Positions 1-64,000 of a stretch of 64,000 bases of DNA are shown here, piece after piece (within the stretch, counting starts at the first letter, position 1; each line of letters begins with the position of its first letter). Under the pieces are notes generated by a model. The model worked only from the letters and a program-made list of their open reading frames with translations, had not been told where the DNA came from and searched no databases. Source of the DNA: Spelaeicoccus albus (GTDB taxonomy: Bacteria > Actinomycetota > Actinomycetes > Actinomycetales > Brevibacteriaceae). The DNA lies in NCBI RefSeq assembly GCF_013409065.1, contig NZ_JACBZP010000001.1, forward strand, positions 1,302,001 through 1,366,000, given 5' to 3'. Both the position numbers and the translations under genes were made by a program.

Positions 1-282
1 GCCACGATCGCCCACGGATTCTTGACGCTGTCGCTCATCATCCCGTTGTGGGGCGAACTCTTCGACGTCGAGGGCGTCACCACCAAGGTCAACTACGGGC
101 TCGACAGGGTTCGCTTCACCAGCCCCGTCCCCGTCGGCGCGAAGATCCGCATGCACTCGAGCATCGACGAAGTCGCCGAGGTCAAGGGCGGCGTGCAGAT
201 CAAAACGGGCAACACGATCGAAATCGAAGGCCAGCAGCGTCCGGCGGTCGTCGCCGAGTTCCTGGCACGTTTTTACAAATAG
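1..282 (+). CDS. MaoC-like dehydratase, C-terminal part
   Basis: The reading frame is open from the first base, so the 5' end lies outside the window; 93 residues are visible. The start of the visible part, ATIAHGFLTLSLI, matches the conserved hot-dog-fold segment of MaoC/(R)-enoyl-CoA hydratases, in which the catalytic His sits in a short A-H-G-F/Y turn, followed by strands ending in a typical AEFLARFY terminus. Family members hydrate enoyl-CoA thioesters in the cytoplasm. The acyl-CoA synthetase two genes downstream supports a role in CoA-ester metabolism. The assignment is firm at family level; the substrate is unknown. Confidence 0.8.
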   Translation, partial: ATIAHGFLTLSLIIPLWGELFDVEGVTTKVNYGLDRVRFTSPVPVGAKIRMHSSIDEVAEVKGGVQIKTGNTIEIEGQQRPAVVAEFLARFYK

Positions 283-339
283 TGCGTTTCTACCAGTAGC
301 CGCTTGAATCAATAGCACTGTCCCAGACAGGAGACCGGC

Positions 340-1692
340 ATGACAGCCCCATCGCAAAGGCGCGATCAAACCACCGAAGCCCAAACCACCGAAGCCCAGA
401 CCGGTCGGGTCCGCACAAGGGAAGTGCGCACGGTGCTCGCGTCGAGTTATCTCGGCAGCACCATCGAGTACTACGACTTCCTGCTGTACGCGACGGCGTC
501 GGCTGTCGCGTTCCCGCAGGTGTTCTTTGCCGGAATGGACCACTGGGTCGGCGTCGTCGCTTCCTACGGCACCTTCGCAGCCGGGTACCTCGCTCGGCCG
601 CTCGGCGGGATCATCTTCGGTCACTTCGGCGACCGGGTCGGCCGCAAGAAGATGCTGATCATCTCCATGATGGTGATGGGCATCGCCTCGACGTTGATCG
701 GTGCCGTGCCAGGCGGCACCACCATCGGCGCCTGGGGCGCGGTCATCCTCATCCTGTTGCGGGTGTGTCAGGGCATCGCCGTGGGCGGCGAGTGGGGCGG
801 CGCAGCCCTGATGGCGCTGGAACACTCCGATCCGCGCAAACGGGGCTTCTCGGCGTCCTTCGTCAACGCCGGAGCACCCACCGGAGCCGTGCTCGGCACG
901 CTCATGATGGGCGTATTTTCCGCGCTGCCACCTGATCAGTTCCTGGCCTGGGGCTGGCGCGTGCCGTTTCTGCTGTCGTTCGCACTGTTGATAGTGGGAA
1001 TGTTCATCCGGCTCCGCGTGCACGAGAGCCCCATCTTCGCCGAAGCCTTAGCCAAGGAAGCGAAAGAAAACGGGACGCCGAAGCTTCCGCTGCTGCGGGT
1101 GCTCCGTCGGCCGAAGGCGCTGATCTTCACCATGTTGGCCGGCGCCGCGGGATTCGGGCTGCAAGTCGTGCTTGCCACGTTCGCCGTGACCTACGCCGTG
1201 TCGAAGGGTGCCGACCAACAACAAGTGCTTTACGGGTTCGCCGGCGCATCGTTACTGTCGATCGGCTTCGTCCTCATCGGCGGCCGCCTCTCCGACAAGT
1301 TCGGACGACGTCCCGTCATGGTCGCCGGGTTGGGACTGTTCATCATCTATCTGCTGCCGATGTTCGCGATGTTTGCGTCCGGGAACCCTTGGCTGATTTT
1401 CGTCGCATTCACTGTCGGATTGCTGTTGCACTCGTGCCTCTACGGACCGCTGGCGGCTTTCGTGTCAGAGCAATTCGGAACGACGTCCCGCTACACCGGC
1501 GCCTCTCTCGGATACCAGTTGGCGACCCTGCTCGGGGCCGGGTTCACGCCGGGAATCGTGGCGGGGATCTACCAAAGCGCGGGCCACAGCATCGGGCCGG
1601 TGGCATGGTACTTGGCCGGGCTGGCGGCCGTATCCATCATCTTCATCGTTCTCACCCGTGAGTCCAGGCACAACGACCTGACGACGGTTTAA
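340..1692 (+). CDS. MFS transporter, metabolite:H+ symporter (MHS) family
   Basis: A 450-residue, 12-helix membrane protein. The first helix region carries STIEYYDFLLYAT (about residues 40-52), close to the MHS hallmark TIEWYDFYLYG, and loop 2-3 has the MFS motif GHFGDRVGRKK (94-104). MHS proteins import organic acids, betaines or dicarboxylates with protons. The ATG at 340 follows GGAG. The cytoplasmic N-terminus contains a near-perfect tandem TTEAQ repeat (residues 11-20). It lies between the MaoC gene and the acyl-CoA synthetase, so the cargo may be a carboxylic acid that is then activated with CoA; this is inference. A second MHS gene occurs at 9238. Confidence 0.85.
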   Translation: MTAPSQRRDQTTEAQTTEAQTGRVRTREVRTVLASSYLGSTIEYYDFLLYATASAVAFPQVFFAGMDHWVGVVASYGTFAAGYLARPLGGIIFGHFGDRVGRKKMLIISMMVMGIASTLIGAVPGGTTIGAWGAVILILLRVCQGIAVGGEWGGAALMALEHSDPRKRGFSASFVNAGAPTGAVLGTLMMGVFSALPPDQFLAWGWRVPFLLSFALLIVGMFIRLRVHESPIFAEALAKEAKENGTPKLPLLRVLRRPKALIFTMLAGAAGFGLQVVLATFAVTYAVSKGADQQQVLYGFAGASLLSIGFVLIGGRLSDKFGRRPVMVAGLGLFIIYLLPMFAMFASGNPWLIFVAFTVGLLLHSCLYGPLAAFVSEQFGTTSRYTGASLGYQLATLLGAGFTPGIVAGIYQSAGHSIGPVAWYLAGLAAVSIIFIVLTRESRHNDLTTV

Positions 1693-1708
1693 ACAGAGAG
1701 GGTTGGTC

Positions 1709-3298
1709 ATGAAGAATTTCGGAGTCGGATCGTGGCTTCGTCGGCGCCGGCCCAAGACCGGCGACAGCGCCGCGCTCGTCACCGACGAGGCAACACTCAC
1801 GTATGCGCAGCTGTCCGACCGGGGCGATCGGCTGGCCGACGCCATGGCGACGCGCGGCATCGGCAAAGGCGACCGGGTGGCGTACCTCGGCGAGAACGAC
1901 CCGGCATTCGTGGAGACGTTCTTCGCCTGCGGCGTCCTGGGCGCGATCTTCGTGCCGCTCAATACCCGGCTGGCGCCCCCGGAGATTCGCTTCCAATTGC
2001 AGGACGCCGACGTGCGACTGCTGGTGCATTCGCGCGCCCTGCGAGAGCTGGCGATTAGCAGCGCCAAGGAGACCGAGGTCGAACGGCGACTGGCGGTGGG
2101 AGACGACGAGCCGGCGTCCGGCGTCACGCGACGTCCGGAATCAGACGGCGAGGAAACGCGGCGATCCGAAGCCGAGCTGTCGGAAGAGGACTACGAGGAG
2201 ACGCTCGCCGGCGGTGAACTGACGGCCCGAGACGTGGCGGTGGGTCTGGACGACGGGGCGATGATCCTGTACACGTCGGGGACCACGGGACGGCCCAAGG
2301 GCGCGCTGCTGACGCACGGGAACATCACGTGGAACTGCATGAACGTGATTGTCGACATGGACGTCAACCGTCACGATGTCGCTCTGATGATTTCGCCGCT
2401 GTTCCATGTGGCTTCGCTGGACATGGGGCTGTTGCCGATGCTGCTCAAGGGCGCGACGGTCGTGCTGGAATCGAAATTCGTGCCGGAGCGGGTCCTCGAG
2501 CACATCGAACGGTACAAGGTCACGTCACTCAACGGGGTGCCCACGACGTATCAGCTGTTATGCGAGCACCCCGACTGGGCCACGACTGACATTAGCTCGC
2601 TGAACAAGCTCACTTGCGGGGGATCGGCGGTGCCCATGTACGTGTTGGAGGCGTACGAGGCGCGCGGCTTGGGGTTCTCGAACGGTTACGGGATGACCGA
2701 GACCGCGCCGGGGGCCACCACGTTGCCGCCCTGGCGCTCGCGCGAAAAGGCCGGTTCGGCGGGGCTGCCGCAGTTCTTCACCGACATCCGGATCGCGGAC
2801 CCGATGGGCGAGGTGCTGCCCGCAGGGGAAGTCGGGGAGATTCAGATCCAAGGCCCGAATGTGATTCGCGAATATTGGAACCGGCCGGACGCGTCGGCGG
2901 CGGCGATCGCGGACGGCGAGTGGTTCCGTTCCGGGGACATGGGGTACGTGGACGACGACGGGTTCCTGTTCGTGTCCGACCGGCTGAAGGACATGATCAT
3001 TTCCGGCGGAGAGAATATCTACCCGGCCGAAGTAGAGATGGTCATCATCGAGCTGGAGGCCGTCGCCGATGTGGCGGTGATCGGGGTACCCGACGAAAAA
3101 TGGGGCGAAGTGCCGCGGGCGGTGGTCACTGTCCGCGACGGCGCTTCGCTGACCGAGGAGGAACTGCGCGGTCACTTGGACGGCCGGCTCGCCCGGTACA
3201 AGATCCCGAAGTCTCTCGTCATCGTCGAGGAGCTGCCACGCACTGCCAGCGGCAAGATCAGGAAGTCGGATCTGCGCCGGGACTATTCCGGCGATTAG
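1709..3298 (+). CDS. AMP-forming acyl-CoA synthetase
   Basis: A 529-residue adenylate-forming enzyme that activates a carboxylic acid with ATP and CoA. The phosphate-binding motif YTSGTTGRPKG lies at about 188-198, YGMTE at about 327-331, the SGDMGYVDDDG hinge region near 410, and the C-terminal PRTASGKIRKSDL carries the catalytic Lys. ATG 1709 is preferred because AGAGAGGG ends seven bases upstream; a TTG six bases earlier is in frame. An acidic, low-complexity insertion (about 130-168) precedes the P-loop and is unusual for the family. It follows the MHS transporter by 16 bases and is probably co-transcribed with it. The acyl substrate cannot be told from sequence. Confidence 0.87.
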   Translation: MKNFGVGSWLRRRRPKTGDSAALVTDEATLTYAQLSDRGDRLADAMATRGIGKGDRVAYLGENDPAFVETFFACGVLGAIFVPLNTRLAPPEIRFQLQDADVRLLVHSRALRELAISSAKETEVERRLAVGDDEPASGVTRRPESDGEETRRSEAELSEEDYEETLAGGELTARDVAVGLDDGAMILYTSGTTGRPKGALLTHGNITWNCMNVIVDMDVNRHDVALMISPLFHVASLDMGLLPMLLKGATVVLESKFVPERVLEHIERYKVTSLNGVPTTYQLLCEHPDWATTDISSLNKLTCGGSAVPMYVLEAYEARGLGFSNGYGMTETAPGATTLPPWRSREKAGSAGLPQFFTDIRIADPMGEVLPAGEVGEIQIQGPNVIREYWNRPDASAAAIADGEWFRSGDMGYVDDDGFLFVSDRLKDMIISGGENIYPAEVEMVIIELEAVADVAVIGVPDEKWGEVPRAVVTVRDGASLTEEELRGHLDGRLARYKIPKSLVIVEELPRTASGKIRKSDLRRDYSGD

Positions 3299-3318
3299 GG
3301 CCGGGGCGATTCCGGGCG

Positions 3319-3645
3319 CTATTCCGGGGGAGCATCGGTCTCGACATGGCGCCCGTGCCGCGGGGCGATTGTCATGGCGACCCCGACAACGTCTCCCTCG
3401 CCGATGTCTTCTCTTGTGCGTACTGCCTGCTTGACTGGCAGTACGTATCCGCCGTCTTTCGGTAGCAGCGAGGTCTCCCATTTCGCCCCGCCGATGCGCG
3501 CTTGCACCGGGATCGCGCCCCAGCCGTACGACGCCATGTCGGCGACTTCGCGCACATCATCGCAGGCTTCCTCAGACAATGCCACCCAATAAAACGGCGC
3601 AGGGCCGCGCCATTCGAACAGGTCGCCGCTGAATTCGGTGTCCAT
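3319..3645 (-). CDS. DUF1905 domain protein
   Basis: A 108-residue soluble protein whose whole length resembles the DUF1905 family: FYWVALSEEACDDVRE near the N-terminus, then GWGAIPVQARIGGAKWETSLLPKDGGYVLPVK, here noted by its W-G-x-I-P-V and T-S-L-x-P-K-x-G-x-Y blocks, and a C-terminal EGDVVGVAMTIAP strand. The family forms a small beta-barrel and has no proven biochemical role; it often occurs alone or fused to YdeI-like domains. It is transcribed toward the acyl-CoA synthetase, 20 bases tail to tail. Confidence 0.75.
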   Translation of the reverse strand: MDTEFSGDLFEWRGPAPFYWVALSEEACDDVREVADMASYGWGAIPVQARIGGAKWETSLLPKDGGYVLPVKQAVRTREDIGEGDVVGVAMTIAPRHGRHVETDAPPE

Positions 3646-3723
3646 GGGGTGACATTAGCGCAAGAAGGCATCCGGCCACTTCACGTCTGATAAATAGGTA
3701 GAAAACTACTTAGAATATTGGCG

Positions 3724-3991
3724 ATGGGCATCCAGGTGCATCCCGAATCGTCGAGACGGAATCCGCTCCCAAACTGGCTTCGACAGGGCCCGCACGACGA
3801 ACTCCATTCGTCGGAAGATGAGATCGCCGACCTATGCTGCAGCACTTCATCGCGTAATTGCCGAACTAGAGATTCTCGACGCCGTCATTAGCGCCCGAAA
3901 GAACGGCATGACGTGGGGACGGAACGGCGAAATGCTCGGTATCAGCGGTGAGGCGGCCCGGCAGAAATACGGCAAACTCATAGCAGCATGA
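3724..3991 (+). pseudogene. Decayed small helix-turn-helix gene
   Basis: Two overlapping frames together resemble one short protein. Frame one starts at ATG 3724 and gives an N-terminus ending SSEDEIADL, then runs out of similarity. A second frame, open from 3698 and with an ATG at 3818, continues YAAALHRVIAELEILDAVISAR and ends WGRNGEMLGISGEAARQKYG, which looks like the HTH of sigma-like or antitoxin proteins of the form W-x-x-I-G-x-x-L-G-I-S-x-x-A-A-x-x-R-Y-G. A frameshift near 3830 would join the two. A small inverted repeat (GTAG AAAA CTAC, 3698-3709) lies just upstream. The rest of 3646-4128 holds no other recognisable gene. If there is no frameshift, the 57-residue peptide 3818-3991 could be a small gene. 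Confidence 0.4.
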
Positions 3992-4128
3992 ATGCCACGA
4001 AGCGTCGGTGCTAGGGTTGCTCGCCGATGGGGAAACGCGAGATCACCGGAGCGCGGATCGGCCGCGAAGAATTCTTGCGGGTAGGTTTTGTCTCGTCCGG
4101 CCACCACGACCGGCGGGAGAAGTAGACG

Positions 4129-5319
4129 TCAATCGACAGAGTGGCCGCTTCCGGCCGTGGCTTTGGCGACCACGCCGCGCATGATGCGAAGCTGAATGAG
4201 GCGCATCAACAGCGCATTGCCGATGATGGCGAGCCGGCTCTTCGGCGCGACCATGTCGACGCGCCCTGGGATCAGCTGCCCAGCCGACTCGGCACGCGGG
4301 CGCATGGCGGCCTCGAATTCCTTGAACGCCACCGAAATCGCGGCGGTGTCGTCCTTCGCGCCCGTGCGATCAAGCGCGGCGGCGAGTTGCTCGGCGCCGT
4401 GCAGTCCGAGCGCCGTGCCGAGCCCGCTGAGCGGGCTGGTGCACCAGGCGCTGTCACCGACGAGTACCACGCGACCGCTTGACCAGGTCGGCATATGTAT
4501 TTGCTCGTAGGTGTCGAGCGCGAAGTCCGGTGCGGTACGGGCTGCAGCGAGGAATTCGGCAGCTCGCCAGCCCACGCCGTCGAACTCCCGATCGAGCAAG
4601 GCGAATTGCGCTTCGCGGTCGCCGCGAGGGATCGAATCGGCTTCGAACGTCAGGCCGATCTCTTGCTCGCCCGAATGACCGGGACGTGACGCGACCGCGC
4701 GACGCCCTGCGGCGTTGTGCACGAGCGCCCAGCCGCCCAGCGGCGGCGTAGCGGGCTGCTCGCGCAGCGTGAACCATGCGTGGGCCAGTCCGAGCGGTTT
4801 GCGGTACTGCTCTTCGTCACCGAAATGAAGGGCGCGAACCTTCGAGTGAGCGCCGTCCGCGCCCACCACGAGGTCGAAAGTCTCATCCTTGCCCGAGCGG
4901 AACCGCACCGTCACGCCGTCCGGACTCTCGGTAAGAGCCTCGACGGTATCACCGAATCGATGCTCGACGTGCTCGCCCGTGGCGTCATGGAGGATGCGGG
5001 CAAGATCGGTACGCAGCAGTTCCTCCCGTGAGACGAAACCCCGACCGCCGAGCGCTTCGACCGGCATCGAGGCCAGGCGCCGGCCGCGAGCAGTGATCCA
5101 CGCCATGCCTCGCTGCGGCACGAGCGCGGCGAGGGCGTCGTCGAGTAACCCCATGCGCTCCAGAACCTCGCGGGAATCGCCCCTGAGGTCGACGGTCTGC
5201 CCGCCGCTTCGAAGCGCCGGAGCGATCTCGACGACAGTGACCCGCCACCCGCTTCGTTCGAGCAAGACGGCGAGAGTATCGCCGGCAATGCCGGCCCCGA
5301 CGATGAGTGCGTGTGCCAT
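4129..5319 (-). CDS. FAD-dependent monooxygenase (PHBH-type)
   Basis: A 396-residue flavoprotein of the p-hydroxybenzoate-hydroxylase class. The dinucleotide motif IVGAGIAGDTLAVLLERSG begins at residue 6, the DGAHSKVR (DG) motif is at 155-162, and the second FAD motif GDSAWCTSPLSGLGTALG starts at 288. Enzymes of this class hydroxylate or epoxidise small substrates using NAD(P)H and O2; many actinobacterial members with TetR neighbours inactivate antibiotics or toxic aromatics. It is divergent from the TetR gene at 5405 with paired operators between, so it is probably the repressed target. Substrate unknown. Confidence 0.85.
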   Translation of the reverse strand: MAHALIVGAGIAGDTLAVLLERSGWRVTVVEIAPALRSGGQTVDLRGDSREVLERMGLLDDALAALVPQRGMAWITARGRRLASMPVEALGGRGFVSREELLRTDLARILHDATGEHVEHRFGDTVEALTESPDGVTVRFRSGKDETFDLVVGADGAHSKVRALHFGDEEQYRKPLGLAHAWFTLREQPATPPLGGWALVHNAAGRRAVASRPGHSGEQEIGLTFEADSIPRGDREAQFALLDREFDGVGWRAAEFLAAARTAPDFALDTYEQIHMPTWSSGRVVLVGDSAWCTSPLSGLGTALGLHGAEQLAAALDRTGAKDDTAAISVAFKEFEAAMRPRAESAGQLIPGRVDMVAPKSRLAIIGNALLMRLIQLRIMRGVVAKATAGSGHSVD

Positions 5320-5331
5320 GCAATCTCCTTT

Positions 5332-5394
5332 TGCAACTAAAACTGCATTAAGCGTAGATCTATTGGATTGCTAATGCAACTATTAATGCAATAA
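5332..5394. promoter_or_regulatory. Paired TGCA-N8-TGCA operators
   Basis: Two 20-base elements, 5332-5351 and 5375-5394, both start TGCAACTA and carry TGCA-N8-TGCA; they are 43 bases apart, about four helical turns, on the same helical face. They sit in the 85-base gap between the divergent monooxygenase and TetR genes and are likely binding sites of that TetR protein. Confidence 0.6.
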
Positions 5395-5404
5395 AGTTGA
5401 TGGT

Positions 5405-5968
5405 ATGCCCGAACACACTGGAGTCGAGCGTCCCGGCGGCCGCACGGCCCGGACCCGTCGCGCCGTGCATGATGCGGTCCGCGAGCTCGCCGGCGAATCC
5501 GCCGACGTGACTGTCGCCGACGTGTCGGCGCGTTCCGGCGTTCACGCGACGACGATTTATCGCCGGTGGCACACGATCGAATCGCTCCTGCTCGACGTCG
5601 CAGTGGAAGACCTCAATGTGCGAGCGCCGGTGCCCATCACCGGGGACCTCGAACGTGACCTGATGGCGTACGTGCGACAGCTTCTTGCGAGTGTCCGCGC
5701 GACTGGCGAATTGACCTTCTTGCAGGCATTGCAATCGGCGGCGCGGCAGGCCGACTCGGTTGCCGAGGTGTCCGCGGTCGTGGAACCCCGCGTCGTGCAG
5801 TTCCAGGGCATGCTCGATGCGGCGGGAGTCACGCGGATCGACGGCATGCGGCTGGTGGAGATTATCAATGCTCCGGCGTATTTCTGGGCCCAACTCGGAG
5901 CGCCGCTGGACCCGGACACCGACACGCAGCGGTTAGTCGAAACCGCGTTGCTGGCCTGTCGCGGCTAG
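5405..5968 (+). CDS. TetR family transcriptional regulator
   Basis: A 187-residue protein with an N-terminal helix-turn-helix (about residues 14-60): RTRRAVHDAVREL, then VTVADVSARSGVHATTIYRRW, the T-I-Y-R-R-W recognition helix being typical of TetR. The C-terminal part is a helical ligand-binding domain of the AcrR_C/TetR_C type. ATG 5405 is chosen because the operator region ends ten bases upstream; no strong ribosome site is visible, so the transcript may be nearly leaderless. It is expected to repress itself and the divergent monooxygenase through the two TGCA-N8-TGCA elements. Confidence 0.85.
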   Translation: MPEHTGVERPGGRTARTRRAVHDAVRELAGESADVTVADVSARSGVHATTIYRRWHTIESLLLDVAVEDLNVRAPVPITGDLERDLMAYVRQLLASVRATGELTFLQALQSAARQADSVAEVSAVVEPRVVQFQGMLDAAGVTRIDGMRLVEIINAPAYFWAQLGAPLDPDTDTQRLVETALLACRG

Positions 5969-6026
5969 CGGACCCGCTTCGGGGCCTTGGCCGCGGCAGG
6001 CCTGATCGGGGCTGAATCGGCCGAGC

Positions 6027-6674
6027 CTACGCAGCTGCCGAGTCCAGATTGGTGACGCCAAGTGCGAAGTTGTAGTGCCCGACGCCATTCTGCGCCAGAC
6101 CCATCACCAATAAGCCGGCCTGCTCGAGGCGCCGCGCCGCCGACAACGGGCCGGTATCCAGGGCGTGCAGGGCAAGACTGTCGATGAATGCCGACACGCG
6201 CGCTTTGGCTGCGGCGTCGTCGCCGGCAAGAAATACATCCAGCCGTCGCTTGGATTTGGAATCGGCGGCCAGGACGTGTCCGAAGATGGTGTTGAATGCC
6301 TTGACGACGTGCGCATCCGCGGGGGCGGCGGCTGCCACTTGTTCGGCGGCAGAAGTGCCTTCGGGAGTCAACAGACTGGCAAGATCTGGTCCGAACGAGT
6401 TGCTGATCTCGATGATGGTCTTGCCAGCAAGTCGATCCCCGTATTGTTCGACGACGGGGACGGTGCTTTCGTAGAGAACGGCGAGAATGACTATGTCGCC
6501 GGCCGGTACTGCGCCGAATGCTCCCGCCGTGGTGCCGCCACCGAGTTCGCGGGCCAATTTTGCGGTTTTGGCCGCGTCTCGGCCAATGACCTCAACGGTA
6601 TTGCCGCCGGTTATCGCGCGGGCACCCAGTGCTCGAGCCATGTTTCCTAGACCGATGATGCTGATGGTGCTCAT
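6027..6674 (-). CDS. NAD(P)-binding oxidoreductase, F420-reductase-like
   Basis: A 215-residue Rossmann protein. The N-terminus STISIIGLGNMARALGARA has the G-x-G-x-x-A fingerprint of the NADPH-dependent F420 reductase / coenzyme F420-dependent NADP oxidoreductase fold, followed by IGRDAAKTAKLA, GDIVILAVLYE, KTIIEISN and HVVKAFNT, all family landmarks. The start at 6674 places the glycine motif near residue 7; an in-frame upstream start would add 19 residues that do not look conserved. It is divergent from a MarR gene across two palindromes, so it is likely its target. Whether it uses F420 cannot be decided from sequence. Confidence 0.78.
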   Translation of the reverse strand: MSTISIIGLGNMARALGARAITGGNTVEVIGRDAAKTAKLARELGGGTTAGAFGAVPAGDIVILAVLYESTVPVVEQYGDRLAGKTIIEISNSFGPDLASLLTPEGTSAAEQVAAAAPADAHVVKAFNTIFGHVLAADSKSKRRLDVFLAGDDAAAKARVSAFIDSLALHALDTGPLSAARRLEQAGLLVMGLAQNGVGHYNFALGVTNLDSAAA

Positions 6675-6728
6675 GATGTGTGCCTGCTTTTCGGAGTTGA
6701 GATCGATACCGATATCACGGTCGCGAAT

Positions 6729-6780
6729 CAACCAATTGGTTGACGACTCAACAATAAATCCTGATTGGTTGAGTTGTCAA
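6729..6780. promoter_or_regulatory. Palindromic operators between oxidoreductase and MarR genes
   Basis: A perfect 14-base palindrome CAACCAATTGGTTG (6729-6742) overlaps a second inverted repeat with 13-base arms, TTGACGACTCAAC (6740-6752) and GTTGAGTTGTCAA (6768-6780), one mismatch. The second arm ends two bases before ATG 6783. Both are placed to serve as MarR sites controlling the divergent pair. Confidence 0.6.
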
Positions 6781-6782
6781 CC

Positions 6783-7301
6783 ATGAGGTATTCTGGAGGC
6801 ATGCCGAAAGAACCGAAATGGCTCGACTCCCGCGAAGACCGCGCCTGGCGTACGTTCAAGCATGCCGGCCACCGGCTCGACGTGCACCTGGGTCGGCGTC
6901 TATTTCAGGACTCGCAGCTCACGCAGGCCGATTACGAGGTCCTCGCGGTGCTGTCGGGAGACTCGACGGATCGCCTCCCCGCGCAAGAACTGTGCTCCCT
7001 GCTGACATGGGAGAAGAGCCGGCTTTCCCATCAGATTCGCGGTATGCAAAAGCAAGGGCTGGTTATTCGCGAGGCCAACCCCGCCGATGCCCGCAGCGTC
7101 GTGATTCGTCTGCTGCCCGCCGGACGCCACGCCATCGAGGAGGCAGCGCCGCAGCACGTACGCAACGTCCGACGGGACTTCGTCGACCTATTCACCCCGG
7201 CCGAACTCGACACGCTTACAACTCTCAACGAGCGGATCCTGGATCACCTCGCCGATGATTCCGTCGAGCGTGGCCCCGGCGTCGATGACGCCTCGGCTTA
7301 G
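6783..7301 (+). CDS. MarR family transcriptional regulator
   Basis: A winged-helix regulator of about 172 residues. The body has YEVLAVLSGDSTDRLPAQEL (wHTH entry), LLTWEKSRLSHQIRGMQKQGLV (recognition helix) and REANPADARSVVIRLLPAGR (wing), a close match to MarR proteins that start PKWLDSREDRAWR. The start is uncertain: ATG 6783 has no ribosome site, while ATG 6801 fits the usual N-terminus better but its GGAGG is only one base away. It probably represses itself and the divergent oxidoreductase through the palindromes at 6729-6780. Confidence 0.83.
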   Translation: MRYSGGMPKEPKWLDSREDRAWRTFKHAGHRLDVHLGRRLFQDSQLTQADYEVLAVLSGDSTDRLPAQELCSLLTWEKSRLSHQIRGMQKQGLVIREANPADARSVVIRLLPAGRHAIEEAAPQHVRNVRRDFVDLFTPAELDTLTTLNERILDHLADDSVERGPGVDDASA

Positions 7302-7384
7302 CGCCGAAGTACAACGTTGCGGCCACCAGTCAGTGATCCCCGCGCATCTCGTCAAGCAGTTCGCCTACCTGAGCGTCGGTGTTG

Positions 7385-7867
7385 TCATGCCTGGGCTTCT
7401 CCCGGGCGCGGCTGCAACCAGTCGGGATACGGGTAGCCGGGGTCCCACGAGAATTTTCCGTCGACGTCCCAGGTGAGCTGGTAGGCGGGCACCGAAGCGT
7501 CGTCCGACCGGCGATAGTGACGATTAGCGGCGAAGAGGAAGTCGGCAGGATCGGGAAACGTCTCGACGAGGAATCGTGGTGCCTCATCGGCGGGCTTGAC
7601 TATCTCGCCCGGGCTCAGATTCGTACCCCCGCGGATCCGTTCGAAGAACCAGTTGAGCGTGTGACAGGCGGACTCGTGGTCGAGGCCGAATATGATCAGC
7701 TCCGGATGCCCCATTCCGAACAGACCAACGGTATAAGCGAATGGTGGCCTCGTAGCTTCCCCGAGAACACTTTGCACGAAACAGCCGTGTTTTCTGATAG
7801 TCAACGAAACGTGCCGGTCTTCCTGATCGTGCCAAGCTGTCAGTTGTGCCATCTCTGCGTTATTCAT
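7385..7867 (-). CDS. DUF4262 domain protein
   Basis: About 160 residues, starting MNNAEMAQLTAWHDQEDRHV. The motif PFAYTVGLFGMGHPELIIFGL is the core of the DUF4262 family (Y-T-V-G-L, H-P-E-L-I-x-F-G), followed by a helical segment and a C-terminal QLTWDVDGKFSWDPGYP block. Function of the family is unknown; it is common in actinobacteria and occurs as a stand-alone gene. A longer in-frame start at 7933 exists but adds 22 residues with no family resemblance. It is convergent with the MarR gene, 83 bases apart. Confidence 0.75.
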   Translation of the reverse strand: MNNAEMAQLTAWHDQEDRHVSLTIRKHGCFVQSVLGEATRPPFAYTVGLFGMGHPELIIFGLDHESACHTLNWFFERIRGGTNLSPGEIVKPADEAPRFLVETFPDPADFLFAANRHYRRSDDASVPAYQLTWDVDGKFSWDPGYPYPDWLQPRPGEAQA

Positions 7868-8069
7868 GCCCGAACGATATATCGCAGCACCGACATCGCT
7901 TGCCGCCGAGACTCGCGTCAATCGCAGCGTCATCCTGGATTTCCGCGTCGACGATGTGGTCTTCCTCAGCGCACTTTGAATATCGGGTACCAGCGATTCG
8001 TCGGGGCGCGTTCGAGTGGGAACCCGAGTGAGATCTGCTCGCGGTAGCGCGCGCTCCTCCGGGGGCGTG

Positions 8070-8975
8070 TCAGCCCATGACTTGCCCGATCGCTCGGGCG
8101 TAATCCTCCTTGATGATGTTCAGATGGGCCCACGACTCAAGCGAACTGATCTCCGGCAGCGTCCGCAGTTTTTCAAGCATGTCCAGCGCGTTTGCCGAGG
8201 ACGTACCGATAATCGTCGCCACGAAATCGTAGTCGCCGTGCGAGCGGGCCGCGAAGTCGATGGCGGGCGAGTCCATGATCAGTCTTGTGATTGGTTCGAC
8301 ATCGCCGCGAGCCGTGATTCCGATGCCGATTGCCACGCGGTTCCTCGACAATCCGCCGGACTTGAGCGCGGAAATGCGAATGACGCCCGCATCGATCAGC
8401 TTTCGTACCCGCGCCCGGACTGATGAGGCCGAAAGATGCACGGCATCCGATAGCGAGCGAAAGCTTGCCCGACCGTCGTCCTGCAGCATCGCGATGAGTT
8501 CGTGATCCAGTTCGTCCAAGACAACTTCGCCCCGGCGGCCTGCCACGAAGAAGCCTTTGAGCACTTTCACGTAGGTCGTCACCTGCAGTTTTTGTACCGT
8601 CGGCATGGCTCGCACGCGCGCCAGTAAATCGTGAAGCTCGTCGGCGTTCGCGTGCCGCGACTCGAAGACGAGCGGATGACTTCCGCTGACCATCGAGACG
8701 AAAACAGGGTCCGGAAGCTCGGCGAGTTTGCGGGCGATCGGATCGGCCGGCCCATCAACGCTCACCCGCACATGCGTGAGCAGGCGGTGCCCGGCGAACA
8801 CCGGATCGACCGCGGCAACGATCCGCAGCCCCTCGTGACTGGTGAGATGGTGCAGCCGCTGCGAGACGAGATCCCGGGAGATGCCGAACTCGTCGGCCAG
8901 ATCGCTGATACTCGCTCGGCCGTCCTCTTGCAGTGCTCGGATCAGGCCGGCGTCCAACGCGTCGTCGGTGTCCAT
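8070..8975 (-). CDS. Lrp/AsnC family regulator with two Lrp modules
   Basis: A 301-residue protein made of two AsnC-type units. The first HTH is DAGLIRALQEDGRASISDLA with ISRDLVSQRLHHL (about residues 6-48), the second is LDHELIAMLQDDGRASFRSL with LSASSVRARVRKL (about 155-195); each is followed by an RAM-like ligand domain. Double-length Lrp proteins are common in actinobacteria and sense amino acids or related metabolites. The start at 8975 follows AGGAAG on the minus strand. It is divergent from the six-gene operon beginning at 9238, so it is the likely regulator of that operon, which fits a guanidino or amino-acid derived inducer (inference). Confidence 0.85.
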   Translation of the reverse strand: MDTDDALDAGLIRALQEDGRASISDLADEFGISRDLVSQRLHHLTSHEGLRIVAAVDPVFAGHRLLTHVRVSVDGPADPIARKLAELPDPVFVSMVSGSHPLVFESRHANADELHDLLARVRAMPTVQKLQVTTYVKVLKGFFVAGRRGEVVLDELDHELIAMLQDDGRASFRSLSDAVHLSASSVRARVRKLIDAGVIRISALKSGGLSRNRVAIGIGITARGDVEPITRLIMDSPAIDFAARSHGDYDFVATIIGTSSANALDMLEKLRTLPEISSLESWAHLNIIKEDYARAIGQVMG

Positions 8976-9237
8976 GCTGCCACTTCCTGAAGATGATTCG
9001 TGAGCCTGAGGCGACCTTGTCTCAAAAATAGTCGATTCACGCGAATTTGCCCTGCACGGACTGCAAAACGATCGTGAAATCCGGTGACGACGTCGTCTGC
9101 CGGGCGAAGTTGTGGTCACACGAGACACATCGTCGGCGAACAATCGCCACGCAGTACCCTAACCTCTTCCGCATCATTCCGGGCTCCCGTAGTGTCGACG
9201 CAGCCGGAGCGGCAACATACGGGCAAAGGAGCTTTGC

Positions 9238-10593
9238 ATGTCTACACAGGCCCACCAGCCATCGACGAATTCCCATCGACGGGCGTTGAAGGGCGGCCTA
9301 GCCGCAGTGGTCGGAACGACGATCGAGTGGTACGACTTCTACGTCTACGCCACCGCCGCGGCCATCGTGTTCCCGCACGTGTTCTTCCCGGAGATGACGC
9401 CCGCCTTGGGCACCCTGGCGTCCTTCGGCACGTACGCGGTGGCGTTTTTCATGCGCCCGCTCGGCGGCATCATCTTCGGGCATATCGGCGACAAACTCGG
9501 CCGCAAACCGGCCCTCACCGTGACGCTACTGGCCATGGGCGTCGCCACGGTCTTAGTCGGCTGCCTGCCCAGCTACGGCTCCATCGGCATCATAGGACCC
9601 ATTCTGCTCATCGTGCTGCGTGCCGTGCAGGGCCTCGCGGTCGGCGGCGAGTGGGGCGGCGCCAGTCTGATGTCGGTCGAAAGCGCGCCGCCGAAGTTCA
9701 AAACCTTCTACGGCGGTTTCACGCAGCTCGGCAACCCGCTCGGCGCCCTCATCTCCTCGGGAGCATTCTGGATTCTCTCCTCCATGGGGGACGACGTGCT
9801 CATCGACTGGGGCTGGCGCGTGCCGTTCCTGTTCAGCATTGTGCTGATCGCCGTCGGCATCTGGGTTCGCTACCGGGTCGAGGAAACCCCCGTCTTCGAG
9901 GCCAAGATCGAAGGCCACAAACAATCGACGCCGATCCTGTTCGCCCTGAAGAACAACTGGTGGCCGATGCTGTGCGGGTTCGGGATCATCGCGATGTCGT
10001 CCGGCGGGTACGTCATCGCCACGACCTTCGTGCAAAACTATGCGACGAGCCCGCAAGTGGGACTCTCGGCCGCGATCATCTTGGGCGCGATGACCGTCGC
10101 ATCGTTCATCGAAACCCTCGTCACGCTGCCTCTTGCCCTGCTCGGCGACAAGTGGGGCGGCAAGACGATCATTTACCTGGGCACCGTGCTGTCCTTCATC
10201 GTGGTGATCCCGCTGGTGCTGGTGATCCAAAACCACAACGTGGCGATGATCTACGTGCTCGTGTCCCTCATCCGACTCACGCTCAGCGGCGCGTGGGCTT
10301 CCTTGTCGACGGTCATGACGCAAATGTTCCGGCCGCAGGCGCGCTACACGTCGATGTCGCTGTCGTACGGCGTCGGCGCAGCCGTGTGGGGCGGGCTGTC
10401 GCCGGCGATCGCCTCCGGACTCATGGCCGCGACCGGCAACTTCTGGTCGGTGGTCGCGTTCTTCGGGCTGCTTGCGGCAGTCGCATTCTTCGGTGCGCTC
10501 TTCGCTCCGCAACACTCGGACGCCGAGCCGGTTACCGGATCCTTGACGCCACGTGCGGACCCCACCACCTTCGACACCCCAAGAGAGGCATAA
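9238..10593 (+). CDS. MFS transporter, MHS family
   Basis: A 451-residue 12-helix symporter. TTIEWYDFYVYATAAAIVFP (from residue 27) is the classic MHS first-helix signature and GHIGDKLGRKPA (81-92) is the MFS loop motif. ATG 9238 is preceded by AAAGGAG. It is the first gene of an operon that continues with an amidohydrolase immediately after its stop codon, so it probably imports the substrate of that pathway, perhaps a guanidino or N-acyl amino compound (inference). It is similar in design to the MHS gene at 340, but the two lie in unrelated contexts. Confidence 0.85.
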   Translation: MSTQAHQPSTNSHRRALKGGLAAVVGTTIEWYDFYVYATAAAIVFPHVFFPEMTPALGTLASFGTYAVAFFMRPLGGIIFGHIGDKLGRKPALTVTLLAMGVATVLVGCLPSYGSIGIIGPILLIVLRAVQGLAVGGEWGGASLMSVESAPPKFKTFYGGFTQLGNPLGALISSGAFWILSSMGDDVLIDWGWRVPFLFSIVLIAVGIWVRYRVEETPVFEAKIEGHKQSTPILFALKNNWWPMLCGFGIIAMSSGGYVIATTFVQNYATSPQVGLSAAIILGAMTVASFIETLVTLPLALLGDKWGGKTIIYLGTVLSFIVVIPLVLVIQNHNVAMIYVLVSLIRLTLSGAWASLSTVMTQMFRPQARYTSMSLSYGVGAAVWGGLSPAIASGLMAATGNFWSVVAFFGLLAAVAFFGALFAPQHSDAEPVTGSLTPRADPTTFDTPREA

Positions 10594-12264
10594 GTGCGGC
10601 ACCTTGCAACATACGATGATCGCGATTCGGCACCGACGATCATCACGGCCGGAACAATCCTGACGGTCGACGACAACAGCCCGACCGTCGAAGCCATGCT
10701 CATCGAGCGCGGAAAAATCGTGGCGATCGGCAGCCTTGACGAAGTCGAGACCGCGGCACGAAACTCCGGTCTGACCCCGATGCGAGAGGACTTTCCCGGC
10801 GCGACCGTCGTCCCCGGCTTCGTCGATGCGCACGCCCACCCGCTGATGTACGGGCAAATGCTCACCTGGGTCGACGTGGGCCCAGGGCGCGCCGGGTCCA
10901 TCCCGGAGATCGTCGAACTCATGCGCGAGAAGGCGACAAAGTTGCCCGCCGGCGTGCCGGTACGCGGATACGGCTATGAACAGCGCAACCTCGCCGAACG
11001 CCGGCATCCGACCAAGGAGGAACTCGACGAGATCGCCACCGACCGTGAGGTGTACATCATGAACGCCTCCGGACACGGCGGGGTGGTGAACAGCTTCACC
11101 TTCGACAAGTACGGCGTCACCCGGGACACGGCAAATCCCGAAGGCGGCGAGTACTTCCGCGATGCGTCGGGTGAACTCACCGGCGAGCTTTCGGATGCCG
11201 CCTGCAACATGCTCACCGGACTACACGGCGTCAAGATCGGCCACCACGGACCGAACTTTCACCTCTCCGACGAGCCGGCTGAACACCAACGTCAGCTCGA
11301 CCTGGTCCAGAAAGAATTCCTCGCCGGCGGCGTCACGGCCCTCGGCGACGCGCAAGTGTCGAAGCGTGAACTCGCCGCCTATCTGGAGATGGCCGACCGC
11401 GGGGCGCTCCAGGTGCGCGTATCGATGTACTTCCTTTCCCATTTGCTGGAACAGGTCATCGAGCTTGGCCTCACCGGGCCGTTCGGCAACGCCTTCCTTT
11501 CGATCGCGGGCATCAAGCTGTACGCCGACGGAACGCTCGGCGGCTGGACGGCGTACTTTCCCGAAGGGTACGTCGGAGACCCGTGTCGCACCGGGCAGCT
11601 TTACCATCAACCGGGCGAGTACACCGAACTCGTGCGCACAGCCCACGCCGCGGGGCTGCAGACCGCGACGCACGCACAGTCACCGACCGCGATCACCATG
11701 GTTGTCGACGCTATCGAGCAAGCACTGAAAGACCGGCCCGACGCCGATGCGCGCCACCGCATCGAGCATTGCGGCCTGCCCGACCCCGTGGACATCAAGC
11801 GAATGGCCGAACTCGGCATCCGCCCGGTCAATCAGACCCAGCATTATTACAACTGGGGCGAGGGCGTCGAACAGGCCATCGGCACACCCGGTGAACGGTT
11901 CAACCCGTTGGGGGAGTTCCGGGACGCCGGGGTACCGGCGACGCTTTCGTCGGACGCGCCGGTCGCCGAACCGCTGCCGCTCGAAGCTATCCAGGCCGCC
12001 GTCACACGGGTGACCCGCCGGGGCCACAAGCTGGGGCCGGATGACTTGTGCATCTCTGCGGAAGCCGCTTTGCGCGCCCACACGCTCGAAGGCGCCGTGT
12101 CGCTCGGACGCGACAACGAATTCGGGTCGCTCACCCCCGGTAAACGAGCCGACTTTGTCGTGCTCGGTGACAACCCATTGGAGGCGTCCCCGGAGTCAAT
12201 TGCGGCAATACCGGTCGTGGAGACCTGGGTCGACGGGAGCGCGCGGTTCCAAGCGAACGCCTAA
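10594..12264 (+). CDS. YtcJ-like amidohydrolase family protein
   Basis: A 556-residue amidohydrolase of the YtcJ/ExoK group. An N-terminal beta-sandwich segment (TIITAGTILTVDDNSPTVEA) leads to the metal-binding PGFVDAHAHPL (75-85). Later blocks are LYADGTLGGWTAYF, HAQSPTAITMVVDAIEQA, RHRIEHCGLPD and LSSDAPVAEP, which supply the remaining metal ligands and catalytic Asp. The GTG start abuts the stop of the transporter and is preceded by AGAGAGG. Members hydrolyse amide, carbamoyl or cyclic C-N bonds; the substrate here is unknown, but the context suggests release of a guanidino or amino acid from an imported conjugate. Confidence 0.8.
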   Translation: MRHLATYDDRDSAPTIITAGTILTVDDNSPTVEAMLIERGKIVAIGSLDEVETAARNSGLTPMREDFPGATVVPGFVDAHAHPLMYGQMLTWVDVGPGRAGSIPEIVELMREKATKLPAGVPVRGYGYEQRNLAERRHPTKEELDEIATDREVYIMNASGHGGVVNSFTFDKYGVTRDTANPEGGEYFRDASGELTGELSDAACNMLTGLHGVKIGHHGPNFHLSDEPAEHQRQLDLVQKEFLAGGVTALGDAQVSKRELAAYLEMADRGALQVRVSMYFLSHLLEQVIELGLTGPFGNAFLSIAGIKLYADGTLGGWTAYFPEGYVGDPCRTGQLYHQPGEYTELVRTAHAAGLQTATHAQSPTAITMVVDAIEQALKDRPDADARHRIEHCGLPDPVDIKRMAELGIRPVNQTQHYYNWGEGVEQAIGTPGERFNPLGEFRDAGVPATLSSDAPVAEPLPLEAIQAAVTRVTRRGHKLGPDDLCISAEAALRAHTLEGAVSLGRDNEFGSLTPGKRADFVVLGDNPLEASPESIAAIPVVETWVDGSARFQANA

Positions 12265-12328
12265 TCCCAGCTCCTCACCCCGGCCGTCTTGACCCAAACG
12301 AGCACCACGCGAAGAGAGCGAATGACAG

Positions 12329-13933
12329 ATGGAAACTACACCCAAGCGCACGACCGGATGGGCAGTCATCGAGACGCTGCGCAATTACGGTATTGACACC
12401 GTGTTCGGCATCCCGGGCACCCACAACCTCGAGCTGTACCGCCCGCTGACGCCCCTCGGGATCCGTCCGGTCACCACCCGCCACGAACAAGGCGCGGGAT
12501 ACGCTGCCGACGGGTGGTCATTGCAGACCGGCAAGCCGGGCGTCGTCCTGACCACGAGCGGGCCCGGTCTGCTGAACGCGCTATCGGCGGCCGGCACCGC
12601 GTATTGCGAATCCCGCCCGATGATCCTGCTCGCGCCGGGCCCGTCGCGGGGAAGCGAGTTCGCCGACGCCGGAACGCTGCATGAAACCAAAGACCAGTTC
12701 GGCGCCGCTTCGGCGATTGTCGAACGAGCGCATCGCGTGCAGTCGGCGCAGGAGGCGGTCGACGCCGTCCACGGAGCGTTCGAGTTGTTCCGGGCGGGGC
12801 GTCCGCGGCCCGTCTATATCGAGATCCCGCTCGACCTGCTCGAAGAGGAAACAGCGCTCGCCGGCGAGGTGCTTGCCGCCCGGTCGGCCGAGCCGACGCC
12901 CGGCCCGGATGCGAACGCGATCAGCGAAGCGGCCAAGCTGCTGGACGCCGCCGCCGACCCCGTCATCCTAGCCGGAGGCGGCTCACGGCATGCGAGCGCC
13001 GAGTTGCAGGCCGTCGCCGAACGGCTCGGCGCCCCCGTCGTGACGACGCTGAACGCGAAAGGGGTGCTCGATGAACACCATCCGCTGTCCCTGGGATCGA
13101 ATTTGCGACTGGCCGCCGCGCGGAACCGCGCCCGAGATGCCGACGTGCTGCTCGTCGTCGGGTCCAAGCTCGGCGACGCCGAACTGTGGGTCGACCGGCT
13201 GGGCGCTCGCGGCCGGGTGATTCGCATCGACGTGCTTGAATCCCAGCTGGACAAAAATCAAACCGCTGACGTCGGGATCGTCGCCGATGCGCGGGTGGCG
13301 CTCGCCGCACTCGCCGACGCGCTCGGCAGCGGCGAGCCCGGCACCAATCATCGCGCGGAAGAAACGCGAGCGGCGGTGCGTTCCGAGGTGGCCGAGCTGT
13401 CGCATGACAATGCTCGGCTTGCCGACCACCTCGCCGCAGTGCTGCCGGAGAATGCCATCGTCGCGACGGACTCCTCGCAGATCGCCTATTGGGGGCTGCT
13501 CAACACATTGCGGGTCACTGCGCCGAACTCGACGCCGTACATGTCGACGTACGCCACACTCGGCTACGGCCTCCCTGCCGGGCTCGGCGCCCGCATAGCC
13601 GCTCCGAACCGACCCACCTTCGTCGTCACCGGCGACGGCGCGCTCATGTTCTCGATTCAGGAACTCATGACGATCGTCGAACAGCACCTCGACGTGACGG
13701 TGATCGTGATCGACAACGGCGGGTACGCCGAAATCAAGCAGAACGAAGCGGACGTCGGCATCGCGCCGGTCGCCGTCGACCTGGCGCAGCCGGACTGGGC
13801 CGCGGTCGCCACGGCATTCGGCGGCACCGGGCGCCGGGCCGTCTCCGGGCACGAGCTGGCCGACGCTATCGACGCGGCGGTCGCGGGCGGCGGCTTGCAA
13901 CTTATCCACATCGATCAGTCGAACTTTAGGTAG
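12329..13933 (+). CDS. ThDP-dependent decarboxylase, 5-guanidino-2-oxopentanoate decarboxylase-like
   Basis: A 534-residue thiamine diphosphate enzyme with the three acetolactate-synthase-type domains. The catalytic Glu is E53 in [14 protein letters not shown], and the ThDP/Mg motif is GDG at 435-437 with NGGYAEIK at 463-470. The N-terminal [15 protein letters not shown] resembles AruI-type 2-ketoarginine decarboxylases. A ureohydrolase begins nine bases downstream, so a route from 2-ketoarginine through 4-guanidinobutanal toward 4-guanidinobutyrate and its hydrolysis to GABA and urea is plausible. No aminotransferase making 2-ketoarginine and no 4-guanidinobutanal dehydrogenase lies inside this operon, so the assignment rests on similarity and context. 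Confidence 0.6.
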
Positions 13934-13941
13934 GACACTCC

Positions 13942-14907
13942 ATGAACCGCACACCAGTTGGACCGCTGGACGCGTCAAAGACTCCGAGGTTTGCCGGGCT
14001 TTCCACGTTCGCCAGGCTGCCCCGCATTGAGGACGTCGACGGAACCGACATCGCGGTAGTCGGCATTCCGTTCGATACCGGCGTCAGCTACCGGCCGGGC
14101 GCGCGGTTCGGCCCCGAACATGTGCGGGCGTCGAGCCGTTTACTGCGCCCCTACAACCCGGCGCAGGACTTCTCCGGGTGGGAAGCAGTGCAGGTCGCGG
14201 ACGCCGGCGACATCGCCGCGAACCCGTACCACATCGACAAAGCGGTACGTCAGGTCGCCGACGCCGCAGCCGAACTGGGAAGCTCCGTGAGCCGGATCCT
14301 CACCCTCGGCGGCGACCATACGATCGCCTACCCGCTTCTCCAGGCGATCAACGCGAAATGCGGACCCGTCGCCGTCCTGCATTTTGACGCGCACCTTGAC
14401 ACTTGGGACACCTATTTCGAGGAGCCCGTCACGCACGGTACGCCGTTTCGCCGCGCGTCGGAGGAGGGACTCATCGACCGGACGGCGTCCATGCATGTCG
14501 GCACCCGCGGTCCGTTGTACGGCAAACAGGACCTCGAGGACGACGAGCGGCTCGGTTTCTCGCTCGTCACCAGCGAGTACGTCGAAGAACACGGGATCCC
14601 CTCGGCACTGGCGAGGATCCGGAAGCGGGTCGGCGACAAACCGCTGTACATTTCCGTCGACATTGACGTGCTCGACCCGGCCCACGCGCCCGGAACCGGA
14701 ACCCCCGAAGCAGGAGGCTTGACGAGCCGCGAGCTGCTCAGACTCATCCGTGGGCTCACCGATCTCCGTATCGTCGGAGCCGACGTGGTCGAGGTGGCAC
14801 CTGCGTACGACCACGCGCAGATGACGGGGATCGCTGCGAGCCACGTCGCCTATGAGCTCATGACGGCCATGGCGCAGGCAATCGTGCGCGAGCGCGAGGC
14901 CGAATAG
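13942..14907 (+). CDS. Agmatinase / guanidinobutyrase family ureohydrolase
   Basis: A 321-residue binuclear manganese hydrolase that releases urea from a guanidino compound. All signature blocks are present: GGDHT (123-127), FDAHLDTWD (148-156) and [19 protein letters not shown] (238-256), giving the His and Asp metal ligands. Arginase-type substrate residues are not evident; members of this length act on agmatine, 4-guanidinobutyrate or 3-guanidinopropionate. Its place nine bases after a 2-oxo-acid decarboxylase favours 4-guanidinobutyrate, but this is inference. Confidence 0.85.
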
Positions 14908-14917
14908 GGGAGAGAAC

Positions 14918-15934
14918 ATGTCACATAGCACAGCAACGCGGCCAATTGCGGTCTACACCGACGTCGACGACACAGACCCCGCGCCCGGGATCGACCTTCT
15001 GGAAAAGCACGGCTTCGAAGTACGCGTACTCGGCACTCGTGATCCGCGGGAAATCATCGCCGGCGCTCGCGAGGCCGATGCGCTCCTGCCCGGATATGCG
15101 CCGATCACCCGGGAGATCATCGAGGCGCTGCCGCGGCTGAAGGTCGTGGCCCTGATGTCCATGGGTTTTGACTACGTCGACCTCGACGCCGCCGGCGAAC
15201 ACGGCGTGTGGGTGACGAACGTTCCCGGCGCCGCGACCGAAGAGGTCGCGGCACATGCGCTCGCGCTACTGCTGCACAGCGTGCGGCAATTGAGGTTTTA
15301 CACGACTTCGGCCAATCCGACGGACTGGAACGGGCGTGCTCCGCAGGCGCCGCCGCGCTTGAGTGAAATCACGCTTGGCATCGTCGGCCTTGGCCGGATC
15401 GGGCGTGAACTTGCCAGAGTCGCCGGCCCGCTTTTCGGCCGGATACTCGGATATGATCCGCTTCTTCCGGAGACTCCGGACGTACGGGCGGACCTCGAGC
15501 GTGCCGGAGTGACGCGGACGAGCCTCGAGGAGGTGCGTAGCGGCGCGAACGTGTTGTCGCTGCACTTGCCGCTCACCGAGGAAACCGAGCACATGATCGA
15601 CGACGCATTTGTCGCCGACATGCCGGCGGGCTCCGTGCTCGTGAATGTGTCGCGAGGCGCCCTCGTGGACTCCGCTGCGCTCGCCGCGGCGCTTGATTCC
15701 GGACACCTGGCCGGAGCGGCCCTCGATGTCCTCGATGAAGAACCGCCGCCGCCGGGCCACCCGCTTGTGGGGCGCGACGACGTGGTGCTGACGCCGCACA
15801 TCGCCTATTTCTCAGAGCGCACCGAGGTTGAATATGTGCGGATCCAAGCGCAGAACGCCATCACGTTGATTGCGGACGGCGTGCCGGACACCCCGGTGAA
15901 CCGGCCGATGGACTCCGATGAGGGAAGGGCATGA
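14918..15934 (+). CDS. D-isomer-specific 2-hydroxyacid dehydrogenase
   Basis: A 338-residue NAD(P)-dependent dehydrogenase. The cofactor motif is GIVGLGRIGRELA (G157-G162 core). The catalytic triad is visible: Arg246 in NVSRGALVD, Glu275 in LDEEPPPPGHPL and His294 in LTPHIAYFS. These enzymes interconvert 2-oxo acids and D-2-hydroxy acids. The neighbouring ThDP decarboxylase also acts on a 2-oxo acid, so the dehydrogenase may feed it by oxidising a hydroxy acid, or may be an overflow route. The gene starts ten bases after the ureohydrolase stop and overlaps the next gene by ATGA. Confidence 0.85.
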   Translation: MSHSTATRPIAVYTDVDDTDPAPGIDLLEKHGFEVRVLGTRDPREIIAGAREADALLPGYAPITREIIEALPRLKVVALMSMGFDYVDLDAAGEHGVWVTNVPGAATEEVAAHALALLLHSVRQLRFYTTSANPTDWNGRAPQAPPRLSEITLGIVGLGRIGRELARVAGPLFGRILGYDPLLPETPDVRADLERAGVTRTSLEEVRSGANVLSLHLPLTEETEHMIDDAFVADMPAGSVLVNVSRGALVDSAALAAALDSGHLAGAALDVLDEEPPPPGHPLVGRDDVVLTPHIAYFSERTEVEYVRIQAQNAITLIADGVPDTPVNRPMDSDEGRA

Positions 15935-17502
15935 TCGTGGCGTCATTAACGGATGAAGTGAAGCAGACTGCCCGGAAGTGGATCGATGACCACCTTGAGC
16001 AACTCGTGCAGTGGCACACGCACATCTGGGAACTTGCCGAACCGGCATGGCGTGAGTACAAATCGCAACGTTGGTACGTGGAGACGCTACGGGGCGAAGG
16101 GTTCGACGTCGAGGACGGTTCGGCGGGCATGCCGACTGCCTTCTGCGCGATTTGGAGCAATGGTGATGGCCCCACGCTGCTGACGTACGCCGAATATGAC
16201 GCGGTGCCGGGCAATAATCAAGCGGCCTCCACGGCGGAAGAGCCCCGGCAGGGGCTCAGCCGATTCGCCCCGGGACACACCGATCCACATTCGGCTCTCG
16301 GCATTTCGACTCTCGCCGGGCTCCTGGCCACCAAGCACGCCATGGAACAACATGGCGTCACCGGCACGCTGAAATACACGGGTGAGCCTGCCGAGAAGAT
16401 GCACGGGTCCAAAGTGGTGCACGGGCTACGCGGCTATTACGACGACGCCGATGCAATCGTGTCCTTCCACCCGTTCTACATGCTCCCGTTGTGCAATACC
16501 GCCCGCTGGGACACCCACTGCGGGGCGTATTTCAGCAAGGTGTACACGTTCACGTGCGACCGGCCGGAGACGTGGCAGATGTCGAGCACCGATCCCAACT
16601 CGCCGATTCCCGCATCACACTCGGCCGCCAGGGCCCCGGGCGCCAACGTGGCGCTGATGCAGATGTACACGGCGTCGCGCACGATGCTCGACTCGATGTT
16701 GCCGGCGACCGGCGGTTGGAGCTTTTCCGATGCGATTCTGACCGATGGCCAGGCCACGGCGGACAATCTGCCGCAGCGGGTCGCGCGCATCCAGTTTTCC
16801 TGGCGCACCCCCGATATCGAGATGGCGGAACATATTTGCGCGGTGCTCGATCGAAATGCCGAGGCGGCGGCGATGATGGCGCATTGCGAGAGCGACGACC
16901 GCTGGGTCGCGCGCAGCCGCCCCGGACGAGCCAACCACGTCCTCGCCGACGCGCTGTATGCGAATCTCGAACAAGTCGGCGCTCCCGTGTACGGGCCCGA
17001 AGCCGTCGATGTCGCCCGCGGGATCCAGGAATCGCTTGGCCACGAGTCGTCGGATCGACCGTTTTTACGGCAAACCGAGCAGCTGATTTCGCCGCAGCAA
17101 GCCGAGCGGAAACTGCGCGAGCATATGCCGGCTTGGCAGCGAAACTGGACGAGCGACGATTACGTCGAGATGTCGCACTACGCGCCCCTCGTGCGGTTCT
17201 ACGTTGCGCGCCCGGCGCTCGAGCCCGTCGCCGGCGCCGGGCCGTATCCGGCATGGGTGATGAACGCTCTCGGTGGAATCCCCGCCACTATCGCCCCGAC
17301 AATCGTGACAACCGGTAAGACGATCGCCGGCACGTTCCTCGACCTGTTCACGAGCCCCGAACTGCTCACCGCTGCCAAGCAGGAGTTCGATTCGCGTGTT
17401 GCGGCCGAGCCGATACCGGCCCTGCTGCCTGCGGATTTCGAAGCGCCGATCGATCTGCCCTGGCCCGATTATTCTCAGACCGGTGAGAGTCGGTATTGGT
17501 AG
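15931..17502 (+). CDS. M20 family amidohydrolase, AbgB-like
   Basis: A 523-residue zinc hydrolase of the M20/AbgB type. Recognisable are LVQWHTHIWELAEPAWREY, TLLTYAEYDAVPG (metal-site strand), GHTDPHSALGISTLAGLLA, LKYTGEPAEKMHGSKVVHG with a Glu-Pro-Ala-Glu general base, and DAIVSFHPF. AbgB-like proteins split amide bonds such as in p-aminobenzoyl-glutamate; this one is somewhat longer than that family's usual size. It is the last gene of the operon (ATGA overlap with the dehydrogenase). It could liberate the guanidino or amino acid processed by the upstream enzymes. Substrate unknown. Confidence 0.78.
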   Translation: MIVASLTDEVKQTARKWIDDHLEQLVQWHTHIWELAEPAWREYKSQRWYVETLRGEGFDVEDGSAGMPTAFCAIWSNGDGPTLLTYAEYDAVPGNNQAASTAEEPRQGLSRFAPGHTDPHSALGISTLAGLLATKHAMEQHGVTGTLKYTGEPAEKMHGSKVVHGLRGYYDDADAIVSFHPFYMLPLCNTARWDTHCGAYFSKVYTFTCDRPETWQMSSTDPNSPIPASHSAARAPGANVALMQMYTASRTMLDSMLPATGGWSFSDAILTDGQATADNLPQRVARIQFSWRTPDIEMAEHICAVLDRNAEAAAMMAHCESDDRWVARSRPGRANHVLADALYANLEQVGAPVYGPEAVDVARGIQESLGHESSDRPFLRQTEQLISPQQAERKLREHMPAWQRNWTSDDYVEMSHYAPLVRFYVARPALEPVAGAGPYPAWVMNALGGIPATIAPTIVTTGKTIAGTFLDLFTSPELLTAAKQEFDSRVAAEPIPALLPADFEAPIDLPWPDYSQTGESRYW

Positions 17503-17794
17503 GGGCCGGCGTGATTCTTCGGGTGCCCGGTAGTGAGTGACCCGTGCTAGAGACGAACGACAACAGCGGCCACGCGGCTCGCTCCGTTACGATAAATCTC
17601 CAATGTCCCTCGACGGGCTCGTGGGCCGCCCTGCCGCGTAGTGGAGGCCGTGAGCCTTGGACAATTGAGCGGTGGGTACCGAAATCTTCGTCGGCGCGCC
17701 GACCGAGAAAGAAGCTCTATCCGGTGTTGGTCTCCCTGCAATCAGAGCTTGATTCAGTGTCGTCCCGACAATTGGTCTGACGATCGCTCGGATC

Positions 17795-18058
17795 GTGGTA
17801 GTGCTCGGCCATCGTCATTCTTCGGCGACGAACGTGCCCGCGCGCGACCTTGCCGCGCCGGATCTGGTTGACGTTGAGACAGCGGCGGTATTGCGCAAGC
17901 GCTGGCTGGCGCGGTTCATCTCGGTGGAACGTTTCGACGCAGCCGCTATGGACCTTCGGCGGTTGGATTTCGAACGCGTTCCCACTCTCTAGCTCGTGCG
18001 ACGCGCCTTCGAGCTACTCGATAACTCTGCCCCCTATGCGTCCTGCACTGACGTGTAG
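17795..18058 (+). pseudogene. VapC-like PIN-domain toxin remnant
   Basis: The frame from GTG 17795 contains LAAPDLVDVETAAVLRKR and FDAAAMDLRRLDFERVPTL, the middle of an actinobacterial VapC (AP-H-L-x-D-x-E ... L-x-x-L-x-x-x-R). An in-frame TAG at 17990-17992 interrupts it, after which the same frame resumes LVRRAFELLDNSAPYASCTD, matching the L-x-x-R-x-W-E-L-R-D-N-x-x-x-Y-D-A segment, before stopping at 18056. The N-terminal D-S/T-S metal-binding segment is missing and the acidic residue of the last block is eroded, so it is almost surely inactive. No vapB antitoxin is seen. The gap 17503-17794 contains nothing else firm. Confidence 0.55.
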
Positions 18059-18080
18059 GGGATGAAAGATCCAAGGTACT

Positions 18081-18920
18081 GTGGTTCTGGTGCTGAGCGA
18101 GTGCGAGACCGAATGGATACGCCGGGCCTTCGGCGTTTCCTCGGTGCGCGTCGTCCGACGACTGGGCGGCGGCCAACATGCCGAAACCTTTGAGGTTGCC
18201 GCCGGCTCCGAGCGCCTCGTCTTCCGTCGTTTTCCGGCAGGCGATGACGCGGTCCTGCGGGAGAGAACCGTGCTAAGCAAATTAGCGTCTCTCGGCGGCA
18301 GCTGTCCGCAACTTGTAGCCGCCGATACGTCTGCGTCATCGCCACGAATACTCACGTCGTACGTGCCCGGCGCCCCTCCGGATCCGGGCCTCGATCCGGC
18401 AGTGCTGGCTGCGGAGTTGGGCCGTACGCTTGCGCGAGTGCATGAGCAGGACGCCGGCGGATTACCGAGTGGCGTTCCGTTTCCCCCGATAGGTGCGGGC
18501 CCTTGCGCTCGCGAGATTAAGAGGCGATGGTCCGACCTCGACATGAGTGAACTTGTGTTTACGCACGGTGACTTCTGGTCGGGCAATACGGTGTGGGACG
18601 GCGTGCGATTGACCGGTGTTGTCGATTGGTCCGGCGCCCACCGCGCTCCGCGCGGGATTGATCTTGCATGGTGCCGTCAGGATCTGGCACTGCTGCACGG
18701 CCGCGGTGATGCGCCGGACGTCTTCCTGGCAGCATACGACGACGCCGCAGGCGTGAAGATCCGACGCATGCGTCTGTGGGATCTGCACGCCGGCGCCAGG
18801 GCCGAGGATCGAGTCGAAGAATGGGCACCGAACTACGAGGGAGTTGCGCGTCCCGATCTCACTGGTGAGCGGCTTCGTGCCCGGCTGGATGCGTGGAACG
18901 ACCACCTGCTGCGCGGGTGA
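18081..18920 (+). CDS. Aminoglycoside phosphotransferase (APH) family protein
   Basis: A 279-residue kinase-fold protein. The catalytic loop is THGDFWSGNTVWDG (HGD at 162-164, Asn169) and the metal-binding segment is VDWSGAHRAPRGIDLAW (Asp182). The N-lobe has RLGGGQHAETFEV as nucleotide-binding loop and LVFRRF with the likely ATP-contacting basic residue. Members phosphorylate small hydroxylated molecules, including antibiotics, choline-like compounds and sugars. It stands alone, directly after the VapC remnant, so context gives no substrate. The start is a GTG with weak ribosome-site support. Confidence 0.75.
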   Translation: MVLVLSECETEWIRRAFGVSSVRVVRRLGGGQHAETFEVAAGSERLVFRRFPAGDDAVLRERTVLSKLASLGGSCPQLVAADTSASSPRILTSYVPGAPPDPGLDPAVLAAELGRTLARVHEQDAGGLPSGVPFPPIGAGPCAREIKRRWSDLDMSELVFTHGDFWSGNTVWDGVRLTGVVDWSGAHRAPRGIDLAWCRQDLALLHGRGDAPDVFLAAYDDAAGVKIRRMRLWDLHAGARAEDRVEEWAPNYEGVARPDLTGERLRARLDAWNDHLLRG

Positions 18921-19044
18921 ATCGGTCGTTCGGCGAATTCGCCCCGGCTCCCGGCAGACATCGAAAACGTCTTGCGGACATCCCTGGAACTGGCCCGGAT
19001 ATCATAAACTGGCCGATCCCCGCCCGCATTTTATGTGAAAATTG

Positions 19045-20442
19045 TCAGGAATGAGACCGCGACGTGACGTGGATTGCCTGCGCTTGCAGGGTGCTACCGA
19101 CGGGTCCTGGATCGATGAATTCATCGCCCTCGATGACGACTTTCCCGTGGCAGATGACCACTTCGGGCCATCCGTGAAAGTTTCGTCCCTCATATGGCGT
19201 GTAATCAGTTGCCATGTGCAAGGCCTCCGAAGTCGCTGTCCTGGTCGATGAATCATCCAGGATGACCAAGTCCGCATCGAATCCGACGCCGATATGACCC
19301 TTGTTCTCAAGACCGTTCAACCGGGCAGGAGCGGTTGAGAATGCGCCGACAAAATCGTTGATGGACATGCCGTGGTCGACGACCAAGGTCGTGAAGGCGA
19401 CGGGTAGTCTCGTTTCGACGCCGGGCAAGCCATTCGGCATTTGCGTAACGTCGTGCGCGCTTTCGGCCTTTTGGCCGGTGGAAAAGCAACAATGGTCGGA
19501 GCCGATCGTGTCGATTTTTCCGATAACCGCACGGGCATTGAGTTCCTCGACGGTTGCGGAGTCTCGTAACGGCGGGCAGCAGACGAAGCGTTCGGGGTGG
19601 ACGTCCGAATACTTCTCATCAGTCAACGAAAGATAGTGCGGACAGACTTCTGAATGGGCCGCGACGCCATGATCGCGGGCAGCAGACACGAGATCGACCG
19701 CTTCTCCCGTCGTTTGGTGAACGAAGTAGACCGGGGAGTCCGCATAGCGTGCAAGGTCGATAGTTTCACTCACGGCTGCCAGTTCTGCAATGGCCGGCCG
19801 TGTCTGCGGCATGCTGGCAGCGTCGAGCTTCGACAGCTCCCGCATTTTGTGCTGTGAGTCTTCGACAAAATGATTCGCTTCAGCATGCACATACGGCATT
19901 CCGCCGTATTGCTTCAAACTACGCATCACGTCGAGTATGGTCTGCTTGCTAGCCATAACTTCGCCACGATACGTCGTGAAGAGTTTGACCGTCCGTACAC
20001 CGAGTTCGACCATTTGTGCGACCAGCTTGGAAACCGGCGACTCGGGTTCGACGATGCAGCCGTGAAAAGCCACGCTGCTGCGGGCATTCGCCGCCAGGGC
20101 TTGACGGTCGCGTAGCACGGCAACGGGGTTTTCATCTGGCTGCGGAATCGCAAAGTCGACGATAGTGGTGGTTCCACCAAAAAGCGCGGCAGTACTCGCG
20201 CTTTGATAATCGTCCAAGCCGGCATAGGTACCCAAGCGTTGACCCACGTGGCAATGCGGATCAACGCCGCCGGGAAATATCATTCTCCCAGCGGCGTCGA
20301 TTGAACGGTCACTGGGCGGAAGGAGAACTTCCGGGTGCAAAAGTTCTCTGATGATCCCATTGGATATGGCAATGTTCATGGCGACGGTCTTGTCGGAATT
20401 GACAACGACCCCGCCGTGTATTACGAGATCATATTTCTCCAT
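19045..20442 (-). CDS. Dihydropyrimidinase / hydantoinase family amidohydrolase
   Basis: A 465-residue cyclic-amide hydrolase. The metal motif is GGVDPHCHVGQ (H63 and H65), the carbamylated lysine is expected at K152 in RTVKLFTTYRG, and GTTTIVDFAIPQP, YFVHQT, AAHSEVCPHYLSLT and TIGSDHCCF follow in the normal order. The family opens dihydrouracil, hydantoin or allantoin rings. It is the last gene of a four-gene minus-strand operon (MFS, PuuE-like, cupin, this), its start overlapping the cupin gene by 14 bases. The operon therefore holds two unrelated ring-opening or ureide hydrolase folds. Confidence 0.82.
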   Translation of the reverse strand: MEKYDLVIHGGVVVNSDKTVAMNIAISNGIIRELLHPEVLLPPSDRSIDAAGRMIFPGGVDPHCHVGQRLGTYAGLDDYQSASTAALFGGTTTIVDFAIPQPDENPVAVLRDRQALAANARSSVAFHGCIVEPESPVSKLVAQMVELGVRTVKLFTTYRGEVMASKQTILDVMRSLKQYGGMPYVHAEANHFVEDSQHKMRELSKLDAASMPQTRPAIAELAAVSETIDLARYADSPVYFVHQTTGEAVDLVSAARDHGVAAHSEVCPHYLSLTDEKYSDVHPERFVCCPPLRDSATVEELNARAVIGKIDTIGSDHCCFSTGQKAESAHDVTQMPNGLPGVETRLPVAFTTLVVDHGMSINDFVGAFSTAPARLNGLENKGHIGVGFDADLVILDDSSTRTATSEALHMATDYTPYEGRNFHGWPEVVICHGKVVIEGDEFIDPGPVGSTLQAQAIHVTSRSHS

Positions 20443-20848
20443 CGTCCTCGTCCTTTCTGGCTTCGGTGTTCGTTAATGTGCGCGTTCGGCTCGGTGGCCG
20501 GTTCGAATGCGGAAAGGAAAAGACCGAGATGATTTCCTCGGAACCGGTGTTGACGATCCGATGCCATATGCCACTTGGTATGTACAGTGCCTCGCCTGTG
20601 GTAAACGGCATCGCCGCGGAACCGCTTCGCAATTCGCCGGACCCGGAGCCGACGTACATGACCTCGGCTGTCTCGTGGGACATCTCGGTGAGAGTGTCCG
20701 GTGACCCCGCCGCAATACGGGCGACTCCGAGACAGCAGTCAATATTCGCTTGCACCTCGTGATCGAGCAGCATGCCACCGGTCGGTGATTCTGCTTGCGG
20801 CGGTAGCCGACGTTTTATCACGCCTTCCGGAAGCTCGTCGGGACTCAT
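20429..20848 (-). CDS. Cupin domain protein
   Basis: A 139-residue single-domain cupin. The first cupin motif is represented by MSHETAEVMYVGSGSGELR (H, E ligands and G-x-G turn) and the second by LYIPSGIWHRIVNTG (P-x-G-x-x-H-x-x-x-N). In ureide pathways small cupins act as ureidoglycine aminohydrolase or ureidoglycolate lyase helpers, so a role in that chemistry is possible. Its start codon immediately abuts the stop of the PuuE-like gene and its end overlaps the hydantoinase, so translation is coupled. Confidence 0.75.
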   Translation of the reverse strand: MSPDELPEGVIKRRLPPQAESPTGGMLLDHEVQANIDCCLGVARIAAGSPDTLTEMSHETAEVMYVGSGSGELRSGSAAMPFTTGEALYIPSGIWHRIVNTGSEEIISVFSFPHSNRPPSRTRTLTNTEARKDEDDGEI

Positions 20849-21754
20849 TCAGACCACCCCTTCGCTGTGCAATTTGTGCCACCAGTCAGCGATCTCGGAG
20901 CGAGTCGTGATCCAGACATCGGAAAATTGTTGCGCATACTGGATGAATTCCCGTAGCGCACCGATGCGGCCGGGGCGTCCGATGACGCGGCAATGTAATC
21001 CGATCGACATCATTCGAGGCGTGGTCTGGGATTCGCTGTGCAATTCGTTGAAACTGTCTTTCATGTACGCAAGGAAGTCATCAGACGTTGACGCGTTTCC
21101 GGTCCACCATTGCAAGTCATTCACATCCGCGGTGTACGGAACGACCAGGTGCTCTTGTCTGTCAACATCGACGAAAAAGGGGACATCGTCGTTGTAACTA
21201 TCCGAGTCGTACGAAAACCCACCGTCTTCAACGACAAGGTTTCGGGTGTTCACGCTCGGACCGAAGCGGCAATACCATCCGCGTGGTCGAGCGCCAATTA
21301 GATCTTCGAACAGGTCGATCGCTTCGCGCATGTGTTGTCGCTCGGTTTCTTCGTCCAGTCGAAAGATCTCCTCCCACCGAAGGCCATGACTGCACACTTC
21401 ATGGTCGGACGTCGCTACCTTCCGTACCAGCGGCGGATTGAGTCTCAGTGCCTCCGCGCAGGTGAAGAGAGTCGCGCGGACGCCGAGCTCGTCAAGGACG
21501 CGAAGGATCCTCCAGATGCCGACTCGTGAACCATACTCGTACATGGACTCCATCGCGAGATCACGCACCGTCGATGGAACGGGCGACTTACCCCACTCGG
21601 TGTCTGACTCCTGCGCGTCGTCGCCGTACCAGTGGCTGCGCTCGGAACCTTCCTCGTAGTTCACGACAATCGAAAGTGCCAGCTTTTTGCCATCCGGCCA
21701 TTCGGCGGTCGGCGGATTACCGCCGTAGCCGACGAGGTCGCGGTCAGTAGTCAT
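20849..21754 (-). CDS. PuuE-like polysaccharide-deacetylase-fold hydrolase
   Basis: A 301-residue NodB-fold protein of the allantoinase PuuE group. It starts DLVGYGGNPPTAEWPDGKK, has LALSIVVNYEEGSE (in place of the usual N-x-E-x-G block), YEYGSRVGIWRILRVLDELG, CSHGLRWEEI (His pair region) and GWYCRFGPSVNTRNLV, all typical of PuuE rather than of true chitin deacetylases. PuuE opens the allantoin ring without metal help in other bacteria. Here the family is broad, and a related cyclic or linear amide is possible. Neighbours support ureide or pyrimidine catabolism. Confidence 0.75.
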   Translation of the reverse strand: MTTDRDLVGYGGNPPTAEWPDGKKLALSIVVNYEEGSERSHWYGDDAQESDTEWGKSPVPSTVRDLAMESMYEYGSRVGIWRILRVLDELGVRATLFTCAEALRLNPPLVRKVATSDHEVCSHGLRWEEIFRLDEETERQHMREAIDLFEDLIGARPRGWYCRFGPSVNTRNLVVEDGGFSYDSDSYNDDVPFFVDVDRQEHLVVPYTADVNDLQWWTGNASTSDDFLAYMKDSFNELHSESQTTPRMMSIGLHCRVIGRPGRIGALREFIQYAQQFSDVWITTRSEIADWWHKLHSEGVV

Positions 21755-21798
21755 ATTGATTGCTCCTCTCGCGGTAACCCCGCGTTGCGACGATCCGT

Positions 21799-23214
21799 TT
21801 AAGCATCGCTCGCGATTTGTTCGAGTGACTTTTTGTGCGTCTCCGGGCCAAAGATCGCTGCGATCGCGAAGACGGCGTACATGACGGCGATGATGACAAA
21901 GAGCGTCGAGCTCAGATCCTTATCGATGAGACGACCGGCGAACGCTGGAAAGATCGAAGCCGCCGCAAGACCTATTGCGGTGCCGACTCCGGTTCCTATA
22001 CCGCGCAGACGGGTCGGGTAGATCTCCGGGTTGTACAGCCAGACCGAGGTATTCAAGATCATGTACGCGAGCGATGCGAGCATGCCGAATACGATCATGG
22101 CTATCGAGGAGGCACTGAAGCCAAACCCAACGGATGTGATGATGGCGACGATCGCACAGCCCACGAAGACAAGTCGCCGCGGGAAATAGAACGCAAATGT
22201 GGCCGCCAATATGGCGCCAGCCAGGCTGCCGACGTTGATAAGCGAAGCAAAGGTGAGGCTGAAGTCCTTGCTGATGCCCCGACTGACGAGAATTGATGGC
22301 ATAAGGCTTGTAACGGCGACCTGAGCGGGGAATGTCGTTATTTCGAGAATCCACAGGACAACCGTGCGGCGAAGAAGCCCGCCTTTAAACATCTCCGAAA
22401 TTCGTACCTTTTCGCGAGTGAGCGTCTTTCCTTCCTCGCCGGAAATGTACCTCGTGATATTCAGATTTTTGACGGGATGCAGTTTTCCGGTCGCAAGCTG
22501 GGATAAAACCCGGTTGGCGCGACCTATTTGACCGGTACTGACCAAGAATCGCGGAGTCTCCGGCAGATACCGACGGAAATAGAATACGAAAAGAGCCGGG
22601 ATAATCAGTATCCCGAGGAGATATCGCCAGGCAGTCGAATCGCCCCCCAAGAATGGGCTGAGTGGACCGAGGATCAGCGTGGCCAATCCTCCGGCGACAA
22701 AGATCCCGATTCCGCCGGCCGAGATGTTCACCCACCCAAGCGCCGTCCCCCTTGCACGCGTTGGCGTGACTTCTGAGACCAACGTTAACGCCGCGCTCAT
22801 TTCGCCGCCAAGACCGAGCCCGACCGCCACTCGCGCGACGAGAAGAAAATCGTAATTGGGGGCGAACGCCGAAACCAACCCGCCGACCGTGAACAACAAT
22901 AGGTTGTACATGTATGTGATGCGTCGCCCATACAGATCGCTCGAAATACCCGCGATGATGGACCCGACCGCGAGTCCGCCGAACGTCGCTGTCGTCAACA
23001 GCCCAACTTGGGCGGTACTGATATCCCAATTGTCCATCAGAAATGGGCCGGCGTATCCGACGTTATACTGCTCGATAGCGTCGAAAAGCATGCCGAATCC
23101 GACGAGCAATAATATTAAAACGTGGTTTCGTTGAAAGCGTATACCGTCAACGGCTGTAGTTAGTTGATCGTAAACCAGTCGAGTATCGTCTGAATTCTTA
23201 TTGGTGTCAGACAT
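21799..23214 (-). CDS. MFS transporter, sugar-porter-like
   Basis: A 471-residue 12-helix transporter. FGMLFDAIEQYNVGYAGPFL marks the first helix and GISSDLYGRRITYMYN the MFS loop motif; ARVAVGLGLGGEMSAALTLVSEVTPTRARG is the strong R-x-x-x-G-x-G-x-G-G helix-4/5 signature of organic-anion or aromatic-acid porters. It is the first gene of the hydantoinase operon (45 bases upstream of the PuuE-like gene) and is likely to import the ring compound. Its codon use appears less GC-extreme than the flanking arginine and mandelate units, hinting at separate origin. Confidence 0.83.
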   Translation of the reverse strand: MSDTNKNSDDTRLVYDQLTTAVDGIRFQRNHVLILLLVGFGMLFDAIEQYNVGYAGPFLMDNWDISTAQVGLLTTATFGGLAVGSIIAGISSDLYGRRITYMYNLLLFTVGGLVSAFAPNYDFLLVARVAVGLGLGGEMSAALTLVSEVTPTRARGTALGWVNISAGGIGIFVAGGLATLILGPLSPFLGGDSTAWRYLLGILIIPALFVFYFRRYLPETPRFLVSTGQIGRANRVLSQLATGKLHPVKNLNITRYISGEEGKTLTREKVRISEMFKGGLLRRTVVLWILEITTFPAQVAVTSLMPSILVSRGISKDFSLTFASLINVGSLAGAILAATFAFYFPRRLVFVGCAIVAIITSVGFGFSASSIAMIVFGMLASLAYMILNTSVWLYNPEIYPTRLRGIGTGVGTAIGLAAASIFPAFAGRLIDKDLSSTLFVIIAVMYAVFAIAAIFGPETHKKSLEQIASDA

Positions 23215-23317
23215 TGTTTGGACATCCTCGCCGATGTTGTTGGATATATATTTCGTATTGTTTTCGTTATGGATTACACTTATGTCGGTTTAGCGTGATC
23301 AAGTCGGGATCGGTCGG

Positions 23318-24775
23318 TTAGAACGGATACTCGGCGATGGTCGGGCGCACCGTCAGCCACTGGATTTCGGTGAACGCGTCGATATTGGCCGCTGCGCCGC
23401 CGAATCGGGAGCCGGTTCCGGACGCGCCCACCCCGCCGAACGGGGCATTTGCCTCGTCCGACACCGTTTGCTCGTTGATGTGCACCTTGCCGGACTCGAC
23501 CCGGTCGGCGACCTCCATCGCGGCGCCGACATCGCCGAGCACGCCGACGGACAGGCCGTATTCGTTGTCGTTGACGATCTTCACGGCCTCGTCGACGGTC
23601 GAGAACTTCATGACGGGCGCGACCGGGCCAAAAATCTCGTCCGTCCACGCCCGGTTGGACGGCGCGACGTCGGCCAACACCGTCGGCTTGTAGTACGGGC
23701 CCTCGGCGCTGCCACCTGCGGCCACCCGGGCGCCGCCTTGGAGGGCGTCCGCGACAATTTCGTCGATCTTTGCGAGCTGTCCCGCGTCGATGATGGGGCC
23801 AAGCGCGACATCGCCGGACGCCGGGTCGCCGACCGGCAGGTTGCGCGCCTTCTCGGCCAGCGCGGCCACGTAGTCGTCGTAGACGGATTCGTGCACGAGG
23901 TGCCGGCCGGACGTCATGCAGATCTGTCCTTGGTGCATGAACGATCCGAAAGCACCGGCGGACGCCGCGGCTGCCACCTCCGCGCCGGGCAGCACGACGA
24001 GCGCGTTATTGCCGCCCAGCTCCAGATGGGCGCGTTTGAGGCTGCGCCCGGCTGCTTCGCCGACGGCCCGGCCGGCTGCCGTGGATCCGGTGAATGAGAT
24101 GACGCGCACCTCGTCGGCGGCCGTGACGGCGGTGCCGGTCTCGCGGCCGCCCGGCAGCAGGGAGAGCAGGCCCTCCGGCAGCCCGGCTTCTTCAAACACG
24201 CGCATCAGCGTGACGCCGCCGCACACGGCCGTCCGAGGATCCGGCTTGAGCAACACGGCGTTGCCCAGCGCAAGCGCGGGCGCGACCGACCGGATGGACA
24301 GGATGAGCGGAAAGTTGAACGGCGCGATCACCGAGACCACTCCGGAGGGCCGGCGCCGGGCGAACGACCACCGGTTCTCGTTCGAGGTCAGCACGTCGCC
24401 CGCCGGGTGCGAGGGCAGAGCGGCGGCTTCGTAGCATTCCTGCGCGGCGATGTGGGTTTCCATCGCGGCTTTGGCGCGGATGCCGCCGGACTCGCGGATG
24501 ATCCAGTCCTGGATCTCGTCGGCGTGCTGCTCCCACAGATCGCCGGCGCGTCGCAGCACGGCGGCCCGCTCTTCCGGCGATGTCGCGGCCCAGACGATTT
24601 GCGCCCGGGCAGCCTCGGATGCGGCCTTCCGGACGTCGTCCGGCGTTGCCGTGCCGATCCGGCCGAGTTCATTGCCGGTGGCCGGTTCGATGACGGGCTG
24701 GGCCGGCCCGCTGCCGACATGCCAGCCGCCGGAGAAGATATTGCCGGTCCAGGTTGCCGGATCGAGGAATGTCAT
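23318..24775 (-). CDS. Aldehyde dehydrogenase, benzaldehyde dehydrogenase-type
   Basis: A 485-residue NAD(P)-dependent enzyme. The active-site Glu is E252 in HLELGGNNALVVL and the nucleophile is C286 in HQGQICMTSGR; the cofactor motif is ISFTGSTAAGR (226-236). The Q-I-C-M-T/S-x-x-R context is characteristic of benzaldehyde and vanillin dehydrogenases. It lies 27 bases downstream of a benzoylformate decarboxylase, whose product is benzaldehyde, so oxidation of benzaldehyde to benzoate is the probable role. Benzoate ring-cleavage genes are not in the window. Confidence 0.83.
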   Translation of the reverse strand: MTFLDPATWTGNIFSGGWHVGSGPAQPVIEPATGNELGRIGTATPDDVRKAASEAARAQIVWAATSPEERAAVLRRAGDLWEQHADEIQDWIIRESGGIRAKAAMETHIAAQECYEAAALPSHPAGDVLTSNENRWSFARRRPSGVVSVIAPFNFPLILSIRSVAPALALGNAVLLKPDPRTAVCGGVTLMRVFEEAGLPEGLLSLLPGGRETGTAVTAADEVRVISFTGSTAAGRAVGEAAGRSLKRAHLELGGNNALVVLPGAEVAAAASAGAFGSFMHQGQICMTSGRHLVHESVYDDYVAALAEKARNLPVGDPASGDVALGPIIDAGQLAKIDEIVADALQGGARVAAGGSAEGPYYKPTVLADVAPSNRAWTDEIFGPVAPVMKFSTVDEAVKIVNDNEYGLSVGVLGDVGAAMEVADRVESGKVHINEQTVSDEANAPFGGVGASGTGSRFGGAAANIDAFTEIQWLTVRPTIAEYPF

Positions 24776-24802
24776 GCGGTCTCCTTTAGCAAAGCGAAAA
24801 AG

Positions 24803-26398
24803 TCAGTCTTCAAACGGCGACACGGTGGCGATCGGCACGTCCAGCAGCACGGGCGAGGTGCCGGCCAGAGCGGCGGTGAAGCGGTCGATGAATTCGTCGG
24901 CTGTCGGCGTCCGGTGCGCGTCGACGCCGTAGCCCGCGGCCAGGGAGCAGAAGTCGATATCGGGAACGTCGAGTCCGGGGGCGTCGGTGGCGTCCAGTTT
25001 GCCGGCGAAGGCCCGCAGTGCGCCGTAAGTGCCGTTGTTCAGCACGATGATGACGACGGGCAGGTTCCATTGGGCGGCCGTCCAGAGCGCGCTGAGTCCG
25101 TAGTTGGCCGAGCCGTCGCCGACAAGTCCGATGACGCGGCGTCCGGGGTCGGCCAATTGCACGCCGACAGCGGCCGGCAGCCCGAAGCCGAGGCCGCCCG
25201 AGGCGGGAAAATAGTAGCTGCCGGGGCTGTCGAATTCGATCCGGTCCCACACTTCGGAGACCGTGGACGTGGCCTCGTTGACGTAGACGGCGTCGGCCGG
25301 GGCGTGGGCGTTGATCGCGTCGAACACGGCGCCGGGAGTGAGGACGCCGTCGACGGCCGGTGCCGGTGCGGGCCGCTCGCGCGGGGCGGGCATCGGCCGG
25401 CCGGACGCCGGGACGGCGGCGGCCAGCGACTCGAGTGCCGACCGGATGTCGACGACGACGGCGCTGCCCATCGGCGCGCGGGCGGCTTCGCCGGGATCGC
25501 AGGTGAGGTGGAGCAGTTCCGCGCCGTCGGGGAGGTACCGGCCGGGATCGTATTCGTGGTAGCGGAACACCGGGGCGCCGATAACGATGATCAGGTCGTG
25601 GCCGTCGAGTTTGCGGGTAATGCCGTCGACGGCGGCGGGCAGGACGCCGCGGAAGCAGGGGTGCCGATTCGGGAACGGGCAGCGCGGTGCGGACGGCGCG
25701 ACCCAGACGGGGGCGCTGAGAGCTTCGGCCAGCCGGACGGCGGAGTCGTTGGCGCGGGCGGAGTCGACGTCGGGGCCGAGTACGAGGACCGGGTTGTTGG
25801 CGGCGGTCAGCGTCGCGGTGAGGTCGGCGAGCTGGTCGGTTGTGAAGGCGCCGGCCCGGCTGACGGTGCGGGCGGCGAGATGTTCGGCGGCGATGCCGGC
25901 GTCGGTGGCCCAGTCGTCGTACGGCACCGAGACGTAGACGGGCCCTTGCGGATCGGCGGACGCCGTGAAGACGGCCTGGCTCAGCGTGCGGACGACGTCG
26001 GAGGGGTCGGCGGGTTCGCTGCTCCATTTGACCAGTGGGCGGGGGAGCGTCGGCGCGTCGACGTTGGAGAGCATCACTTCTTGGCCAATGGTGGACCGGA
26101 CCTGCTGGCCGGCGGTGATGACCAGCGGAGTGTGGGAGTACCAGGCGTTGGTCAGAGCGCCCATGGCGTTGCCGGTACCGGCGGCGGCGTGCAAGTTGAC
26201 GAACGCGGGGCGGCCGGTAGCTTGCGCGTACCCGTCGGCCATGCCGGCGACGGCGCCCTCGTGCAGCCCGAGCACGTAGCGGAAGTCGCTCGGAAGACCG
26301 GCGAGGAAGGGCAGCTCGTTCGAGCCCGGGTTGCCGAAGAGGGTGGTGAGCCCGTGGCGCCGCAGCAGTTCGAACGTGGCTTCTTTAACGGTCGTCAT
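24803..26398 (-). CDS. mdlC: Benzoylformate decarboxylase
   Basis: A 531-residue ThDP enzyme that converts benzoylformate to benzaldehyde and CO2 in the mandelate pathway. The catalytic residues of the Pseudomonas putida enzyme are conserved at the same numbers: Ser26 (NPGSNELP), Glu47 (GLHEGAV), His70 (NLHAAAG) and His281 (FRYHEYDPG). PRPLVKWSSEPA and VYVSVPYDDW are also family markers, and GDGSANYGLSAL near the C-terminus is the ThDP motif. It precedes the benzaldehyde dehydrogenase in a two-gene operon divergent from a LysR regulator. No mandelate dehydrogenase is present nearby, so benzoylformate may come from elsewhere. Confidence 0.9.
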   Translation of the reverse strand: MTTVKEATFELLRRHGLTTLFGNPGSNELPFLAGLPSDFRYVLGLHEGAVAGMADGYAQATGRPAFVNLHAAAGTGNAMGALTNAWYSHTPLVITAGQQVRSTIGQEVMLSNVDAPTLPRPLVKWSSEPADPSDVVRTLSQAVFTASADPQGPVYVSVPYDDWATDAGIAAEHLAARTVSRAGAFTTDQLADLTATLTAANNPVLVLGPDVDSARANDSAVRLAEALSAPVWVAPSAPRCPFPNRHPCFRGVLPAAVDGITRKLDGHDLIIVIGAPVFRYHEYDPGRYLPDGAELLHLTCDPGEAARAPMGSAVVVDIRSALESLAAAVPASGRPMPAPRERPAPAPAVDGVLTPGAVFDAINAHAPADAVYVNEATSTVSEVWDRIEFDSPGSYYFPASGGLGFGLPAAVGVQLADPGRRVIGLVGDGSANYGLSALWTAAQWNLPVVIIVLNNGTYGALRAFAGKLDATDAPGLDVPDIDFCSLAAGYGVDAHRTPTADEFIDRFTAALAGTSPVLLDVPIATVSPFED

Positions 26399-26485
26399 TG
26401 TGTCCTTGCAGTGGAGTGGATCGGGGGAGACGGGGGTGTGACTGGCGTGTGACTCCCGTCACTCCACAGTAAGAACGAAGTATCA

Positions 26486-26500
26486 ATTGATCCAATCAAT
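26486..26500. promoter_or_regulatory. LysR-type binding site candidate
   Basis: ATTGAT-cca-ATCAAT is a perfect inverted repeat with the T-N11-A form expected for LysR proteins. It lies in the 135-base gap between mdlC and the divergent lysR gene, 34 bases before the latter. Confidence 0.5.
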
Positions 26501-26533
26501 AGTTTTGTTAATACGAATAGACGTTCTTTATCT

Positions 26534-27463
26534 ATGCTGGAAGACATGTCCGCATTGGAGCTCAATCTCATCCGCACGTTTACTGCCATTTACGAGACGG
26601 GCAGCGTCACGGAGGCATCGACGATGTTGTCGGTGACGCAGCCGTCGGTCAGTTATGGGTTGGCGCGGCTGCGTAAGCAGCTTGCGGATCCGTTATTCGT
26701 GCGAAGCGGGACGACGATGGCACCGACGGATCGGGCGGTCGAACTGTATCCGACGTTGAGCCGGGCGGTGTCGGCGATCGATGCCGCGGTCGGCGGCGAC
26801 GAGCAGTTCGACCCGGCGACGTCGCGGCGGATGTTCCGGCTGTGCCTGTCGGATTTGGGAGAGTTTTCGTTTCTGCCGGCCATCTTGTCGCGGTTGCGCC
26901 GGGAGGCACCGGACGTCGCAATCGACGTGGTGCCGATGGAGATCGACCAGGTGCGCGGCTGGCTGCGGCACGGCAGTATCGACGCCGCCATTGCCAGCAT
27001 CCCGCTGCCTGGGCTGCGGCAGCGCAAGATCCTGACAAGTGACAGGTATGTGTGCATGGTCCCGGAAAGCTGGGCCGGAGCCGGCTCGCATGAGCCGTTG
27101 AGTGTGGACGAGTTCCAGTCGCTGCGGCACGTGGTGATCGATCAGGAGTCGGGTCATCACCAAGTGGACGAGGCGATCGAGGCGGCGCGGCTTGAGCGGC
27201 GGACGGTGCTGAAGCTACGGCATTTCGCGGTGTTGCCCGGGCTGATGGCGAACAGCGACATCGCGGCGATCGTGCCGTTGCAGGTTGCCGAGCAGTTCAC
27301 CCAGTCGTGGCCCGTCGTCATCCGGGAACTGCCGATCGACATTCCGACGTTCGACGTCAGCCTGTACTGGAACGATGCCACGTCGGAGTCAAAGGCCAGC
27401 CGGTGGTTCCTCGAGTTGTTGAACCGGTCGCTCGGTTCGGCTGGTGCCAATTCCGGCGGGTGA
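26534..27463 (+). CDS. LysR family transcriptional regulator
   Basis: A 309-residue regulator with an N-terminal winged HTH: LNLIRTFTAIYETGSVTEAS, VTQPSVSYGLARLRKQ and DPLFVRSG are the standard LysR blocks (residues about 9-67). The remaining 240 residues form the periplasmic-binding-like effector domain. It is divergent from mdlC and the benzaldehyde dehydrogenase and probably activates them in response to an aromatic acid such as benzoylformate (inference). Two in-frame ATGs, 26534 and 26546, are possible; neither has a strong ribosome site. Confidence 0.87.
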   Translation: MLEDMSALELNLIRTFTAIYETGSVTEASTMLSVTQPSVSYGLARLRKQLADPLFVRSGTTMAPTDRAVELYPTLSRAVSAIDAAVGGDEQFDPATSRRMFRLCLSDLGEFSFLPAILSRLRREAPDVAIDVVPMEIDQVRGWLRHGSIDAAIASIPLPGLRQRKILTSDRYVCMVPESWAGAGSHEPLSVDEFQSLRHVVIDQESGHHQVDEAIEAARLERRTVLKLRHFAVLPGLMANSDIAAIVPLQVAEQFTQSWPVVIRELPIDIPTFDVSLYWNDATSESKASRWFLELLNRSLGSAGANSGG

Positions 27464-27574
27464 GTGAGAAGCTTGTTCGGGCGCGAAGCCACGCTAATTC
27501 CGATAAGCAGACCGATTTCCGGCTCGGTCGCGCGCATACTTGAAAGTCGAGATTGAGCACTAAGATCTCGACAT

Positions 27575-27774
27575 CGATGCGGCTTGATCGACAGGACCAG
27601 CTTGCGCGGCCGGCGATCAAAATCGATGATTGCCTCGGCTTGCTGGAGTGTTGTCGCGGGCCGGTAGTGGCTTAGAATCCGTGTTCGTGTGCGACTTTTC
27701 TCGTCGACATACTGCTCCGATTCGCGGAACGGGTATAGGTAGCCGGTGAGACGGTAGTAGCCGATGAGTCTCCC
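27575..27774 (-). pseudogene. Abi_2 (AbiD/AbiF) abortive-infection protein fragment
   Basis: Reading the minus strand from 27774, the frame gives IGYYRLTGYLYPFRES, then RILSHYRPATTLQQAEAIIDFD and RRPRKLVLSIK, which match successive blocks of Abi family proteins (R-I-G-Y-Y-R-L-S-x-Y-x-Y-P-F-R; F-R-P-G-T-T-F-x-x-x; Y-x-F-D-R-x-L-R-x-L-x-L). A TAA at 27775-27777 removes the normal first 30-40 residues, and similarity ends near 27575, before the second half of the family. It is a short decayed fragment, almost surely inactive. Abi_2 proteins are phage-defence effectors. The rest of 27464-28006 has no other coding sequence that I can support. Confidence 0.6.
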
Positions 27775-27785
27775 TTATACGGAAA

Positions 27786-27857
27786 ATCAGCCCGCGGCCT
27801 AGCGGCAACGGGCTGATCATGATGAATCAATCATCACATGGACGGCACGTTGCCGCG
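27786..27857 (-). ncRNA. Possible structured RNA upstream of the Abi fragment
   Basis: On the minus strand, directly before the Abi fragment, a 9-base-pair stem ATCAGCCCG/CGGGCTGAT (27786-27794 with 27809-27817) is followed by four T, like a terminator. Bases in its loop and 5' stem (27802-27810) are perfectly complementary over nine bases to an upstream stretch at 27848-27856, allowing a pseudoknot or alternative fold. Abi_2/AbiF genes in other bacteria are often preceded by the conserved abiF RNA motif, so this may be its remnant. I cannot run a covariance search, so a plain terminator is also possible. Confidence 0.35.
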
Positions 27858-28006
27858 CTTCGGCGAGTAGGCAGTGTGACAGCTGCTTGAAGCGGCGCAG
27901 GATGCTTCAGTCCAAGCCCTCCGAGCGCGTCCGCTTATCCGCATCGACTTCTCATCGGCGATAACGGTCTTCGTCCGTTTGTAAAAAATTCCTTGTTCGA
28001 CTCACT

Positions 28007-28018
28007 CAACACGTGTAA
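28007..28018. promoter_or_regulatory. LacI operator, copy 1 (imperfect)
   Basis: CAACACGTGTAA, matching ten of twelve bases of the palindrome CAACACGTGTTG found at 31194 and 36544. It is 59 bases upstream of the glycerophosphodiesterase start. Confidence 0.6.
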
Positions 28019-28076
28019 ACTCCTCGATACGGCCAGCCGTCTTGAGGTCACGAAATCAGCGAGGAGGAGTTGGACA

Positions 28077-28814
28077 ATGCCGCCGATGCCGTTCCGGATA
28101 GTGGGTCATCGTGGTGCGATGGCCCTGGAACCGGAAAATACGATGCGATCGTTCCGACGGGCCGAAAGCATGGGTGTGGATGCGGTGGAGTTGGATGTCT
28201 GGCTCAGCCGCGACGGCCGCCTCGTGGTGATGCACGATCCGACCCTGGACCGGACGACGAACGGCGCCGGCGACATAGCGGATGCCTCGTGGAATACGAT
28301 CCAGGCGCTCGACGCCGGCCAGGGCGAGCATGTACCCGAGCTGGAGGCGATCTGCCGCGAAATCCGGCAAACCGGCCTGCAGATTGAGATCAAGACTCCC
28401 GGAGCCACGGAGTCAGTCATGTCCCTTCTCCGGACGGTTTGCCCGGATCGGCGCGACATCACGATTTCCACCTTTTCCGTCGAGTGTGCGCAGGCGGTTC
28501 TGGCTGGCCGGCGGGACGACGCCGAGTGGCGCGTCGGGCTCATTTGCGGCGCGAACGAACGCGACAAACTCGAGGAAAACGTCGACCTCGGGATGGACCA
28601 GCTTATGGTGAACTGGGCGCTCAGCGATCTCGACGCCGCTGAACAATTCCGGAAGAAGAAATGCGCGACGATTTGGCAGTGCACGACATCCGACGACGTC
28701 CTCCGGGCCATGGATGAGGGATGGGCCGGCACCACGCTCGACGACCCGCGAATCGGCCTCGCGCTGCTCGCCGAGCGTGCCGGTGTCACCCTAAGCGAAA
28801 GCGAGAACGCGTGA
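28077..28814 (+). CDS. Glycerophosphodiester phosphodiesterase
   Basis: A 245-residue GDPD TIM-barrel enzyme with no signal peptide, so cytoplasmic. RIVGHRGAMALEPENTMRSF supplies the catalytic His and Glu, GVDAVELDVWLSRDG the second Glu and Asp, and VVMHDPTLDRTTNG the general His. Such enzymes split glycerophosphodiesters into glycerol-3-phosphate and an alcohol. ATG 28077 follows GGAGGAG by eight bases; a longer in-frame start would cover the operator and is unlikely. It overlaps the sulfatase start by GTGA, and its operator links it to the LacI regulon of this locus. Confidence 0.85.
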   Translation: MPPMPFRIVGHRGAMALEPENTMRSFRRAESMGVDAVELDVWLSRDGRLVVMHDPTLDRTTNGAGDIADASWNTIQALDAGQGEHVPELEAICREIRQTGLQIEIKTPGATESVMSLLRTVCPDRRDITISTFSVECAQAVLAGRRDDAEWRVGLICGANERDKLEENVDLGMDQLMVNWALSDLDAAEQFRKKKCATIWQCTTSDDVLRAMDEGWAGTTLDDPRIGLALLAERAGVTLSESENA

Positions 28815-31093
28815 GCGCCGTCGATGTCGGGAAATCCGCCGAACATGCGGCCTTCGGTGGAGTGATCGGTGAGACGTACCGGGACTCGACGCCATGGTGG
28901 CCGCCCGAGGAAATCGCGGCGGGACGGCCGAACGTGCTGATGGTCGTCTTGGACGATCTAGGCTTTGCCAGTCTGGGTTGCTACGGCTCCGAGATCGCGA
29001 CGCCGAACCTGGACGCGCTTGCCGCCGGGGGAGTCCAATTCACGAATTTCCACGCAACTGCGCTGTGTTCGCCCACGCGTGCGAGCCTTCTGACCGGACG
29101 GAACAGCCACGCCGTCGGAATGGCCTATCTGTCGCACGTGGACGACGGATTTCCCGGTTATCGTGGCGCCATCGGACACGATTCGGCGACGCTCGCCGAG
29201 GTCTTGGTGGACGCCGGCTACAACACATGGGCGGTGGGAAAATGGCATCTGGCCCCTATGGATCAGACAACCGTGGCGGGGCCGTTCGACCAGTGGCCGC
29301 TCGGCCGCGGTTTCGAGCACTATTACGGCTTCCTGGAGGCACTGAGCGATCATTTCCATCCCGAGTTGTTCCGCGACAACCAGTCGGTAGAACCGCCCGC
29401 CACGCCGGAGCAGGGATATCACCTGACGACGGATCTTGTGGATAACACGGTGCAGTATCTGCGTGACCAGACGTCGGTGGCGCCGCAGACTCCGTTCTTT
29501 AGCTACCTCGCGCTGGGCGCGACTCACACGCCCTTCCATGCTCCGCGGGAATTCGTCGAGCGCTACCGGGGGCGATATGACGACGGCTGGGACGTCATCC
29601 GCGAGCGACGCTATCGGCGCCAGATCGAGCTGGGAGTGATCCCGCCCCGAACGGATCTGCCGCCGCGCAATGACGACGTAACGGCGTGGGATTCCCTATC
29701 GGCCGACGAACGGGCCGCTTCGGCCCGGTTCCAGGAGGTGTACGCGGGATTCTTGGAACACACCGACCACGAAATTGGGCGTCTACTTGCGGAACTCGAG
29801 GTACTCGGACGCCGCAAGGACACGATAGTTGTCGTCGTGGCGGACAACGGGGCGAGTCAAGAGGGCGGCCCACACGGTGTGCTGAACACCACCCACTACG
29901 AGAACGGGCACTTCCCCGAGGCTGCGGAGGTGGTGGCGCGAATGGACGAGATCGACGGCGTCTCCACCGACGTGAACTACCCGCTTGGCTGGGCGCAGGC
30001 GGCAAATACGCCGCTGAAGCGATACAAGCAAAATACGCATGCCGGCGGGATTCGCACGGCGATGATTGTGGACGTGCCCGACCGCCTCGGTTTGGCATTG
30101 AAGCCCGGAAGTAAGCGACACCAGTTCCAGCACGTGACCGACATCGTGCCGACGATTCTGGACCTGGCCGGCGTTACTGCGCCGGTTGAGCGCGCGGGAC
30201 TGCGGTTGCGCCCGATCCAGGGGCAAAGCATGCGGCCCGTTCTCGCTGACTCTGCGCTGCCGTCGCCGGCACGTACTCAGTACTTTGAAACCGACGGAAA
30301 TCGAGCGGTATGGAAGGACGGGTGGAAGGCCGTCGCATTCCACCGCCGCGGGACGGATTTCGCTGCGGACAAGTGGGAGCTGTATCACTTGGACGATGAT
30401 GTGTCCGAGGCTCATGACCTGGCCGGGTCCGAGCCCGAGCGCCTCGCGGAGCTGGTGGCGGCCTGGTGGGAAGAAGCCCGCGCAAACGACGTGTTGCCGT
30501 TGGACGACAGGGGATTCGCTGAGCGGGCCAACGTCAAATTCCGGCCGCACTCCCCGCGGGATCGAACACGCTGGGATTACTACAACGGGATGCAGCACAT
30601 CGGCACCGGTTCCGCCCCGCCGCTGCCCGGCCGATCCTTCATAATCAGCGCGGTGATCGACCGTCCGGTAGGAACCGAGGACGGCGTGCTCATTGCCCAC
30701 GGCAGCCGCAATAGCGGGTATGCGTTCTTGGTCAAGGATGGCCATCTCGTGTACGACCTGAACCATTACAACCGCCACACGTTGGTGCGATCTACCTCGA
30801 CGCTGCCGACGGGAACTTGCCGTGTCGCGGTCAGATTCGATCACGATGACGCCGGTACCGGCGGGCTCGCTGTCTTGATGATCGACGATGAGCCGGTCGG
30901 GCAAATGCGGCTGGCCGAGACCTTCGAGTACTTCATTGCCTTTCAAGGCCTCGATGTCGGCGGCGATCGCCTCTCGCCGGTGCATCAAGGCGACGAGGGC
31001 GAGTTTCCGTTTGCCGGCCGGCTAGAGGTTGTCACCATCGAACTGCTTGGCGATGATCTGAGACCGGTCCGAGCCGTACGCGGAGTCACATGA
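28811..31093 (+). CDS. Arylsulfatase family sulfatase
   Basis: A 760-residue alkaline-phosphatase-superfamily sulfatase. NVLMVVLDDLGFASLGCYG gives the metal-binding Asp pair (48-49), and LCSPTRASLLTGR has the C-x-P-x-R motif in which C86 would be oxidised to formylglycine. AVGKWHLAP is the second family signature. The C-terminal 200 residues form a separate beta-rich segment (from about residue 600). No signal peptide is seen, so it acts inside the cell on an imported sulfate ester. The GTG start overlaps the previous stop codon. No formylglycine-generating enzyme is encoded in the window. Confidence 0.85.
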   Translation: MSAVDVGKSAEHAAFGGVIGETYRDSTPWWPPEEIAAGRPNVLMVVLDDLGFASLGCYGSEIATPNLDALAAGGVQFTNFHATALCSPTRASLLTGRNSHAVGMAYLSHVDDGFPGYRGAIGHDSATLAEVLVDAGYNTWAVGKWHLAPMDQTTVAGPFDQWPLGRGFEHYYGFLEALSDHFHPELFRDNQSVEPPATPEQGYHLTTDLVDNTVQYLRDQTSVAPQTPFFSYLALGATHTPFHAPREFVERYRGRYDDGWDVIRERRYRRQIELGVIPPRTDLPPRNDDVTAWDSLSADERAASARFQEVYAGFLEHTDHEIGRLLAELEVLGRRKDTIVVVVADNGASQEGGPHGVLNTTHYENGHFPEAAEVVARMDEIDGVSTDVNYPLGWAQAANTPLKRYKQNTHAGGIRTAMIVDVPDRLGLALKPGSKRHQFQHVTDIVPTILDLAGVTAPVERAGLRLRPIQGQSMRPVLADSALPSPARTQYFETDGNRAVWKDGWKAVAFHRRGTDFAADKWELYHLDDDVSEAHDLAGSEPERLAELVAAWWEEARANDVLPLDDRGFAERANVKFRPHSPRDRTRWDYYNGMQHIGTGSAPPLPGRSFIISAVIDRPVGTEDGVLIAHGSRNSGYAFLVKDGHLVYDLNHYNRHTLVRSTSTLPTGTCRVAVRFDHDDAGTGGLAVLMIDDEPVGQMRLAETFEYFIAFQGLDVGGDRLSPVHQGDEGEFPFAGRLEVVTIELLGDDLRPVRAVRGVT

Positions 31094-31193
31094 TGCGAAT
31101 TTTGTGAGAGCGCGGCTGGGCCGTTCGACTCAGTATTCCGGCAGAGGGGTTGTCTCGACGATTAGGGCGTGTGATCATGGGACAACGATTAGT

Positions 31194-31205
31194 CAACACG
31201 TGTTG
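31194..31205. promoter_or_regulatory. LacI operator, copy 2 (perfect)
   Basis: Perfect palindrome CAACACGTGTTG, 12 bases before the nucleoside hydrolase start, in the 123-base gap after the sulfatase. A second promoter of the same regulon probably starts here and drives the ABC transporter genes. Confidence 0.7.
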
Positions 31206-31216
31206 TAGGGGTTGTC

Positions 31217-32149
31217 GTGGAGCGAATCATCCTGGATGTTGATCTGGCTATGGGTGCGCCGGGCAGCGATATCGACGACGGGTTTGCATTAGCGCTCGCG
31301 CTGGCCGATCCCGATATCACCGTCGACTTGGTGACGACGGTCAACGGCAACACCGACGTGGAAACCGTCACGGTTTTGACGCTTGAACTACTGCATCGAC
31401 TGCGGCGCAGCGACATTCCGGTGCATCGTGGTGCGCAGGTTCCGCTCATCCGTCCGCAGGCGCGTTTCGGCACGATTCCGGACGACGTGGAGGTGCGCGA
31501 TCCGCAGCCGACTCCGGCAGCCGTCGCTATGGTCGACCACGTGCTCGCGCACCCGGGCGAGATCACACTCGTCGCAGTCGGCCCGCTGACCAACGTCGCC
31601 CTCGCCATGCGCCTGAACCCGTCGTTTGCTCGAGCCTTGAAGCGTCTGGTGATCATGGGCGGCGTGTTCGACCGGTCGACGAACAAGGCGGATCGGCCTG
31701 GCGAGTTCAACGTGTGGAACGATCCGGAGGCCGCACACGTGGTGCTGACTAGCGGTATCGCTGCGTGGTGGGTCGGTCTTGACGTCACAGTGCTCGTGCG
31801 ACTGACGAGGCGACGGGCACTGGAGATGCAAGAGAGCGCGAGCCCGTTCGAGTCCTTTGCCGGCCGTTACACGGTTGCCTGGATCGACCACCGAATGAAG
31901 CTGGGTCTGGAAACCGACGCTTCGTGTGCCATGCACGACCCGGTAGCGGTCGCCTCCGTCACTCATCCGGAGTTGCTGGCCTGGACAGATGCCTACGTTC
32001 AAGTTGAAACAGGCGACCGGATGCAAGGCGCGATGCTCGCCGACTACAACATCGATCAGGCAGACCGCGCCATAAATGCCCACGTCGCGCGGGAGGTGAA
32101 TGCCGCATCAGTCTCGAACTTCTTCCAAACCCGATTGAAGGAGATGTAA
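31217..32149 (+). CDS. Inosine-uridine-type nucleoside hydrolase
   Basis: A 310-residue calcium-dependent N-ribohydrolase. The metal cluster D-x-D-x-x-x-x-x-x-D-x-D-D appears as ILDVDLAMGAPGSDIDDGFA near the N-terminus; the family usually has D-x-D-P-G-x-D-D, so the insertion between the two parts is unusual. VTTVNGNTDVETVT, LVAVGPLTNVALAMR and EFNVWNDPEAAHVVL are typical family blocks. It starts at a GTG and its stop overlaps the next gene by one base. Its inclusion in a sugar-transporter operon suggests the substrate may be a riboside or other N-glycoside. Confidence 0.82.
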   Translation: MERIILDVDLAMGAPGSDIDDGFALALALADPDITVDLVTTVNGNTDVETVTVLTLELLHRLRRSDIPVHRGAQVPLIRPQARFGTIPDDVEVRDPQPTPAAVAMVDHVLAHPGEITLVAVGPLTNVALAMRLNPSFARALKRLVIMGGVFDRSTNKADRPGEFNVWNDPEAAHVVLTSGIAAWWVGLDVTVLVRLTRRRALEMQESASPFESFAGRYTVAWIDHRMKLGLETDASCAMHDPVAVASVTHPELLAWTDAYVQVETGDRMQGAMLADYNIDQADRAINAHVAREVNAASVSNFFQTRLKEM

Positions 32150-33486
32150 TGAAGCGCGCAACATTCCTCCGCGGTGCCGCCGCAATGGCAGCAGCCGCGA
32201 CAGTTTCGAGCTGCAGCAGCGAGGGCTCCGGAAATAAGAGTTCCGGCAAGTCCGACAACTGGGAGATCCCACAGAAGGACCCCACCGCGACGATCACCGT
32301 CGTCGGCCAGCGGGCGAAGTCCGGCACCTCGGGTATGGACCCGGTGCTCAAGGCCTTCCACAAGGCTCATCCAACGATTACCGTCAAATACCAGCAGATC
32401 CCTTTCAAGAACCTCAACAGCGTCCTGGCTTCGAGGATCACTGACAAGACCGGGAACCCCGACGTCTTTTGGACTGACCAGCCGCGCGTGGCGGCGTACG
32501 CCACCAAAGGCTATCTTGCCGATCTCACCGATCAGTTCGGAGATCTCACGTCGGCGCTGGTGCCGACAACTGTCGACGCGTGTAAGTTCCAGGGCAAGCT
32601 GTGGTCGCTGCCATTGGGCAACTCATCACAAGTCCTCTACTACAACCCGGCACTGCTGGAAAAGGCCGGCGTGAAGCCGCCGTCGGCGGATCCAGCCAAG
32701 CGGATCACCTGGCAGCAGTTGGCGAAGGACGCCAAGCGGGTTCAGGACAAGGGCGGGGCGAAGTACGGCATGCTGTTCGGCCAACCCAACCGCTACTACC
32801 AACTCGAACCGCTACCCGCCTCTGACGGGGGTGGCATCGGAGCCAAGGGAAAGCACAATCTGACAGTGGACGTCAACAATCCCCAGTGGGTCGAGACGAT
32901 GAACTTCTACGGTTCGCTGTTCGATAAGAAAATCTCGCCCAAGAGCATCACACCGGAACAGACGGGCCCGACCTTCATCGCCGGGCATACCGGCTACTTC
33001 TGGCACACTCAGAACTGGGTGACGTGGATCACCGAGCAGGCGAAATTCGAGTGGGGCGGTGGATTGACGCCGGTGTGGGAGGGCGGCACGCCATACACGC
33101 CCACCGGCTCGTGGGGCATCGGGCTTAACCCATACTCCAAGAACAAGGAGGCTGCCGCGATCTTCATGAAGTGGCTCGCAATTGACGGCGTGGGCGGCTT
33201 CGGCAAGAGCATGGAATGGTCAATCATGCCGGCCAACAAGAAAGGCGTTGAGAAATACCTCGCCAGCGAGCCTTACACCGGCTCGGCCGGGGGCAAGGCG
33301 GCGGCAAAGATCATCGATTACGAGTCGAAGAACACTGCCCAGGCGCGAGTCGCCACAGTGGGCTACGTCGAGTTCGAGACGCTCATCGAGGAGGCGTTCT
33401 CGGACATCTCGAACGGCACTGACGCGAAAAAGGCGCTGGATACGGCGCAACAGAAGATTACGTCGGCGTGGAAAAAGTACCAGTAA
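32149..33486 (+). CDS. ABC transporter sugar-binding lipoprotein
   Basis: A 445-residue family 1 extracellular solute-binding protein. The N-terminus has a short Tat-like or Sec signal and the lipobox VSSC (Cys at about residue 23), followed by a Ser/Gly-rich linker. TITVVGQRAKSG, VFWTDQPRVAAYATKGYLADL and GHTGYFWHTQNWVTW are consistent with UgpB/MalE-type carbohydrate or glycerophosphodiester binders. Together with the two permeases it makes an importer lacking an ATPase; actinobacterial systems often share an MsiK-like ATPase encoded elsewhere. Confidence 0.85.
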   Translation: MKRATFLRGAAAMAAAATVSSCSSEGSGNKSSGKSDNWEIPQKDPTATITVVGQRAKSGTSGMDPVLKAFHKAHPTITVKYQQIPFKNLNSVLASRITDKTGNPDVFWTDQPRVAAYATKGYLADLTDQFGDLTSALVPTTVDACKFQGKLWSLPLGNSSQVLYYNPALLEKAGVKPPSADPAKRITWQQLAKDAKRVQDKGGAKYGMLFGQPNRYYQLEPLPASDGGGIGAKGKHNLTVDVNNPQWVETMNFYGSLFDKKISPKSITPEQTGPTFIAGHTGYFWHTQNWVTWITEQAKFEWGGGLTPVWEGGTPYTPTGSWGIGLNPYSKNKEAAAIFMKWLAIDGVGGFGKSMEWSIMPANKKGVEKYLASEPYTGSAGGKAAAKIIDYESKNTAQARVATVGYVEFETLIEEAFSDISNGTDAKKALDTAQQKITSAWKKYQ

Positions 33487-34421
33487 AGACGAATCGCGCC
33501 GGCGAGGCGGCCCCGGGCGCGTCGCCGTCGAAGCGCACGCGCGGTTCCAGAATGGCGCGCAGTCAATTGCGCACCGCAGTGATCTTCTTGGCACCGGCCG
33601 TGCTCGCAATAGCCTTACTGCGTCTTCTGCCGTTCGGCGAGGCGGTGTGGGACACGCTGTTCAAGTCGGAAGGTTTCGGGGTCTTGGCGGAGGAAAAGTT
33701 CGCCGGGTTGGAGAACTACGTCACCCTTTTCACTGACGTGTCGTTCCTTCAGACGCTCGGCCGGACTGTCGTATTCAATTTGATCATCAATCCGCTCCAG
33801 ATTGCCTTGGCCATGGCCGTTTCCGTTCTGATGACGCGCAAGATGTTCGGTCGCGGATTGTGGCGCACTGCCGTGTTTTTGCCGTCGACCATCCCGTTGG
33901 TCGGGTCGTCGGTGGCGTGGGGAATTGCGCTGCGGCCGGACGGACCGGTCAACGCGTTATTGGGATTGTTCGGAATCGGCTCACAGCCGTTCTTCACGTC
34001 GTCGCACCAAGCGCTCGCCAGCATCATCCTCGTCGCTTCGTGGATCGGAATCGGGCACTGGATGATTTTCTTGATCGGTGGTCTCAACTCCGTCAATCAG
34101 GAATTGTACGAAGCAGCCTCGATCGACGGCGCGAACGGCTGGCGGACGTTTTGGTCGTTGACGGTGCCGCTGATGCGTCGACCCCTGCTATTCGTCCTGG
34201 TGGCGGACACCGTGGCCAATTTCGTCTTGTTCGTGCCGATGCAGATGCTGACCAACGGCGGTCCCGAGAATTCCACGACGGTGTTGATGTTCGACGTCTA
34301 CCAGCGCACCTATACGTTCTCCGAGCCGCATATCGGTGCGGCCGCGACAGTGGTACTGACGGTGATCATGATCATCATCGTGTCGATCCAGTTTCGACTG
34401 CTGGGAGAACGTGACAAATGA
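33468..34421 (+). CDS. ABC transporter permease, MalF type
   Basis: A 317-residue permease with six predicted helices after a basic cytoplasmic leader. The EAA loop is LYEAASIDGANGWRTFWSLTVPLM, shown by its E-A-A-x-x-D-G-A core, which docks the ATPase. It overlaps the binding-protein gene by 19 bases and the second permease by four. Part of the carbohydrate-type importer under the LacI operator at 31194. Confidence 0.87.
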   Translation: MEKVPVKTNRAGEAAPGASPSKRTRGSRMARSQLRTAVIFLAPAVLAIALLRLLPFGEAVWDTLFKSEGFGVLAEEKFAGLENYVTLFTDVSFLQTLGRTVVFNLIINPLQIALAMAVSVLMTRKMFGRGLWRTAVFLPSTIPLVGSSVAWGIALRPDGPVNALLGLFGIGSQPFFTSSHQALASIILVASWIGIGHWMIFLIGGLNSVNQELYEAASIDGANGWRTFWSLTVPLMRRPLLFVLVADTVANFVLFVPMQMLTNGGPENSTTVLMFDVYQRTYTFSEPHIGAAATVVLTVIMIIIVSIQFRLLGERDK

Positions 34422-35314
34422 CAATGACTTCGCACGACCGGACCACTGCGTTGCCGCAGCGACGGAGCGGCTCGCGCCGGCGACAGCGAATTCTCATGAC
34501 GGTTCTGCTCACGATCTTGGCCGTCGCGGTATCGGTGTTGTTCGTGCTTCCGGCGGTCTGGATGCTGTTCGGCTCCCTCGCTCCGGGGAACTCGGTCATC
34601 TCGAATGTGTCGCCACTCAGTTGGCACACGCTCATCCCCAGGAAATGGACACTGTCGAACTATCGTGAGTTGTTCGGGGCGCTGGGGTTCCTGCGCCCCA
34701 TGTTCAACTCCCTGTTCGTGACTTTCGCGTCGGTCGCGATTGGACTGGCGCTTTCGGCTCCGGCAGCGTACGCGCTCGCCGTGGTGCGATTCCGCGGCCG
34801 CGAGGTGATCTTCAGTCTCCTCGTCATCGGCTTCATGATTCCTTTCGAGGCCATTGCCATTCCGCTGGCGCACGTCTTCACCGACTGGAACCTGGACAAC
34901 ACCTATGTTGCTCTGATCCTTCCGGGGATCGGGAACGGCCTGGCGATTTTCAACATGCGGCAGTCGTTCCTCGGGGTACCTGCTTCCCTCCGTGAAGCAG
35001 CGGTGATCGATGGCGCCTCGGATTTCCGTATTCTCTCCCGGATCTACATACCCTTGAACGGGACGACGATGATCAACTCCGGTCTACTGATCTTCATGGG
35101 GCAATGGACGGCCTACCTCTGGCCGCTGCTGATCGTTTCCTCGGACAGCAAACAGATAGCGGCCGTCGCCCTTGCTCGCACCTACACCTCCAGCCTGTTC
35201 GATTTCGGCCAATTGTTCGCCGCCGCACTGGTGATTTCGATAGTGCCCGCAGTTGTGCTGTTCGTACTTCAGCGCCACTTCTCCATCTCGATCGCGACGA
35301 GTGGAGAGAGATAG
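34418..35314 (+). CDS. ABC transporter permease, MalG type
   Basis: A 298-residue inner-membrane permease. The EAA motif is LREAAVIDGASDFRILSRIY (E-A-A-x-x-D-G-A), and the N-terminal leader is Arg-rich before the first helix (ILMTVLLTILAVAVSVLFV). It completes the heterodimeric channel with the preceding permease. Its stop is five bases from the end of the convergent lipoprotein gene at 35320, so transcripts from both strands collide here. Confidence 0.87.
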   Translation: MTMTSHDRTTALPQRRSGSRRRQRILMTVLLTILAVAVSVLFVLPAVWMLFGSLAPGNSVISNVSPLSWHTLIPRKWTLSNYRELFGALGFLRPMFNSLFVTFASVAIGLALSAPAAYALAVVRFRGREVIFSLLVIGFMIPFEAIAIPLAHVFTDWNLDNTYVALILPGIGNGLAIFNMRQSFLGVPASLREAAVIDGASDFRILSRIYIPLNGTTMINSGLLIFMGQWTAYLWPLLIVSSDSKQIAAVALARTYTSSLFDFGQLFAAALVISIVPAVVLFVLQRHFSISIATSGER

Positions 35315-35319
35315 CGGCG

Positions 35320-36507
35320 TCAGCTGTAGTCGGTCGAGAACACGCGGGCTTTGTAAGTCCAATCGCCCTTCGGCAGCTTCAGCGTCGCAACTTGTGCGAT
35401 CTTTCCGTCATCGGTCGCCTTGCCGACCGAGATGGCGTTATCCGTCCAGACGGCGTCCGGATTGAACCCGTGACCTTGTAACCGGACCCAGACGTACAGG
35501 CCGGACGACGTGCGCACGAGTGATTTCACTTTTTGTGATCCCTTGTAGGACGGGACGCCAGGCTTGCCCACGGGGAGCGTGAGGCTTGTCCTCTTGCCCG
35601 GATGCCGCTTGGGCACGCGGAAGACTTGACTGGGTGTAGTGATCAGCAGGTGCGTGCCATGACTGTTGTAGTCAGGCTGCAGATCGTGCCCCATCAGAGG
35701 TGTGTCGATCTCGTGCCGAGCGTCGCCCAGGTCCCAACCCGAACCCGTGTGGTCGACCTCGCCCGCGCCCTGTTCGGTTTTCGCATACTTCTGGATGCGA
35801 TAAGAACTCAGAGACGAATTGCCCAATGCCCACAGCCGTTTCGCGGTGGGATCCCACAAAACGCCGTGTCCGCCCGCAAAAGGCGTGCGCCACGCGGTGT
35901 CGGCGTCGATGTCGTAAACCGCCAAGCTACCGCCCTCACCGGGGGCGGCGACGATGAACAGGTCGGGCGCTGTTCCCCTTCCATCCGGCCAGGCGTGCTT
36001 TCCGGCCGGGACAAGTTCTGCGGCGTGCGGATTGTCCGTGTGTTGTGTAGACGATTGCCAGATGATGTCGTTGGTCGTTACTGCGGCTTTGTCGGATGGC
36101 TCGACCGGGACGATGGCGAGGTGACCGCGTGAGCCGACCAAAAGTGCCACGGTGCGCGAGCCCATTGTGCGGAACTTGAACCCATTGAAGGAGTTCCAGT
36201 CGTCGTCTCCAGTGAACGTCCATATGGGGTCGGGGCGAGCCGCGAAGAAGTCGTCGGGTTTCAACAGTTTGACCATGGCGGGCTGCCGGTCACCGCCGGT
36301 GACGGGGATTGAGGCGAAAGCGACAGGGGATCCGAGGGCCGAGAGACCGGACGGTGGAGGCGAGGTCGTCGGGTCCGGCGCTTTCGATGCGCCCGACGAA
36401 GCTTCATGGGACGGCGTCTTCGAGCAGCCTGTCAGTAGCCCGACCGCGCCGGCCATCATGACGCCCCGTCGCGACAGAACCGGCGAAGTCCGGTGTATGC
36501 GTCGCAT
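35320..36507 (-). CDS. Secreted lipoprotein, probably DUF6528-type beta-propeller
   Basis: A 395-residue exported protein. The N-terminus SRRGVMMAGAVGLLTGC has a twin-arginine motif and the lipobox LTGC (Cys at 28). The mature part contains repeated W-x-x-S/T and G-x-H-x-x-x-P strands such as GDDDWNSFNGFKFR, AFAGGHGVLWDPTAKRLWAL-like segments (G-H-G-V-L-W-D) and GHDLQPDYNSHGTHLLI, which look like blades of a propeller; I think it belongs to DUF6528. It shares the perfect operator at 36544 with the divergent lacI gene, so it is part of the same regulon and may capture or process the imported substrate outside the cell. Confidence 0.6.
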   Translation of the reverse strand: MRRIHRTSPVLSRRGVMMAGAVGLLTGCSKTPSHEASSGASKAPDPTTSPPPSGLSALGSPVAFASIPVTGGDRQPAMVKLLKPDDFFAARPDPIWTFTGDDDWNSFNGFKFRTMGSRTVALLVGSRGHLAIVPVEPSDKAAVTTNDIIWQSSTQHTDNPHAAELVPAGKHAWPDGRGTAPDLFIVAAPGEGGSLAVYDIDADTAWRTPFAGGHGVLWDPTAKRLWALGNSSLSSYRIQKYAKTEQGAGEVDHTGSGWDLGDARHEIDTPLMGHDLQPDYNSHGTHLLITTPSQVFRVPKRHPGKRTSLTLPVGKPGVPSYKGSQKVKSLVRTSSGLYVWVRLQGHGFNPDAVWTDNAISVGKATDDGKIAQVATLKLPKGDWTYKARVFSTDYS

Positions 36508-36543
36508 GGTCCTCCCATCGTCGCGGGTGGCGTATCACGGTCG

Positions 36544-36555
36544 CAACACGTGTTG
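36544..36555. promoter_or_regulatory. LacI operator, copy 3 (perfect)
   Basis: Perfect palindrome CAACACGTGTTG in the 104-base gap between the secreted lipoprotein gene and the lacI gene, 57 bases before the latter. It probably mediates autorepression and control of the lipoprotein. Confidence 0.7.
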
Positions 36556-36611
36556 ACCAATGGTGATATCGTATCGAATCAGGGCTGACGGTCAAGGCCA
36601 GGAGGTATTCG

Positions 36612-37616
36612 GTGCCGGCGACAAGAGCTGATGTGGCACGGGCAGCGGGTGTATCGCCCGCGTTGGTGAGCTATGTGCTGAACGACGGCCCACGGCCCGT
36701 GTCGGCGCAAAAGCGCGCTCGCGTGCTCCAGGCCATCAAGGATCTCGGATATCGGCCGAACCGGATTGCCCGTTCTCTTCGTGCGGCACGAACGAATTCG
36801 ATCGCGATGCTGATGCCGGATCACGTGAACCCGTATTATGCCGAGCTGGCCGAGGCCGTGGAATCGGAGGCGTTCGCTCGGGATTACATGCTCATGATCG
36901 GAACCGACAACAACAATCGAGAACGTGCGCGCGATTTCCTGCGGGCATTCGTCGATCGTCACGTCGACGGCTTGTTGCTGATCTCGGCGATGTCGCCACC
37001 GGATGTCAGCATCATCAATGACGAGCAGATCCCGGTAGTGCTGCTGAATCCGTTGCACGGCTCGGGCTTCTCCAGCGTCACGACCGACAATCGGTTGGGC
37101 GCCCGCGTCGCCGTCGAGCATCTCCTTGGACACGGGCGAACTCGGCCCATTTGTATTTCCGGATTGCCGGAAATTATCGCCGTGCAGGAGCGGGAATCCG
37201 GCTGGGCGGACGCACTGGCTGCCGCGAACGTCGAGCCGTTACGAGAGCCCACGCACGGCAGCTTCTCGCGGATCAACGGATATGAGGCAATGCTCGACGT
37301 CCTCGGGGACGACATTCGCCCGGATGCCGTCTTTGCCACCAGTGATGCGCAGGCGATGGGGGCCATCCTGGCGTGTGAGGAGAGCGATATACGGGTCGGC
37401 TCCGATATCTCGGTGGTTTCCTTTGACGGCACAGGAGCCGGCTATTTCAACAATCCGCGTCTGACGGCCGTCAACCAGGATGTACCCGAGATCGCCCGGC
37501 AGGCAGTCGAGGTGCTGCTCCACAGGATCTCCGATGGCGGGGCCGTCGAGCATCGGGTCCTCGAACCACAGCTGCGTGTAGGAGCGTCGTGCGGATGCAA
37601 TCCTCGCAGCTCGTAA
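36612..37616 (+). CDS. LacI family transcriptional regulator
   Basis: A 334-residue repressor. The HTH ATRADVARAAGVSPALVSYVL (from residue 2) is followed by the hinge-helix sequence RIARSLRAARTNSIAMLMP. The effector domain is of the ribose-binding type, with YAELAEAVESEAFARDY, GARVAVEHLLGHGRTRPICI and VSVVSFDGTG-like blocks. GTG 36612 follows CAGGAGG. It is the evident regulator of the three CAACACGTGTTG sites between 28007 and 36555. In the LacI family CpG-centred palindromes of this kind are usual operators. Inducer unknown, probably a sugar or glycoside. Confidence 0.88.
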   Translation: MPATRADVARAAGVSPALVSYVLNDGPRPVSAQKRARVLQAIKDLGYRPNRIARSLRAARTNSIAMLMPDHVNPYYAELAEAVESEAFARDYMLMIGTDNNNRERARDFLRAFVDRHVDGLLLISAMSPPDVSIINDEQIPVVLLNPLHGSGFSSVTTDNRLGARVAVEHLLGHGRTRPICISGLPEIIAVQERESGWADALAAANVEPLREPTHGSFSRINGYEAMLDVLGDDIRPDAVFATSDAQAMGAILACEESDIRVGSDISVVSFDGTGAGYFNNPRLTAVNQDVPEIARQAVEVLLHRISDGGAVEHRVLEPQLRVGASCGCNPRSS

Positions 37617-38223
37617 TCGTGTACTGACCGCTCTCAACTTCGCCCAATTGTTGATTGGCAGGAAATAATGAATCGAAAATCACTCTGAGGTTGCGCATCG
37701 CAGTCGGTCCGGTGTCACCAACTGCGGGGTTTGAGATGCAACGACGGAAATGACCGCCACACTGAGACCTTCTTGTTAACACTTGCATGAATGGAGGTCA
37801 CGAAAACGGCCAACCTTCGGCGACTGTCGTTCTATTGATTTCACGGTCATTTCGAGTGAACTGTGTGTTCCTGCCAAGTCGAACTTCGTGCAGCGCGACT
37901 CGATTTATGGACACTTTCTGGGGGAACTCTCGCACACTGCGTCGACTGCCATGTACACACTCATCACATTCAGCTCGTTCGTGGTGGCAGTTTTCGAAGC
38001 TACCGATCGGACACCGATCAGAAAGGGCCAAGCAGATGCGACACGTGAGGCGTAGCTCGAAGCGAGCCGTACACACGTCATTGCCACACTCCAGCGATCT
38101 GCTGTGAGCCGATACTTGCGCGACCTGTCGGTGTGCAATTTCGGGTACCGTCCCACTATGAACGTGGTTCTCCAGCTTGGCGCGCTGGCGAGCCGCACCA
38201 GGAAATATGGACAGCCGCAGAGC
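37617..38223. other. 607-base gap without a recognisable gene
   Basis: Short open frames exist on both strands but none has a start with a ribosome site, coding-like composition or a familiar motif. The base composition is visibly less GC-rich than the upstream LacI locus. The segment separates two unrelated catabolic units and may be the edge of an acquired block. No insertion-sequence ends could be defined. Confidence 0.5.
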
Positions 38224-38913
38224 TTAAGATTCGCGTGTCGGGCGTTCGGCTGATAACACTTCGGCGGCACTCGCTGCGACGTGGTTCCGCATCGCCCATT
38301 CTGCTCCGTGGGAGTCTTTGGCCACGATGAATTCCAACACTGCTCTGTGCTCGTTTAGCGAAGCGGTTGGACGGCCCTGATGTGAAAGCGTTGTACGCAC
38401 CAGAGGCATATACGTGAGCTGATTCATTAGTCGTCGATAGTGTTCCCTGAGCTTCGTATTGTCTGCGCCGTCGACCAACAGGTTGTGAAACTCGCTGATC
38501 AACCGTGCCTGCGATTCCTCATCGTCCGCTTCAACAGCTTCCTCGGTTTGCGAAAGATTTTTCATCAACGCGTCGATCTCGACAACATGGCCACGCCGAG
38601 CGAGAAGCTTTGCGGCAAGACCTTCTAGTGCCTCTTTTAGCTCGAACAACTCGGCAACTTCGCGGTGTGTAGGTCGCCTGACGAACGTGCCGACCCGCGG
38701 GCGGACCTCAACGAGTCCTTCGGTTTGGAGTTGTTTGAGCGCCTCGCGTACCGGCGTCCGGCTCACGTTGTAAAGCGTCGATAGCGAAACTTCTGACAAT
38801 AGATCGCCCGAGGCATACTGGCCGTTCACAATCGCGGCGCGAATTTGCGCAACTAGGCTGTGTCGTCTTGCGCCGAGAAGTCCTGTCGATGCGGCTTGTT
38901 CCGAAGTTGCCAT
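38224..38913 (-). CDS. GntR family regulator, FCD-type
   Basis: A 229-residue regulator. The N-terminal winged HTH has SLVAQIRAAIVNGQYASGDLL and LSTLYNVSRTPVREALKQL, then EGLVEVRPRVGTFVR; the C-terminal FCD domain shows ELFELKEALEGLAAKLLA and the metal-binding-like FHNLLVDGADN and HRAVLEFIVAKD. Divergent from the importer operon at 39126, with paired ATGGTACA-type half-sites between. It probably represses the ABC importer and catabolic genes until the substrate or a product is present. Confidence 0.87.
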   Translation of the reverse strand: MATSEQAASTGLLGARRHSLVAQIRAAIVNGQYASGDLLSEVSLSTLYNVSRTPVREALKQLQTEGLVEVRPRVGTFVRRPTHREVAELFELKEALEGLAAKLLARRGHVVEIDALMKNLSQTEEAVEADDEESQARLISEFHNLLVDGADNTKLREHYRRLMNQLTYMPLVRTTLSHQGRPTASLNEHRAVLEFIVAKDSHGAEWAMRNHVAASAAEVLSAERPTRES

Positions 38914-38936
38914 GCTAAAAGTCTCCCATAACGGTT

Positions 38937-39045
38937 CTTGTATGGTACAGCCTAAAACGAAGAACGGTTTAACTCAATTAATACGGCTCTTGACAAGTGG
39001 TAAAGCTCACAAATATGCTCCTGTACCATGCAAGTTGGCATGGTA
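38937..39045. promoter_or_regulatory. GntR operators flanking the importer promoter
   Basis: CTTGTATGGTACAG (38937-38950) and CTGTACCATGCAAG (39021-39034) are inverted copies with one mismatch, 84 bases apart. The second overlaps a tight inverted repeat TACCATGC-N6-GCATGGTA (39024-39045), which covers the expected transcription start of the promoter at 38990. Confidence 0.6.
38990..39019 (+). promoter_or_regulatory. Sigma-70-type promoter of the importer operon
   Basis: A consensus TTGACA (38990-38995) and TATGCT (39014-39019) are separated by 18 bases. The predicted start falls inside the GntR inverted repeat at 39024-39045. Confidence 0.6.
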
Positions 39046-39125
39046 GTGATTACAAGATCGCACGGTGCTGTAACAGGTCAGAGTGCGAAGATGCAGAGCT
39101 GGTGAGATCGATGAGGAACGACCTA

Positions 39126-39977
39126 ATGAACGTATCGGCGCCGATCATGGGCGAGGGCAGTGCTGCGAGGGAACCGGGTGGATCGGTCCTCACAATGAAG
39201 GACTGTGAGGCTCGTTTCGAACAACCAGGTCAGGAACCGTACGTTGCAGTGCGCGGGATTGATCTCGCTGCCGACGTAGGTACGTTTACAAGCGTCGTCG
39301 GACCAACCGGGTGCGGAAAATCAACGATCCTCAATATGGCCGCGGGTCTGTTGAAACCGGCATCCGGAGCGGTCGACGTCAATGGGCAACGTCTTCGCGG
39401 CATCAATACAACCGCTGGCTATTTATTCCAGCAGGACGCGTTGCTTCCGTGGAAGAGCGCGCTAGATAATGTCGCTTTGGCCCTCCGCTACAGCGGTACG
39501 CCTAGAAGAGCCGCCCGGAACAAAGCAATCGACTGGCTGGATCGTGTGGGGCTCAAGCACTTTGCGGATCGGTATCCGGCTCAGCTTAGTGGGGGTCAAC
39601 GCCGTCGTGTTGCGATGGCACAAATGTGGATCAAGCAGCCACAACTGATTCTGATGGATGAACCGTTCTCGGCGCTTGACGCTCAGACTCGTTTGATCAT
39701 GCAAAGCGAGCTACTTGGCCTGTGGTCAACAATCGGAGGCAGCGTCTTGTTTGTTACGCACGACCTTGATGAGGCCGTTGCGATGTCCGACGAAATTGTT
39801 GTTCTTTCCGCGGGCCCGGCAAGTCACGTTGCGGGTCGATTTCACGTCTCAATAGATCGGCCTCGAAACCTGTTGGATGTAAAGCAGACAGAGGCGTACC
39901 GAGAGACGTACGACCAGGTTTGGGAGTGTCTCAAAGCCGAGGTAATCAAAACCCAGGAAAAGAACGCTTCGGCGTGA
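39126..39977 (+). CDS. ABC transporter ATPase, nitrate/sulfonate (SsuB/TauB) type
   Basis: A 283-residue ATPase. Walker A is GPTGCGKST (59-67), the Q-loop YLFQQDALLPW, the signature LSGGQRRRVAMAQ (from 154), Walker B LILMDEPFSALD (174-185) and the switch His in FVTHDLDEAV. FQQDALLPW and the D-L-D-E-A block mark the TauB/SsuB subclass, which imports sulfonates, nitrate or pyrimidine-precursor-like molecules. ATG 39126 is preferred, eight bases after GAGGAA; longer in-frame starts run into the operator. First gene of the operon. Confidence 0.87.
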   Translation: MNVSAPIMGEGSAAREPGGSVLTMKDCEARFEQPGQEPYVAVRGIDLAADVGTFTSVVGPTGCGKSTILNMAAGLLKPASGAVDVNGQRLRGINTTAGYLFQQDALLPWKSALDNVALALRYSGTPRRAARNKAIDWLDRVGLKHFADRYPAQLSGGQRRRVAMAQMWIKQPQLILMDEPFSALDAQTRLIMQSELLGLWSTIGGSVLFVTHDLDEAVAMSDEIVVLSAGPASHVAGRFHVSIDRPRNLLDVKQTEAYRETYDQVWECLKAEVIKTQEKNASA

Positions 39978-39994
39978 GTGCAGGAGACAGAGAG

Positions 39995-40831
39995 ATGGCA
40001 ATCGTAGAGACGGATCGAGCTAAATCAGTGACTGCTAGCAATAATGCGGCGGCTGCTCGCGGAACGAGTCGACGCGTCCGCATGATTTCCGCGCAAATTG
40101 CAATCGGCATCCTACTAGTAGGAGCCTGGGAATTCCTGGTCAAGATCGGGCTGCTGGATCCGTTCTTCTTTAGTGATCCGTGGAGCGTGGGAAAGAAGAT
40201 CTGGGAATGGTTCGCCACCGGAAGCATCTTTCCTCATCTTGAAGCAACTGCGTTGGCTTCACTCCTGGCTTTCGTGATCGGCGTCATCGTCGGGCTCGTT
40301 TTCGGAGTGTTGCTTGGACGGGTCAGGATTCTGGCCGAGCTTGCGGATCCATATATAAAGATGCTGAATGCGTTACCACGACTTGTGCTTGCGCCAATTT
40401 TTCTTCTCTGGTTTGGGATCGGGATTTGGTCGAAAGTCGCGCTCGGTGTCACGCTTGTCGGATTTATTGTATTCTTCAACACGTTCGAGGGCGTACGGAG
40501 TGTGTCAAAGGTCCACGTACGAAATTCCCGCATGCTTGGTGCAAGTGAAACGCAATTACTGCGAAGTGTGTACATTCCGAGTGCATTTGGATCGATTTTT
40601 TCCTCTCTGCATACCAGCGTGGGCTTCGCAATTATCGGCGCAGTAGTTGGCGAATATTTAGGGGCCGTTCGCGGTATGGGGTATCTAATCGCGCAAGCAC
40701 AAGGTACTTTCCAAACGGATACAGTAATGGCAGGACTGATAGTGTTAATGGTTTTCGTGTTAGTAATCGAGTTTTTCGTTACTATTGCGGAAAAACGTCT
40801 CCTAGCATATCGGCAGGCCGAGAAGGACTGA
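39995..40831 (+). CDS. ABC transporter permease, SsuC type
   Basis: A 278-residue permease with about six helices. QIAIGILLVGAWEFLVKIGLL opens the membrane part, and LNALPRLVLAPIFLLWFGIGIWSKV and VRNSRMLGASETQLLRSVYIP (the EAA-like loop) are strong SsuC/TauC landmarks. ATG 39995 follows GGAG; it starts 17 bases after the ATPase stop. It forms the homodimeric channel of the importer with the ATPase at 39126. Confidence 0.87.
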   Translation: MAIVETDRAKSVTASNNAAAARGTSRRVRMISAQIAIGILLVGAWEFLVKIGLLDPFFFSDPWSVGKKIWEWFATGSIFPHLEATALASLLAFVIGVIVGLVFGVLLGRVRILAELADPYIKMLNALPRLVLAPIFLLWFGIGIWSKVALGVTLVGFIVFFNTFEGVRSVSKVHVRNSRMLGASETQLLRSVYIPSAFGSIFSSLHTSVGFAIIGAVVGEYLGAVRGMGYLIAQAQGTFQTDTVMAGLIVLMVFVLVIEFFVTIAEKRLLAYRQAEKD

Positions 40832-40887
40832 GTAATTCAAAGCGATTAGTTAAGTCGTTCATATCAATAATTGAGGGGTGATGGACT

Positions 40888-41934
40888 GTGCATGGATTTC
40901 GAACTTTGGTCAAGGGAATAGCCGTCGCAGTTACGGTCGTCGGGTTGCTTGGCATTACTGCGTGCAATCCGGCGGCAAAGGGGCACGGTGACGCCGCGGG
41001 ATCCGATTCAGGCGGAGACGACGTAATCATCGCCGTCGCCGGGCTTTCTAACCTGCATAACGTCCCACTTGTCGTGGCGCGCAGCTTGGGCTATTACAAA
41101 GACGAAGGTGTCAATGTTCAGCTTCAGGATCTGCAGGCAGGTTCGCGTGCGCTTCAAGCAATGATGTCTGGAAGCGCGCAGGCTGCGGCGTCGTTTTACG
41201 ATCACACATTAGATATGCAGCACGACGGGAAGAACGTGACCTCCTGGGTCACGCTCAGTACGAGCCCCGGCGCGGTACTAGTAGTGCCGCCCAAGCATGC
41301 TCGAGAGATCGATTCCGTCAAGGATCTGAAGGGTCACCCAATTGGAGTGTCGGCGCCCGGGTCCGCCGAGGATCAGTACATGGCGGTGGCATTGAATCGC
41401 GCGGGAATGAGTGAGGCAGACATCGGAAAGATATCTATCGGCACGGGTTCTAGCGCTGTCGCAGCCCTCGAAAAGGGAAAGGTCTATGCCGCGTGGATGT
41501 TTGAGCCGGCGTTCAGCCAGTTCGCGGCGCGGAACCCAGGGACTAAGACGATCATCGACACGCGTACCGCGAAGGGTATGCAGGATCTGTTTGGATCCGG
41601 AGGATACGCGGCCGAGACGTTGTATTCGAAGACCGAGTGGCTTGACGCGCATGGTGCGCAAGCGAAAAAGGTCAATGTGGCAATAGTTCGTGCATTGAAG
41701 TGGATGGCGTCGCATTCGGCAAAGCAAATTGCGTCCAAGATCCCCGCGGATCTGAAGGGTAAAGACAGCGCCGCCTACGTAAGGGTGCTGCACGATACCC
41801 TGCCGATCTTTACTAAGGACGGCGCTATGCCGAAAAACGGTTACAAGGGTAATGTACAACTTCTTAAAATCGCTGAAGGTTACACAAACCTGAAGCCTAA
41901 GAAAACGTTCACAAATGACTACCTCCCACATTGA
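40888..41934 (+). CDS. ABC transporter substrate-binding lipoprotein, NMT1/SsuA type
   Basis: A 348-residue lipoprotein: signal VTVVGLLGITAC with Cys at about 29, then a Gly/Asp linker. The mature domain has HNVPLVVARSLGYYKDEGVNVQL, SGSAQAAASFYDH, LKGHPIGVSAPGSAEDQYM and VYAAWMFEPAFSQFA, the usual blocks of NMT1-like binders of small anions, sulfonates, thiamine precursors or aromatic acids. Start is a GTG after GAGGGGTGATGG. Its end overlaps the alcohol dehydrogenase start by 20 bases, so transport and oxidation are tightly coupled. Confidence 0.85.
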   Translation: MHGFRTLVKGIAVAVTVVGLLGITACNPAAKGHGDAAGSDSGGDDVIIAVAGLSNLHNVPLVVARSLGYYKDEGVNVQLQDLQAGSRALQAMMSGSAQAAASFYDHTLDMQHDGKNVTSWVTLSTSPGAVLVVPPKHAREIDSVKDLKGHPIGVSAPGSAEDQYMAVALNRAGMSEADIGKISIGTGSSAVAALEKGKVYAAWMFEPAFSQFAARNPGTKTIIDTRTAKGMQDLFGSGGYAAETLYSKTEWLDAHGAQAKKVNVAIVRALKWMASHSAKQIASKIPADLKGKDSAAYVRVLHDTLPIFTKDGAMPKNGYKGNVQLLKIAEGYTNLKPKKTFTNDYLPH

Positions 41935-43045
41935 TGTAAACCTTCCCCGGGCACGAGCGGCGGTCGTGCGGGAGTATGGGGGTCCGGTCCGCTTAGAACA
42001 TGTCCGCATACCTGAAACGATTGAAGACAACGCGCTCCTTGTAAAGGTTCGGGCGTGTTCCGTGTGCGGGACTGATGTGCATGGGTGGCAGGGGGAGCTG
42101 ACGATTGATGCGGATCTCCCTGCGATTCCCGGCCACGAGATGGTTGGCGAAATATTGAGCTTCGGGCGTGGGGCCGAGACCGATTCGTATGGCTCCCGGC
42201 TCTCTGTTGGGGATCGCGTAATTTGGACGCACGCATCTTGCGGGCATTGCGATGGCTGTTCAGCTGGCCGTGATTCCGCGATGTGTAGTTCGCCAGGGAT
42301 GTACGGCTACTGGTCGATTCATGAATATCCCTATATTGTCGGTGGCTTCAGCGACCATGCATACGTTCTACCTGGTTCGGGCCGGGTTCGTGTGCCCGAC
42401 GAAGTATCGGACGAGCTCGCCAGTGTCGCTGCGTGCGCTGTTCGATCTGCAGCAAATGGGATTGACGCGATGGGGACGACGTCCGTGGATGACGTCGTAG
42501 TAGTGCAGGGTAGCGGGCCGGTCGGCCTGTTTGCTACAGCGATGCTATCGAAGATGCCACGTGCGCAATTGATTGTCGTTGGGGGGCCGGACGATCGATT
42601 GCGGGTTGCGAGCGATTTTGGTGCCGACGCTACTGTCAGTATTGCTGAGTATCCCGACGCAGAGTCGCGTAGACAGGCAATTCTGGAGCTCACGGGAGGC
42701 TCGTCCCCGAATCGTATGTTTGAGATGTCCGGAGCTCCGACGGCGTTTTCTGAAGGTCTTGAGTTGCTCGCTCGAGGAGGACAATACATCATCATGGGAC
42801 AGGTCTCAGGTAATCAAGTGATGTCGCGTCCGGGACGGATTACGATGAAAAATCTCGAGATTCGTGGCGCGTTTTCAGGTTCAGTCAGACATTACAAGAC
42901 GGCACTTGAATTCTTAAGGATGCATCAAGAGGAAATTCCATTCGACAGAATAATATCTGGTCGATACCAGCTTGATGATGTTGACGTGGTTATGCGACGT
43001 ATGCGTGATCAGGAAGAAATTAAGCCAGTCATGATTGTGGATTGA
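41915..43045 (+). CDS. Zinc-dependent alcohol dehydrogenase
   Basis: A 376-residue medium-chain dehydrogenase. Catalytic zinc ligands are C51 (SVCGTDVHG), the GHE pair (73-75) and a later acid; structural zinc is carried by C109, C112, C115 and C124. The cofactor motif is VVQGSGPVGLFATA. It oxidises a primary or secondary alcohol with NAD(P). It overlaps the binding-protein gene, so the importer's cargo or its derivative is probably an alcohol. The next genes encode two DUF1185 proteins, a hydrolase and an aldehyde dehydrogenase, giving a possible alcohol-to-acid sequence. Confidence 0.87.
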   Translation: MTTSHIDVNLPRARAAVVREYGGPVRLEHVRIPETIEDNALLVKVRACSVCGTDVHGWQGELTIDADLPAIPGHEMVGEILSFGRGAETDSYGSRLSVGDRVIWTHASCGHCDGCSAGRDSAMCSSPGMYGYWSIHEYPYIVGGFSDHAYVLPGSGRVRVPDEVSDELASVAACAVRSAANGIDAMGTTSVDDVVVVQGSGPVGLFATAMLSKMPRAQLIVVGGPDDRLRVASDFGADATVSIAEYPDAESRRQAILELTGGSSPNRMFEMSGAPTAFSEGLELLARGGQYIIMGQVSGNQVMSRPGRITMKNLEIRGAFSGSVRHYKTALEFLRMHQEEIPFDRIISGRYQLDDVDVVMRRMRDQEEIKPVMIVD

Positions 43046-43134
43046 ACGTATCGCTTAATCAGTGCAGTTTTAATAGAGCAGCAGCCGTGGACGTTTGTTG
43101 CCGTCTTTTTTATAACGCTGGAGGTTTAAACTTG

Positions 43135-43800
43135 GTGAAGCATGGGACAAATTTCGACGATATTCCCATTCTAGTCAGCGGAGCCGAACGCCGAGTCGGT
43201 ATCCGGAAGATCGTCTTTCAGCAAGAAGAGATCATCGCCGAATGCGGGCTTCCGGCCGCCCAAGCCGCCCGGAAAGCCACGGCGGCCGCGGTTATCGTGA
43301 ACCCGTGGCGGCACCGCGACGTAAGCAAGGATGCCGGCGACTCCTTGGCCGAGGCGACGGAAGCGATCGCCCCGACCCTGGCGCGGGCCTTGACGAGCCG
43401 ATTGATCGACGGCCTCGGCGGCAGGGAAGCGATCCAGGCCTTCGGTAAAGCCGCGATTGTCGGCGTGGACGGAGAGATCGAGCACGGCTCCGCCCTCATC
43501 CACACGCCGTATTTCGGAAACCTTGTCCGCGAATTCCTGGAGGGATCGTCGATAATCTGCTTCGCGGACGAGCGGGCCGGCGCCGGGACAGCGCTGACGG
43601 TGCCGCTGTGGCACAAGACGAAAGCCGCAACCCGCGACTTCTACCAGACCGCCACCGTGCGGGTGGCGGACGGGCCGCGACCGGATGAGATCGTGATCGT
43701 CGCCGGCGCGTCGACGGGCCCAAGGCCGCGTGCCCGCATCGGAGACCGAACAACAGACGGCGCGGTCACGGCCGCGATATTACAAGGAGACAAATCATGA
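43135..43800 (+). CDS. DUF1185 'amino acid synthesis' family protein, copy 1
   Basis: A 221-residue protein of the amino-acid-synthesis (DUF1185) family. The blocks GIRKIVFQQEEIIAECG, AAAVIVNPWRHRD, QAFGKAAIVGVDGEIEHGSALIH, a P-L-W-H-K motif and VRVADGPRPDEIVIV run in the family order. The family fold is related to chorismate-mutase-like trimers and its reaction is not established. GTG 43135 lies ten bases after GGAGG (TTG 43132 is also possible); an earlier in-frame ATG at 43042 would overlap the ADH and add residues unlike the family. Its stop overlaps copy 2 by ATGA. GC content rises sharply at its start. Confidence 0.8.
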   Translation: MKHGTNFDDIPILVSGAERRVGIRKIVFQQEEIIAECGLPAAQAARKATAAAVIVNPWRHRDVSKDAGDSLAEATEAIAPTLARALTSRLIDGLGGREAIQAFGKAAIVGVDGEIEHGSALIHTPYFGNLVREFLEGSSIICFADERAGAGTALTVPLWHKTKAATRDFYQTATVRVADGPRPDEIVIVAGASTGPRPRARIGDRTTDGAVTAAILQGDKS

Positions 43801-44348
43801 ACGTCCGCAAAATTGTTAGCCAGGTCGAAGAGGTACTCACAGAAGGAGGCCGCCCGGTCGAGCCTGCCGCGCGCGTCGCGGTCGTAGCTGCCGTCTTCGA
43901 GAACCCGTGGAAGGGCCAAGGGTTCGTCGAAGACCTGAGCACCGGCATCGACGATGTCGCGTCGCCGCTCGGCGAGTTGCTGGCACCGCGTGTGGTCGAA
44001 CTGCTCGGAGCCGATGTCGAAGCATACGGCAAAGGCGCGATCGTCGGGCTCAACGGGGAAATCGAGCATGGGTCCGGACTGATCCACACCTTGAAATTCG
44101 GTGATCATTTCCGCAAAGCCGCCGACGCGACGACGCTGCTGCCGGCGGTTGAAAAGCGCGGGCCTGCCGGCATCATCTTCGACATCCCGCTGAAGCACAA
44201 GACCGATGCCACGGTCCGCTCGCACCATCAGACCATCGAAGTGCGTATCGCGGACGCTCCGCACGCCGACGAGATCATCGTGGCGCTCGCCGCTTCTGCA
44301 CAAGGCCGCCCGCAGCAGCGCCTAGCCGCGCTGACGACGGAAAAGTAG
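43797..44348 (+). CDS. DUF1185 'amino acid synthesis' family protein, copy 2
   Basis: A 183-residue paralogue of the preceding protein: VRKIVSQVEEVLTEGG, VVAAVFENPWKGQ, GKGAIVGLNGEIEHGSGLIH, IPLKHKTDATVRSHHQT and IADAPHADEIIVALA align with copy 1. Copy 1 has a longer N-terminus and C-terminus. Tandem DUF1185 pairs suggest a hetero-oligomeric enzyme or binding complex. Both keep the E-I-E-H-G-S-x-L-I-H block, which carries plausible catalytic Glu and His residues. The pair sits between dehydrogenases in the unassigned operon. Confidence 0.8.
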   Translation: MNVRKIVSQVEEVLTEGGRPVEPAARVAVVAAVFENPWKGQGFVEDLSTGIDDVASPLGELLAPRVVELLGADVEAYGKGAIVGLNGEIEHGSGLIHTLKFGDHFRKAADATTLLPAVEKRGPAGIIFDIPLKHKTDATVRSHHQTIEVRIADAPHADEIIVALAASAQGRPQQRLAALTTEK

Positions 44349-44353
44349 TAGCA

Positions 44354-45094
44354 GTGACGCTACCGATCGTCCTGCTGCACGGAGTCGGACTGGACTCGGG
44401 CATGTGGTCCGAGTTCGCCGGCTCCATGCGGCGTCGCGGGGTCGGCAACGTCCTGTCCCTCGACATACTTGGGCACGGCACGAACAAGGCAATTACGCGG
44501 GACGTCGCCGTCGCCGACTTTGCGGCGGACGTACGCGGGCGTTTGCCCGAGAGGTGTCACGTGATCGGCTTTTCGTTGGGCGCCCTGGTTGCGCAACAAC
44601 TCGCTCTGGAAACGCCGGATCGGCTGGCGAGCATGGTCTGCGTATCGTCGGTGTACAACAGATCGCCTGACCAGCAGCAGGCTGTAGCGGGCCGCCTCGC
44701 CGCCGCGCGGGAAAATTTCGAAGCGTCGGCCGACGCCTCGATAGCCCGCTGGTTCCCGGCGGACACCGCGGTATCGGCCGCCCGCATCGACGATATCCGC
44801 CGGATGCTGAAGGCTAATGACGTCGATTCCTATTTGTATGCATACAAAGTGTTCGCCACGGCCGACTCGGAGCTGTCGGCAGCTCTGGATGGACTCGACA
44901 TTCCCGTGCTTGCAGTGACGGGGGAAGACGACCCCGGCTCAACACCGGCGATGACACGTGAGCTTGCCGCTGCGATCCCGCGCGGCCGCGCGGTCGTCGT
45001 CCCGGGAGCTCGGCACATGCTCCCGTGCGAAAAACCAGACGAACTCGCCGGCATCATCGCGGAGTTCATTCATGACTTGGAGGACGAACTATGA
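44354..45094 (+). CDS. Alpha/beta hydrolase
   Basis: A 246-residue hydrolase. The nucleophile elbow is GFSLGALVAQQ with Ser74, the acid is in TGEDDPGSTPAM (about Asp192-193) and the His is H221 in PGARHMLPCEKP. LLHGVGLDSGMW gives the oxyanion loop. It resembles 3-oxoadipate enol-lactonase / PcaD-type hydrolases in overall pattern. It starts at a GTG six bases after copy 2 of DUF1185 and overlaps the aldehyde dehydrogenase by ATGA. It could open a lactone or split an ester made by the preceding enzymes; not proven. Confidence 0.85.
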   Translation: MTLPIVLLHGVGLDSGMWSEFAGSMRRRGVGNVLSLDILGHGTNKAITRDVAVADFAADVRGRLPERCHVIGFSLGALVAQQLALETPDRLASMVCVSSVYNRSPDQQQAVAGRLAAARENFEASADASIARWFPADTAVSAARIDDIRRMLKANDVDSYLYAYKVFATADSELSAALDGLDIPVLAVTGEDDPGSTPAMTRELAAAIPRGRAVVVPGARHMLPCEKPDELAGIIAEFIHDLEDEL

Positions 45095-46572
45095 CTGAAC
45101 AATTCGACCATTTCATCGGCGGACGATGGACGAAACCGGCTGAGGGACGATATTTCGACAGCGTCAACCCCGCCACGCTCGACGTCCTCTACTCGGCCGC
45201 TCGAGGGACACAGAACGACGTGGACAAGGCGATCGACGCTGCCAGCGACGCATTCCGGAATCCGTCGTGGCGAGATCTCAGCCAGACGAAACGCGGACAT
45301 CTGCTGCGTCGACTTGCTGACTTGATCGGCGAGAATGCTGAGACTCTCGCCCGGTCGGAGAGTCTCGACAACGGCAAACTGTTGCGGGAAATGCGTGGGC
45401 AGATGGCAGGGCTGCCCGAATACCTGTATTACTACGCCGGCCTGTCGGACAAGATCCAAGGCGATCAAATCCCAGCCAGTTCGCCGGCTATTCTCAACTA
45501 CACGACGCGCGAACCGCTCGGCGTGGTGGGAGCGATTACTCCGTGGAACTCGCCGCTGACGCTGACGGTGTCAAAGCTCGCGCCGGCACTTGCGGCAGGC
45601 AACACGATAGTCGTGAAGCCGTCAGAGCACACATCGGCGGCGATCTTGCGGCTCGCCGAGCTCGCATCCGAGGCGGGTTTCCCGGACGGCGTCGTCAACG
45701 TGGTCACGGGATACGGGGCGGAAGCAGGCGCCGCGCTGGCCGACCATCCCGGTATCGCGAAGATCTCGTTCACCGGTTCGACGCAGACCGGTGCCGCAAT
45801 AGCGTCGTCCGCCGCGTCCCGCTTCATCGGATGCACGCTCGAACTCGGCGGCAAGAGCCCGAACATCGTGTTCGACGATGCGAACGTGAGTAACGCGGCG
45901 ATGGGCGTGATCGCCGGAGTCTTTGCGGCCGCCGGGCAAACATGTATCGCCGGTAGCCGTGTGTTCGCGCACAAAGCGGTCTACGACGAGCTGCTCGAAC
46001 GGGTGAAAGAACGTGCCGAGTCGATAGTGATCGGCAACCCGGTCGATGACGACACCGAGCTCGGGCCGTTGGCGTTCGAAGCGCAGCGCGACAAGGTCAA
46101 GGACTATGTCAAGGTCGGCGTCGACGAGGGTGCCGACGTACTCACCGGCGGCCGGCGGCCAGATGTCGATCTGCCCGGGTATTTCTACAGTCCGACGGTG
46201 CTCACGGGTGTGTCGAATTCGATGCGTGTGGCGCAAGAGGAGATTTTCGGTCCGGTCGCCGCGATCATGCCGTTCGAGACGGAGGACGAGCTCGTCGGCC
46301 TCGCGAACGACACGCAATACGGACTCGCGGCCGGGGTGTGGACGAACAACTTGTCCCGGGCCCACCGCGTAGCGTCCCGGCTCGAGGCCGGCACGATCTG
46401 GGTGAACACGTACCGGGCGATGTCGCCGATGTCGCCACGTGAGGGGTTCAAGAGCTCCGGCATGGGCGTCGAACACGGCGTCGAAGCCATCAAGGAGTAC
46501 ACCCGCGTGAAAAGCGTGTGGATCAACACGGACGAAGGGCCGGTCGCGGACCCGTTCGTCATGCGGGGGTGA
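45091..46572 (+). CDS. Aldehyde dehydrogenase
   Basis: A 493-residue NAD(P)-dependent ALDH. Glu251 in LELGGKSPN and Cys285 in GQTCIAGSR are the catalytic pair, and ISFTGSTQTGAAIA is the cofactor loop. It resembles betaine-aldehyde or 5-carboxymethyl-2-hydroxymuconate semialdehyde dehydrogenases more than the mdlC-linked ALDH. It is the last gene of the plus-strand operon, consistent with oxidation of an aldehyde formed by the zinc dehydrogenase. Its 3' end overlaps the apnL gene of the opposite strand by 14 bases. Confidence 0.87.
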   Translation: MTEQFDHFIGGRWTKPAEGRYFDSVNPATLDVLYSAARGTQNDVDKAIDAASDAFRNPSWRDLSQTKRGHLLRRLADLIGENAETLARSESLDNGKLLREMRGQMAGLPEYLYYYAGLSDKIQGDQIPASSPAILNYTTREPLGVVGAITPWNSPLTLTVSKLAPALAAGNTIVVKPSEHTSAAILRLAELASEAGFPDGVVNVVTGYGAEAGAALADHPGIAKISFTGSTQTGAAIASSAASRFIGCTLELGGKSPNIVFDDANVSNAAMGVIAGVFAAAGQTCIAGSRVFAHKAVYDELLERVKERAESIVIGNPVDDDTELGPLAFEAQRDKVKDYVKVGVDEGADVLTGGRRPDVDLPGYFYSPTVLTGVSNSMRVAQEEIFGPVAAIMPFETEDELVGLANDTQYGLAAGVWTNNLSRAHRVASRLEAGTIWVNTYRAMSPMSPREGFKSSGMGVEHGVEAIKEYTRVKSVWINTDEGPVADPFVMRG

Positions 46573-48148
46573 GGCCCGCCCATTTCTGCCAGGACATCCG
46601 GTCGGCAACGACACCGCGTGGGCCCCACGCCTCGAAATACGTCACCGACTGAACTCCGGGAACCGACAGAGCTGCGATACTCGCCTGGCGCCATCGGGCC
46701 GTCGTCGGCGAATGTTGCCGGGGATCCGTCGAATCGGTCACGAATTCCGCGCCGTAACCGGCCCGGACATCGCCGGCCGTCGACGGGTAAAACGGGGATG
46801 TGGCAACTGCGTTGAATCGCGGTCGTAAGGTCACCGGCCCAATGTGGAGCGGTCGCCTGGCAGCAAGTCGGACAGCATTCTCCGCGACGACCCGCTGCAT
46901 GGCCAGTGATTCCACGAGCTGTGCCTTGCTCGTGTCGTGCATCTGCGGGGTGATGCTGAACGTCAGCGGGCCCTCCCACGCGCCCAGCAGATCGATTGAC
47001 CTGTTCAGTTCCGTGAAATGCGCGCGTGTGCCGGCCACCGCTTCGCACCCGATTTCGGTGGCGATTCGACGCAATTCGGGCAGCAACTCCGGTGACGATA
47101 GGTGGGTGCGCCGGTCGAAGATACCAACCCGGACGACGGGTAAGCCCCTGAGCGCTGCGACGACAGGCGCCAATTCGTGAGGATCCCGGAAGATGATCCG
47201 CACATCGATCGAACCGCCCGAGGCGTCGGCAAGAGCGCGATCGAATACCGCCGGCCAGCACGGTTCGTCCGCAGGGATTTCGACCAGGATGGTGGTGGAC
47301 GGTCCTCGCGCGTCGGCAGCGGGCTCGTCGGGCGCCGTGCTCGCGCCGAACTGGATAGTCGGGGGCTCGGCGGTGATCGGTGCGATATCGAACGGGTCAT
47401 CGAGCTCGATGGGTGAGTCCGCGCCCTCGATCGCAGACGGGGCCTGCGACGACGTGAGGTCAGCAGTCAGCGTCAGTGATTGCTCGATGACGTCGCCCGG
47501 AGTCATGTCCACCGGGAACGGATCGCTCAGCGGAGTCGAATACGTCTTGTAGGAAGCATCCGTCCAATTGCGTTGATCCTCCATCTCGAAAATGTCGCCG
47601 GCGAAACGCAGATGTGCCGACACGCCGTTGGTGTCCCAGTCATATCCGCTGACGTCGAGCGCCGGCTGGTGCGGCGCAATGGTCGTGGGAAATTGTGTCT
47701 CGTCGACGGAATCGTCGGAATGAACGACGGTGAGCTTTTTTCCGGCGAGCTCCGGCGACTGGAGCACGATCAGGCCCACCCGATTCCGTCGAAACGCTAC
47801 AGTGACTTTAGCCGATACATCCGCGGTGATCGTACCGCCATCGGCGGTCAGCCGTATGCGCCATTCCACGACGCCGCGGTCGCCGTACATCGAGCGAGCT
47901 TCGAGTTCGAGCACGCCTGCCGCGGCATCGACATCGACTCGCTCAGCGATGTTGCGAGCCGTCCGCCAGTCATGATCGCGGACGACGAATCGGATGCCTC
48001 GCAGCAGCCGCCGGCCCTCGAACGCGACGTCGGCCAGTTCGCAGCCGCGCAGGCTCACCGACCACTCGCCGAGTCGAACTAGGCGGTCGTCCGGTTCGAA
48101 GTCACTCCAGTCAGATGCATTCACGCACGGCTCGCTTTCACTAGTCAT
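46559..48148 (-). CDS. apnL: D-apionate lactonase-like protein
   Basis: A 529-residue protein. The segment MEDQRNWTDASYKTYSTPL (about residues 205-225) and the following M-T-P-G-D-V-I-E-Q are characteristic of D-apionate lactonase ApnL, which hydrolyses D-apionolactone to D-apionate. An N-terminal beta-rich domain precedes a C-terminal TIM-barrel-like half. ATG 48148 is chosen over an upstream GTG since GGAAG lies near it and it overlaps the gntR stop by eight bases. The flanking divergent genes encode the two following enzymes of the same pathway (apnO and oiaC), which strengthens the call. Its tail overlaps the ALDH gene. Confidence 0.72.
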   Translation of the reverse strand: MTSESEPCVNASDWSDFEPDDRLVRLGEWSVSLRGCELADVAFEGRRLLRGIRFVVRDHDWRTARNIAERVDVDAAAGVLELEARSMYGDRGVVEWRIRLTADGGTITADVSAKVTVAFRRNRVGLIVLQSPELAGKKLTVVHSDDSVDETQFPTTIAPHQPALDVSGYDWDTNGVSAHLRFAGDIFEMEDQRNWTDASYKTYSTPLSDPFPVDMTPGDVIEQSLTLTADLTSSQAPSAIEGADSPIELDDPFDIAPITAEPPTIQFGASTAPDEPAADARGPSTTILVEIPADEPCWPAVFDRALADASGGSIDVRIIFRDPHELAPVVAALRGLPVVRVGIFDRRTHLSSPELLPELRRIATEIGCEAVAGTRAHFTELNRSIDLLGAWEGPLTFSITPQMHDTSKAQLVESLAMQRVVAENAVRLAARRPLHIGPVTLRPRFNAVATSPFYPSTAGDVRAGYGAEFVTDSTDPRQHSPTTARWRQASIAALSVPGVQSVTYFEAWGPRGVVADRMSWQKWAGLTPA

Positions 48149-48884
48149 TTCCGCTTCCGGCAGCGACGACACGACGGGTCGCCGTCGTCATGTGAGCCTG
48201 CATGGCTCGCTCCGCTCGGTCGGGGTCATGGGCAGCGATCGCATCGAGTACGGCCTGGTGTTGACGACAAGCTTCGGCGGCTTGAGCACGCGTGCTGACT
48301 GCCCGTGCCGCCCACACCCCGATCAGCGATCGGATGGTCTGCAGCAAATCGCCGAGAACCTCGTTGCCCGCAGTCTTGGCGATCGAGGCGTGGAATCGCA
48401 CGTCAGCCTCGATGAATTCGCGCGGTGTGTCCAGCGTCGCGCTCATCCCGTCGACGTAGTGCTGAAGTTCGTCGACGTCCGTTCGGGATGCGTTCTCGGC
48501 GCATGTTCGTGCGACAGTTCGCTCCAGGCTCGAGCGGATTTCCAGCAGCTCTTCGGTGCGGGGAGCTGCCAGGATCAGCCCCCAGCTCAACGTCCGCGGA
48601 AGCAGATCCGAGGCGCTGCCTTGCAGGTACGTGCCTGATCCGGCCCGTACCTGTACGACCCCGAGGATCTCCAAGGCAGCGAGCGCTTCGCGCACGGCCG
48701 ACCGCCCTACACCGAGTGATTCGGCCAGTGAGCGCTCGGGAGGAAGGCGCGATCCCGGCGCTAGTTCGCCGTCCGTGAGCAGTTGCAAGAGCTGACGGGC
48801 AACTTCCGATGCGGGCGACCCCGGAGTGACCGGTTCGAGTTCGAGGCGGACTCCCAATGGATCATCGTTGCTGAATGCGGGCAT
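48141..48884 (-). CDS. GntR family regulator, FadR/FCD type
   Basis: A 247-residue regulator. The winged HTH is SEVARQLLQLLTDGELAPGS, ERSLAESLGVGRSAVREAL and LEILGVVQVRAGSGTYLQG; the FCD ligand domain has IEADVRFHASIAKTAGNE and CRQHQAVLDAIAAHD, with His ligands for a metal. The start at 48884 gives the usual length; a longer start would add 31 Cys-rich residues. It lies at the head of the gntR-apnL transcript and faces the oiaC-apnO-MFS operon, so it probably controls D-apionate use. Confidence 0.85.
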   Translation of the reverse strand: MPAFSNDDPLGVRLELEPVTPGSPASEVARQLLQLLTDGELAPGSRLPPERSLAESLGVGRSAVREALAALEILGVVQVRAGSGTYLQGSASDLLPRTLSWGLILAAPRTEELLEIRSSLERTVARTCAENASRTDVDELQHYVDGMSATLDTPREFIEADVRFHASIAKTAGNEVLGDLLQTIRSLIGVWAARAVSTRAQAAEACRQHQAVLDAIAAHDPDRAERAMQAHMTTATRRVVAAGSGND

Positions 48885-48976
48885 ATCGCCAGGGTAGCGG
48901 CACCCTGCTTCGCACGTGCCCGCAGTGGTGCACCCCGGCCGCGTGAAAAAATCGTGAACCGGCACGCAATCAGCCA

Positions 48977-49011
48977 AACCGGTTGACAGGTTGACCTCTC
49001 GGGCGGATCAT
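48977..49011 (+). promoter_or_regulatory. Possible promoter and operator of the apionate operon
   Basis: AACCGGTT (48977-48984) overlaps a TTGACA box (48983-48988), with GATCAT 17 bases downstream at 49006-49011. A direct repeat GGTTGAC occurs at 48981 and 48989. GntR binding here is inference; the -10 match is weak. Confidence 0.35.
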
Positions 49012-49066
49012 CGTGATTGGCGCCACAGCCGGCCGTGTCGCGCACCCATCGAAAGGAGGATGATCC

Positions 49067-49870
49067 ATGAGCGTTGGCCTTTCCACATACGCCTATTTCT
49101 GGCGTATGTCGGCGTCGAGTCCCCGGCAAATGGCGTTGGACGACGCTCTGCGGGACGCCGCCAGCCTTGGGGTCGACGTCTTCCAGATCTGCGACCACGC
49201 CCCACTTGACGACGCGGACGACGAACGGCTCAACGAGTGGGGCGGGCTCGCCGCCGCTTTGGGGCTCGAGATCGAGGTCGGCACCCGCGGTACCGATCCC
49301 GTTCATCTCGCGCGGTACCTGCATATCGCCCGCGCCGTCGGTGCGCGCCTCGTGCGATCGATGTGGACATCGGGCGACGACCAGCCTGACAACGCCGAGA
49401 CCGAACGCCGATTGGCGTCCGCGCTGCCGGCGTACCGCGGCGCGGGCGTGACTCTTGCCCTGGAAACCTACGAACAGGTGCCGACGACGCGGCTCCTCGA
49501 CGTCGTCCGGAGACTCGACGACCCGCATCTGGGGATCTGTCTGGATCCGGCTAACACGGTTGCCGCGCTTGAACATCCCGACGACGTCGTCGCACGCACG
49601 GCTCCGTACGTGCGGAACTGGCATGTGAAGGACTTCGACTTCATCCGCTCCCCGGGGTGGGTCGGATTCCACTACACCGGTGTGCCGATCGGAACGGGCA
49701 AACTGCGCTACGACGCGATCCACGAAGCGCTTAGCCCGGATCAGCTCGGCATTAACGAAATCGTCGAGTTCTGGCTGCCCTGGCAAGGCGACCCGGAGAC
49801 CACTGCTCGCACCGAGGCGGACTGGGCCGCCACGACCATCGACTACTTGAGGAGCAAACACAGTGCCTGA
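49067..49870 (+). CDS. oiaC: Sugar isomerase-fold protein, probable 3-oxo-isoapionate decarboxylase
   Basis: A 267-residue xylose-isomerase-like TIM barrel (AP_endonuc_2 family). Metal ligands are suggested by ALETYEQVPTTR (Glu), ICLDPANTVAA (Asp), NWHVKDFDF (His) and NEIVEFWLPW (Glu). In the D-apionate pathway described for other bacteria, OiaC of this fold decarboxylates 3-oxo-isoapionate to L-erythrulose. The call relies on its eight-base overlap with apnO. ATG 49067 follows GAAAGGAGG. If context is misleading it would be a general sugar epimerase or isomerase. Confidence 0.6.
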   Translation: MSVGLSTYAYFWRMSASSPRQMALDDALRDAASLGVDVFQICDHAPLDDADDERLNEWGGLAAALGLEIEVGTRGTDPVHLARYLHIARAVGARLVRSMWTSGDDQPDNAETERRLASALPAYRGAGVTLALETYEQVPTTRLLDVVRRLDDPHLGICLDPANTVAALEHPDDVVARTAPYVRNWHVKDFDFIRSPGWVGFHYTGVPIGTGKLRYDAIHEALSPDQLGINEIVEFWLPWQGDPETTARTEADWAATTIDYLRSKHSA

Positions 49871-50717
49871 AGGAACCACCATCGCCGTGATCGGAGCCGG
49901 CGGGAAGATGGGCACCCGCGTGTCCAACAATCTTGCCGCCTCGGACTATTCGGTCCTCTACAGCGAGAATTCGACGGCGGGTCAAGAGCGCCTCGAGTCA
50001 GCCGGGCTCGACGTCACGCCGTCCGACGACGCCGTCCGCGTCGCCGACGTCGTCATTCTGGCCGTCCCCGACGTGGTGCTCGGCACGGTGTCCGAGGACG
50101 TCGTGCCGAAGATGACGCCCGGGTCCATCCTGCTCACGCTCGACCCCGCCGCAGCATACGCCGGTCAGCTGGCCGAACGATCCGACATCCACTTCGCCGT
50201 CGCCCATCCGTGCCACCCGTCGGTGTTCCTCGAACGGACGACCACCGAGCAGTGGCAGGACACCTTCGGTGGCGTGGCTGCGCCGCAAGAGGTCGTTGCC
50301 GCGCTCGAAGGGGCCGACGACGCCGTCCGCGAGCGTGCCGAAGCCGTCATCAGCACGATTTACGCACCGGTCATCGCCGTGCACTGGGTCACCGTCCGTC
50401 AGCTCGCCGTGCTTGAACCGACGCTGGTGGAGACTATCGCGTGCATGATCGGGGAGTTCCTGAACGAGGCGCTTGACGAGACCGTGAACACCGCCGGCGT
50501 GCCACGCGAAGCGGCTCGAGCAATTTTGTACGGCCACACATGGATCGCGCTGACGAACGGCCTACGCGGCTCGAATCCGTTCTCCGACGCCTGCCATATC
50601 GCGATGGACTACGGCAGGGACAAGATCATCAAGCCCACGTGGAAAGAGATCTTCGACGACAGTCAACTCGACGACGTGATTGCCCGGATGCTGAGGATCG
50701 ATGCCGTGAAGCGATGA
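49863..50717 (+). CDS. apnO: D-apionate oxidoisomerase-like dehydrogenase
   Basis: A 284-residue Rossmann protein: IAVIGAGGKMGTRVSNNLA at the N-terminus binds NAD, VVILAVPDVVLG and ILLTLDPAAAYAG follow, and HPCHPSVFLE is near residue 118. The C-terminal half is the phosphogluconate-dehydrogenase-like C-terminal domain with EFLNEALDETVNTAG and AARAILYGHTWIAL. This two-part architecture is that of ApnO, which oxidises and isomerises D-apionate to 3-oxo-isoapionate. It starts at a GTG overlapping oiaC and has apnL across the divergent promoter, as expected for the pathway. Confidence 0.7.
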   Translation: MPEGTTIAVIGAGGKMGTRVSNNLAASDYSVLYSENSTAGQERLESAGLDVTPSDDAVRVADVVILAVPDVVLGTVSEDVVPKMTPGSILLTLDPAAAYAGQLAERSDIHFAVAHPCHPSVFLERTTTEQWQDTFGGVAAPQEVVAALEGADDAVRERAEAVISTIYAPVIAVHWVTVRQLAVLEPTLVETIACMIGEFLNEALDETVNTAGVPREAARAILYGHTWIALTNGLRGSNPFSDACHIAMDYGRDKIIKPTWKEIFDDSQLDDVIARMLRIDAVKR

Positions 50718-50762
50718 CCACGGATTCACCGAAGAATTCAGCTCGGAAAGGAACGTAGAGAA

Positions 50763-52079
50763 GTGTCTGAAAAATCTCTGGCGACGTCTGAATCCAAAGA
50801 CGTCCGCTACATGGTCTACCTCATTATCATCGCCCTTCTCGGGTGGTCACTCGCATCGTACGATTCAAACCTGCTCACGCTGACGATGCCCGCGATCGCC
50901 GACGACCTGCACCTGTCCGCGACCGTGCTCGGCATCCTGGGCTTCTTGGTGTCCGGCGCGGAAGTTGTCGTCTGCCTGTTCGTGGGGTGGGGGATGGATC
51001 ACCTCGGCCGCAAGCGGATGTGGATGATCTGCCTGGGGATCGCGGGGATCTTCACAGGGTTGACGTTTTTTGTCCAGGACTTCTGGCAGCTGGCAATCGT
51101 GCGTATGATCGCGTCGGCATTCGCGTTCGCCGAACTTGCCGTGTCGGTCACGCTGGTCAATGAGCAAGTGCCGGCGAAACGGCGCGGCTTTCTGTACTCG
51201 ATAGTCCAGGGCGGCTGGCCGGTCGGTGTCTTCCTTGCGTCGCTGCTGTATCTGCTTGTCGGTCAGTTTGGATGGCGTGTCGTCTACCTCTTCGGCATCA
51301 TCCCGCTAGTCCTTGTCGCCGTCGGCCGGATCTGGGTTCGTGAATCCGATCGCTTTACGCACATGAAAGCAATGCACGAAGCGGTCAAGAGGGACGACAC
51401 CGCCGAAATCGCCAGGCTCCAAGCTGAACGGCCGGTGAAGGCCGAGGAGATGAAGCAAGGCTCCATCCGCGAGATCTTCGGTACTGCCGGACGTGTGCGG
51501 TCAGTGCTCATCAAATTGACGATTACCTGGTTGCTTTACTCGATGTCGTTTGTGGCGACGAACGTCTACATCGCGTTCTGGCTGACCAAAGTGAAAGGGT
51601 GGTCGGCCGACGGGGTTGCAACACTGCTGCTGGTCAGCGGCGGTATCGGATTCTTCTTTTACATCATCGGCGGAATACTGGGTGAAAAATTCGGCAGACG
51701 GAACGTAATGATCGTCTCTGCTCTGCTTGTCGGACCGCTCAATCTCGTGTTGCTGCTCCTGACGAACAACGTGTGGCTGGCCATCGTGTTCTTCCTCATC
51801 TATCAAGTGACGAACGGTACGTGGTCCGGCGCCGGGTACTCCTATCAAGCCGAAGTGTTCCCAACTCGTGTCCGAGGAACCGCCGTCGGCTGGATGGGTG
51901 CGATGAACGTCGGTGGGCAGATGCTCGGCAGTGCGGTCTGGATCCTGATGACGTCGACGACCAATCTTGTGATCACCTGGATCGTCATCGCGGTCGGGAT
52001 AGGCGTTTGTCAGGGAATCAGTACGTGTTTCCTGCCGCATATCAAGCCCGGCCAAGAGCTGGAAGAAGTCGCAACCTGA
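50763..52079 (+). CDS. MFS transporter of the apionate locus
   Basis: A 438-residue 12-helix transporter. GWSLASYDSNLLTLTMPAIA marks helix 1 and GWGMDHLGRKRMWMI the loop 2-3 motif; the D-S/D-N residues in helix 1 resemble organic-acid or sugar-acid porters. The central loop (about residues 205-245) is charged. It starts at a GTG 45 bases after apnO and is the last gene on that transcript. It likely takes up D-apionate, D-apionolactone or D-apiose (inference). Confidence 0.8.
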   Translation: MSEKSLATSESKDVRYMVYLIIIALLGWSLASYDSNLLTLTMPAIADDLHLSATVLGILGFLVSGAEVVVCLFVGWGMDHLGRKRMWMICLGIAGIFTGLTFFVQDFWQLAIVRMIASAFAFAELAVSVTLVNEQVPAKRRGFLYSIVQGGWPVGVFLASLLYLLVGQFGWRVVYLFGIIPLVLVAVGRIWVRESDRFTHMKAMHEAVKRDDTAEIARLQAERPVKAEEMKQGSIREIFGTAGRVRSVLIKLTITWLLYSMSFVATNVYIAFWLTKVKGWSADGVATLLLVSGGIGFFFYIIGGILGEKFGRRNVMIVSALLVGPLNLVLLLLTNNVWLAIVFFLIYQVTNGTWSGAGYSYQAEVFPTRVRGTAVGWMGAMNVGGQMLGSAVWILMTSTTNLVITWIVIAVGIGVCQGISTCFLPHIKPGQELEEVAT

Positions 52080-52141
52080 CTCGATCGTCGTGATCACGCG
52101 ACGGTGTTTCTCGCGATGACGTCCCGGGTTCGGATTGTGAG

Positions 52142-53134
52142 TCAGACGCTGCTGCCGTGAGCAAGCGTTGTGGAGATGGTCCAGTGAGTGAATTGAAGCG
52201 TGCCGTCCGCGGAGCTGTCGCGGAAGTTCCCCGCGATGCGCGCGCCGAGGCGTTCGGTAGCTTCGCGCCCGGCTTGGGCGAGTGGTTGGTGAATTCCGGT
52301 GATATTGGGGATTCCGAATCCGACGTCGAGGAGATCATCCGTGCTTGCGATTGCAATATCGTCAGGCACCTGGTGGCCGGATGCTCCGAGCGCGGATAGA
52401 AGGCCGTACGCGACGAGGCCGTTGTACGCGACGACCGCTGTCGCTCCGGAATGGACTACCGATTCATGCAGTGACGCACCTGCGGCAATAGTTGGCTCGA
52501 CGACGCCCAACCGCCGACATTCGGCATGTCGTTCGTCTGCGCTTGTCATGAGCGCAGCAAATCTGGTTTCGTCAGTGAGTGAACCGGGCGGCCCGCCAAT
52601 GTAGGCGATCGTCCGGTGCCCGGCGCCGAGGATATGTGCGGCGAGCTCGTGCGTCCCTCTCTCGACATCGATAACGACCGAGTCCACCATGTCCACCGCG
52701 CGATTCACCGTGACGATGGGGATCATCTTCGCCGCATCGGAGATGACCGTTGCATCGCTGCGCGGGCTGACGAGAATCATCCCGTCGACTCGTCCCCGCA
52801 ATCGCCACAGTATTTCAGCTTCGCGATTTGCATCGCCGTGACTGTCGGCAATCACGAGTTCGCCACCGGCCCTTTCGGCTTCGGCATGCGCGGCAGAGAT
52901 AATCGGCGCAAAGTAGGGACTGCGTAGATCCGGCACGAGGAGGCCAACCAAGTCAGTCCGCCCCCTTGCCAAAGCCCGGGCCGCCGAATTGCGGGCAAAT
53001 CCAACAGATGCGGCGGCGGTCCTCACACGTTCGCGCGTTTTCTCGCTGACCTTGTCCGGCCGACTGAAGACACGCGACACCGTGGATGCTGAGACGCCGG
53101 CCCGTATCGCCACTTCGTCGAGCGTCGCCACCAA
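52142..53134 (-). CDS. LacI family transcriptional regulator
   Basis: A 330-residue repressor. The HTH ATLDEVAIRAGVSASTVSRV is at residues 3-22 and the hinge NSAARALARGRTDLVGLLVP follows. The effector domain has SPYFAPIISAAHAEAERAGG, VDGMILVSPRSD and IAYIGGPPGS. It is divergent from the purine-type permease at 53254 with a perfect palindrome between, so it more likely controls purine salvage than the apionate genes with which it converges (tail to tail at 52079/52142). Confidence 0.87.
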   Translation of the reverse strand: MVATLDEVAIRAGVSASTVSRVFSRPDKVSEKTRERVRTAAASVGFARNSAARALARGRTDLVGLLVPDLRSPYFAPIISAAHAEAERAGGELVIADSHGDANREAEILWRLRGRVDGMILVSPRSDATVISDAAKMIPIVTVNRAVDMVDSVVIDVERGTHELAAHILGAGHRTIAYIGGPPGSLTDETRFAALMTSADERHAECRRLGVVEPTIAAGASLHESVVHSGATAVVAYNGLVAYGLLSALGASGHQVPDDIAIASTDDLLDVGFGIPNITGIHQPLAQAGREATERLGARIAGNFRDSSADGTLQFTHWTISTTLAHGSSV

Positions 53135-53193
53135 CAGCCTCCTCGTTCATCCGTTCACTTGACCGCCCCGCCAAACGACAACAATACTATGTT

Positions 53194-53207
53194 TGCAAGC
53201 GCTTGCA
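53194..53207. promoter_or_regulatory. LacI-type palindrome before the purine permease
   Basis: Perfect 14-base palindrome TGCAAGCGCTTGCA between the divergent lacI (start 53134) and permease (start 53254) genes, similar in design to PurR and CcpA boxes with a central CG. Confidence 0.65.
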
Positions 53208-53253
53208 TTTTGCGCGTTTCTCAAGCATCGTTTTCAGAGCCAAGGAGGCCTCT

Positions 53254-54594
53254 GTGCGCACAGAGCAGACCGATCGACCCTCTGTCACACCAAGTCGGCT
53301 ACGAAGAATCGGGCGATTCGGGATTGCGGAACGAGGGTCGACTCGCGGCCGCGAACTCACCGCCGGGCTGAGCATGTTTCTCGCCACGGCGTACACGGTC
53401 GTCGTCATCCCGGGGATGCTCAGCGACGCAGGACTTCCGCACGCGGCAGTGACAACGTGCGTCATCGTCGTTGTTGCGCTTGGAACCGCGGCGATGGGCC
53501 TATTCGGTAACCTCCCCATGGTCTTGGCCCCGGGGCTAGGTGGAGTATCGCTTGTCGCGTACACCCTCGTTCTCGACGGTAATGTCGATTATCCGACGGC
53601 GATGGGAATGGTCTTCTGGTCCGGACTTGCTTTCCTGCTGTTGACGATCTTTGGTATCCGCAGCCTCGTGGCGCGCATCATCCCAGCATCCATCAGAATG
53701 GCGATTGGGCCCGCGATTGGAATCTTCATCGCGTTCGTCGGTTTCCGTTCGGCAGGGCTCACCGTCGCTGGAAAGAGCTCACTCGAACTTGGCGACCTCG
53801 CGTCCCCCGCCGCCCTCATGACACTCCTCGGCGTCGTCGTTCTGATTGCGCTCAACGCGCGAAAAGTACCGGGCAGCTTCATCATCGTGATCGTCGCCAT
53901 CACGATCATCGGAATTCCGTTGGGGTTGACCAAGCTTGACGGGGCACCGTTTGGCCTGCCGGCGTCGCCGAGTGGTCTCCTTTTCCACATCGACCTCATC
54001 GGCTCGCTTTCGCCGCACTATCTGCCGTACCTCTTTGCGTTCTTCGCGTCGGAATTCTTCTCGACAACGGGGGTGGTCATGACCGTGACCGACCATATCG
54101 GGCAGTCCGCCGGCACCACGACGCAAATCGATCCCAAACGCCCCTTCCTGGTCGATTCGTCGTCGATCATGGCTGGTTCGCTGTTCGGATCGCCCTCAGT
54201 CACAACCTATGCCGAATCGGCCGCCGGAGCGGAGGCCGGCGGCCGTACCGGCCTCTCGTCGCTCTGGGCTGCTGCATGTTTCGCCATTCTCCTCATCGCA
54301 ACTCCATTAGCCGGGGCGATTCCGTCGGCCGCAACAGCGCCGGTCGTCATAGTCGTTGGACTGACCATCGTGGCAGGCTTCCGCCGAATCGACAGCTCCG
54401 ACCTCACGGAACTCTTGCCTGCCGTCATCGTCCTCGTCTGCACGCTGCTGTGGGGTAATTTCGGCACCGGCATCGCTGCCGGTCTTCTCGGTTATGTCCT
54501 CATCAAGGTGTGCGCCGGAAAGTGGAAGGACATTCACCCCGGCATGTGGGTCATGACGCCGTTCCTCGTCTACTTCTTCATCGCCGCCGCCTGA
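53254..54594 (+). CDS. NCS2 family purine permease (AzgA-like)
   Basis: A 446-residue protein with about 13 membrane segments. RELTAGLSMFLATAYTVVVIPGML is the opening of AzgA-type hypoxanthine/adenine/guanine permeases, GLFGNLPMVLAPGLGGVSLVAY the substrate-gate segment and GSPSVTTYAESAAGAEAGGRTGL the very conserved family signature (here S-x-T-x-Y-x-E-S-x-x-G-x-x-x-G-G-R-T-G). GTG 53254 follows AAGGAGG. With the adenosine deaminase 21 bases downstream it forms a purine uptake and salvage pair under the LacI repressor. Confidence 0.87.
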   Translation: MRTEQTDRPSVTPSRLRRIGRFGIAERGSTRGRELTAGLSMFLATAYTVVVIPGMLSDAGLPHAAVTTCVIVVVALGTAAMGLFGNLPMVLAPGLGGVSLVAYTLVLDGNVDYPTAMGMVFWSGLAFLLLTIFGIRSLVARIIPASIRMAIGPAIGIFIAFVGFRSAGLTVAGKSSLELGDLASPAALMTLLGVVVLIALNARKVPGSFIIVIVAITIIGIPLGLTKLDGAPFGLPASPSGLLFHIDLIGSLSPHYLPYLFAFFASEFFSTTGVVMTVTDHIGQSAGTTTQIDPKRPFLVDSSSIMAGSLFGSPSVTTYAESAAGAEAGGRTGLSSLWAAACFAILLIATPLAGAIPSAATAPVVIVVGLTIVAGFRRIDSSDLTELLPAVIVLVCTLLWGNFGTGIAAGLLGYVLIKVCAGKWKDIHPGMWVMTPFLVYFFIAAA

Positions 54595-54615
54595 GCTCCA
54601 AGAAAGGAACTGCAC

Positions 54616-55608
54616 ATGCGCCCGCTGATCGACCTTCACCTGCACCTCCCGGGCACGGTTCGCGCCGAAACGTTCGCCGAGCTTGCTGCCGGCCACGACA
54701 TCGACCTGCCGCTGCCGGCAAACGAGCTCTACGCGCGAATCAACTCCGACCCCACCGAAGAGGAAAAACCGCGCGGACCGTGGTTCCCGCTGCTGCGAAT
54801 CTACGAACTCATCTCCGCAAGCCTTCGCACGAAGGATGATTTTTCTCGGGTCACCTTCGAAGCACTCGAGGACGGCAAAACAAGTAGCAACCTTTGCTAT
54901 GCGGAACTAGCCTTCAGCCCCTCGGTGCATATGCAGGCGGGCGTGAAATACGCCGACATCGTCGCGGGAATCGAAAACGGCGTCGCCCGTGCGCGCCGCG
55001 AACTCGGTGTCGAGGCCCGCGCGATCGCCGCGATCAACCGCGAAGACACTGCGGACGTGGCCCTCGACATGGTGCGCGCCGTGCTCGACTGCCCGTCCGA
55101 GGCCATCCCCGGTATTGGCCTCGACTTCTACGAGCTGGCTGGGATGCCGGAAAAGTTCGCCGACGCTTTTCAGCTCGCGGGAGACAATGGATTGTTCAGG
55201 ACGGCGCATGCCGGCGAGCACGCGCCCACGGCCGAGACCGTGGCTACCGCGCTCGATGTACTCGGATGCGACAGGCTCGACCACGGGTATCAGATTCTCC
55301 GCGATCCCGAGATCGTCGCGCGATGCGCCGAACGCGGAACGATCTTCAACGTCGCCTTCACAACCTCACGGCGAGCACTCATCCCGTGGCGGAAGGAGTC
55401 GATCATGAAGATGGTCGAATCCGGACTGCGTGTTTCCATCAATTCCGATGACCCCGCACTTTTCCCCACCACTGTCCGTCGAGAAATGGACATCGCCGCG
55501 CAAATTCTGGGCGACGGACATGAAGAATGGCTTCTCGAAAACTCCGTCGACGCCTCATTTCTCACGAGCGACGACAAGCAGCAGCTCCGAACCCGAGTGC
55601 TGAGCTGA
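54616..55608 (+). CDS. Adenosine deaminase family protein
   Basis: A 330-residue zinc deaminase. Zinc ligands H8 and H10 are in DLHLHLPG, the HAGE block is at 198-201 (His plus catalytic Glu), LDHG at 221-224 and SINSDDP near 274-280 supplies the Asp pair. It converts adenosine (or adenine in some members) to the hypoxanthine derivative with loss of ammonia. The usual N-terminal HVHLDG is slightly altered to DLHLHLPG, so the exact purine is uncertain. It is the second gene after the permease. Confidence 0.85.
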
Positions 55609-55609
55609 T

Positions 55610-55921
55610 GTCTGGGCGACCGGTTGTACAGAGATCCCGCTGCGCGGCGCGAGTGAGTCGATACTTTCTCAGACCTTTTTGCGGCGACGAAGGCGTTGTA
55701 GCCGGCGACGAAGGCGTTGTAGCCAAATTCCTCTGCTGCGCAGCTGGCCTCGCCAGTTTCCGGCACAGCCGAAGTGCGGCTAACTGGGGTTCGTGCTCCT
55801 CCAACAGTCTCAGGCCGGCGCGAATCACTTCGCTTGCTGACCTGTATCGTCCCACCTTCACCTGGTCGGAGAGCAACGCTGCAAACTGATCATCGAGACC
55901 GATCGGCGTGTCCGCGACCAT
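55610..55921 (-). pseudogene. Broken parDE toxin-antitoxin pair
   Basis: The minus-strand frame from ATG 55921 gives a good ParD N-terminus: [20 protein letters not shown] and [18 protein letters not shown]. Similarity then shifts into another frame, which reads [17 protein letters not shown] and the ParD-like C-terminus, carrying a duplicated seven-residue unit. Just downstream [13 protein letters not shown] is the start of a ParE toxin that is cut after about 15 residues. So both genes are frameshifted or truncated and inactive. An intact operator palindrome remains upstream at 55928-55950. Confidence 0.6.
55683..55724. repeat. 21-base tandem duplication in the parD remnant
   Basis: Two perfect head-to-tail copies, 55683-55703 and 55704-55724, each starting GGCGACGAAGG. 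In one frame they duplicate GYNAFVA, so the expansion alone would keep the frame. Confidence 0.85.
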
Positions 55922-55927
55922 GCTGAA

Positions 55928-55950
55928 GTAATACCAAAGATTGGTATTAC
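55928..55950. promoter_or_regulatory. Palindromic operator of the parDE remnant
   Basis: GTAATACCA-N5-TGGTATTAC is a perfect inverted repeat with nine-base arms, seven bases before the ParD start codon on the minus strand, as expected for an autoregulatory ParD site. Confidence 0.6.
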
Positions 55951-55993
55951 ACGAGGTCGAACAGCCTGCAACCAATTTACTCAGGTCAAATTT

Positions 55994-56014
55994 ACTGTTG
56001 ACAAATACAACAGT
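55994..56014. promoter_or_regulatory. MarR operator, copy 1
   Basis: ACTGTTG-N7-CAACAGT, 64 bases before the MFS gene. The same arms and 21-base length occur at 58024-58044, before the lyase gene; the MarR gene lies between. Confidence 0.65.
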
Positions 56015-56078
56015 GAAGCCAACACTTGCAGTAACAACTCATCGTTGTGATTTTGCGTACGATCAACGGAGACCTGCA

Positions 56079-57452
56079 ATGACTGATCCAGTGAAGACAA
56101 GCCTCGAGGGTCGCGCCGAGCCGTCGGCATCGGCCACCGAGAAGAACGCGCTCTACCGCAAGATCGCCTTCCGGCTCATGCCCTTGCTGGTGGTGTGCTA
56201 TCTGGTCAGCTATATCGATCGCACCAATATCGGCATCGCGCAGGTCGGCCTTCATCAGGACCTCGGGTTCAGCGAGGGCGTGTACGCGTTCGGCGTCAGC
56301 TTGTATTTCGTCGGGTTCATCCTATTCGAGGTGCCCAGTAACGCCTTGATGGCCCGCATCGGCGCCCGCAAAACGCTGCTACGTATCATGATCGCGTGGG
56401 GGCTCGTCACGATCGCGACGATGTTCGTCCACAACGCGGTGATGTTCTACGTCGCCCGTTTTCTGCTCGGCGTTGCCGAAGCAGGCTTCTTCCCGGGTTG
56501 TCTTCTCCTCTTGTCCTACTGGTTCCCGTCATCCCGGCGGACCCGGATGACTGCCATCTTCTTTATGTCCATACCGGTCTCCGGGATCATCGGTTCCCTC
56601 GTGTCCGGATGGATTATGTCTGTATTCGGCGGCATCTGGGACCTGTCGAGCTGGCAGTGGCTGTTCCTGCTCGAAGGAATTCCGGCGGTGCTGCTCGCCT
56701 TCGTCGTCTTCGTCATGCTCTCGGACCGGCCCGCGCAGGCCCCGTGGTTGTCTGACCGGGAAAAAGCGATAGTTGAAAATGACCTCGCCGACGACCAACG
56801 CCGTAAGGCAATGAAACCCTCCCGCAAGGGCGGATTGCGTCAAGCCTTAAGTGATCCGCGCGTTTGGATCCTCGGCTTGGGTGCCTGCGCGGCGTACACA
56901 CTCGCAAACGCCGTGTCTTTCTGGACGCCGCGAATCATCAATGAAGCAGGTATCGACGATCCAATGTTGCTCGGCCTGCTCTCCGCCATTCCTCCCGTCT
57001 TCGGAATTGTTGCCATGCAACTTGTCGGCCGTAGCTCGGACAAGCGACTCGAACGCCGATGGCACACAGCCGTTTGCTGGCTTTGTGCAATTGTCGCAAT
57101 GGTTGTGCTGTCGTTCTTCCTGCACAGCCCGTACTTGGTGGTCGTGCTCCTGTGCGTCATGGCGGCCGCACACTATTCCGGTCTCACCGTGTACTATTCG
57201 ATTCCGTCCATTTATCTCGGAGCGAAGTCCGCGGCAACGGGCATCGCCTTCGTCACGGCGATGGGTTCGGTGGCAGCCGCGCTCGCCCCGGCAATGCTCG
57301 GCTGGATCCATAACGTCACCGGGAACATTTCTCTCGGGCTCGTGCTCAGTGCCGCAATCATCTTCCTCGGCGTCCTTGTCGTTCTCATCGGGATTTCGGC
57401 GAAGTCCTTGCGGGAAAAGCCGAATCAGGCCCTCCGGGACTCCGCTGAATAG
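56079..57452 (+). CDS. MFS transporter, anion:cation symporter (ACS) family
   Basis: A 457-residue 12-helix transporter. SYIDRTNIGIAQVGLHQDLGF is the ACS helix-1 signature, GFILFEVPSNALMARIGARK the helix-2/loop motif and RFLLGVAEAGFFPGCLLLLSYWFP the conserved helix-4/5 block. ACS members take up tartrate, phthalate, galactarate, 4-hydroxyphenylacetate and other carboxylates. ATG 56079 follows CGGAG. Its operator at 55994 matches the one before the acyl-CoA operon, so the cargo is likely the acid that is activated by the synthetase at 61720. Confidence 0.87.
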   Translation: MTDPVKTSLEGRAEPSASATEKNALYRKIAFRLMPLLVVCYLVSYIDRTNIGIAQVGLHQDLGFSEGVYAFGVSLYFVGFILFEVPSNALMARIGARKTLLRIMIAWGLVTIATMFVHNAVMFYVARFLLGVAEAGFFPGCLLLLSYWFPSSRRTRMTAIFFMSIPVSGIIGSLVSGWIMSVFGGIWDLSSWQWLFLLEGIPAVLLAFVVFVMLSDRPAQAPWLSDREKAIVENDLADDQRRKAMKPSRKGGLRQALSDPRVWILGLGACAAYTLANAVSFWTPRIINEAGIDDPMLLGLLSAIPPVFGIVAMQLVGRSSDKRLERRWHTAVCWLCAIVAMVVLSFFLHSPYLVVVLLCVMAAAHYSGLTVYYSIPSIYLGAKSAATGIAFVTAMGSVAAALAPAMLGWIHNVTGNISLGLVLSAAIIFLGVLVVLIGISAKSLREKPNQALRDSAE

Positions 57453-57558
57453 TCTTGTCCGGCCTCGCCCTCGCGCACGAACAGGGATCACCGCCCGGAT
57501 ACCCTGGGCTACAACGATGCCCAGGGTAACCAGAAGAAAGCCGAGAGACAGCGAAGCG

Positions 57559-58020
57559 ATGGGGAGAATCCACCAAAAGCCGATTTCCGAGCTGCTCTCA
57601 TACCGTTTGTCGAGGGTCGCCGGAACGCTCTCTCGCAGTGCATCGGTGCGATACCGGCGCGAATTCGACGTGAGTCTCGGCGAATGGCGGGTGATCGCAC
57701 TGCTCGGTGAAAAGCCGGGGACGACGCTCAATCGCCTGGCGCGCCGGGCGGCGCTTGACAAGTCGCAGATGAGCCGCGTCGTGGCCCGGCTCGAAGAGCG
57801 CGGCTATGTCACGCGCAGCGCCGGCGCCCGTCGGTCGACCATGTTGACGCTTACCGAGGCCGGCCTCGGCGTGTATGACGGCTTGATCGGGGCGGCCAAT
57901 CAACGCGATCAGCGACTTGAATCGCTGGCATCCCCGGCCAAGATGCGGGTCTTCGAAGAGGTCCTCGATGCCCTCGATGTTTTTGCCCGGCAAATGGAAG
58001 CCGAAGAAGACACCAAATAA
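57559..58020 (+). CDS. MarR family transcriptional regulator
   Basis: A 153-residue MarR protein. SLGEWRVIALLGEKPGTTLN, LARRAALDKSQMSRVVARLEERG and the wing AGARRSTMLTLTEAG form the DNA-binding domain (about 34-100). It lies 106 bases after the transporter and just before the lyase operon, between two copies of ACTGTTG/CAACAGT, which should be its sites. It thus probably represses both the transporter-marR transcript and the acyl-CoA operon, with a substrate acid or its CoA ester as inducer (inference). Confidence 0.87.
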   Translation: MGRIHQKPISELLSYRLSRVAGTLSRSASVRYRREFDVSLGEWRVIALLGEKPGTTLNRLARRAALDKSQMSRVVARLEERGYVTRSAGARRSTMLTLTEAGLGVYDGLIGAANQRDQRLESLASPAKMRVFEEVLDALDVFARQMEAEEDTK

Positions 58021-58023
58021 GGC

Positions 58024-58044
58024 ACTGTTGATAAAGTCAACAGT
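58024..58044. promoter_or_regulatory. MarR operator, copy 2
   Basis: ACTGTTGA-N5-TCAACAGT, a perfect inverted repeat with eight-base arms, starting four bases after the marR stop and 39 bases before the lyase gene. Same overall length as copy 1 at 55994. Confidence 0.7.
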
Positions 58045-58082
58045 GACCTGTAGTGTGAAGCCAACGCACGAAGGGGGCTCAC

Positions 58083-59024
58083 ATGGCTGACGTCGACATC
58101 AACGAATGCTTTGCACGCGACGGGCTGCAGCATGAATCAACGTTTATCGACACGGATACCAAGCTCGCGCTCCTCGACGGGTTTGCCCGGACAGGGTTCG
58201 CCCGGATTGAGGCAACGAGCTATAGCAATCCCCGCCAGGTCCCGGCCTTCAGTGACGCCGGCGCGCTGCTCCGGCAGCTGACGCGGCATCCGGGCGTTTA
58301 TTTCAAGGCCACCTGTCCGAACGTCAAGGGCGTCGAGCGCGCACTCGCCGATTACGACGCGGGATACGGCGCCGAAGAGATCAGCCTGCTCACCTCCGCC
58401 AGCAACTCGCATTCGCTCAAAAACCTGCGCGCCACACGCGATGAACAATGGCAAAAGACGCGCACCATGGCCGAGCTAGCTCAAGGAAAATTCCGCATCG
58501 TCGGCGTTGTGTCCGTCGCATTCGGCTGCCCGTTCGAAGGGAAAATCGACCAGCGCATCGTGCTAGACGACGTCCGCCGGTTTCGTGAGTTCGGGGCCGA
58601 CATCGTCACGATCGGCGACACGACGGGACTCGCCGACCCGGCGTCCGCGAAGTCGCTGTTCGTGAACCTCTCCGCCGAACACGGCGACTTTCCGATCGTC
58701 GCCCATTTCCACGACACCCGCGGTGCCGGCCTGGCCAATGCACTTGCGGCATACGAGGCCGGCTGCCGTCGATTCGACACCGCTATGGGCGGTGTCGGCG
58801 GGCACCCGGCGCAAATCGAATACGGATCCGGCGAAACCGGCAATATTGCTACGGAAGACGCCGTCAACCTCTTTGAATCCATGGGTGTCGACACCGGCCT
58901 GGACCTCGACGAACTGATGAGCATGTCCGCGGCCTGCGAACGCGCCTTGGCGCGACGGCTCACCAGCAAAGTCAGCCGCGCCGGACTGACGGTGGATTCA
59001 TTGAAAGGAAGTGCCGCTGCATGA
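58083..59024 (+). CDS. HMG-CoA lyase-like aldolase lacking the usual cysteine
   Basis: A 313-residue TIM-barrel aldolase of the HMG-CoA lyase/DRE-TIM group. RDGLQHE (12-18) carries the catalytic Arg-Asp and the metal Asp; AFGCPFEG (147-153) and AHFHDTRG (207-214), with metal ligands H208 and H210, follow. At the active-site loop, HMG-CoA lyases have G-G-C-P; here it is GGHPAQIEYGSGETGNIATED-like, with His241 in place of the Cys. This suggests another substrate than HMG-CoA or a different proton donor. It overlaps the enoyl-CoA hydratase by ATGA and heads the acyl-CoA operon. Confidence 0.8.
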   Translation: MADVDINECFARDGLQHESTFIDTDTKLALLDGFARTGFARIEATSYSNPRQVPAFSDAGALLRQLTRHPGVYFKATCPNVKGVERALADYDAGYGAEEISLLTSASNSHSLKNLRATRDEQWQKTRTMAELAQGKFRIVGVVSVAFGCPFEGKIDQRIVLDDVRRFREFGADIVTIGDTTGLADPASAKSLFVNLSAEHGDFPIVAHFHDTRGAGLANALAAYEAGCRRFDTAMGGVGGHPAQIEYGSGETGNIATEDAVNLFESMGVDTGLDLDELMSMSAACERALARRLTSKVSRAGLTVDSLKGSAAA

Positions 59025-59746
59025 GTGATCACCTTTTGGCCGAATTATCGGACGGCGTGCAAACACTGACTCTGAACCGGCCCGACAAGCTCAACGCGCT
59101 GAATACCGAACTGACGACCGCGATCCGCGATGCACTACTGGATGCCGATGCCAATCCCGACGTTCGAGCGGTCGTCTTGACAGGCAATGGCCGAGGATTT
59201 TGCGCCGGCGCCGATTTGGCCGAATTCAAAGACCTCACGCCGGATCACGAAGACCGCGTCGCCGCGCGCGCGGCGCTCACCTGCGAAACTCAAGCTCTGC
59301 AACAGAAAATTCGAGTTCCCGTGATCGCTGCGGTCGCCGGGCACGCGGTGGGCGGCGGCGCCGGCCTGGCGTTGGGAAGTGACATGGTCTTCGCGGCGGA
59401 CGACGTGAAACTGGGCTATCCGGAGATCCGGCACTCAATTGTGCCGGCGCTGGTCATGACGGGATTGCAGCGCCACTTCGGCCGCAAGATGGCGTTCGAA
59501 CTGATCTCGACCGGGCGCATGCTGACGGCGCACGAATTGTTCGACCTGGGCATCGTCAATCGCGTCGTTCCGCGGGAGGATCTGCTGCCAGCCGCATACG
59601 ACGTGGCAAGCCGATGGGCGCAAGCAACACCGAAAGCCATGCAGGCGATCAAATCACTTTTCTACCGCGTATCGGATCTGCCTTACGACGCTGCCATGCG
59701 CGTCGGTCAGGACGTGAACGCGATGATGCGTTCCTTTAGGAGTTGA
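59021..59746 (+). CDS. Enoyl-CoA hydratase/isomerase family protein, copy 1
   Basis: A 241-residue crotonase-fold protein. NRPDKLNALNTEL, GNGRGFCAGADLAEF (first oxyanion segment, about 56-69) and AGHAVGGGAGLALGSDMVFA (second) are clear, and GYPEIRHSIVPALVM supplies the likely catalytic Glu. It hydrates or isomerises a CoA-thioester. It belongs to the seven-gene MarR-controlled operon and differs from the second crotonase at 60914. Confidence 0.87.
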   Translation: MSDHLLAELSDGVQTLTLNRPDKLNALNTELTTAIRDALLDADANPDVRAVVLTGNGRGFCAGADLAEFKDLTPDHEDRVAARAALTCETQALQQKIRVPVIAAVAGHAVGGGAGLALGSDMVFAADDVKLGYPEIRHSIVPALVMTGLQRHFGRKMAFELISTGRMLTAHELFDLGIVNRVVPREDLLPAAYDVASRWAQATPKAMQAIKSLFYRVSDLPYDAAMRVGQDVNAMMRSFRS

Positions 59747-59750
59747 GATT

Positions 59751-60914
59751 GTGACGAAGCCACTGGAGGGCCTGACGGTCCTGGATTTCTCTCGCGTGCT
59801 CGCAGCGCCCATGGCCACACAGATCCTGGCCGATTTGGGCGCGTCCGTGATCAAGATCGAACGGCCGGGCATCGGCGACGAGACGCGGTCGTTCGAACCG
59901 CAAATAGGCGACGGCGAAAGCGCATACTTTTTCGCGTTCAATCGCGGCAAAAAATCGGTCACGCTCGACTTGCGTAGCGCTGAGGGCCGCGACGCGGTGC
60001 TGTCGCTGGTCCGGGACGTCGACGTGGTTGTCGAGAACTTCTTGCCCGGCGCAATGGAGCGGCTTGGGCTGGGTTACGACGATCTGACGGCCGTCAACGA
60101 CAAGCTCGTGTACGTCTCGGCCACGGGATTCGGCCAGACCGGGCCGGAGAGAACGCGCAAAGGGTACGACACGATCTTTCAGGCGCTCTCCGGCGTCATG
60201 TCGCTCACAGGCCATCCGGGCTCCGGCCCGGCGAAGGTGGGTGTGCCGATCGCCGACATGACGAGCGGACTCTGGATAGCCATTGGCATCTTGACGGGGC
60301 TTGTGGGACGCGGCCGGCACGGCATCGGCACCTACGTCGACCTGGCCATGATGGACGTACAGACCAGTTTGCTGGCGCTCGCCGCCGCCCGCGTCTTCGC
60401 ACTCGACGAGGACCCGACCCGCACGGGGACTCAGCACCCGGGCCGTGTCCCGTCGGCGGCATTCGAATGCCTCGACGGCTGGATCCATATCAGCGGAAGC
60501 GACCAGCACTGGATTCCGCTGTGCGAATCGCTCGGGCTGTTCGAGCTGGCGCGTGACGACGAGCTCCACACAAATGCCGGGCGATTACAGAACCGGCAAC
60601 TCGTCATGAAGTCACTTCGCGAAGCCATTCGCGGACAGGAACGCGCGGACGTCGTAGCGAGCCTGCAAGGCGTCGGCGTCCCGGTCGGTGAGGTCCGCAG
60701 CGTTCGTGAAGCGCTCGACGCACCACAAACCCGAGCCCGCGGAATGGTGGGGCAATTCGACCACCCCTCGGCCGGGACATTCCGCGCTTTGCGCAGCCCC
60801 ATCAAATTCAACAACTACGACGACCCGGAGATCGTTGCTCCGCCGGTACTCGGCGCCGACACGGACGACGTGCTGCGGCGCGGTTCGCGGGCGTCATTGG
60901 AAGGAGACGGCTGA
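59751..60914 (+). CDS. CaiB/BaiF family (class III) CoA-transferase
   Basis: A 387-residue CoA-transferase. Asp169 in GVPIADMTSGLW is at the same position as the catalytic Asp169 of formyl-CoA transferase, and VLDFSRVLAAPMATQILADLGA and NFLPGAMERLGLGYDDL are family blocks. It moves CoA between a CoA-thioester and a free carboxylic acid. It starts at a GTG four bases after the crotonase and shares one base with the next gene. It may load the pathway acid in addition to the ATP-dependent synthetase downstream. Confidence 0.87.
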   Translation: MTKPLEGLTVLDFSRVLAAPMATQILADLGASVIKIERPGIGDETRSFEPQIGDGESAYFFAFNRGKKSVTLDLRSAEGRDAVLSLVRDVDVVVENFLPGAMERLGLGYDDLTAVNDKLVYVSATGFGQTGPERTRKGYDTIFQALSGVMSLTGHPGSGPAKVGVPIADMTSGLWIAIGILTGLVGRGRHGIGTYVDLAMMDVQTSLLALAAARVFALDEDPTRTGTQHPGRVPSAAFECLDGWIHISGSDQHWIPLCESLGLFELARDDELHTNAGRLQNRQLVMKSLREAIRGQERADVVASLQGVGVPVGEVRSVREALDAPQTRARGMVGQFDHPSAGTFRALRSPIKFNNYDDPEIVAPPVLGADTDDVLRRGSRASLEGDG

Positions 60915-61723
60915 TGACGACCGACACGCGCAGTGATGTCACGGCAGATTTGCACAGTGAAGTCACGGCGGAGATCTCGGACGGCGTCGCGGTCGTCACG
61001 TTGAACCGGCCGAGTGCCCGGAACGCGCTGAACCTTCCGATGTGCTTGGCGTTGACGGACACATTCCGCACATTGAACGCCGATGACGGCGTCAAGGCGG
61101 TAGTCGTCCAAGGCGCCGGCCCGTCGTTTTGCGCCGGGGCTGACCTGAAAGAACGCAAGGGCCGGGACGCCGCGTGGGTGCGGGGTCGCCGACAGGCCTC
61201 GTTCGAGGCGTACCGGACGATTGAGAGCTGCCGCAAGCCGGTGCTGACCTTGGTACACGGGAGCGTTGTCGGGTCGGGCGGCGAAATAGCGATGGCCGGT
61301 GACTTCGTGTACGCCGCGAGCAACACGGTCTTCAAATTTCCCGAGGTGCACTGGGGGACCGTCGGCGCCACGCAACGGCTGCAACGCGTCATCGGCAAAC
61401 GGAAGGCCAAAGAACTACTGTTGACCAACGGCACGTTATCGGCCGGTGAAGCGCTCGCCTTCGGACTCGTCCTGCGCGTCATCGACCCCGACGAGCTGGA
61501 GACGGTGGGGATCGAAACGGCTCGCACGATGGCAGCCGCGCCGCCGCTGTCGGTCGAATTGACGAAACAAGCCATCGACCTGGGCGCCGAACTGACATTG
61601 GAACAAGGCATCCGGGTAGAGATGAACGCAATCGAACGCAATCTGGCCGATCCCGGCTGGAAGGACGGCGTCGACCGGTTCGCCGCCGCTCACGAGTCAC
61701 GGCAGGAGAGCGACCACCAGTGA
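60914..61723 (+). CDS. Enoyl-CoA hydratase/isomerase family protein, copy 2
   Basis: A 269-residue crotonase. NRPSARNALNLPMCLAL, GAGPSFCAGADLKERKGRD and HGSVVGSGGEIAMAGDFVYA give the oxyanion hole, and KFPEVHWGTVGATQRLQRV has a likely acid in the Glu position. RDAAWVRGRRQASFEAYRTI is typical of methylglutaconyl- or branched-chain enoyl-CoA hydratases. It lies between the CoA-transferase and the synthetase. Two crotonases in one operon point to two hydration or isomerisation steps. Confidence 0.86.
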   Translation: MTTDTRSDVTADLHSEVTAEISDGVAVVTLNRPSARNALNLPMCLALTDTFRTLNADDGVKAVVVQGAGPSFCAGADLKERKGRDAAWVRGRRQASFEAYRTIESCRKPVLTLVHGSVVGSGGEIAMAGDFVYAASNTVFKFPEVHWGTVGATQRLQRVIGKRKAKELLLTNGTLSAGEALAFGLVLRVIDPDELETVGIETARTMAAAPPLSVELTKQAIDLGAELTLEQGIRVEMNAIERNLADPGWKDGVDRFAAAHESRQESDHQ

Positions 61724-63336
61724 CCAGTGAAGTATGCCCGGTGACGACGGTGGACGTGCTGCAGCGAGCGGCGTTCATTGCTCCCGACGTGGAAGCTGTC
61801 GTGTGCGGGGACGAGCGAGTGACCTACGCGGAATTGGGCCGCCGAGTCGCGGTGATCGCGCGAGCGCTTTGCAGTAGCGGCGTCGAGCCACGCGATCACG
61901 TGGCGGTGTGCGCCGGTAACGGTCCGCGTTGGGTCGAGCTATTTTATGCGATCAGCTCGATCGGCGCCGTCGTCGTTCCAGTCAACACGAGGTTCAAGGC
62001 CGACGAGGTCCGTTACACGCTCGAACAGTCGAAGTCCCGATTCCTTGTCACGGAGCCACGGGTGCTGAGCTCCGATTTCGCGAGCATGCTCCGCGACATC
62101 TGCCCGGAGATCGGTACGGCATTGCCGGGGCCGGCGCTTCCGGACCTTGAACAGGTGGTTTTCACTTGCGACGACGACGTTCCGGACGGCGCGACCGGCT
62201 GGACCGAGTTTCTCAAGGCCGCGGACGAGGTCGACGCTTCCGGCGGGTACACGGCCAGCCCCGACGACGTGGCATTGATCCAGTACACGTCGGGGACGAC
62301 GTCGCGACCCAAAGGCGTGCTGTTGACGCATCGAAGCATGTGCATGGACGCGTATTTCTCCGGCACTCGCATGGGCCTTCGGCTGGCGGATCGATTCCAT
62401 TCCGTTCGCCCGTTCTTTCACGTGGCGGGGAGCACGTTGTCCGTGCTGACGAGCGGCCAATGCGTGAACACGCTCGTCACGATGCCGCGATTCGAGCCGG
62501 GCCCGGCGTTGGAAATCATGGAGCGCGAACGGTGCACGCACTTTTCCGGCAACGACACGATCGCGCTGATGCTGCTCAATCACCCGGATCGTGCCAGCCG
62601 GAACCTGAGCCTGCGGGGCGGTTGGGTGGCCGCCGCGCCGGCGGTGATCCGCAGGGTGATTGATGACCTGGGAGCCACCGAAGTCGTCGTCGGATACGGG
62701 TTGTCGGAGGCCGCGCCGAACGTCGCGCAGTCGTCGTGGCACGAAGACCGGGAATTGCGGATTTCCGCGGCCATGCTGCCCGAACCCGGCGTCGAAGTCC
62801 GAATCTGGAGCCTCGTCGGCGCCGGCGAATGCGGTGTGGGTGAACGCGGCGAGATCCAGGTGCGCGGCTGGAGCGTCATGCAAGGCTACTTCAACCAGCC
62901 AGAGCAGACCGCGAAGGCATTTACAGAAGACGGGTGGCTGAAAACCGGCGACATCGGCGTCATGGATGACACCCGGCGGATCACGTTCGTTGGACGGACG
63001 AAGGACCTCATCCGGGTCGGCGGCGAGAACGTCGCACCGGCCGAAATCGAGAACATGTTGCATCGCCATCCGTTGGTGAAACAAGCGGTGGTCGTCGGCG
63101 TGCCGGATGCACGGTTGGGCGAAACCCCGTTCGCGTTCGTCATCCTCAACGAGGGGGCGTCGGCCATCGAGTCCGAATTGGAACAGTGGATGAAGGATCG
63201 GATCGCGGGGTTTAAATTGCCCCGGTATTTCCGGATCGTCGATGGATTTGAGGATATCGGCATGACCGCGAGTTCGAAGATTCAGAAGAACAAGCTGCGC
63301 GAGCACGCGTCGTCACTGTTGGAAGGCGCGAAGTGA
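61720..63336 (+). CDS. AMP-forming acyl-CoA synthetase
   Basis: A 538-residue adenylate-forming enzyme: QYTSGTTSRPKGVLLTH (188-204) is the P-loop, VVGYGLSEAAPN the A5-like motif with S replacing the usual T of Y-G-x-T-E, GWLKTGDIGVMDD the A7 region, and MTASSKIQKNKLREH the C-terminal catalytic Lys loop. It activates the operon's acid with ATP and CoA. It starts at a GTG overlapping the crotonase by four bases. Paralogue of the synthetase at 1709, but with a clearly different N-terminus. Confidence 0.87.
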   Translation: MTSEVCPVTTVDVLQRAAFIAPDVEAVVCGDERVTYAELGRRVAVIARALCSSGVEPRDHVAVCAGNGPRWVELFYAISSIGAVVVPVNTRFKADEVRYTLEQSKSRFLVTEPRVLSSDFASMLRDICPEIGTALPGPALPDLEQVVFTCDDDVPDGATGWTEFLKAADEVDASGGYTASPDDVALIQYTSGTTSRPKGVLLTHRSMCMDAYFSGTRMGLRLADRFHSVRPFFHVAGSTLSVLTSGQCVNTLVTMPRFEPGPALEIMERERCTHFSGNDTIALMLLNHPDRASRNLSLRGGWVAAAPAVIRRVIDDLGATEVVVGYGLSEAAPNVAQSSWHEDRELRISAAMLPEPGVEVRIWSLVGAGECGVGERGEIQVRGWSVMQGYFNQPEQTAKAFTEDGWLKTGDIGVMDDTRRITFVGRTKDLIRVGGENVAPAEIENMLHRHPLVKQAVVVGVPDARLGETPFAFVILNEGASAIESELEQWMKDRIAGFKLPRYFRIVDGFEDIGMTASSKIQKNKLREHASSLLEGAK

Positions 63337-64000
63337 ACGACGCAATTAGCACGCGATTTACCGAGTTGGTCGGGGTGAAATACCCGATCGTGCAAGCGGG
63401 AATGTCCTGGGCATCGTCATGCTGGGAACTCCCGGTTGCGGTGAGCAACGCGGGCGGACTTGGCGTTCTGGCGGCCGGGCCGATGCGGATCCCCGACATC
63501 AAACAGACGATCGATGAGATTCAAGGACGGACGGATCGGCCGTGGGCTGCGAATCTGCCGTTGTACCGCAAGGGGGTCGATGAGGCGAAGCAGGTTATCG
63601 CCAACGCGGCGCCGCCCGTGCTGGTGGCTTCGCAAGGCGGCCCCAAGGCGTACTTGAGCGAATTCCACGATGTCGGCACCAAGTGCTTGCACGTCGTGGG
63701 GAGCGTGACGCATGCGCTGAAGGCCGCGGAAGCCGGAGTTGACGGTTTGATAGTTGTTGGTGGCGAGGCCGGAGGGCACCCGCCTAAGGAGATGGTGTCG
63801 ACGACGGTGCTGGCGCGGCGGATCGCGCTGGCGGTTCCGGAGCTGCCGATCATCGCGTCGGGCGGTTTCGTTGACGGCGCCGGGTTGGTCGCGGCGCTGG
63901 CCGTGGGAGCAAGCGCGGCTCAGTTCGGCACGCGCTTCTTGGCATCGACCGAGGCATCGGTGCACCCGGCGTACAAGCAGATGGTGCTGGACGCGGACGT
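63333..64000 (+). CDS. Nitronate monooxygenase family (NMO/2-NPD) flavoprotein, N-terminal part
   Basis: The first 222 residues of an FMN TIM-barrel enzyme; the 3' end is outside the window. It begins at GTG 63333, overlapping the synthetase stop. VKYPIVQAGMSWASS, VSNAGGLGVLAAG, CLHVVGSVTHALKAAEAGVD, VVGGEAGGH, IIASGGFVDGAGLVAALAVGA and AQFGTRFLASTEA are all present and typical of the enoyl-reductase/nitronate monooxygenase family. Members of this type in acyl-CoA operons may act on enoyl-CoA or 2-nitro compounds; role here unknown. Confidence 0.85.
   Translation, partial: MNDAISTRFTELVGVKYPIVQAGMSWASSCWELPVAVSNAGGLGVLAAGPMRIPDIKQTIDEIQGRTDRPWAANLPLYRKGVDEAKQVIANAAPPVLVASQGGPKAYLSEFHDVGTKCLHVVGSVTHALKAAEAGVDGLIVVGGEAGGHPPKEMVSTTVLARRIALAVPELPIIASGGFVDGAGLVAALAVGASAAQFGTRFLASTEASVHPAYKQMVLDAD

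Follow-up and report, generated by a model that had tools for sequence, protein, structure and literature searches.

A gene cluster for trigonelline degradation (tgn) was reportedly described in Acinetobacter baylyi ADP1 by Perchat et al. in 2018. Among the Acinetobacter trigonelline genes, TgnF is a DUF1185 homologue (PMC7913881), and the first step, the ring opening, is assigned to TgnA/TgnB (PMC8269262). Sinorhizobium meliloti fails to grow on trigonelline when it lacks the plasmid pSymA (PMC4207669), and we found a GntR-DUF1185-hydrolase-reductase-LLM-ALDH run on this plasmid, as well as a homologous DUF1185-hydrolase-reductase-oxygenase-ALDH run in an Acinetobacter record.

The window analyzed here is a 64,000-nucleotide stretch of the Spelaeicoccus albus genome. 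As in tgn, the genes for DUF1185 (TgnF), an alpha/beta hydrolase and an ALDH are clustered in the window, a likeness based on homology to the cassettes of the two records above, from Acinetobacter and S. meliloti, and not to the characterized Tgn proteins. In contrast to tgn, the window has neither a TgnA/TgnB-type oxygenase/reductase nor a BCCT/NCS1 carrier, but has an ABC importer and a zinc dehydrogenase, and carries two DUF1185 genes instead of one. The hcdDEFG genes of Pseudomonas mandelii 7HK4 for 7-hydroxycoumarin, a lactone substrate, resemble the window in that the DUF1185 gene hcdD lies beside the zinc-ADH-type gene hcdE; by description, and not by sequence, they differ in that HcdE is an NADPH ene-reductase and in that a cupin and an FMN reductase replace the hydrolase and ALDH (PMC7913881).

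We regard it as fairly probable (roughly 0.6) that the operon represents a variant form of the ring-cleavage cassette of the trigonelline/pyridine type, in which the lower half and the GntR control were kept and the upper half was swapped. Judged by gene comparison, the kept lower half comprises the DUF1185 pair, the alpha/beta hydrolase and the ALDH, and the replaced upper half is the two-component flavin monooxygenase together with the BCCT/NCS1 carrier. The sequence-only reading, which had seen a catabolic system without a known pathway, was thus too strong on this point, since the DUF1185-hydrolase-ALDH half is part of a conserved cassette that includes the tgn clusters.

Gene organization and regulation

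The operon occupies 38224-46572 and, in agreement with the gene content and order proposed earlier, gene calls and domain profile matches identified nine genes, all with intact reading frames. The FCD-type GntR regulator (38224-38913, minus strand; PF00392 and PF07729) is divergent from the remaining eight, which are all on the plus strand. The importer consists of an ATPase of the taurine/nitrate/sulfonate type (about 39126-39977, with an alternative ATG at 39111; PF00005, with scores under the NCBIfam cut-offs shown), a permease (39995-40831; PF00528) and an NMT1/THI5-type substrate-binding lipoprotein (40888-41934; PF09084). It is followed by a zinc medium-chain dehydrogenase (MDR, hereafter ADH; 41915-43045; PF08240 and PF00107), the tandem PF06684 genes for DUF1185 copy 1 (DUFa; 43135-43800; E = 1e-53) and copy 2 (DUFb; 43797-44348; E = 4e-62), an enol-lactonase-like alpha/beta hydrolase recognized by profile matches (44354-45094) and an aldehyde dehydrogenase (45091-46572; Aldedh PF00171). 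The gap before DUFa, which measures 89 nt, had been described, but it is not the only one, as 56 nt also separate the permease and binding-protein genes.

The strong operators claimed upstream of the importer are real: CTTGYATGGTACAG forms an inverted pair, with CTTGTATGGTACAG at 38937-38950 on the plus strand and CTTGCATGGTACAG at 39021-39034 on the minus strand, two copies against 0.07 expected in the window. A promoter-like TTGACA-18-TATGCT (38990-39019, plus strand), recognized by consensus match only, adjoins the second operator. The regulator is 50-60% identical to those of oxygenase-type cassettes (cluster c3). In the relatives, TTGYATRCAA sites related to the window operator are concentrated upstream of the cassette; this palindrome itself is absent from the window, whose operator differs at two bases from the longer motif.

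The DUF1185 pair

In profile searches the two proteins scored 181.5 and 209.1 bits against a PF06684 cut-off of 27, and no other PF06684 gene was found in the 4.03 Mb genome. The shared E-I-E-H block noticed earlier is present in both copies, but is family-wide rather than special to the pair. DUFb retains all of the conserved interface/pocket residues (R4, N36, P37, K79, E88, E90, H91, H97, R106, R141, H143, R171 and R175; copy 2 numbering), while DUFa retains all but one, having Phe at the position of H143. We rejected the loss of this His as a hallmark of the variant, as the other variants retain it and two oxygenase-type loci lack it. Relatives of DUFb with solved structures are 2qtp (SPO0826) and 3byq (BB2672), chorismate-mutase-like hexamers with conserved Glu, His and Arg (PMC2954203); they belong to the same family as the proteins of the window but come from a different operon type. 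The annotation of DUF1185 proteins is still "amino acid synthesis".

Neighborhoods of the DUF1185 relatives and recurrence of the variant

We inspected 80 actinobacterial loci bearing the nearest DUF1185 relatives. The DUF1185 pair was accompanied by the hydrolase in 79 of the 80 loci, by ALDH and by a luciferase-like monooxygenase in 77 each, by GntR and by a flavin reductase in 76 each, and by a BCCT or NCS1 transporter in 73. Random placement of the pair, which would have refuted the sequence-only reading, is ruled out among these relatives, but the usual partner is the flavin monooxygenase and not an ABC importer with ADH. The oxygenase-type cassette of Arthrobacter dokdonellae pDCT5 (L150) shares with the window the GntR and the order DUFa-DUFb-hydrolase-ALDH, with identities of 63-78% for DUFa, DUFb and ALDH, but differs in possessing an LLM monooxygenase, a flavin reductase, a tautomerase and an NCS1 permease. 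A succinate-semialdehyde dehydrogenase adjoins an Arthrobacter cassette.

The order of all nine genes is identical in three genomes, namely those of the window, Pseudoclavibacter AY1F1 and a second member of Microbacteriaceae, and this reappearance in two other genomes upholds the proposal of a single GntR-controlled catabolic unit. In the lower-half tree the variants were scattered, with three changes, and a single variant clade was rejected with a p-AU of 0.003, albeit in a quick tree in which the pairwise tests involving L170 were not significant. On this tree, the swap from oxygenase to ABC/ADH apparently took place repeatedly. The anatomy of the operon, the swap, its recurrence and the related operator are all read from such comparisons.

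Importer, dehydrogenase and downstream enzymes

The binding protein is 52-54% identical to its counterparts at three other loci. Its structure model was poor (pLDDT 66), and the matches in the fold search were mixed as to ligand class. In the four operon ADHs, the zinc-ligand-type residues C51, H74, E75, C109, C112, C115 and C124 are invariant; by analogy with the MDR family, we take C51, H74, E75 and the four Cys to be catalytic and structural zinc ligands. At 56-58% identity of the ADH, all four ABC-ADH modules are located in DUF1185 loci. The distant MDRs (44% identity or less) whose surroundings were read lie elsewhere than in DUF1185 loci, several with an ALDH; when inspected for a hint to the substrate, several were found beside CoA-transferase and ALDH genes, which named no substrate. 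The ALDH of the window is 67-79% identical to those of the cassettes. The hydrolase matched alpha-(N-acetylaminomethylene)succinate hydrolase (3kxp) weakly and is only 27-33% identical to the hydrolases of the Proteobacterial cassettes, and thus its substrate may differ, a point against the cassette-variant reading.

Alternative explanations

The operon might instead serve a normal pyridine-type pathway with its oxygenase encoded at another locus; the role of the ABC-ADH part would then be confined to the supply of a precursor, for example a pyridine alcohol. We consider this rather unlikely. In its favor, both forms are adjacent in Rhodococcoides kyotonense, the ABC-ADH-GntR module lying next to an ordinary complete cassette (an arrangement that we also count toward the swap), and a dozen distant matches of LLM type occur in the genome of the window; a different oxygenase elsewhere in the genome could supply the first step, which speaks against a swap. 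A cassette oxygenase ortholog that could act in trans was nevertheless not found by whole-genome search in the three variant genomes, in which only distant LLM proteins were detected: the best matches (in G000, the window genome, G834 and G549) reach 26-41% over part of the protein, as against 77% in Rhodococcoides. Nor was an orthologous cassette-type flavin reductase found in the window genome. Both absences favor the swap.

It is very improbable that a foreign ABC-ADH segment and a decayed cassette were joined here by chance and share no pathway in the host. GC3 differs between the two halves, with the step exactly between ADH and DUFa, which speaks for such a junction as well as for the swap. 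Further points in its favor are that the 89-nt gap contains a weak terminator-like hairpin, although the gap folds no better than shuffles, and that DUFa lacks one conserved His. Against this stand the intact frames, the gap devoid of any operator or promoter-like match, the identical junction in two other genomes and the 4-nt ADH/DUFa overlap in Pseudoclavibacter. Uptake and use of a sulfonate or another small anion, by an SsuABC-type system with accessory dehydrogenases, is highly unlikely. The "SsuABC-like" label given earlier holds insofar as the transport genes fall within the tau/ssu/nrt superfamily, but the binding protein, at 73 bits, is far under the SsuA-family cut-off of 163.5; by profile, thiamin, THI5 and ThiY/pyrimidine binders outscore the sulfonate binders SsuA and TauA, no SsuD or TauD desulfonating enzyme was found in the operon, and the close relatives all lie in DUF1185 loci. 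The "sulfonate-like" substrate is weak on these grounds.

Proposed pathway and implications

Within the cassette-variant reading, we tentatively suggest, at low confidence, that the oxygenase-free form channels an alcohol or lactone, taken up from outside, into a route of the succinate-semialdehyde type, of which we infer the substrate class and every chemical step. In the absence of an inducer, GntR would keep the one promoter repressed, and the ABC system would bring in the substrate, a small alcohol or lactone. Its oxidation by the MDR may yield a semialdehyde or a cyclic lactol resembling the product otherwise made by the oxygenase. The DUF1185 proteins would process the reactive intermediate, perhaps by opening a hydroxylactone or releasing an aldehyde, which the ALDH would convert to an acid, and the hydrolase would cleave the latter to succinate semialdehyde or a like product. 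The order of import, alcohol oxidation, and aldehyde oxidation with hydrolysis put forward earlier is reasonable as such, its specific chemistry being conjectural.

The neighborhoods place this branch of DUF1185 firmly in ring-cleavage catabolism. The variant uncouples the DUF1185 reaction from the oxygenase, as DUF1185 is retained downstream of both a flavin monooxygenase and an alcohol dehydrogenase, and its substrate is thereby narrowed to an intermediate common to both routes. As a rather improbable speculation, DUF1185 may be the common enzyme acting on reactive C4-C5 intermediates of the hydroxylactone/semialdehyde kind, whose cyclic form it would open for ALDH. The operon would then give a natural alcohol or lactone an oxygen-independent way into that route, and would have been put together several times through exchange of the upstream module.

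Organization of the operon

The operon at 38224-46572 of the window, in a 4.03-Mb genome of Brevibacteriaceae, comprises a GntR/FCD regulator gene on the reverse strand, followed by the genes for an ATPase, a permease, an NMT1-type substrate-binding protein (SBP), a zinc MDR (ADH), two DUF1185 proteins (DUFa, 43135-43800(+), and DUFb, 43797-44348(+); 40% identity), an alpha/beta hydrolase and an aldehyde dehydrogenase (ALDH). Every gene claimed by the sequence-only reading was found, all of them intact. The SBP/ADH, DUFa/DUFb and hydrolase/ALDH pairs overlap; the ATPase and permease genes are 17 nt apart, those of the permease and SBP 56 nt, ADH and DUFa 89 nt, and DUFb and the hydrolase 5 nt. 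Two proteins encoded in the window, at 46559-48172(-) (537 aa) and 35320-36507(-) (395 aa), had no Pfam match at E 0.001.

An operator-like sequence, CTTGYATGGTACAG, occurs at 38937-38950 and 39021-39034, the two copies facing each other and the second lying immediately 3' of a TTGACA-18-TATGCT site; no operator-type site was found before DUFa. The pattern is expected 0.07 times by chance in the window, a figure qualified by the pattern having been defined with the window in view. The independent support is thus the related palindrome TTGYATRCAA, which clusters directly upstream of the cassette in relatives.

DUF1185 cassettes in relatives

The 80 closest relatives of DUFb were retrieved with their surroundings from a one-genome-per-species collection (84,980 species), and Brevibacteriaceae loci were added; being picked as the nearest relatives, the 80 loci are no sample of the whole PF06684 family. 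Based on tblastn within 8 kb of DUFb (anywhere in the locus for the monooxygenase and carriers), they contained DUFa (79), the hydrolase (79), ALDH (77) and GntR (76), together with a luciferase-like monooxygenase (LLM; 77), an HpaC/RutF-like flavin reductase (76) and a BCCT or NCS1 carrier (73), as well as SnoaL (70) and a 4-OT tautomerase (60). Proteobacteria recurrently carry the run DUF1185-hydrolase-flavin reductase-LLM-ALDH, mostly with GntR; this run lies on S. meliloti pSymA and in one Acinetobacter record. On an Arthrobacter plasmid, an NCS1 permease, a riboflavin kinase and a succinate-semialdehyde dehydrogenase are additionally encoded.

No LLM, reductase, BCCT or NCS1 gene is present in the window operon, where the ABC and ADH genes occupy their place, and no ortholog of the cassette oxygenase or reductase was found in the genome. 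The cassette type is known, and the window operon is a new variant of it. Its nine-gene order is shared with Pseudoclavibacter sp. AY1F1 (L047) and genome G549 (L170), which represent different genera of the same family, and the ABC, ADH and GntR genes immediately adjoin an ordinary cassette in Rhodococcoides kyotonense (L061/L171). Among the sampled genomes, ADHs of at least 56% identity were confined to these loci, and the variant is therefore rare. An isochorismatase-type amidase gene (L170:4764-5306) adjoins GntR of the G549 operon, and its product is 52% identical to one neighbouring several ordinary cassettes. In Glaciibacter superstes (L082:4934-10555), a lone DUFb (76%) lies directly 3' of an MDR gene; the rest of the cassette is missing, and another DUF1185 gene (37%) is located at a distance of some 5 kb.

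Origin of the variant

In the tree built from DUFb, hydrolase and ALDH, the variants were scattered: the window clustered with an oxygenase-type locus of Brevibacterium, L047 with a second Pseudoclavibacter and L170 with Brevibacterium. Forcing the three together was rejected (p-AU 0.003), as was the grouping of the window and L047 (0.005), albeit those of the window and L170 (0.09) and of L047 and L170 (0.35) were not. These rejections in the sequence phylogeny support at least two independent joinings of the modules, with three on the tree as drawn. That the same modules were joined repeatedly speaks for a shared function.

The genes GntR through ADH have GC3 values of 0.52-0.63, and those from DUFa through ALDH have values of 0.75-0.78 (mean of the other called genes in the window, 0.78), the step falling at the 89-nt ADH-DUFa gap. 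Exactly at this step is a weak hairpin that resembles a terminator and includes a T run (43089-43106); it may be a remnant of the event that joined the halves. A second low-GC stretch was seen at 19000-23300 (approximately 0.56-0.58 against the window mean of 0.62).

DUF1185 proteins

Twelve residues (R4, N36, P37, K79, E88, E90, H91, H97, R106, R141, R171 and R175) are conserved in DUFa and DUFb, as well as in Proteobacterial single copies and a distant tandem pair. In the alignment, several of them match the conserved salt bridges and the His cluster reported for BB2672 (3byq). The window DUFa carries Phe at a position occupied by His in 86 of 89 aligned DUFa proteins; we rejected loss of this His as a mark of the variant, because the residue is Tyr in oxygenase-type loci of Brevibacterium (L031) and Leucobacter (L100).

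Possible pathway and substrate

In the trigonelline (tgn) pathway, succinate semialdehyde is formed from a ring-cleaved hydroxybutyrolactone by way of an ALDH and an alpha/beta hydrolase. The sequence-only reading had seen no known pathway here, which no longer holds: the DUF1185 half belongs to a known kind of cassette that includes trigonelline-linked loci. Ring opening by TgnA/TgnB is the first step (PMC8269262), and an S. meliloti strain cured of pSymA fails to grow on trigonelline (PMC4207669). The A. baylyi DUF1185 protein, TgnF, was reported to stimulate TgnE-dependent succinate-semialdehyde oxidation, and attempts to detect any effect of HcdD of the coumarin pathway were unsuccessful (PMC7913881). 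A second N-heterocycle context is provided by a DUF1185 tandem pair in Pseudosulfitobacter (L153:7420-8579), beside 6-hydroxynicotinate reductase, UPF0280, a Rieske oxygenase and a molybdopterin enzyme.

In profile comparisons of the binding protein, thiamin- and pyrimidine-type binders scored above SsuA and TauA, a hint at heterocyclic ligands that falls short of proof; the fold search was mixed. MDRs 37-44% identical to the window ADH adjoin ALDH genes in several genomes, which fits true alcohol oxidation. An imported alcohol or lactone would be oxidized to an intermediate resembling the ring-cleavage product. The original observation stands, and the variant yields a testable claim on the putative reaction of DUF1185.
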